IMG/VR virus record: IMGVR_UViG_3300047560_000932 | Span: 1-29,767 of that record | DNA length: 29,767 nucleotides | Source of the DNA: a virus | Strand: one strand, 5' to 3' | Shown: positions 1-29,767 of the stretch, piece after piece | How positions within the stretch are numbered: the stretch's first letter is position 1 | How the letters are laid out: each line of letters opens with the position of its first letter | Made by a program: the position numbers and the translations under genes | The notes under the pieces: model-generated | Seen by the model: only the letters and a program-made list of their open reading frames with translations | Databases searched by the model: none | Told to the model about the DNA's origin: nothing

Positions 1-1866
1 ACTCAGAACTATAGTGCCGCAGAGTTAAAAGAAAGCAATCAATACTACGACAACTTAGCATCAAGTGCTAGTGCAACATCAAAGCCCCCTACTGTTACTG
101 CCACAGTAACTAGCACAGGTGATGGAACTGTAACCGGTACTGTTAGAACTACTACAGTTACCGAAACACAAACAACTAGTTTTCAACAAAGTACAGGTGG
201 CGGAACATCTACTGTATATGCTAACCCATCAACACCCACTGCGGCTAGTTTATCTTATCAAGCAGAAGCAAAAAATGCATCTAATTTACAACAAGCATAC
301 GCATTAAATCCAGATAGTAAATTTGGAGCACGTGCCCTCGACAGTAAACTAGCTAAGGGTGATATAACACAAGAGCAGTATGATGAGATTAAAAACTCTA
401 CACCCGAACAACGAAAAGAAAAATCGCTTGCATATGCTGACCAATATGAACAGGCTAGAACAAAAGAAATTGCCGCACAAACAGGCGGAACACCCACTGT
501 TGTAGTAACAACTCCACCAAACACAAGTGAAGTAACCACAACATATAACAAAACAGTAACAACAGAAGTTACAAAGATTAACGGAGATGTTCCGGGCTCG
601 CCAAACATTTCAACACAATCAGTTGAGGGAGTTGAATATCAAGTTGTAAATAACGAAGACGGAACCCAATCATTTACGCCAGTCGATTCTCCTTATGGTG
701 AAAATGATACAGTTAATGTTCAGGAAGAAACTGATGTATTAACTGTACCTCCTGGAACCGAAGTAGATGAGTTTGGTAATTTAGATGCGACTATTGCCGC
801 AAATGAAAATGCATTACAAGAACCACCTGTGCTTTCAGATGAAGAAGTAAATGATTATTTCCAACAAACTCAGGCTGAGCAAATTGATTATTCCACACCA
901 GACGATATTGCAGATGGGTCAGATCCAGGTGTGTTTTATGAGAACGATGGCACTGCAAGTGTGTCGCAAACTTTCTATGAGAATGACGGAACTCCGAGTT
1001 ATGCGGCTGCACAAGGTCTAAGTGGACCAGAACAAAATACCCGTTCTCAAGCAACACAACAAGACGTTGCAAACTTTAAGCAAAAAGAAGATTGGCGTGT
1101 TCGTTTAAGTCTAGCACCTGGCGCAACATACTTGTATAAAGATAAACAAAATGCAGGGATATTAGCTCCACTAGAAGCAACAGACGGTGTTATATTCCCA
1201 TATACTCCTACTGTCAACGTAAACTATGCGGCTTCATATGAACCAACCGAGATAACTCATTCTAACTATAAGATTTTTCAGTACAAGAGTAGCAGTGTTG
1301 ATAACGTACAAATTACATGTGAATTTACTGCACAAGATACATTTGAAGCTAATTATTTGTTAGCAGTAATTCATTTCTTTAGAAGTGTAACAAAGATGTT
1401 TTATGGTCAAGATCAAAATCCGAAACCAGGAACACCTCCCCCATTGTGTTATTTGAGTGGTTTAGGTGCATTCCAATTTGACGCACACCCTTTAGCCATC
1501 ACTGCATTTAATTATAGCCTACCCAATGATGTTGACTATATACGTGCAGGAAGTGTAACGACACCAGCTGGTGTGAATCAAGCACCGTCTGACCCTGCTA
1601 AATCTGGTAGTCTATTGTCATCCGTTCTTAATAGATTGAGCGGCGCTGGTTTAAACCCGGGTGCATTGTCAGCACAACCTCAATTTAAAGCTACTACGTT
1701 TGGCGGAACTAAAGAACCAACTTATGTCCCCACAAAAATGCAAATATCAATTACAGCAATACCAATTGTTACACGTAATGATATTAGTAATAAGTTCAGT
1801 TTGAGAGATTATGGTAGTGGCACATTGTTAAGAGGAACTAAACGTCAAGGTGGAGGTATTTGGTAA
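1..1866 (+). CDS. Tail-tube cap / baseplate tube initiator, gp48-like (5' end missing)
   Basis: The frame is open from the first base, so the start lies upstream; 621 residues are visible. The last 260 residues (from the EDWRVRLSL motif at about residue 363) form a compact domain. It contains GVIFPYTP, EITHSNY, FTAQDTFEANYLLAVIHFFR, SVTKMFYGQD, GTPPPLCYLSGLG and LPNDVDYI, a motif series I associate with the gp48/gp54-type tube cap of marine T4-like phages. That protein sits on the hub and starts tube polymerisation. The preceding 360 residues are unlike it: a Thr-rich stretch (residues about 25-80), a Gln/Ala/Glu-rich helical part (about 80-155), another Thr-rich part, then an acidic linker with two FYENDGT copies 39 bases apart (934 and 973). 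T4 gp48 is about 364 residues, so this protein carries a large N-terminal extension of unknown role. Its TAA overlaps the next ATG by one base. The exact family (48 versus 54) is uncertain; a tail/baseplate role is fairly secure. Confidence 0.62.
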   Translation, partial: TQNYSAAELKESNQYYDNLASSASATSKPPTVTATVTSTGDGTVTGTVRTTTVTETQTTSFQQSTGGGTSTVYANPSTPTAASLSYQAEAKNASNLQQAYALNPDSKFGARALDSKLAKGDITQEQYDEIKNSTPEQRKEKSLAYADQYEQARTKEIAAQTGGTPTVVVTTPPNTSEVTTTYNKTVTTEVTKINGDVPGSPNISTQSVEGVEYQVVNNEDGTQSFTPVDSPYGENDTVNVQEETDVLTVPPGTEVDEFGNLDATIAANENALQEPPVLSDEEVNDYFQQTQAEQIDYSTPDDIADGSDPGVFYENDGTASVSQTFYENDGTPSYAAAQGLSGPEQNTRSQATQQDVANFKQKEDWRVRLSLAPGATYLYKDKQNAGILAPLEATDGVIFPYTPTVNVNYAASYEPTEITHSNYKIFQYKSSSVDNVQITCEFTAQDTFEANYLLAVIHFFRSVTKMFYGQDQNPKPGTPPPLCYLSGLGAFQFDAHPLAITAFNYSLPNDVDYIRAGSVTTPAGVNQAPSDPAKSGSLLSSVLNRLSGAGLNPGALSAQPQFKATTFGGTKEPTYVPTKMQISITAIPIVTRNDISNKFSLRDYGSGTLLRGTKRQGGGIW

Positions 1867-2177
1867 TGGCAAGTAATAATGTATATCCGGCAACAAGTCC
1901 ATACTATAACACGGGTGTAGTTAATAAGAAGTTTTTGGACATCATGGTCAATAGACAAATACCTATGCAACCTAGTGATATCTATTGGGAAATCACAACT
2001 GCATACGAATATAGACCTGATCTACTTGCGTATGACTTGTATAGTGATTCACGTTTATGGTGGGTGTTTGCAAGTAGAAATCCAAACAGACTGAAAGATC
2101 CGTATTTTGACTTTGTTACTGGCACTGGTATATATTTACCTAAGTTAGACATGTTGAAACAAGTGTTAGGGCTATAA
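1866..2177 (+). CDS. 53: Baseplate wedge subunit gp53
   Basis: A 103-residue protein. I chose the ATG at 1866 (TAATG overlap with the previous stop) over a TTG two codons upstream, because GGAGG at 1852-1856 lies nine bases before this ATG. The core YWEITTAYEYRPDLLAYDLY, followed by SRLWWVFASRNPN, DPYFDF and GTGIYLP, is the gp53 signature: a short LysM-like fold (about residues 50-93) ending in an 'IYLP' strand. In T4, gp53 joins neighbouring wedges around the hub. It is shorter than T4 gp53 (about 196 residues) and corresponds to the LysM-like core only, as in many environmental T4-like phages. Its position between the tube-cap and hub genes supports the assignment. Confidence 0.85.
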   Translation: MASNNVYPATSPYYNTGVVNKKFLDIMVNRQIPMQPSDIYWEITTAYEYRPDLLAYDLYSDSRLWWVFASRNPNRLKDPYFDFVTGTGIYLPKLDMLKQVLGL

Positions 2178-4871
2178 ATGTCATATTCTATATCTAGACA
2201 AGAGACAACGGGTCTTTGGGCAGTTAAAGATGATAATACAGGTAAGGTTATAGGCAGAGGGGATACTCCACAGATTGCCATTAATATTGCGATTTCTAAG
2301 GGAATGCCTTCTGAAAATGCAGAAGCATTGTTAGCAGAAGCAAATACAATAGAACAAGAGGAAGAAAAGGCAGCAGAACAACAGTCACAAGAATTTGAAA
2401 AAAATGTAGAACAAACTCCGACACAAGTAGAACAACAAAACAGAGACTACATGCAAAATGAAGGTGACGATGATGATTCGGGAATGAACCCTACATCAGA
2501 AGAAAATCCTCCCCCAACAGACGATGAACTTACTGCTTGGTCAGCAACACCTGACTACGAGTTTCAACCAAACGCTGGTGCTACTCAGCAAGGTAAATCA
2601 GGTACACCTACAGCAAAAAAGAGTCAACCAAAACCAGGCAAACGAACTCAAAACCCATTAGCTAATTTTAGTAGTTACACGTACCAATTGAGTTTATACA
2701 TGATTACTCCTGATGCATATTCAGCATTTATTGAGTCAGGAAGAAAGAACATAAATGCATTTCAAGATGTTAGTGCTACAGGCAACGGAGCATTCATTAT
2801 TGCACAAAGCGGTGGCGTAAATAATGCATCATCAAAACGTGCTCCTGGATTTGATGTAGATTTTTATATTGATGATTTAAAAATATCACAAGCTATTAAT
2901 GGTAAAGATACAAGTGCTTCTACTAACGTAACAGATATTTCATTCACTATTACTGAACCATATGGTTTTAGTTTTATTACTAGATTACGTCAAGCGGCAA
3001 CGTCATTAGCAAAAGTCAGTAAATCTAAAAACTTCCAAGACGTAGAAAATCCCTCACGACAATTCTTTATTTTGGGAATACGTTTTCAAGGATACGATTC
3101 AAATGGTAACGTTATAAGTTCAAAAGATGTTATTGGATCTAACAGTGATCCCGCCGGTAATGCATACGGAGTTTACGAGCGATACTACGATATTTTATTC
3201 AAAAGTATGAAATTTAATATTGACGGTAAAGCAACTGTGTATAAAATAACAGCCGCATCTACACCAACCGGTACTGCGTTTGGAATGAAGCGAGGAGTTA
3301 TATACAATGGTGCATCAGTTAGAGGTACAACTGTAGATGATGTGTTGATGGGTGACAGCGACGGTAGAATTGGTATACTTGCTAAAATGAATGCTGACCA
3401 AAAACAATTAGTTGATAGCGGTGCCGCAACGATAGCAAACAAGTATAGCGTGAAATATCTAGGACCTGCAGAAGTAGAAATCAAACATGCTAGTATTGTT
3501 AGTGAAGCTGATTTAGATAAATTAAAATTCCCAATGTCACGTTCTACTAACACATCAGATTCAAATGTTCAAGCAGAAGTCAACAGCACACCTGAGACAG
3601 ATGTTAGACAGATAACGTTGACTTCTGGTATTCCAATGTTACAAGCAATTGATAATATTATCAAGCAAAGTTCATATTTGGAAGACGCATTAAAGATTGT
3701 GTATACGACTGCGGAAGAAGCTAGTCCTGAAGGCGAAGAAGAAGTAAAGAACGAAACTAAAAAGAATATTAAATGGTACAACATTGGTGCTGAAGTAAAA
3801 TCGCTAGGATGGGATCCAAAACAAGGTGACTTTGCATATGATATCACGTATGTTATTCAACCATACGAAACACCAGTTGTGTTGAGTGCCTATGCAAATC
3901 GTGCAACAAAATATTATGGTCCACATAAACGTTATGAATACTGGTTTACTGGAAAAAATTCAGAAATCATCAAGTACGAACAACAAATGGACAACACATT
4001 CTTTAACGTTGTTTTAGGAGATGCGGGAGATGCGGGGTCAGCACAAGGTGGCTCAACGGATGTTCCTACAATTGCAAATATTCCACAAGGTCAAGATAAG
4101 ACAGGTAAGTTGAACACTGGTAATGAAGCTCAAAACAGTTACATGACTAGTTTATATGATCCTGGCGCATATGCAAAAGCAAAGATTACCATTCTAGGTG
4201 ATCCTGACTTTTTAATGGGAACAAATCCAGTTAGTGAAGCCGCAGTTTACAATCAGTTTTATGGTGTTGATGGATACACCATTAATCCAAATGGTGGACA
4301 AGTATTCATTGAAATTAACTTTAAAGAACCACAAGACTATAAAAATAGTAATGGATTATTGAGTATCAATCAATCTATTCTATTCTGGAAATACCCTGCA
4401 TCAGTACAAAAAGATATCGATAGCAGAGGTGGCGGAGTTAGCTATATGGTTCTAAGCTGTAACAGTTCATTCAGTAAAGGATCATTTACACAAGAATTGG
4501 TTGCAGTTATTAATACGTTTGATGATGTTGGTGCAGACGAAACTGCAAAGGCTGCAGGAAGACCATCAACAAATGAAGATGAAAGTTCAGCCGAAACAAA
4601 TAGATTACGTAGAGGATCCGGAACATCTGCATCTACATCATCCGGAACATCTACTACAAGTGGTACAGGATTCCCACAAGATGATGCCACTGGTTTAGAC
4701 AAAGCAATTTCTGAACAACAGTTAATGAATGAAGCATCAAACTTGGATGCATTCTACAATGATACTATAACATTAAACGTAGAAGGTTTCCCTGTACAAG
4801 ATGATGATGCGGGTACAAGTTTATCAGACGATGATATTTCTAACTTGTTTGATGAAGGCGGGAGAGAATAA
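2178..4871 (+). CDS. Large baseplate hub protein (gp27 position)
   Basis: An 897-residue protein whose ATG directly follows the gp53 stop. Residues 1-50 form a small domain. Residues about 52-155 are an acidic/Gln-rich low-complexity linker. From NPLANFSSYTYQLSLYMITP (about 160) to about 400 runs a folded beta-rich domain (VDFYIDDLKIS, DISFTITEPYGFSF, RYYDILFKSMKFNIDGKATV). A second domain (about 470-640) has IKWYNIGAEV, FAYDITYVIQPY and YYGPHKRYEYWFTGKNSEI. The third (about 660-790) has ILGDPDFLMGTNP and CNSSFSKGSFTQEL, a beta-barrel-type pattern seen in phage hub proteins. The C-terminus is a Ser/Thr/Asp-rich tail. Lying directly before the gp5-like spike, it occupies the role of T4 gp27, the trimeric hub that holds gp5. 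Sequence identity to T4 gp27 (about 391 residues) is not apparent to me, so the hub call rests on motifs and context. Confidence 0.55.
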   Translation: MSYSISRQETTGLWAVKDDNTGKVIGRGDTPQIAINIAISKGMPSENAEALLAEANTIEQEEEKAAEQQSQEFEKNVEQTPTQVEQQNRDYMQNEGDDDDSGMNPTSEENPPPTDDELTAWSATPDYEFQPNAGATQQGKSGTPTAKKSQPKPGKRTQNPLANFSSYTYQLSLYMITPDAYSAFIESGRKNINAFQDVSATGNGAFIIAQSGGVNNASSKRAPGFDVDFYIDDLKISQAINGKDTSASTNVTDISFTITEPYGFSFITRLRQAATSLAKVSKSKNFQDVENPSRQFFILGIRFQGYDSNGNVISSKDVIGSNSDPAGNAYGVYERYYDILFKSMKFNIDGKATVYKITAASTPTGTAFGMKRGVIYNGASVRGTTVDDVLMGDSDGRIGILAKMNADQKQLVDSGAATIANKYSVKYLGPAEVEIKHASIVSEADLDKLKFPMSRSTNTSDSNVQAEVNSTPETDVRQITLTSGIPMLQAIDNIIKQSSYLEDALKIVYTTAEEASPEGEEEVKNETKKNIKWYNIGAEVKSLGWDPKQGDFAYDITYVIQPYETPVVLSAYANRATKYYGPHKRYEYWFTGKNSEIIKYEQQMDNTFFNVVLGDAGDAGSAQGGSTDVPTIANIPQGQDKTGKLNTGNEAQNSYMTSLYDPGAYAKAKITILGDPDFLMGTNPVSEAAVYNQFYGVDGYTINPNGGQVFIEINFKEPQDYKNSNGLLSINQSILFWKYPASVQKDIDSRGGGVSYMVLSCNSSFSKGSFTQELVAVINTFDDVGADETAKAAGRPSTNEDESSAETNRLRRGSGTSASTSSGTSTTSGTGFPQDDATGLDKAISEQQLMNEASNLDAFYNDTITLNVEGFPVQDDDAGTSLSDDDISNLFDEGGRE

Positions 4872-4873
4872 GT

Positions 4874-7800
4874 ATGGCATGGGATTATTTTAAACCTAGA
4901 GGTAGAGCAAAAGCAAGCGAACCTGACGCAGGTGGCGGCGTCATTCGCAGTGAACCAGTATTTGGTGTTGTAAAAGACAACGTTGACCCTGTTCGTGCAG
5001 GACGATTGCAAGTTTATATTGCTGACTTTGGCGCACCTGATCCTGACGATAGTAGTAGTTGGGTTACTGTAGGATTTATGACACCATTCTTTGGAAAGAC
5101 TACAGGAAGCGGTGGCGAAACAGATTATGGTAGTTATTTACAAAACCCCACTAGCTATGGTATGTGGTTCAGTCCACCTGATATTGGAAGTACTGTTGTT
5201 TGTATTTTTATCAACGGTGACATGAATTATGGTTACTATATCGGTGCTGTTCCAGAACCAGAGGCATTAACGATGGTTCCTGCAATCGGTGCAGTTGAAG
5301 ATGTAGTTATGAATGAAGGTGAAGCGAACAGTTACGGTGGTGCTACTAAGCTACCTGTCGCTAACTTAAATGAAAATAATAGCGCAGAATCAGATGGTGC
5401 TGGCTTCTTAACAACACCAAAGCCAGTACACAGTTATGTTGCTGGCATCTATTCACAACAAGGTTTATTGCGTGATCCTATTAGAGGTCCTGTATCAAGT
5501 AGCGCACAGCGAGAAAGTCCGTCACGTGTTGGCTGGGGCGTAAGTACACCGGGTCGCCCAATTTATGAAGGTGGATACACTGACGAAACAATACTAGTAA
5601 ATTTAGAAGAAGGTAGTCCAGAATCACTTAAACTAGTTTCACGTAGAGGTGGACACAGCATAGTTATGGATGATGGTGATTTGATCGGAAGAGACCAGCT
5701 CATTAGAATAAGAACTGCACTGGGCCATCAAATCATATTGAGTGATGATGGTCAATGTCTGAACATCATGCATAGTAATGGACAAAGCTGGATTGAGTTG
5801 GGCAAAGAGGGTACAATAGATATGTACTCAATGAACTCAGTTAACGTTAGAACACAAGGTGATTTAAACCTTCATGCTGACAACAACATAAACATCAATG
5901 CTAAAAAAGAATTAAACATTTCAGCAGATTCAATACATGTAAATTCTGAAAATGATACGACATTCAGAGTGGGTGCAAACTTTAACGGCTATTCAGTTGG
6001 TAATTATTCATTTAAGGTTGATGGATCAATGTCTATGGGTGCAGGCGGTGAAGGTTCATATGCTTCAGCCGGTGTAATGTTTATCAATGGTAGTGATGTG
6101 AACTTAAATACAGGATCAGGTACAGCACCATCTTCAGTTAAACCATTACCAATAGTTTCACACACTGATGCACTATTTGATAAAGATAAAGGATGGGCGG
6201 CTGCTCCGGGCAAATTGCAATCAATTGTAAGTAGAGCACCATCACATGCACCGTGGGCTAATGCTAATCAGGGTGTAAACGTTAAAGTAACAAACAATGC
6301 AAGCGCAGAATTACCTAGTGCACCAAGTAAATCAGTAGCACAAACAAATCAAGCCGCAGGACAAGCCCCCGTTGCACCAACTAATCCTGCGTTAGTAGCA
6401 ACTGTTCCAGCAGTAAGTCCAGTGAGTACATCATTAGATAAAAACGTCACTGGAAGTATGGTAAGTGGCGTAGCCGCATCAGCCGCACAAGCGTTGCCAA
6501 ATGTAGTAGCGTCAGGTACAGGAATTGCGAAAGACGCTACAGGTGAATTGACCGCATTTGTGGGTAAACTTGCACAAACACCGGCTCAGTTAGAAACTGC
6601 TGGTATATTGAAGCCCGGATCAAGTACAGTAATTAATGGATTGATACAATCAGGTAAAACTGTAGCGCAAGCAATGCCAAGCAACTTGTTCACCGGTGCA
6701 CCGGGTGCAGAAAATCTAACAAAGTTAACAAACAATGTATCAGCACAAGTTGATGCACAAGTAGCAAACTTTAAACAAGCGCAGTCAGCATTAACACAAA
6801 CAGGAGTTATAACTGGCAAAGAAGCACCTACACAGATTGCAGGTTTGGTAACTGCAGGTTCACAAGTAGGAATTCCTCAAACTATCGATTTTGTTAAGAA
6901 CTCAGCAGGTACTTTAGCAAAGACTGTGGGAGGAGCGTTAAACAGTGTGTCCGATTCAATTGCATCAGGTAACTTTGCGGCAAAATTGGGAACTGATGTT
7001 AAGAGTGGATTGTCTTCACTAGCAACATCAGTCAATGGATTAGTTTCAAGCGCATCTTCAGGTATCGCAGGGTTGGTTGAAAGTGCTAAGGGAATTGCGG
7101 CATCAGCGTTTTCAGCAATCACTGAATCATTTAAAGCATTCAAAGCAAATGTTCCGCAAAACTTACGAGAGATTGCAAAAAAGAACCAAGAAGACCTTGT
7201 TGCAAAAGATGCGTCTGGGAGTGCAATATCATTAGATGGTGTATCATCTGGTGCATTAAGTGCAACTGGAAATATTAGTATGGCGCAAGTTTCTAGTGTT
7301 GCAAATAGTTTAGGAGTTAAGATACCATCAAGTTTAACTTCACTGGCATCAGGTGGCGCACCAAGTATCGCACAATTAACCAGTACAGCAAGTAGTTTAG
7401 GTATTAAAATACCATCAGATGTGACTGCGTTGGCATCAAGTGCATCCAAAGGCGGCTCCGTAGGAGCTACACAGTTGGCAACTGTGGCTAATAGTTTAGG
7501 TCTAAAGTTACCAGTAAGCCCGTCTACATTAGCATCAGGGTTAAATGCATTACCAGGTGGACTAAGTGCTACTGCGTCAGTCGTTGACAAAGCAACAACC
7601 TCATTCTCGTTACCTGGATTAAGCGATGTTAAGTCTTTAATCAATGCAGAAGGTAGTGCAAAATTAAATAATATTAGTTTAGCTGACGTTTCAGAAAAAG
7701 CCAGTTCAATGGTAGATGAAATAACAGGTAAATCTACGCAAAGTTTGACTTCTTTGGTTTCTAGTGGGTTGCCACCTGGTGCAGCCGCACAGTTATCAGC

Positions 7801-8179
7801 GGCAATTAGTGCGTTAAGTTCAACTTCAGGGGTGCAGGTTAAAATTCCAACTGTTGCTACGAATACAGTAGATAGAAGTGAAGTAAACTCACTTATCAAA
7901 AACAATTTTGGTGACAGCAAGATTCCTCCCCCAGATTTCTCGGGAACTAGTCAAGCTGAAATCTCAGCTAAGACCGAAACTTTGGCTGATTATAAAGAAA
8001 CGTTGAAGGAACAGCAACAGCGATTTAATGACCAATTAGAAGTAGCTAAACAAGCTAAAGCAGAATGGGTAACTGCTTATAACAGTTTACCTGCAGGTGA
8101 TCCTAAGATTACAGAATTGAAGAAAAAGTATGAAGCCGAGTACAAAAAGGCTCTACTCATCGCTGACGAAATAGCTTAA
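4874..8179 (+). CDS. 5: Baseplate central spike, gp5-like OB fold/beta-helix without lysozyme domain
   Basis: A 1,101-residue protein. The ATG lies two bases after the hub stop, with GGAG at 4861-4864 nine bases upstream. Residues about 27-140 are the gp5/VgrG-type OB fold: FGVVKDNVDPVRAGRLQVYI, a tryptophan-rich strand, MWFSPPDIGSTVVCIFINGD, YGYYIGAVPEP. Residues about 255-390 carry HSIVMDDGD, IRIRTALGHQIILSDDGQ and then short alternating strands (VNVRTQGDLNLHADNNININ), the start of a needle-like beta-helix. No T4-lysozyme-like domain is present between or after these. From about residue 400 to 1015 the chain is Ala/Ser/Thr/Gly/Val-rich low complexity with a three-copy repeat (residues 802-889). 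The last ~80 residues are charged and look like a coiled coil (ETLADYKETLKEQQQRFNDQ and on). In T4 the spike punctures the outer membrane and its lysozyme cuts peptidoglycan; here only the puncturing parts are seen. The function of the long tail is unknown. Confidence 0.8.
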   Translation: MAWDYFKPRGRAKASEPDAGGGVIRSEPVFGVVKDNVDPVRAGRLQVYIADFGAPDPDDSSSWVTVGFMTPFFGKTTGSGGETDYGSYLQNPTSYGMWFSPPDIGSTVVCIFINGDMNYGYYIGAVPEPEALTMVPAIGAVEDVVMNEGEANSYGGATKLPVANLNENNSAESDGAGFLTTPKPVHSYVAGIYSQQGLLRDPIRGPVSSSAQRESPSRVGWGVSTPGRPIYEGGYTDETILVNLEEGSPESLKLVSRRGGHSIVMDDGDLIGRDQLIRIRTALGHQIILSDDGQCLNIMHSNGQSWIELGKEGTIDMYSMNSVNVRTQGDLNLHADNNININAKKELNISADSIHVNSENDTTFRVGANFNGYSVGNYSFKVDGSMSMGAGGEGSYASAGVMFINGSDVNLNTGSGTAPSSVKPLPIVSHTDALFDKDKGWAAAPGKLQSIVSRAPSHAPWANANQGVNVKVTNNASAELPSAPSKSVAQTNQAAGQAPVAPTNPALVATVPAVSPVSTSLDKNVTGSMVSGVAASAAQALPNVVASGTGIAKDATGELTAFVGKLAQTPAQLETAGILKPGSSTVINGLIQSGKTVAQAMPSNLFTGAPGAENLTKLTNNVSAQVDAQVANFKQAQSALTQTGVITGKEAPTQIAGLVTAGSQVGIPQTIDFVKNSAGTLAKTVGGALNSVSDSIASGNFAAKLGTDVKSGLSSLATSVNGLVSSASSGIAGLVESAKGIAASAFSAITESFKAFKANVPQNLREIAKKNQEDLVAKDASGSAISLDGVSSGALSATGNISMAQVSSVANSLGVKIPSSLTSLASGGAPSIAQLTSTASSLGIKIPSDVTALASSASKGGSVGATQLATVANSLGLKLPVSPSTLASGLNALPGGLSATASVVDKATTSFSLPGLSDVKSLINAEGSAKLNNISLADVSEKASSMVDEITGKSTQSLTSLVSSGLPPGAAAQLSAAISALSSTSGVQVKIPTVATNTVDRSEVNSLIKNNFGDSKIPPPDFSGTSQAEISAKTETLADYKETLKEQQQRFNDQLEVAKQAKAEWVTAYNSLPAGDPKITELKKKYEAEYKKALLIADEIA
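7277..7540 (+). repeat. Three-copy imperfect protein repeat in the gp5 C-terminal extension
   Basis: Copies begin at 7277, 7364 and 7463 (spacing 87 and 99 bases, 29 and 33 residues). The conserved core reads VANSLGVKIPSSLTSLAS, TASSLGIKIPSDVTALAS and VANSLGLKLPVSPSTLAS. Each copy starts with a Gln-containing helix-like segment (AQVSS, AQLTS, TQLAT). The repeat lies inside the Ala/Ser-rich region and points to a helical or stalk-like repeat segment formed by duplication. I do not recognise it as a named family. Confidence 0.8.
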
Positions 8180-8186
8180 ATAAATA
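8179..8186 (+). promoter_or_regulatory. T4-type late-promoter-like octamer before gene 25
   Basis: AATAAATA fits the relaxed NATAAATA form of the T4-like late promoter (T4 consensus TATAAATA), which is read by a phage sigma factor (gp55) with a sliding clamp. It lies 16 bases before the gp25 ATG and overlaps the last base of the spike gene's stop. GAGG at 8192-8195 is the likely ribosome binding site. In AT-rich DNA such octamers also occur by chance. Confidence 0.4.
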
Positions 8187-8202
8187 AGATTGAGGATAAT
8201 AT

Positions 8203-8652
8203 ATGCCACACTATGTAGGATTCAGTACAATTAATGCTAACAAACCTAAATCTACTGCATTAAACGCAGGAGTTGACGGTGGTACGGGATCGCTGGTTCA
8301 GCCAGTGATTACTGGAAAGAAATTCCGTGCAACCGACACGCAACTAGTTATCCAAGATTTGTTAAACGCACTGAACATACAACAGGGACAAAAAGTAGGT
8401 AAACCAGAGTACGGCACAACTCTTTGGTCTTTTGTTTTTGAGCCAAACACAGCAGACGTTCAGTTCCAGTTAGAAAACGAAATTCGCAGAGTGGCTAGCC
8501 AAGACCCTAGACTTCTTTTAAATTCAGTCAAAGCATTTCCTCAGGAAAACGGCATTCTGATTGAAGTTGAGATGGCAATTGCTCCCTTTAACAATGTACA
8601 AGAATTGAATATCTTCTTCAATAATTCAACAAATATCGCAGTCTTACAGTAA
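8203..8652 (+). CDS. 25: Baseplate wedge / sheath initiator gp25
   Basis: A 149-residue protein; the T4 version has about 132. GAGG at 8192-8195 is well placed for the ATG. The sequence has the gp25 pattern: DTQLVIQDLLNALNIQQGQK, then GKPEYGTTLWSFVFEPNT, where EPNT (residues 80-83) is the hallmark motif of the family, then ENEIRRVASQDPRLLLNSV and a terminal beta segment. In T4-like and related contractile machines (gpW of P2, TssE of type VI secretion) gp25 has a lysozyme-like fold without activity. It links the wedge to the first sheath ring. It stands directly before gene 6, its wedge partner. Confidence 0.92.
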   Translation: MPHYVGFSTINANKPKSTALNAGVDGGTGSLVQPVITGKKFRATDTQLVIQDLLNALNIQQGQKVGKPEYGTTLWSFVFEPNTADVQFQLENEIRRVASQDPRLLLNSVKAFPQENGILIEVEMAIAPFNNVQELNIFFNNSTNIAVLQ

Positions 8653-8654
8653 AC

Positions 8655-8677
8655 CCTAAAAAACCAGTGTTTTCAGG
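8655..8677 (+). other. Weak hairpin in the gp25-gp6 gap
   Basis: In the gap, AAAAC (8660-8664) can pair with GTTTT (8669-8673) around a CAGT loop. CCT (8655-8657) can extend it by pairing with AGG (8675-8677) across a small internal loop. It is AT-rich and has no U-tract after it, so it is not a convincing terminator. It sits just before the putative gene 6 promoter. Confidence 0.2.
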
Positions 8678-8680
8678 TAT

Positions 8681-8688
8681 GATAAATA
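8681..8688 (+). promoter_or_regulatory. T4-type late-promoter-like octamer before gene 6
   Basis: GATAAATA fits NATAAATA and lies 20 bases before the gene 6 ATG, in the longest intergenic gap of the window (56 bases). The ribosome binding site after it is weak (AAGAGA at about 8694-8699). The unusual gap length for this compact block favours a real regulatory site here. Confidence 0.5.
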
Positions 8689-8708
8689 CATAAAAGAGAA
8701 CACTATCC

Positions 8709-11700
8709 ATGGCTACAAGTTCACGACAATCAGCATTATTCGGCGTCAACGACTGGAAACAAATTTACCAGACATTCCGTGAAGCCGACTTTAGAAGTTA
8801 CGACTATGAAACATTACGTAAAAGTTTCATCGATTACTTACGTGTATACTACCCCGAAACATTTAATGACTATATCGAATCTAGCGAATTTATCGCATTA
8901 TTAGATGTTATGGCATTCATGGGTCAGGGTCTTGCTTTCCGCAATGATTTGAACACCCGTGAAAACTTCATTGATACTGCTGAACGCAGAGATTCAGTTA
9001 TTAAACTAGCTAATTTAGTTTCTTACACACCAAAACGTAATTTGGCTGCTGAAGGTTATATCAAAGTAACTAGCATACAAACAACACAAAACCTAACAGA
9101 TTTGAACGGTTTTAATTTAAGCAACGTTCCTATTTTATGGAATGACCCTGCTAACCCAAACTGGTTAGAACAGTTTAACACAATTATCAATGCAACATTA
9201 ACTGACGTACAGAAAGTAGGTCGCCCTGGAAACACGGCACAAATTCAAGGCATAAAAACTGACGAATACACAATGTCTATTCCGTCAGGTAGCTTGCCAG
9301 TCGTTCCATATAACAGTACAGTCGATGGAATTAACATGAACTTTGAATTAGTTTCTGTCACTAGCGTGGATGAAGATTATGTGTATGAAATTCCTCCAGC
9401 ACCAACAAACAAATTCAATATCTTATATCGTAACGACAAATTAGGTTACGGTAGTCCAAATACAGGTTTCTTCTTCTACTTCAAACAAGGGTCATTACAA
9501 AACTTTGATTTTACCCTACAGCAACAAATTGCTAACCAAGTAGTTGACATTGATATTCAAGGTATCAATAATACTGACACATGGTTGTATCAGTTGAATG
9601 CAAACAATGGCGGAAATGTATTGTGGAAAAAAGTTGAAAACATTTATGCAGATGCGTATCTACAAACAGAATCAAGCATCAGATCATTATTCTCTGTTAA
9701 CTCACGCTTCAATGACCAAGTAAGTTATATCTTTGGTGACGGCGTATTCAGTAAAATCCCAGTGGGTAATTTCCGTGCATACGTTCGTGCTGGTAATGCG
9801 TTGACATATACAATTGACCCTAGTGAAATGCAAGGCATTTCTGTAACATTCTCTTATGTTAGCAGATTGGGTCGCCAAGAAACATTGACTGTTGGATTAG
9901 AATTACAAACACCAGTATCAAACGCACAAGTACGTGAGTCTTTGGCTAATATCAAGCAACGTGCCCCGTCACGTTACTATACACAAAATCGTATGGTTAA
10001 CGGTGAAGATTATACAAACTTTCCATACACATTGTATAGCTCAATTATTAAATCAAAAGCGGTCAATCGTTCTAGTGTGGGCGTAAGTAAAAACTTAGAT
10101 TTATTAGACCCTACTGGAAAATACTCAAGCACAAATAGTTTTGCAAACGACGGTGGCATTTACTTGAATGACACGAACGGCTATTCATTGTTAACCATTA
10201 ATACATCCGGCGATATCATCACGTTCTTAACTGATACGTTGGCTGCATTGTTAGCGGACAACAGGGCAATTCAATATTATCTACAAAATTATACACGATA
10301 TAATTTAAATAGTACATCAGGTGATGGAACTGTTTATTGGCAGGGAAAGACTGTCAATGCAAATAGCTTGACTGGTTATTTCTTCAACACAGCAAACAAC
10401 GTTGATAATCCGATTCCAGTTGGCACATATTCAACATATAATGCAAAGTACATAACAAAGGGTGCGATGTTAAAGTTTACTGCACCTGATGGTTATTATT
10501 TTGATAATAGCAATCGCTTAGTTTCAGGTATTGCAAGCGCAAGTGATAAAACATATATCTGGACAACAGTACTAAATGTAATCGGCGACGGTTACAACAA
10601 CGGTCAAGGTGCATTCAGTAATGGCACAGGCCCGATAACATTGAATGGCTACATTCCAACAGGAGCAATTTGTTCTGTTGTATTACCTGCATTTGAAAAT
10701 TCATTGCCAAATTCAGTTATACAAGAATGTATCATCAGAATGGAACTTCAACAAAGTTTCAGTTTGATGTTTGACAATTCATTGACTGTGGCGCAACCAC
10801 GCTGGAGTGTTGAGATTTTTAACAACCCAGGTTGGTTCATTAATTTTGAAGCAATGGGCAACAATAGATACACTATAACTTACCGATCATTGGCATATTA
10901 TTTTGGAAGCGTTGCGGATACTCGCTTTACTTACGAAACAGGTAAGTTAGTATATGACCCATTTAGCGGTGTGATTTTGCAAGACTATGTAAATGTACTT
11001 GCTACTAACACCCAGCCAGGTAGTAACTCACCATTAGCAAGTCCAGTAAAAGCAAGCATTGTCGGACAAACTGTACAGAGCGATGGTTATGTAGATGACT
11101 TCCAAGTAGAAGTAGCAAGTATCGATATTAACGATAGAACTATTGTTGAGAACCCTGATTTCTTCAATGAAATAACTGGATATGTAAATGGTAGCTCAAA
11201 CATTGGCGTGTACGCTTTCTTTGAGGAAGTACAAGATGCTATCAACTTGACACGAAAGCAATTGATTCCAAGTTCTTCAATTGTTTATCAATATCCAACT
11301 AAAACACAAGTTGAGATTGTTAAGTATGATTACCCTGAGGGTCAAGTTTTTTACGCATATAATGATAATAAATTTTACACATCAGTTCAGGATCAAACGA
11401 TAACTACTCCATATTATGTGTTAGTTGAACAACCTCAATATAGTATGCAACCAGGACGTCAAGGACTACAATTCCAATATCGTCACAACAGCAATAATAC
11501 AACTCGTATTGATCCTGCAACAACAAATATTATTGATTTATATGTAGTTACACAAGCATACTACACTGCATATCAAAATTGGATACAAGATACAACTGAT
11601 ACAGTGGTTGAACCAACTCGCCCTACTATCAATGAACTAACTCAATCATATAATCAAATTCAAAATTATAAAATGTTGAGTGATAGCGTGGTATTAAATT

Positions 11701-12080
11701 CAGTAGTATTCAAACCATTATTTGGTCCTAAAGCCGCAAGTGCGTTGAGAGGAACAATTAAGGTTATTAAAAACAGTAAAACAAATGCCAGCGATAGCGA
11801 AATTCGTAGTGCTGTGCTATCTACAATGGATAACTATTTTACAATAGCAAATTGGAACTTTGGTGACACATTCTATTTCTCTGAGTTAAGTGCATACTTA
11901 CACGCAGAAATAGGTGAGTACGTGAGTTCTGTTGTGTTGGTTCCAAACGATCCGACGCAACACTTTGGAGACCTTTATGAAATTAAATGCACACCGTATG
12001 AAATATTTGTCAACGCCGCAACAGCAAACGATGTAGTCGTTATCGCCGCATTGACTCCCGCCGAATTACAGATAGCATAA
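8709..12080 (+). CDS. 6: Baseplate wedge subunit gp6 (oversized)
   Basis: A 1,123-residue protein following gp25. Residues about 20-115 hold the conserved wedge start: SYDYETLRKSFIDYLRVYYP, ESSEFIALLDVMAFMGQGLA, FRNDLNTRENFIDTA, SVIKLANLVSYTPKR. Around residue 419 comes APSRYYTQNRMVNGEDY, then SSIIKSKAVNRSSVG and LLDPTGKYSSTN, which I know from gp6 of environmental T4-like phages. GAMLKFTAPDGYYFD follows at about 585. The last ~120 residues (KPLFGPKAASALRGTIKVI ... VPNDPTQHFGDLYEI) resemble the gp6/P2 gpJ wedge C-terminus. In T4, gp6 dimers form the inner iris of the baseplate with gp7 and gp53. T4 gp6 is about 660 residues, so some 460 extra residues lie here, mainly between the N-terminal and C-terminal wedge parts. 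Confidence 0.87.
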   Translation: MATSSRQSALFGVNDWKQIYQTFREADFRSYDYETLRKSFIDYLRVYYPETFNDYIESSEFIALLDVMAFMGQGLAFRNDLNTRENFIDTAERRDSVIKLANLVSYTPKRNLAAEGYIKVTSIQTTQNLTDLNGFNLSNVPILWNDPANPNWLEQFNTIINATLTDVQKVGRPGNTAQIQGIKTDEYTMSIPSGSLPVVPYNSTVDGINMNFELVSVTSVDEDYVYEIPPAPTNKFNILYRNDKLGYGSPNTGFFFYFKQGSLQNFDFTLQQQIANQVVDIDIQGINNTDTWLYQLNANNGGNVLWKKVENIYADAYLQTESSIRSLFSVNSRFNDQVSYIFGDGVFSKIPVGNFRAYVRAGNALTYTIDPSEMQGISVTFSYVSRLGRQETLTVGLELQTPVSNAQVRESLANIKQRAPSRYYTQNRMVNGEDYTNFPYTLYSSIIKSKAVNRSSVGVSKNLDLLDPTGKYSSTNSFANDGGIYLNDTNGYSLLTINTSGDIITFLTDTLAALLADNRAIQYYLQNYTRYNLNSTSGDGTVYWQGKTVNANSLTGYFFNTANNVDNPIPVGTYSTYNAKYITKGAMLKFTAPDGYYFDNSNRLVSGIASASDKTYIWTTVLNVIGDGYNNGQGAFSNGTGPITLNGYIPTGAICSVVLPAFENSLPNSVIQECIIRMELQQSFSLMFDNSLTVAQPRWSVEIFNNPGWFINFEAMGNNRYTITYRSLAYYFGSVADTRFTYETGKLVYDPFSGVILQDYVNVLATNTQPGSNSPLASPVKASIVGQTVQSDGYVDDFQVEVASIDINDRTIVENPDFFNEITGYVNGSSNIGVYAFFEEVQDAINLTRKQLIPSSSIVYQYPTKTQVEIVKYDYPEGQVFYAYNDNKFYTSVQDQTITTPYYVLVEQPQYSMQPGRQGLQFQYRHNSNNTTRIDPATTNIIDLYVVTQAYYTAYQNWIQDTTDTVVEPTRPTINELTQSYNQIQNYKMLSDSVVLNSVVFKPLFGPKAASALRGTIKVIKNSKTNASDSEIRSAVLSTMDNYFTIANWNFGDTFYFSELSAYLHAEIGEYVSSVVLVPNDPTQHFGDLYEIKCTPYEIFVNAATANDVVVIAALTPAELQIA

Positions 12081-12094
12081 GTACTATATAACCT

Positions 12095-12108
12095 TTAGAG
12101 ATTAGAGA
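12095..12108 (+). promoter_or_regulatory. Tandem TTAGAGA at the start of the giant gene
   Basis: Two adjacent TTAGAGA heptamers run into the ATG; the second one's last base is the A of ATG at 12108. Only the first copy places its AGAG (12097-12100) at ribosome-binding distance, with seven bases between. The upstream TATATAA (12085-12091) is a poor match to a late promoter, so read-through from gene 6 is likely. Confidence 0.4.
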
Positions 12109-15100
12109 TGGCAACAAGAATTAGAACACTAAATTTTCTACCAGAGATTTTCAAAACACCAACTAACGCACAGTTTTTAAGTGCTACACTTGACCAGTTA
12201 GTTGCACAGCCTAATACGAAACGTATTGAGGGATATGTGGGTAGTAAGTTTGGTTATGGTATAAATGCTACAGACAAGTATGTTACTGAACCAACTAAAG
12301 TCCGTACAGATTATCAACTTGATCCAGGTGTTGTTTTCACAAAAGCAAACGATACAACTGCAACAGACTTTATCAGTTATCCTGGTATATTAGATGCATT
12401 GAAATTAGAAGGTTCATTAACAAATGATAATAATCGTTTGTTTACTAGCCAATTCTATTCATGGGATTCATTTACTGATTTAGATAAGATTATTAACTTC
12501 AATCAGTATTATTGGCTTCCATTTGGGCCTGAACGTGTTACTATCACTACCGATATTGTTTACAACACAAACAATTACACAGTACAGGATAGTTCAACTG
12601 GATATTTAATTTCTAGCGATTCACAACCAGCCGGTTCTATTAACCCAACACTAACATTGTTGAGAGGTGGTTCATACACATTCGCAGTTAACCAAGAAAC
12701 TCAATTCTGGATTCAAGGTGAGCCCGGTGTTACTGGCTACAGCGCAACACAACCCAATGTCCAAACACGTGATGTGTTCGGTGTAGTGAATAACGGTGCT
12801 ACTAACGGTGTAGTTACTTTTAACGTACCACAATCAAATGCACAAGATGAATATAATTTCCCTGGAAATAATCTAGTGGGAGTTGTTTCAACATTACCAT
12901 TCAGTCAAGTTAATGGTGCTAGAGTATCAGATATTGCGGGTATTGATGGTATAACTGCATTAGATGGTTTGACAGTCATGTTCTATAACACAGGTATTGT
13001 GAATGAATATGGTTATGTTTCAAAGTTTTATGACACTACGTTATATGATGAAAACGGTGGTGTTCCATACGATGAGAACACAGATTACCCCGGATCGTCT
13101 GTTGATAGCAACAACTTTGAAGGTGGTTTCTACAGCCAAGTAAATGCTAATTTTTATTACATTACTTTAGTGGGTGAGCCAACAGATCCTACAATTGAAT
13201 TGACACCATATGCACCAATTCCAACAAATCAAAAAATAACAGCACAGTATGGTTCTGAGTGGGTTAACAGAAACTTTTATAGAAACGTTGCTGGTGCAAT
13301 ACAATTGATAGGCTACAATAGTTCTATTTTAGATACGCTGTACTACCAAGACGGCACTAGTGCAAATAAAGTTGGTATTATCAAATTAGTAGATAGCAAT
13401 ACATCTAACCAATTAGATATTATCACTACAATTTTAGGTAAAAAACAATATACATCACCTACTGGTGTTGTGTTTACTAATGGATTAAAAGTTGTTTTCC
13501 AGGGTGATATTTTCCCTGAAAGTTACAAGAACGTTGAGTTTTATGTAGAGGGTGTTGGTACTGCTATTGAATTGATACCTGTTGACAGTTTAATCAGTCC
13601 TGGCTTGTTTGAAGCAGGGTCATATATTCCATACGACACAACCAATTATGATATTGGTAACTATGATTCAAATTTGTACGTACCATTAACACCTGATTAC
13701 ATTACCATTGCACGTAATGCAATTAATAAAAATGCATGGTCACGTAGTAATCGTTGGTTCCACATTGATGTTATTAAAGCAACAGCAGAATATAACAATG
13801 ACCCAACATTAGTTACATCATGGGCAACTTTAGAGAACAAAGCAAAACGTCCAATTATTGAATTTTATCCAAACATCCGTATGTTTGATGCAGGTGTGTA
13901 CGGTAAGGCTCCGATTGACTTTATCGACTTCAGAACATCGGATGCATTTACATTAGTTGCAGGACAGACTGAATATTATCCTGATGTTGCAGGTTGGACA
14001 GATTATACTGCAACAATCAATCCTATCACGGGTCCTATTACTGATAGAGTTGCCACACAAGCCGTCTCACTTGTAAATCAAATTATTTTAGATGACACAA
14101 GTGGTTTATATGTAAACGATACGATTTCATTTGATTCATCAATTGGTGGATTAACTTCTGGTGCAACGTATTATATTTTAAGTATCGACGGATTTAGAAT
14201 TACTGTTTCTGGTACTCGTCAGGGAACTGTAGTAGCTCTTACTTCAGAAACACCAGTCTCACCGATCACTACATCTATCTATCCATATACAACTACTATT
14301 GAAGTTGACAATGCTGATATTTTTGGTTTATTCCAAGAAGGTTTTTATATAACAGACAATACAAATCTGTTACCAACAAATGCTCAAATTACTGATGTTT
14401 CAGCGACAACTTCTACAACTACTATTACTGTATCTTGGACACAATCTAACGTAACTATTGGTTCAACGTCTGTTGCGTCACTAGTCACCGCAGATACTAC
14501 AGTAGACAACTATGCATTATTTGACGGCGCACGTATTGTTTTCGCCGCAGATACTGATCCAGAAGTACGTAATAAAATTTATAATGTTCATTTCTCTGAG
14601 GTTGTTGATAACAGTACACTAGTGATTACATTGACTGAAGCGGATGATGGTCTTGTTTTACCAGACGAACAGACTGCGGTGTTCAGAGGATACAACTATC
14701 AAGGTAAAGATTTTTACTTTGACGGCGTAGATTGGTTCGAAGGACAACAAAAGATAACTGTCAATCAAGCACCTAAATTTGATATTTTTGATGCCAACGG
14801 AGTTAGCTTCGGTGATGAAACGGTTTATGTAGGTACATCGTTCACTGGAACTACGTTGTTCAGTTATGGACTCGGTATTGGTGCAGACGATCCAGTATTA
14901 GGTTTCCCATTGCGTTATTCAAGTGTTGATAACGTGGGAGACATTTCATTTGATGTATCATTGAATTCACAAACATTTGATTATGTTTCTGGTCAGAGTC
15001 CTATAACACAAAACATTAATACAGGTTACGTTTATAACTATAACACACGTATTGATTATGTACGTCAATTGGGTTGGCAAACAGCAGTAAGCCCTAGCAT

Positions 15101-18100
15101 CCAATATCAAATATTTGAATTTGACTGGTTTACTGCAACTCCAACATCTACGTTTAATTGTGATATTGCACCAGTAAGTACAACATCTACAAACTGGCCT
15201 GTAATTCAGGTTTATATTAATAACCAATACCAAGATCCAGCTACGGCATTTACATACACAACCACTGACACTACTACAACAGTTTCCATGACTGTTGATA
15301 GCCTAGTTGATACTGTCGTTCAAGTGTTGATATTAAGCGACCAAGTTAGTGAAACTGCATACTATCAAGTTCCTATCAACTTGAACAATAACCCATTCAA
15401 CGATGATGTAACTAATGTTAACATCGGTGATATTCGTGGTCAATATCAAAGTTGTTTCTATAACAACCCAGACACAACCGGTAACGTATTTGGTCCAAAC
15501 AATTATCGTGACCTTGGTAACATGGTTCCTTGGGGAAATAAAATTATTCAAAACAGCGCATCACTTGTATTACCAGGTGCGTTGTTACGTAAACAAGAAC
15601 ACAACTTATTCAATTCATTAGTTTACAACAGTCGCCAGTATATTACTTTTAAAACATTATTAGTAGACACTGTTAATAACACAGACTATACTAGAATGTA
15701 TACTCCTGCACAAATGTTGGATGATGCATTAGACCAGATCACTGCAAGTAAAACTGACAGCGATCCTTTCTTCTGGTCTGACATGGTACCGAGCAAGGCC
15801 GCGTACATTTCTAACACATACTCATTTGCTAATTCATTAGATGTTTCTATCTATCCATTGAGCAGAGTATATAATTTTAAAACAGCTAATTATTATAGCG
15901 TATTGGTTTACTTAATTCGTGACGGTGTAACCACACAGTTAATTTCAGGAGTTGATTATACAGTAAGTGAAGACAGTCCGTCATTGACAGTGCAGACAGA
16001 CTTATTACCAAACGACCAAATTACTGTCAAAGAATATAACCAAACATATGGATCATATGTTCCAAACACACCTACAAAGCTAGGCTTATATCCAGCAACT
16101 ATTCCTAACGTCACGTTAGATAGTGCGTATTCAACACCTACATATTTTATCGTAGGACACGATGGTTCATATAATAAATTATATGGTAACTATGATTCAA
16201 ATACAGGTAGACTAGATGATTTCAGAGATCAGGTTCTACTTGAATATGAGACACGTGTATACAATAACTTAAAATTAAGTAATGTAATTCCTGTTCAAGC
16301 ATATGAAGTATTACCGGGCTTTTTCCGTGACACTGATTACTCATACGATGAAATTTTACAAATATATGGTGAAGGTTTCTTAAACTGGGTAGGTCAGAAC
16401 AGAATCGATTATAAGAGACAAATCTATAACAAAAACAACGATTACACTTATAACTATTCAAACAATGGTAATAAGATAAACAACGGAGCGATACAGCAAG
16501 GTTACTGGAGAGGATTGTATGAATATTACTATGATACAAGCAATCCAGACACTAGCCCATGGGAAATGTTGGGTTATAGAAATCAGCCAACATGGTGGGA
16601 AACACGTTATGGTCCCGCACCGTACACAAGTGACAACTTAATTTTATGGACAGACTTATCTAATGGATATGATTGGAATAACGGTACACCTGTAACTCTA
16701 TCTCAATACATTCGTCCAGAATTATTACAAGTAATCCCAGTAGATAGCAACGGTGATTTGGTTAGCCCGTTCGTTTCTATTTTAGGTAATTATAACGCAA
16801 ACATCTTCCAACGTGATTGGAAAGTAGGTGATGTTGGTCCCGCTGAGTTCTCATATCGCAGAAGCAGTTCATGGCCGTTTGACTTGATGCGTATACTTGC
16901 ATTGACTAAGCCTGCTGAGTTTTATAACTTGGGTGTAGACGTTGACCATTATCAGTATAATGCTGAATTCAATCAATATCTAGTCAACAACAGAAGTCAC
17001 TTGCAAATGAGTGATATCGATGTGTATGGTAATGGTACACCGGTAACAAGTTATATCAACTGGATTGTTGATTACGAAAAACAAGTTGGCGTTGACGCAA
17101 CACAAAACATTCTTGACTTACTAAGTCAATTAGATGTTCGCTTGGTATATCGTTTAGCTGGCTTCAGTGATAAGAATTTATTGAAGTTCTATGTTGAAAA
17201 ATCATCAGCAAACAGCAATAACAGTTCATTACTAATCCCTGATGAGAGCTATCAGGTGTTGTTATACGATAATCAACCGTTTGAGAGAATTGTATTCTCT
17301 GGAGTTGTAGTACAGATTACAGAAAACGGATATAGAGTATACGGTAACTCACAGACTAATGCGTTCTTTAAAGTCTCAGAACCGATTAACAACGGGGATA
17401 AAGAAACCCTCACTGTTGAAAATCTAACAGTAAGATTAGCAAAGTCATATTCATCTAAAACTAAAATTATCCCTTATGGCACTGAGTTTTATTCAGTACA
17501 AGAAGTAGCACAGTTCTTGAGTAGTTACGGAAACTACTTAGTTGATTTAGGTATGAAATTTGACCACGTTGAGAATGGTATCCCAGTAACATGGAATCAA
17601 ATGGTTGCTGAATTCTTATACTGGGCACAGATTGGTTGGGAAGTTGGTAATATAACAACATTGAACCCAGCGGCAACGTTACTAGTCATCGACAAAGATA
17701 GCAACATTGTTCAGCCATTAACGTTGAGACAACAAAACTTTGTATTAAATCAAAACTTGTATCCAATTCAAGCAATCGACTTGTCTATCTTACGTGAAGG
17801 TACTGCATTTACAGCACAACCGTTAAACCAAGGTGATGCAATTAGCTATGGTCAGTTTAATATAGGAAACATCGAACATGGAATCGTGTTCAACAACGTA
17901 ACTCTATTCAATGATGTTATCTATAATTTGACAACAGGCTTACGTCAGAATCGCATTACATTGCGTGGAACTAAGACTGCTGATTGGAACGGTACTGTAG
18001 ACGCATTTGGTTTTATTCTCAACCAAGACAATATCACTGAGTGGAATAAAGAAGTTAAATACACCAAAGGCTCTATCGTTAAGTACAAAAACAAATATTG

Positions 18101-21100
18101 GACTGCTCTCACAATCATTCAAGCAAAAGAAGTATTTGATGAACGTGATTGGAAACAAACAGACTATAACGAGATTCAAAAAGGATTGTTACCTAACAGT
18201 TCAACACGTTCATATGAATCAACATTGTATTATGATGTAAACAAGGCAAACTTAGAAAATGATGCAGACCAACTAAGTTTCAGCTTAATTGGATATCGTC
18301 CTCGTGACTATCTTGCTCTTGCTGATTTAACAGATATTACGCAAGTCAATGTTTATAAAAACATGATTAAGAATAAAGGTACGCTTGATGCGGCTAGCGC
18401 ATTCAAGGGTGCAACATTACCACAAGGTGGTATTGAGTATGATATTTACGAAAACTGGGCAATCAAATCAGGTGAATTTGGTGGTGTATTAAACAGCAAC
18501 TTTGTTGAATTTAAATTAAATGAATCACTAATGACTGGTAACCCAAGTATTGTTAGTTTGACAGATGGTGTTTACACTGACGGTGCCCAACAGGAAGTAC
18601 CATTGTATTCATTGTTTAACTATGGAAGACCAATCAACAACCCTGATGTTCTACCTACAATTTCAACATCAACCCCTACAACATTATTACCGACAGCAGG
18701 TTATGTAAACTTCAATGACGTTAAAATGTCAAGTTATTTCTATTCTGGTTTGCCTACAGCTAGAGATGCAAGTGGTAAATTAATACCTATATCAAATTTC
18801 TATGTTCGTGACTATACATGGTTAGCAAATTACTTAGAAGAATGGAAAGTTTTCACACCTAAGTCATTGGGTTCAATTGTAAACGTTAAAAATAATTTAA
18901 ACGGCACCGTAACAGTAACATTCAGTAACGCACATAACTTAACTAAGTACCAGTTGTTTGGTATTGTTAATTTTGATTCACAAGTGGATAACTACTATCT
19001 AGTATCTACAGTGGTAGACCAGTATAAAGTAATCATTAATTTAGCATTGCCTCCAGAAACACTAAACATCACTGGTTTGGGTGTTGGCTTCAGTATGCAA
19101 AATCAACGTGTTGCTACACCAGCAAACATCATTGATTTACCTTTATTGGATAATGAATTCAATAAAGTTAAAGTATGGGTAGACGAAAACGATGACGGTT
19201 CTTGGGCTGTATATCGCAAGAGTTTAAATTACACATACAATACTGAAATCACAAATAATACAAGTACTACATTTGGTAGTGCAGTTGCGTACACAACCGC
19301 AATGAATTATTTGATCGGTGACAGCGGTGAAGGAAAAGCATATCGTTACACATACGATACTACTTCAAGCACTTATGTAATTGACCAAACATTAAGTGGA
19401 AGCACTTCATTTGGTTCAACAATTACATACTCAGATGACATATTTGTTGTGTCTGAACCAACTAGTGGCTCACCTAAAGTATATGTTTATCAATTAGTTT
19501 CAACAACAAAAGTTAATAATATTGAACCATATCAAACAATTAACGCACCCGGTGGCGTAACTAATTGGGGTAGTGCTACTGCACTATCAGGTGATAAGAA
19601 TTGGTTATATATTTCTGACATTGACAACAACAATGTTTATGCATATCGCAAAAACAATTTCAATGTTGATGCAGGAAACTTTATTGTAGGAAATAACTAC
19701 ACGATTGTCAGTGAGGGTACAACAGATTTTACATTGATAGGTTCAACAAGCAATGATGTAGGTACATCATTTAAAGCTACAGGCGTCGGCACTGGAACAG
19801 GTGTAGCAACAGATACCACTTATGTAAATCAAGCTATCATAAATGTAGGAAGTTCTTCAGGTGATGCGTTTGGTAGCTCTATAACTACTGACTATTATGG
19901 TGATACTGTAATTATTGGTGCCCCATACGAAAACTTTGATGTAAGCACTGAAAATTACGGATATGCATATGTATTCAATCGTTTGGTGCAAAACTTTGAA
20001 GTTCAGTTTTCTGGTAGCGCATATATCCCACAACAATTTATATTGTCTTGGACTCCAGATAATGCGTCATCAAAAACTGCTTCTGCATACACCGGCAATT
20101 ACTTAACATTAGACAACGTAACTGATTTATCAGTTAACGATCCGATTATATTTACAGGAACACCATTTGGTGGCGTATCATTGAACACCGTGTATTACAT
20201 CACTGACATAAGCGGAAATGATATTAGCTTCTCAACTACACGCAATGGCACAGACTTTGTGTTGTCTGGTTCATCAGGCACAATGACAGTTGTACCACAA
20301 ACATCACCATTAACTATATCAGTAAATGGAACCGTTATTGCAGATAATAAGTACGCAGTCGACGGCTCAACATTGTACATTTATAATAATGTCAACTCAA
20401 CACTTAAAGCCGGTGATATTTTAACCGTCAGTGGTTCTGAGATTGTATTAGCACAAACACTAGACAATGGCTTAACACCAAGAGTAGGTGTTGAATTTGG
20501 TACAAGTATCGACACTAATATGTATGCAAGTGAAATTCTTGTAGGTGCCCCGTTCGAACTCAATAGCGAAAACGTTGAAGGAGCAGTACATCGTTTCACT
20601 AACGGTGGTGATAGTTATGGTATCATTATTGGTACATCTGAATGTAATATAACAACACAACAACATATTTTATTAAATGGATATGAAGTTCAACTAGAGC
20701 CTGGTAATGCTGATAGCGTTGCACAAAATATCAATCTTGCAAAAGTTCCTAATATTGTTGCAAGTAGCCTAAACGGAAAAATTGTAATCACATTAGTTGA
20801 TTCTACTCTAGCTGTACCAAACAAGAAATTGTCATTGACTGCGGTTAACGGTTCAACTTTATCTGAGTTGGGAGTTAACTTATATACAGAAACACAAACT
20901 ATTATTTGTCCTCATACAAATGGCCCAACACAATTTGGTTCAGTTGTCAAATTTAACGAGTTTGGTTCATTCGTAGTAAGTGCCCCAACTGCAATTCGAT
21001 ATGCCCCAACAACGTTTGATTTTACTGACGATGAATTAGATAATGATACGATTTTTGACAATAATACTACGCAGTTTGTAGATTCATTTGTAAATGCTGG

Positions 21101-24100
21101 TGCAGTTTACATGTTTGATTATCTAGCAATTTATAACGAAAGCGTAAGTAACCCTGGCGCATTTGTTTACGCACAGAGTACAAACGATATTACACTTGAC
21201 TATGGTTCTCAACCTCTATATGGTAAAGCATTAGACTTTAATGCAAATCGTGTGACGATAGGTACACCTAACTTTAGACCAGCTTATGTAGATGGTCAAG
21301 TAGTTACATACGTAAGCACAAGTACTGAACCTGATTGGGCTGTATATAGAAGTTCTAGCCCGGTAGTTGATATCAATGGCATCAACAACATTCAATTATT
21401 CAGCGCAGAAACAAACAATACGTTAGAAAATCTAGATTATATTGACCCACTTCAAGGTAAAATCTTAGGTGCAGTAAGAGAAAACATCGATGTAATTTCT
21501 AACGTTGACCCTGCAAGCTATAACAGTGTCAATGCAACACAAACTGGCTTAATCTGGGGTGCAGATAAAGTTGGTCAGATTTGGTTCAACACAACCAATA
21601 CACGTTTTGTCAACTACCACCAGAATGATGTAGTTTACAACAGTAAGTATTGGGGTCGAGTATTCCCAGGAAGTGACGTATCTGTTTATTCATGGATAAC
21701 AAGCAATGTTCCTCCTATCCAGTATCAGGGTCCAGGAACACCTTATAGCACAACAGATTATACTGTTCAAGGTATTGTGAATGCTGAAGGAACAATTGTA
21801 CCTGTATACTTCTATTGGGTAAGAAATACAAATATTATCTTTGAAAAAGAAGGTAAAACATTAGCTGACAGTATCATTCAATCATATATTGCTCAGCCAC
21901 AAGCTAGTGGTATTAGTTATTTTGCCCCATTGTTACCAAACACATTTGGTTTATACAACTCACAAGAGTTCATAAACGCTAATGATTCAGTATTGCAGAT
22001 TGGTTTCAAGACAGGTGAAAATGACGATGTTGGTCATAGTTCATTCAGTTTGATTCGTGCAAATTATGCAGATGATTTCTTACCTGGAATACCAACATCA
22101 AGTTCAATCTCATATGGACATCCTGGAACAGCAAATGCCACAATAATTCAAACACCTGAATCATTATATGATAGATTACTAGACAGTATGTGTGGTGTGG
22201 ACGAGTCAGGGGCAGTCGTACCTAACCCATTCTTACCAAAAGCAGTACAGTATGGTGTGTTAGCTAGACCAAGACAAAGTTTCTTCATTAATCGCTATGG
22301 TGCATTGAAGAATTATTTAGAATATGCTAATACAGTAATGGCATTATATCCTATCACTGAAATTAGAAATCCAGTATTCTTAGATAAAGTCGGAGAAATT
22401 AATCCTTCTAATGGATTACCGTTCTACGACACACCAGCATATTGGAGTTATATTAACTGGTGGGCACCTGGATATGACAATAATACCAAGTCTGCACTAC
22501 AAGTTCCAATCTATGCTGATTTGTCAACATTAACTGTAAATGCGGGAACAATCGTGTCCGTAGCACAAAACGGCAATGGCAAACAAGAAACATACATTTC
22601 TAACACGGACGGATCATGGACTAGAATTGGTTTAGAAAACGGTACAATCGAGTTTAGTTCTAATCTGTGGGATTATGCTACAGCACGTTTAGGATTTGGT
22701 GATAACTTCTATGACACTACACCGTATGATGAATATCCTTCACAAGAAACACGTGACATTATTCGTGCGTTGAACGAAGAAATCTATACCAACGAATTAT
22801 TAATTTATCGTAACAAGAGTTTAATCTTGTTGTTTGAATACATTCAGTCTGAAACAATTGAATCACAAAATTATTTACCATGGTTGAACAAAACTTCCTT
22901 CATTGACGTTTCACACACAATTCGTGAACTACGTCCTATTGAAGTATTCCGTTCAGATAACCAAACATTCTTGGAAGGATACATGAATGAGATAAAGCCA
23001 TACCACGTGGTTATTAAAGAATTCTTATTCAAGTATACTGGAACTGATGTTTATGAAGGTGACATAACTGATTTTGATTTACCATCACAATACAATACAA
23101 CAACTCAAACATTTATTTCACCTGCGTTGGTTTTTGCTAATCCAAGCAGTGACAATCAATATTTACCAACTGATCCAATCTGGCAGACAGGTCCGTACAA
23201 TCAATGGTTTAATAATTATGGATTAAGTGTAGTCGGTCAAAATAACTATCCTATTGCACTACTAACATCGTATATGGGATTGACAACAAACGTCATGTTT
23301 GTTGACAACGCAAACGGTTTCCCTGTATCAGGTATTGTAACAATCGGTACAGAACAAATTTCTTATACTAGCGTAGATTTAGCCAATAATGCATTGTTGG
23401 GCTTAACACGCGGTGTGGGTGAGACAGAAGCGCAAATACATATTCCGGGTGAACAATTAATCACTGATTTACCTGCTGTTCTCGTATTGAACGGTGGTCG
23501 CGGATACACTGAGCCACCAAAGGTCACTGCATATATTGATACAACACTATATCCTGAACCTAGAGTTGCGGCACAGTTAGAACCTATCATGGGTGTTGAT
23601 AGTGTTATTGGTGTAAATGTAATCAACCCGGGTGAGGGATATGTTGTATTACCAGAAATCATTATCGATCCTTCAATAACAGTAACATTCAATAGTACTC
23701 AAGTTAATACGTTGACTAGCACAGTTGAACTAGATGTACCGTTACTACAAACAGGTGATTTAGTAATCTACAACCCTACTACTGGTTCAGAACAAATAGG
23801 TGGTTTATTACCGGGACAAAAATATTATGTCAATGTGTTAGAAACAGCACCTGACACAATTATTGCTTTCTATAATAATTACTACCATTCAATATACGAC
23901 CAAGATAGAATTCCATTGTTATCTACTGGTACTGGACAACAACAAATTAGCGTAGGTGCAGTTGCAAGTTGTGTAACTACAGCAGTTCCGGTTCGTGAAA
24001 ACAACATCACATTAAGATTTGACAGAACATCATATTCTTCACAACTCGCTGACTGGGCTCCATCTGGATTCTATGGTGCGTTCTACGCAGGTGATTATGC

Positions 24101-27100
24101 TGATGACCAGATTTTCTCATCATCAAGTGTTAGATTATTCAGCACTGACCCACCAGTCGGTGGCATTCTTGCTGGTCAAGTTAATGGAATTACTGCATCT
24201 GCACAAGGTGGAACATTCCAGATTCTTGATGTTGCAAATCAGCAAACACTAACATGGTCTTCACGTACTAGAAATACTATTCAAACATATGGCCCAGCTT
24301 CATTGTATCCAAATACAATTCGTATTAATCCAAGTGCAGGTGGTGCAGAAGTAGCAGGACAGATTGGTTCTACTATTGGTTTCTATGTTGGTATGCCAAT
24401 TAAATTTGTTGGTGCTATACCAGTCGGTAGTCCAATTCAACCTTCAACCTCAGCCGAGGACGTAATCTACTATGTTAAATCGTTGGTTCAGTTACCAAAC
24501 CTTGATACTAGTGAGTTGGAAGACACTGGCTTTACAATTTCAGATACAGTTGACGAAAACGGTAATCCAGGCTCTACATTAGATTTACTTGTGTCAGCAT
24601 CAGTGCCTACAGCAGGATTAACTCTATACGTAGGTAATTTAACTAACACAGCATTGATGACTATAAACTATTCTGGTTTAAGAAATGCGTCAGCAACATC
24701 ATCAACTAACAATGCGGTCACAGTTGATTTAACAGTGACTGGTCAAAACGGCACTACTGGATTCTACACAGGACTTCCTATATTATTTGTAGGCAATGAG
24801 TTCGGTGGAATCATTGAAAACAAAGTATATTATGTCAATGCAGTTATAGATAAAACATCGTTTACAATGACTGCCGATAACAGTCCTAAGATTGTTACTT
24901 GTACTGCAACAGATAGTGCAACCGATATAATTTCATGCTCATCTACGATTGGCTTAAATGTTAACGATCCAGTTATTTTTAATGATATGGGTATTAACGG
25001 TGATGCAGTAAATGACTTTGGTGGCATTATTAGCGGAACTACATATTATATTAAAGAGATTGTTTCTAACGGATCTATAAAATTAAGTACTACTGTTAAT
25101 GGATCGTTATTCAACATTACCTCGACTGTAACTGCTGGCAACGGCACGTTTGCTCCTATGTTGGTACAAACAGATGTGGTTCAATTGACTAGTGCTACTG
25201 GAGCAATGACAATAAATGTTGCCATCCCAATTAGCCCAGGTCAAATCAATGGTCAACAGTTCACATTGTATGGACAATCAGGTCCATATGTAGGTGTACA
25301 AGGTACTGTATCTGAATTATTTGACAGACAAATTACATCTACATTAGCATACAACAATAGAGTATGCTTATCTACTATTGGCGGCGGCACAACAAATATC
25401 TATGCAAACATGGAATTCAATGTTTCAGAAGATATCGGTGGTTTAACAACTACAGGTGGCCCATACACAGTAACTGGTCTTGGAACTACTGAAATTAATA
25501 TTAGTTACGTAAGTGCAGTTGACGATTGGTTAACTGTCACTCCTACAGTAGAATATACTGATACGACAGCGGCATTATACGAAGGTATGCCTTTGTATTT
25601 CACAGGGCAATCACTAGGTGGTGTATTATTAAACACAGTTTATTATGTGTATGATATTGGTACAGGTCCTAACGCTGGTAAAATTAAATTATCAGAAGAT
25701 GTTTCATTGAGTACTGTCTTTGCTATTAATGGTAGCGAAGGTGGAACTATGGTAGGTACTGGAGAAACATATATTGAAGTAGCAGATACACTATCTGATG
25801 AAAAAGCAATATCAGATACAACATCATTCTTGCAGGCTGAGGGTACACCTGCAGAATTTAATGTTGCTTCAATATTAGGTGGATATACTGTTTCTGTTAC
25901 TACTGCTGGCACAAACTATGCAATAAACAACATTATTACAATTTCTGGAACAGATTTAGGCGGCACAAGCCCTACTAATGATTTATTATTGACTGTGTTA
26001 ACAGTTGACTCTACTGGTGGTGTATTAACTGGTATTGCTAATGGAACTCCTGCAGGAGCAGAAAACAAATATTACTTGAAGGTAGTTAATGAAGACCAAG
26101 TAGAAGTATATAGTGATCCTAACATGCAAATTCCTGTAAGTGGTCAAAACTTCCCTTATGTGGGAGCAACTACTACAACGGCTACTGCAATTGACGGTTC
26201 TACCGAAAGAATTACAGTAACAAGTTCTGCTGACTTCAATCTTAATGATCCAGTAGTATTCACAGGTGATGTGTTTGGTGATGTTGTGTTGGCACAGACT
26301 TATTATATTTTAACAAAACCAACAAGTACTACAGTAACAATCTCTGAAACTATTGGCGGCAGCCCAGTTAATTTATCTACTGATACTGGAACAATGACAA
26401 TGGCTAAGGCAGGTGATTATGCTGTGTTACCTCAGCCATTCTACTTTGATAGTAGCATTGTTAAGTACAACAACCGCGTGTATCAATGTATTATCAGTAA
26501 CAACGATAGCGAATTTATTTTCGGTAAGTGGGAATTATTGAATTCTGGTGACCGTCGTCTAAATGCATTAGATAGAATCATGGGATATTATCAGCCTACT
26601 GTTAATATGCCTGGCGTAGACTTGACGCAGTTGGTCAATGGAATTACATATCCAAACAGTACCTATAAAGGTAATGCGTTTGCACCAGCAGACGAATTCA
26701 CATTAGATACAATCTTAACAGATCAACCATTTTATCCAACAGGATTGAATTTGACAAGTGTAGTATGGGACGGTACAACATATATTTCCGTTGCAAATAC
26801 AGTAGACTATTCTTCTATATTATTCAGTGAAGATACTAATTCTTGGGTAATTGATAGAATTGCTAACGAACCAGTAGCTGTAACTAGCATCGTTGAAGTA
26901 GATGGTCAGTACATAATTACAACTAATAATAATGCTACTCCGATTCTAACAAGTTCAGATGGAGTCACTTGGACAGATTTACCAGCTTTAGCAGGTAAAG
27001 GTTATAGTCTAAATAAAGTTTCATATCACGATGGTTTGTATATTGCTGTTGGTAATGTGATATTAACATCACTTGACGCAATCACATGGACAAAAGCATA

Positions 27101-29767
27101 TGAATTTGCATCAGGTTTGAATAATGTGTTATATGACGTTTCGTGGCAAAACACTGGATTCACTGGATTCATTGCAGTTGGATCAGGACAAATCTATAAT
27201 GGTAGCAACATTAATGATGTTTCTATTGTTCGTTATAGCTATGATGGTGAAGTTTGGTACGATGTTACTATCTATAATGAAACCCGTGGCTTTAACGCAA
27301 TTGCAGGAAACCAATATGGTATGGCTGTAGTTGGTAACGGAGGTCTAGTATACACTAGTTACAACGGTGTAACTTGGTTCTTGCAAACTAATGCAGGTAG
27401 TGATAATTTAAATGAAGTAATTTGGGATGAAACTAATTCTCAATTCGTAGCAGTCGGTGACAACGGTAGCATCCAAGTCGGTGACGTATCTGGATCAACA
27501 TGGACATCAGAAACATCAGGCACCACAGAAAATCTACAAGATGTAATTTACAATTCTACTGCAGGATTATATGTAACGGTTGGCGACAACAATACTGTTA
27601 TTAAGAGTGAGGATGCTGTCACTTGGTACGATTCAGCATTGTTTGAACAACCCCCAACATTCTACAATATTCAAGGAGATGCATTTACTGCAGGCTATGG
27701 CCCAGAAGAATTAGTTCCAGGTGTAGTGACAGATTCAGTAATGATGACTGTTACAACACGTCCAGGAACAAACTGGGATGCTACTGTTTATCAAAACGTA
27801 GGTTATAACGTGGTTTCCAGAGAATTAACTCCTACATCAGGTTCACAAACTGAATATAGTTTCTTGTACCAAGTAACTACCCCAGCACAATTGGGTGTGT
27901 TTATTATTGATTACACTACTGGATTGAGTACTAGTATCTACGAAGGGGTAGACTATTCAGTTGATTGGATTAACAAGATTGTTATTTTGAATAATCCTGT
28001 TACATTTATTAACGAAACAGTATGCGACAAAGTCCGCATCGATGTGTATGAAGTTGGTAATGGAGATCAATTAGTAAAAGCAAACACAGAAACAGATCCT
28101 ATCAGATTGAATACTACGACCGGGTTCCAAGAAATCGTCACTAGTGCTAATTATACTGCTGACATTTGGCAGGGGTCTGGTGTAATCAGACCAGCAACAG
28201 AACCATTAGAAGCTATTGCTATTGCTACAAATAGCGTCACTGATGCAATTACTTGTGAAGATGTAAGCAATTTCATATTGAATGGGGCAATAACATTCAG
28301 TGGAGAAGTATTTGGTAATATCGTAGAGGATCAAGTTTACTATGTAAAATCAATTAGTTATGTTTCAAATAGAATCACTGTCTCAGAAACGTTTAATGTT
28401 GGCACAGGAACACCAGGCTCAACATTTGAATTGTCTACTGACACTGGTTATATGAGAGCAATCATACAGATTGGTGCAGGCGCAGTATGGACTGATCCTA
28501 TTGTTTACCACAATGGCGCTAAATTGGTGTTGGGTAATATCGCTACAGTAACTAGAACTAAATCTGGTACTAACACGGTGACTACTAACACTACTGGTAA
28601 CCTAACAGTTGGCTCACCAGTAGTCTTTAGCGACACAATTTTCGGCGGAGTGATTGTACCACAACAAGTTTACTACATTGAAACTGTTGTTGACAACAAT
28701 GAATTTGCAATTTCTGAAACACAATATGGACCTCGTTTAGTATTGACAGATGCGACCGGTGGTGCGTCATTTGTGACGAATGATTATGCAATTAGTCTTG
28801 CAAGCAATGGTATAAACGCTTCTATTGTGTTCTCTGCACAATATGATAATTCAGTTGATTATTTGGTATATAGTTTATTCGGTGAGACAGTACCAACACA
28901 GTATGGTTACACAATTCCTGAAGCACAGATATTTGTGGGTAATGGAATTCGTGCAGAGTTTGCACTAACAAATTTTGTTGGTGCGGCAAATCCAGACAAT
29001 GCGATTGTTGAAATCGGTGGTGTTCGTCAAACAAAAGCAAAGTACAACATTGATCCATTGACAAACAGTATCTTATTCTATAGTCCTCCTGCAGACGGAG
29101 CAGAAGTTGTAATCACATCATATAATTTAACTGACCGTCAATATTTCTCAACACAGTATGGCATTACTGGTTCGTCTGGGTCAAATCTGTTTACACTCAC
29201 AGTTGGAACAACTACACATACAGTTGCAACATATGACCAAGATACTCCAACAGCAATTACATATGACCAAGACACACCGTCTGTTGTTGCGTTTGACGAA
29301 GAATTGAACTACTTGACATTAAGTTCGGGTGATACTAGTGGATTAGAAATTAATTTCCCAATTGTATTCCAAGCACCAACGATCGGTGGAATCAACGCAG
29401 GTCAGATTTACTATGTAATTGAAATTATTGATTCAACTAACTTTGTAATAAGTGACCAAGTTGACGGTACTCCGTTTGTTGTTTATTCTGATACTGGTAC
29501 AATGACAGGTGTTGTAAACGGACTAACAGTTGCAAATATTGTAAATATCAGCAACGCAATTGAACAGCCATCATCTATCGCTGTGTCTGATACATCAAGT
29601 ACTGGAAACTTAATTACATGTAATACTACTTCTAATTTGAACGTAGGACAATTAATTACATTTAAGACTCCTGTAGTAACTGCTGGATCATTCACAATCG
29701 GTCTTGTTTACCAAATCACATCATTGGGTACAACAACTCAACTTCAATGGAATACTATTGCAGGTAC
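12108..29767 (+). CDS. Giant modular baseplate/tail structural protein in gp7 position (3' end missing)
   Basis: One frame without a stop for 5,886 codons to the window edge. I read it line by line: no frameshift or stop was found. The N-terminus has LPEIFKTPTNAQFLSATLDQ. A cupredoxin-like pattern lies at about residues 182-251 (LLRGGSYTFAVNQ, FWIQ, VNNGATNGVVTFNVP). A core at about 1170-1560 has VPNTPTKLGLYPATIP, VGHDGSYNKLYG, WEMLGYRNQPTWWETRYGPA. A second core (about 3200-3640) has FYWVRNTNIIFEKEGKTL, YDRLLDSMCGVDESG, ARPRQSFFINRYGALKNYLE and YMNEIKPYHVVIKEF. I recall these as parts of very large structural proteins of marine T4-like phages. Between and after them sit two beta-propeller candidates, three carbohydrate-binding-like motifs and a repeated YY module (entered separately). 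T4 gene 7, the wedge arm, follows gene 6, so this is positionally gp7, but T4 gp7 has only about 1,032 residues and I see no clear identity. It probably forms peripheral wedge or receptor-facing structures. The total length is unknown. Confidence 0.75.
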   Translation, partial: MATRIRTLNFLPEIFKTPTNAQFLSATLDQLVAQPNTKRIEGYVGSKFGYGINATDKYVTEPTKVRTDYQLDPGVVFTKANDTTATDFISYPGILDALKLEGSLTNDNNRLFTSQFYSWDSFTDLDKIINFNQYYWLPFGPERVTITTDIVYNTNNYTVQDSSTGYLISSDSQPAGSINPTLTLLRGGSYTFAVNQETQFWIQGEPGVTGYSATQPNVQTRDVFGVVNNGATNGVVTFNVPQSNAQDEYNFPGNNLVGVVSTLPFSQVNGARVSDIAGIDGITALDGLTVMFYNTGIVNEYGYVSKFYDTTLYDENGGVPYDENTDYPGSSVDSNNFEGGFYSQVNANFYYITLVGEPTDPTIELTPYAPIPTNQKITAQYGSEWVNRNFYRNVAGAIQLIGYNSSILDTLYYQDGTSANKVGIIKLVDSNTSNQLDIITTILGKKQYTSPTGVVFTNGLKVVFQGDIFPESYKNVEFYVEGVGTAIELIPVDSLISPGLFEAGSYIPYDTTNYDIGNYDSNLYVPLTPDYITIARNAINKNAWSRSNRWFHIDVIKATAEYNNDPTLVTSWATLENKAKRPIIEFYPNIRMFDAGVYGKAPIDFIDFRTSDAFTLVAGQTEYYPDVAGWTDYTATINPITGPITDRVATQAVSLVNQIILDDTSGLYVNDTISFDSSIGGLTSGATYYILSIDGFRITVSGTRQGTVVALTSETPVSPITTSIYPYTTTIEVDNADIFGLFQEGFYITDNTNLLPTNAQITDVSATTSTTTITVSWTQSNVTIGSTSVASLVTADTTVDNYALFDGARIVFAADTDPEVRNKIYNVHFSEVVDNSTLVITLTEADDGLVLPDEQTAVFRGYNYQGKDFYFDGVDWFEGQQKITVNQAPKFDIFDANGVSFGDETVYVGTSFTGTTLFSYGLGIGADDPVLGFPLRYSSVDNVGDISFDVSLNSQTFDYVSGQSPITQNINTGYVYNYNTRIDYVRQLGWQTAVSPSIQYQIFEFDWFTATPTSTFNCDIAPVSTTSTNWPVIQVYINNQYQDPATAFTYTTTDTTTTVSMTVDSLVDTVVQVLILSDQVSETAYYQVPINLNNNPFNDDVTNVNIGDIRGQYQSCFYNNPDTTGNVFGPNNYRDLGNMVPWGNKIIQNSASLVLPGALLRKQEHNLFNSLVYNSRQYITFKTLLVDTVNNTDYTRMYTPAQMLDDALDQITASKTDSDPFFWSDMVPSKAAYISNTYSFANSLDVSIYPLSRVYNFKTANYYSVLVYLIRDGVTTQLISGVDYTVSEDSPSLTVQTDLLPNDQITVKEYNQTYGSYVPNTPTKLGLYPATIPNVTLDSAYSTPTYFIVGHDGSYNKLYGNYDSNTGRLDDFRDQVLLEYETRVYNNLKLSNVIPVQAYEVLPGFFRDTDYSYDEILQIYGEGFLNWVGQNRIDYKRQIYNKNNDYTYNYSNNGNKINNGAIQQGYWRGLYEYYYDTSNPDTSPWEMLGYRNQPTWWETRYGPAPYTSDNLILWTDLSNGYDWNNGTPVTLSQYIRPELLQVIPVDSNGDLVSPFVSILGNYNANIFQRDWKVGDVGPAEFSYRRSSSWPFDLMRILALTKPAEFYNLGVDVDHYQYNAEFNQYLVNNRSHLQMSDIDVYGNGTPVTSYINWIVDYEKQVGVDATQNILDLLSQLDVRLVYRLAGFSDKNLLKFYVEKSSANSNNSSLLIPDESYQVLLYDNQPFERIVFSGVVVQITENGYRVYGNSQTNAFFKVSEPINNGDKETLTVENLTVRLAKSYSSKTKIIPYGTEFYSVQEVAQFLSSYGNYLVDLGMKFDHVENGIPVTWNQMVAEFLYWAQIGWEVGNITTLNPAATLLVIDKDSNIVQPLTLRQQNFVLNQNLYPIQAIDLSILREGTAFTAQPLNQGDAISYGQFNIGNIEHGIVFNNVTLFNDVIYNLTTGLRQNRITLRGTKTADWNGTVDAFGFILNQDNITEWNKEVKYTKGSIVKYKNKYWTALTIIQAKEVFDERDWKQTDYNEIQKGLLPNSSTRSYESTLYYDVNKANLENDADQLSFSLIGYRPRDYLALADLTDITQVNVYKNMIKNKGTLDAASAFKGATLPQGGIEYDIYENWAIKSGEFGGVLNSNFVEFKLNESLMTGNPSIVSLTDGVYTDGAQQEVPLYSLFNYGRPINNPDVLPTISTSTPTTLLPTAGYVNFNDVKMSSYFYSGLPTARDASGKLIPISNFYVRDYTWLANYLEEWKVFTPKSLGSIVNVKNNLNGTVTVTFSNAHNLTKYQLFGIVNFDSQVDNYYLVSTVVDQYKVIINLALPPETLNITGLGVGFSMQNQRVATPANIIDLPLLDNEFNKVKVWVDENDDGSWAVYRKSLNYTYNTEITNNTSTTFGSAVAYTTAMNYLIGDSGEGKAYRYTYDTTSSTYVIDQTLSGSTSFGSTITYSDDIFVVSEPTSGSPKVYVYQLVSTTKVNNIEPYQTINAPGGVTNWGSATALSGDKNWLYISDIDNNNVYAYRKNNFNVDAGNFIVGNNYTIVSEGTTDFTLIGSTSNDVGTSFKATGVGTGTGVATDTTYVNQAIINVGSSSGDAFGSSITTDYYGDTVIIGAPYENFDVSTENYGYAYVFNRLVQNFEVQFSGSAYIPQQFILSWTPDNASSKTASAYTGNYLTLDNVTDLSVNDPIIFTGTPFGGVSLNTVYYITDISGNDISFSTTRNGTDFVLSGSSGTMTVVPQTSPLTISVNGTVIADNKYAVDGSTLYIYNNVNSTLKAGDILTVSGSEIVLAQTLDNGLTPRVGVEFGTSIDTNMYASEILVGAPFELNSENVEGAVHRFTNGGDSYGIIIGTSECNITTQQHILLNGYEVQLEPGNADSVAQNINLAKVPNIVASSLNGKIVITLVDSTLAVPNKKLSLTAVNGSTLSELGVNLYTETQTIICPHTNGPTQFGSVVKFNEFGSFVVSAPTAIRYAPTTFDFTDDELDNDTIFDNNTTQFVDSFVNAGAVYMFDYLAIYNESVSNPGAFVYAQSTNDITLDYGSQPLYGKALDFNANRVTIGTPNFRPAYVDGQVVTYVSTSTEPDWAVYRSSSPVVDINGINNIQLFSAETNNTLENLDYIDPLQGKILGAVRENIDVISNVDPASYNSVNATQTGLIWGADKVGQIWFNTTNTRFVNYHQNDVVYNSKYWGRVFPGSDVSVYSWITSNVPPIQYQGPGTPYSTTDYTVQGIVNAEGTIVPVYFYWVRNTNIIFEKEGKTLADSIIQSYIAQPQASGISYFAPLLPNTFGLYNSQEFINANDSVLQIGFKTGENDDVGHSSFSLIRANYADDFLPGIPTSSSISYGHPGTANATIIQTPESLYDRLLDSMCGVDESGAVVPNPFLPKAVQYGVLARPRQSFFINRYGALKNYLEYANTVMALYPITEIRNPVFLDKVGEINPSNGLPFYDTPAYWSYINWWAPGYDNNTKSALQVPIYADLSTLTVNAGTIVSVAQNGNGKQETYISNTDGSWTRIGLENGTIEFSSNLWDYATARLGFGDNFYDTTPYDEYPSQETRDIIRALNEEIYTNELLIYRNKSLILLFEYIQSETIESQNYLPWLNKTSFIDVSHTIRELRPIEVFRSDNQTFLEGYMNEIKPYHVVIKEFLFKYTGTDVYEGDITDFDLPSQYNTTTQTFISPALVFANPSSDNQYLPTDPIWQTGPYNQWFNNYGLSVVGQNNYPIALLTSYMGLTTNVMFVDNANGFPVSGIVTIGTEQISYTSVDLANNALLGLTRGVGETEAQIHIPGEQLITDLPAVLVLNGGRGYTEPPKVTAYIDTTLYPEPRVAAQLEPIMGVDSVIGVNVINPGEGYVVLPEIIIDPSITVTFNSTQVNTLTSTVELDVPLLQTGDLVIYNPTTGSEQIGGLLPGQKYYVNVLETAPDTIIAFYNNYYHSIYDQDRIPLLSTGTGQQQISVGAVASCVTTAVPVRENNITLRFDRTSYSSQLADWAPSGFYGAFYAGDYADDQIFSSSSVRLFSTDPPVGGILAGQVNGITASAQGGTFQILDVANQQTLTWSSRTRNTIQTYGPASLYPNTIRINPSAGGAEVAGQIGSTIGFYVGMPIKFVGAIPVGSPIQPSTSAEDVIYYVKSLVQLPNLDTSELEDTGFTISDTVDENGNPGSTLDLLVSASVPTAGLTLYVGNLTNTALMTINYSGLRNASATSSTNNAVTVDLTVTGQNGTTGFYTGLPILFVGNEFGGIIENKVYYVNAVIDKTSFTMTADNSPKIVTCTATDSATDIISCSSTIGLNVNDPVIFNDMGINGDAVNDFGGIISGTTYYIKEIVSNGSIKLSTTVNGSLFNITSTVTAGNGTFAPMLVQTDVVQLTSATGAMTINVAIPISPGQINGQQFTLYGQSGPYVGVQGTVSELFDRQITSTLAYNNRVCLSTIGGGTTNIYANMEFNVSEDIGGLTTTGGPYTVTGLGTTEINISYVSAVDDWLTVTPTVEYTDTTAALYEGMPLYFTGQSLGGVLLNTVYYVYDIGTGPNAGKIKLSEDVSLSTVFAINGSEGGTMVGTGETYIEVADTLSDEKAISDTTSFLQAEGTPAEFNVASILGGYTVSVTTAGTNYAINNIITISGTDLGGTSPTNDLLLTVLTVDSTGGVLTGIANGTPAGAENKYYLKVVNEDQVEVYSDPNMQIPVSGQNFPYVGATTTTATAIDGSTERITVTSSADFNLNDPVVFTGDVFGDVVLAQTYYILTKPTSTTVTISETIGGSPVNLSTDTGTMTMAKAGDYAVLPQPFYFDSSIVKYNNRVYQCIISNNDSEFIFGKWELLNSGDRRLNALDRIMGYYQPTVNMPGVDLTQLVNGITYPNSTYKGNAFAPADEFTLDTILTDQPFYPTGLNLTSVVWDGTTYISVANTVDYSSILFSEDTNSWVIDRIANEPVAVTSIVEVDGQYIITTNNNATPILTSSDGVTWTDLPALAGKGYSLNKVSYHDGLYIAVGNVILTSLDAITWTKAYEFASGLNNVLYDVSWQNTGFTGFIAVGSGQIYNGSNINDVSIVRYSYDGEVWYDVTIYNETRGFNAIAGNQYGMAVVGNGGLVYTSYNGVTWFLQTNAGSDNLNEVIWDETNSQFVAVGDNGSIQVGDVSGSTWTSETSGTTENLQDVIYNSTAGLYVTVGDNNTVIKSEDAVTWYDSALFEQPPTFYNIQGDAFTAGYGPEELVPGVVTDSVMMTVTTRPGTNWDATVYQNVGYNVVSRELTPTSGSQTEYSFLYQVTTPAQLGVFIIDYTTGLSTSIYEGVDYSVDWINKIVILNNPVTFINETVCDKVRIDVYEVGNGDQLVKANTETDPIRLNTTTGFQEIVTSANYTADIWQGSGVIRPATEPLEAIAIATNSVTDAITCEDVSNFILNGAITFSGEVFGNIVEDQVYYVKSISYVSNRITVSETFNVGTGTPGSTFELSTDTGYMRAIIQIGAGAVWTDPIVYHNGAKLVLGNIATVTRTKSGTNTVTTNTTGNLTVGSPVVFSDTIFGGVIVPQQVYYIETVVDNNEFAISETQYGPRLVLTDATGGASFVTNDYAISLASNGINASIVFSAQYDNSVDYLVYSLFGETVPTQYGYTIPEAQIFVGNGIRAEFALTNFVGAANPDNAIVEIGGVRQTKAKYNIDPLTNSILFYSPPADGAEVVITSYNLTDRQYFSTQYGITGSSGSNLFTLTVGTTTHTVATYDQDTPTAITYDQDTPSVVAFDEELNYLTLSSGDTSGLEINFPIVFQAPTIGGINAGQIYYVIEIIDSTNFVISDQVDGTPFVVYSDTGTMTGVVNGLTVANIVNISNAIEQPSSIAVSDTSSTGNLITCNTTSNLNVGQLITFKTPVVTAGSFTIGLVYQITSLGTTTQLQWNTIAG
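12651..12860 (+). other. Cupredoxin-like beta module near the giant protein N-terminus
   Basis: Residues about 182-251. The order 'LLRGGSYTFAVNQ - FWIQGEPG - VNNGATNGVVTFNVPQ' follows a pattern common in marine phage and bacterial surface proteins: rGxxYtF, FwI, a vTNNGxxxGtvtFtVP strand. The usual copper-binding Cys/His of true cupredoxins is absent, so a structural role is inferred. The family call is from memory of the pattern. Confidence 0.45.
14074..14250 (+). repeat. YY module, isolated early copy (R1)
   Basis: Contains LYVNDTISFDSSIGG, then YYILSIDGFRITVSGTRQGT (YY at 14169). It matches the consensus 'L-x-V-N-D-P-I-x-F-T-G-x-x-F-G-G-V ... Y-Y-I-x-x-I ... F-x-I-S' found again near 20.2 kb and throughout the 3' third of the gene. 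It lies about 6 kb before the next copy. Confidence 0.7.
18045..18195 (+). other. Carbohydrate-binding-like motif 1
   Basis: Residues about 1980-2029 of the giant protein. YTKGSIVKYKNKYWTALTII followed by FDERDWKQ has the spacing of CBM5/12-type chitin/cellulose binding modules (G-x-x-V-x-Y-x-x-x-x-Y-x-A ... W). It is a short pattern, so the sugar-binding role is an inference. Confidence 0.45.
19665..19803 (+). other. YTIVSEGTTDFT module inserted between propeller blades 3 and 4
   Basis: The pattern GNNYTIVSEGTTDFTLIGST ... FKATGVGTGTGVA is a small glycine/threonine-rich unit that I have seen repeatedly in tail proteins of environmental phages (form: YxIxSxGTTDFTxIGA ... FTATGxGxGTGxA). Its function is unknown to me. 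Its place exactly between two FG-GAP blades suggests it is displayed on a loop. Confidence 0.55.
20098..20292 (+). repeat. YY module inserted between propeller blades 4 and 5 (R2)
   Basis: The best-formed copy: LSVNDPIIFTGTPFGGVSLN, then VYYITDISGNDISFSTTRNG and a GTMTV end (FGG at 20166, YY at 20193). It is followed by a second insert, ISVNGTVIADNKYAVDG to about 20445, before blade 5 resumes at 20496. Confidence 0.78.
21603..21716 (+). other. Carbohydrate-binding-like motif 2
   Basis: Residues about 3166-3203: YHQNDVVYNSKYWGRVFPGS then YSWI. It has the same 'N/G-x-V-x-Y-x-x-x-Y/W-x' layout as motifs 1 and 3, but is the least typical of the three. It opens the second conserved core of the giant protein. 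Confidence 0.33.
23283..23690 (+). other. IGTEQISY/TRG module followed by two GGxGY-type units
   Basis: FPVSGIVTIGTEQISYTSV with GLTRGVG matches a recurrent phage pattern 'fPxsGxixIGxExIxYtg...LxGvtRG'. It is followed by VLNGGRGYTEPPKVTAYI and VINPGEGYVVLPEIIID. These are two consecutive 'GGxGYxxxPxV' beta units, also typical of repetitive tail proteins. Together they mark the switch from the conserved core to the repeat-rich 3' third. Confidence 0.55.
23715..26405 (+). repeat. YY module cluster 1 (six copies, R3-R8)
   Basis: The YY pairs are at 23823, 24468, 24828, 25044, 25641 and 26301. Clear copies include LPILFVGNEFGGIIENKVYY, LNVNDPVIFNDMG ... YYIKEI, MPLYFTGQSLGGVLLNTVYY and LNDPVVFTGDVFGDVVLAQT. 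R3 and R4 are divergent. The unit is about 60-80 residues: an entry strand, a V/I-x-F-x-G turn, F/I-G-G, the YYI/V strand, then a strand ending in 'S/T-x-x-x-G-x-x ... TGTMT'. Spacers carry other units (for example TTAGTNYAINNIITISGTDL at about 25.9 kb). I know no named family for it, though similar units occur in other phage tail proteins. Confidence 0.78.
26442..26560 (+). other. Carbohydrate-binding-like motif 3
   Basis: Residues about 4779-4817: SSIVKYNNRVYQCIISNNDS, then FGKWELL. This is the closest of the three to the CBM5/12 pattern 'x-x-V-x-Y-x-x-x-x-Y-x-C/A ... F-x-x-G-x-W'. It is followed by ALDRIMGYYQPTVNMPGVDL, a linker that leads into the second propeller. Confidence 0.45.
26751..27650 (+). 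other. Seven-bladed Asp-box (BNR/YCF48-like) beta-propeller
   Basis: Seven evenly spaced Asp-box-like motifs are seen: ILFSEDTNSW, ILTSSDGVTW, ILTSLDAITW, VRYSYDGEVW, VYTSYNGVTW, IQVGDVSGSTW, VIKSEDAVTW. Their tryptophan codons lie at 26844, 26970, 27087, 27255, 27375, 27501 and 27624, mostly 117-126 bases apart (168 once). The strand before each reads like 'F/Y-I-A-V-G', for example GLYIAVGN, GFIAVGSG, QFVAVGDNG. This is the sialidase/YCF48/VPS10-type blade pattern. No sialidase catalytic arginine triad is apparent, so binding or a structural role is more likely than enzymatic activity. Confidence 0.78.
28218..29767 (+). repeat. YY module cluster 2 (four copies, R9-R12), cut by the window edge
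   Basis: Copies R9-R11 have their YY at 28338, 28671 and 29409. R12 near 29709 has a single Tyr and is interrupted by the end. Examples: ITFSGEVFGNIVEDQVYYVK, VFSDTIFGGVIVPQQVYYIE, IVFQAPTIGGINAGQIYYVI. The module ends of R8 and R11 share an 18-base string with one mismatch (26382-26399 and 29490-29507). This suggests fairly recent duplication. The array probably continues beyond the window. Confidence 0.75.
29229..29288 (+). repeat. 30-base tandem repeat coding TYDQDTP units
   Basis: Two copies starting at 29229 and 29259 encode TYDQDTPTAI and TYDQDTPSVV. A decayed third unit, AFDEE, follows. The period is exactly ten codons, and the first 15 bases of each copy are identical. It forms a short acidic linker between modules R10 and R11. 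Confidence 0.85.

Follow-up and report, generated by a model that had tools for sequence, protein, structure and literature searches.

A giant gene in the gp7 position of a phage baseplate operon and its family

The baseplate operon and its giant gene

The window analyzed here is the whole of IMG/VR record IMGVR_UViG_3300047560_000932, a linear fragment of 29,767 bases that carries a baseplate wedge operon of T4 type ending in a giant open reading frame (Table 1). The original prediction had placed gene 6 directly before the giant, and the gp6 assignment is borne out by both the PHROG 10646 match and the T4 gp6 profile match. The C-terminal half of the gp5-like hub protein is long and rich in Ala, Ser, and Val; an antisense open frame of 347 aa within the hub gene (6877-7920, minus strand) is probably spurious.

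Table 1. Genes of the window and segments of the giant protein
Feature	Coordinates	Strand	Evidence or distribution
Virion structural protein, 5'-truncated at the start of the contig	1..1866	+	phrog_12050 over residues 360-517
gp53-like baseplate wedge subunit, 105 aa	1860..2177	+	phrog_7145 E 1.4e-24; PF11246 Phage_gp53
Virion structural protein, 897 aa	2178..4871	+	phrog_11190
gp5-like hub protein with injector OB domain, 1,101 aa	4874..8179	+	phrog_13211 E 6.6e-35; PF04717
gp25-like baseplate wedge protein, 149 aa	8203..8652	+	PF04965, phrog_43
gp6-like baseplate wedge protein, 1,123 aa	8709..12080	+	phrog_10646 E 1.7e-256; hhalign T4 gp6 E 3e-5
Giant virion protein at the gp7 position, ≥5,886 aa, 3' end past contig	12108..29765	+	phrog_10938; relatives
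Giant: conserved N-terminal segment, ~160 residues	12108..12587	+	common to RaK2, 121Q, PA5oct, Atu_ph07, CM1 homologues
Giant: inserted beta domain, possibly cupredoxin/YHYH-like, approximate limits	12600..13007	+	weak Foldseek laccase matches
Giant: conserved core 1, residues 831-2162	14598..18593	+	common to whole family
Giant: weak motif of CBM5/12 type (chitin-binding type 3), within core 1	18039..18113	+	PF02839 E 0.016, below cut-off
Giant: FG-GAP repeat (beta-propeller type), between cores	19851..19976	+	PF14312 E 9e-5, at cut-off
Giant: conserved core 2, residues 3014-3709	21147..23234	+	common to whole family
Giant: lineage-specific C-terminal arm, largely ~80-residue YYV/I-type beta modules	23685..29765	+	module HMM

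The giant frame starts with ATG, runs for 5,886 codons without a stop and is still open at the contig end at position 29767, while the other two forward frames contain 398 and 675 stops over the same span. Since the record is a linear fragment that ends inside the gene, the 3' end is missing and was sought in relatives; an exact 37-base search of IMG/VR from near the contig end found no overlapping record. The encoded fragment has a mass of 644 kDa and a pI of 4.2, is rich in Thr, Val, Asn, Gly, and Ser, and is poor in Cys. Searches of the window for the T4 late-promoter motif TATAAATA found no occurrence, and those for tandem DNA repeats found nothing relevant.

In the closest relative (G001), which shares 68% amino acid identity with the window protein, the complete giant is 6,463 aa long and its stop lies ~580 codons past the window's contig end. 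In each of 12 long IMG/VR relatives, of which 60 kb were read as three adjoining 20-kb stretches, the giant is one uninterrupted ORF of 5,702-7,756 aa, and among 32 records scanned whole, 31 have the matching frame open over 5,705-7,757 codons. The longest member found, G019 (L132-L134), is a single ORF of 7,756 aa, with a product of about 840 kDa when scaled from G001. Between the window and G001, the differences per site are 0.47-0.54 at codon position 3 and 0.12-0.25 at position 2 in every 600-codon block, i.e., about two- to fourfold higher at position 3 in all blocks, and therefore the whole giant frame is under protein selection. The original prediction of at least 5,886 stop-free codons that read as protein throughout is thus confirmed by the ORF listing, by the stops in the other frames, by the single ORFs of the relatives and by the codon-position pattern; the stop and the following genes, which it had proposed to look for beyond the contig, were located in the relatives. 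The giant is a real, intact single gene with a product of roughly 6,500 aa.

The order of the operon is conserved in the 12 long relatives: a structural gene, gp53-like (~105 aa), a second structural gene (~700-1,070 aa), the gp5-like hub, gp25-like (149-150 aa), gp6-like (~1,125 aa) and the giant, followed by a protein of 206-212 aa and then one of ~400-650 aa. Gene names in these relatives are given by size and position, and in a few of them (G010, G023) one of the genes is split, truncated at the end of the stretch or missed. In a larger set of 157 loci that show the start of the longest frame, where gp6 was checked by BLAST, gp6 is the next ORF upstream of the giant in 155; in both exceptions (L286 and L294) the giant frame itself is interrupted. 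The order gp53-structural-gp5-gp25-gp6-giant is also found in phages RaK2 and 121Q, where small genes lie in between, and PA5oct, Atu_ph07, and Phosso have the order gp25/small gene-gp6-giant.

Downstream of the giant, the relatives encode separate proteins of ordinary size (206 aa, ~410 aa, and ~317 aa). The ~410-aa protein has a Peptidase_G2/IMC domain, a self-cleaving chaperone of the kind that fibre proteins carry. The 206-aa protein and the following ones are homologous to PA5oct gp357-gp360, all four of which are marked ESI-MS/MS in their record; gp358 is labelled by the depositors as T4-like gp10. About 3 kb past the giant, G001 (L112, L113) has a long co-directional cluster with radical-SAM/SPASM proteins, which stands likewise behind the giant in Atu_ph07 and Phosso and for which modification of surface sugars or peptides is a possible role. 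In RaK2/121Q-type phages (L341, which is phAPEC6, L005, and L006), a gene for a ClpA-like ATPase lies on the opposite strand directly behind the giant.

Conserved cores and the lineage-specific arm

The anatomy of the giant protein (Table 1) was drawn from conservation across close and distant members. In the N-terminal part, the inserted beta domain weakly resembles laccases in Foldseek (probability no higher than 0.30), and some BFVD homologues are named YHYH-domain proteins; the model of this N-terminal part has low confidence over much of the first 120 residues, and its Foldseek comparison with PDB gave no baseplate match. Profile searches of PDB with the three conserved blocks yielded nothing beyond a weak chitin-binding match, to chitinase A1 (E 0.018), which falls elsewhere in the core-1 alignment than the CBM5/12-like motif. 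Core 2 was modelled reasonably well with AlphaFold (residues 2985-3760; mean pLDDT 74.8, pTM 0.43). A Foldseek search of PDB with this model found no counterpart, and in BFVD it strongly matches only proteins of other phages, including the Atu_ph07 structural protein. A search of the giant against NCBIfam gave nothing. The functions suggested for the modules are weakly indicated by matches in sequence and predicted structure, namely CBM at E 0.016, FG-GAP at the cut-off, and cupredoxin at a Foldseek probability of at most 0.30.

Beyond residue ~3,760 the sequence is specific to the long clade. The YYV/I module HMM gives 13 matches in the window protein, ten of them within the C-terminal arm, and 10-17 matches per long-clade protein, but none in the giants of RaK2, 121Q, PA5oct, Atu_ph07, Phosso, or SCTP-2. 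The HMM seeds were taken from the window protein, so that its own matches are partly there by construction, and one seed (residues 304-384) is doubtful, for which reason the match at residues 301-386 is not counted as evidence. Self-BLASTP of the giant detected no internal repeats, although the motif HMM did find them. The extra length over the cultured relatives is largely this C-terminal module array.

A family of oversized baseplate-position proteins

Two slices of the giant match the profile of PHROG 10938 (3,324 positions, "virion structural protein") with E values of 4.6e-159 and 1.7e-96, and smaller slices agree. By tblastn, homologues were found in 84 cultured-phage records, and the IMG/VR scans yielded relatives of the C-terminal part in 24 contigs and relatives of a middle part in about 200. 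The scan of GTDB genomes returned two distant MAG contigs only, which yield no host inference. In PA5oct (gp355, 3,857 aa), Atu_ph07 (gp180, 4,449 aa), Phosso (294, 4,555 aa), 121Q (gp582, 3,323 aa), and RaK2 (gp465, 3,326 aa), the homologue likewise stands directly behind gp6; phAPEC6 gp245 (3,323 aa) follows gp244, a baseplate wedge protein, and the SCTP-2 giant (3,807 aa) stands after a gene for 3,096 aa. These members share with the window protein the N-terminal segment and both cores at 24-33% identity. They differ in length, with 3,323-4,555 aa in the cultured giants against 5,702-7,756 aa in the close clade of the window, and in the YYV module array, which is found in that clade and undetected in the cultured giants. 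The window protein is a larger member of this widespread, known family of oversized baseplate-position proteins of jumbo phages (phrog_10938). PHROGs files the family under "head and packaging"; this label is misleading, since the gene follows gp6 in nearly every phage examined, which points to the baseplate.

The phAPEC6 protein was found in virions by mass spectrometry (381.88 kDa, 17 unique peptides; PMC7247149), and PA5oct gp355 is marked ESI-MS/MS in its record; the product of the giant family is therefore a virion protein. Presence in the virion has been seen for these two orthologues only, and the clade of the window is known from metagenomes.

T4 gp7 occupies the same slot, after gp6 in the wedge operon, and the giant, like gp7, is flanked by gp6 on one side and by further wedge/fibre genes on the other. 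The length of 1,032 aa quoted for T4 gp7 in the original prediction is correct, against at least 5,886 aa for the giant, and the two have no detectable profile similarity: the best hhalign match to T4 gp7 had a probability of ~2%, whereas the gp6 positive control was found. Because no profile similarity to gp7 was detected and the models of the N-terminal part and core 2 matched no known baseplate structure, the gp7 label rests on position and not on demonstrated homology.

A comparable arrangement occurs in the cyanophage ACG-2014e (Kyanoviridae), where gp25 and gp6 are followed by a protein of 3,495 aa (gp085, a candidate VrlC) and then by a separate gp8. A domain weakly similar to gp7 lies at the N-terminus of this giant (E about 1e-4); with the window family the protein has a beta module in common, but no detectable core. 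T4 gp7 is absent from cyano- and pelagimyophages, where it is apparently substituted by VrlC, downstream of which lie tail fibre and radical-SAM genes; in pelagimyophages the radical-SAM cassettes belong to a "host recognition cluster" behind VrlC (PMC7029224). Thus, a very large protein at the place of gp7 is an established pattern.

Proposed role of the giant and alternative readings

We consider it likely that environmental jumbo myophages of a large lineage use the giant as a baseplate-wedge protein where T4 has gp7. The N-terminal part and the two cores would pack on the gp6/gp25/gp53 wedge, presumably with one giant chain per wedge and six per virion, a stoichiometry borrowed from T4 gp7. 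The FG-GAP, CBM-like, possible cupredoxin/YHYH-like, and YYV beta modules may project outward as a long arm that would touch the host surface or seat the fibre proteins of the adjoining downstream genes. The C-terminal part is probably a surface or receptor-contact arm grown by repeated ~80-residue beta modules, and the extra size over cultured relatives would have been gained mainly by this array rather than by fusion with gp8-gp12.

The original prediction had gone further and proposed that the wedge arm, short-fibre and receptor-binding functions, which T4 splits among gp7-gp12, are fused in one chain. Its description of one giant gene where T4 has gene 7, with a conserved core joined to surface-type modules, holds, but the fusion found no support in the profiles, in the downstream genes or in ACG-2014e, and we regard it as improbable. 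The size of the giant and the surface-type modules of its C-terminal part fit a fusion, as does the failure to find a gp8 Pfam match in ten long relatives, PA5oct, or 121Q and to find any tail-collar domain; some of the T4 outer-baseplate proteins are therefore missing or unrecognisable. The slice-by-slice HHpred examination that had been suggested was run as a profile-profile comparison of T4 gp6-gp12 with 600- and 250-residue windows along the whole giant. It recovered the gp6 control (E 3e-5), but no segment of the giant matched gp7, gp8, gp9, gp10, gp11, or gp12 (best probability 13.7%); weak matches to the N-domains of gp9/gp10 occur in these genomes at a distance from the giant, in other genes. 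Separate genes 7-12 of normal size downstream had been named as the observation that would speak against fusion, and ordinary-sized structural genes, including homologues of the PA5oct protein labelled gp10, do follow the giant in the relatives, just as gp8 stands apart beside the giant of ACG-2014e. A narrower version, in which the giant stands in for gp7 and gp8 alone, i.e., the whole wedge periphery, with the fibres encoded separately, is also unlikely, though slightly less so: gp8 was not found in the ten long clade records, PA5oct, or 121Q, and core 2 is a conserved domain without a recognised fold. Against it, gp8 may be too diverged, given that even the cyanophage gp8 is under the Pfam cut-off, and the role of gp8 could be played by the conserved 206-aa protein encoded directly behind the giant. 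The most far-reaching reading, to which we give little credence, is that a ~700-kDa giant (up to ~7,750 residues in a relative) would act as wedge arm, replace gp8 and also carry an array of receptor-contact modules, six such chains forming most of the baseplate periphery, with no dedicated short fibres.

It is also rather doubtful that the giant is a tail or baseplate appendage merely placed in the wedge operon and no component of the wedge. The protein is acidic (pI 4.2), modular and beta-rich, gp7 homology is undetectable, and the related phAPEC6 has unusual whisker-like and hairy tail appendages (PMC7247149); the near-invariant linkage to gp6 (155 of 157 loci), the two cores kept across the family and the large gp7-replacing protein at the same place in cyanophages and pelagimyophages argue for the wedge instead. 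That the frame is an assembly error or a read-through of several genes can practically be dismissed, in view of the 12 long contigs with one uninterrupted ORF of 5.7-7.8 kaa each and of protein selection over the whole frame, even though the frame is broken in two of the 157 relatives, by an in-frame stop in L286 and by frame shifts in L294, and L019 also has in-frame stops. The broken frames extend over 5537-22435 in L286 and 1-12151 in L019, and in L294 (6117-17286) the giant appears as three slightly overlapping colinear ORFs; these breaks are either sequencing errors or a natural split.

The preferred reading of a wedge protein at the gp7 place describes a gp7-position part of the contractile tail that would have grown six- to sevenfold over its T4 counterpart by taking on surface modules in repeats, with its location and its cores remaining fixed. 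For the conserved core 2 no counterpart was found among solved structures, and the giant family is common, with core-alignment relatives in at least 587 IMG/VR stretches.
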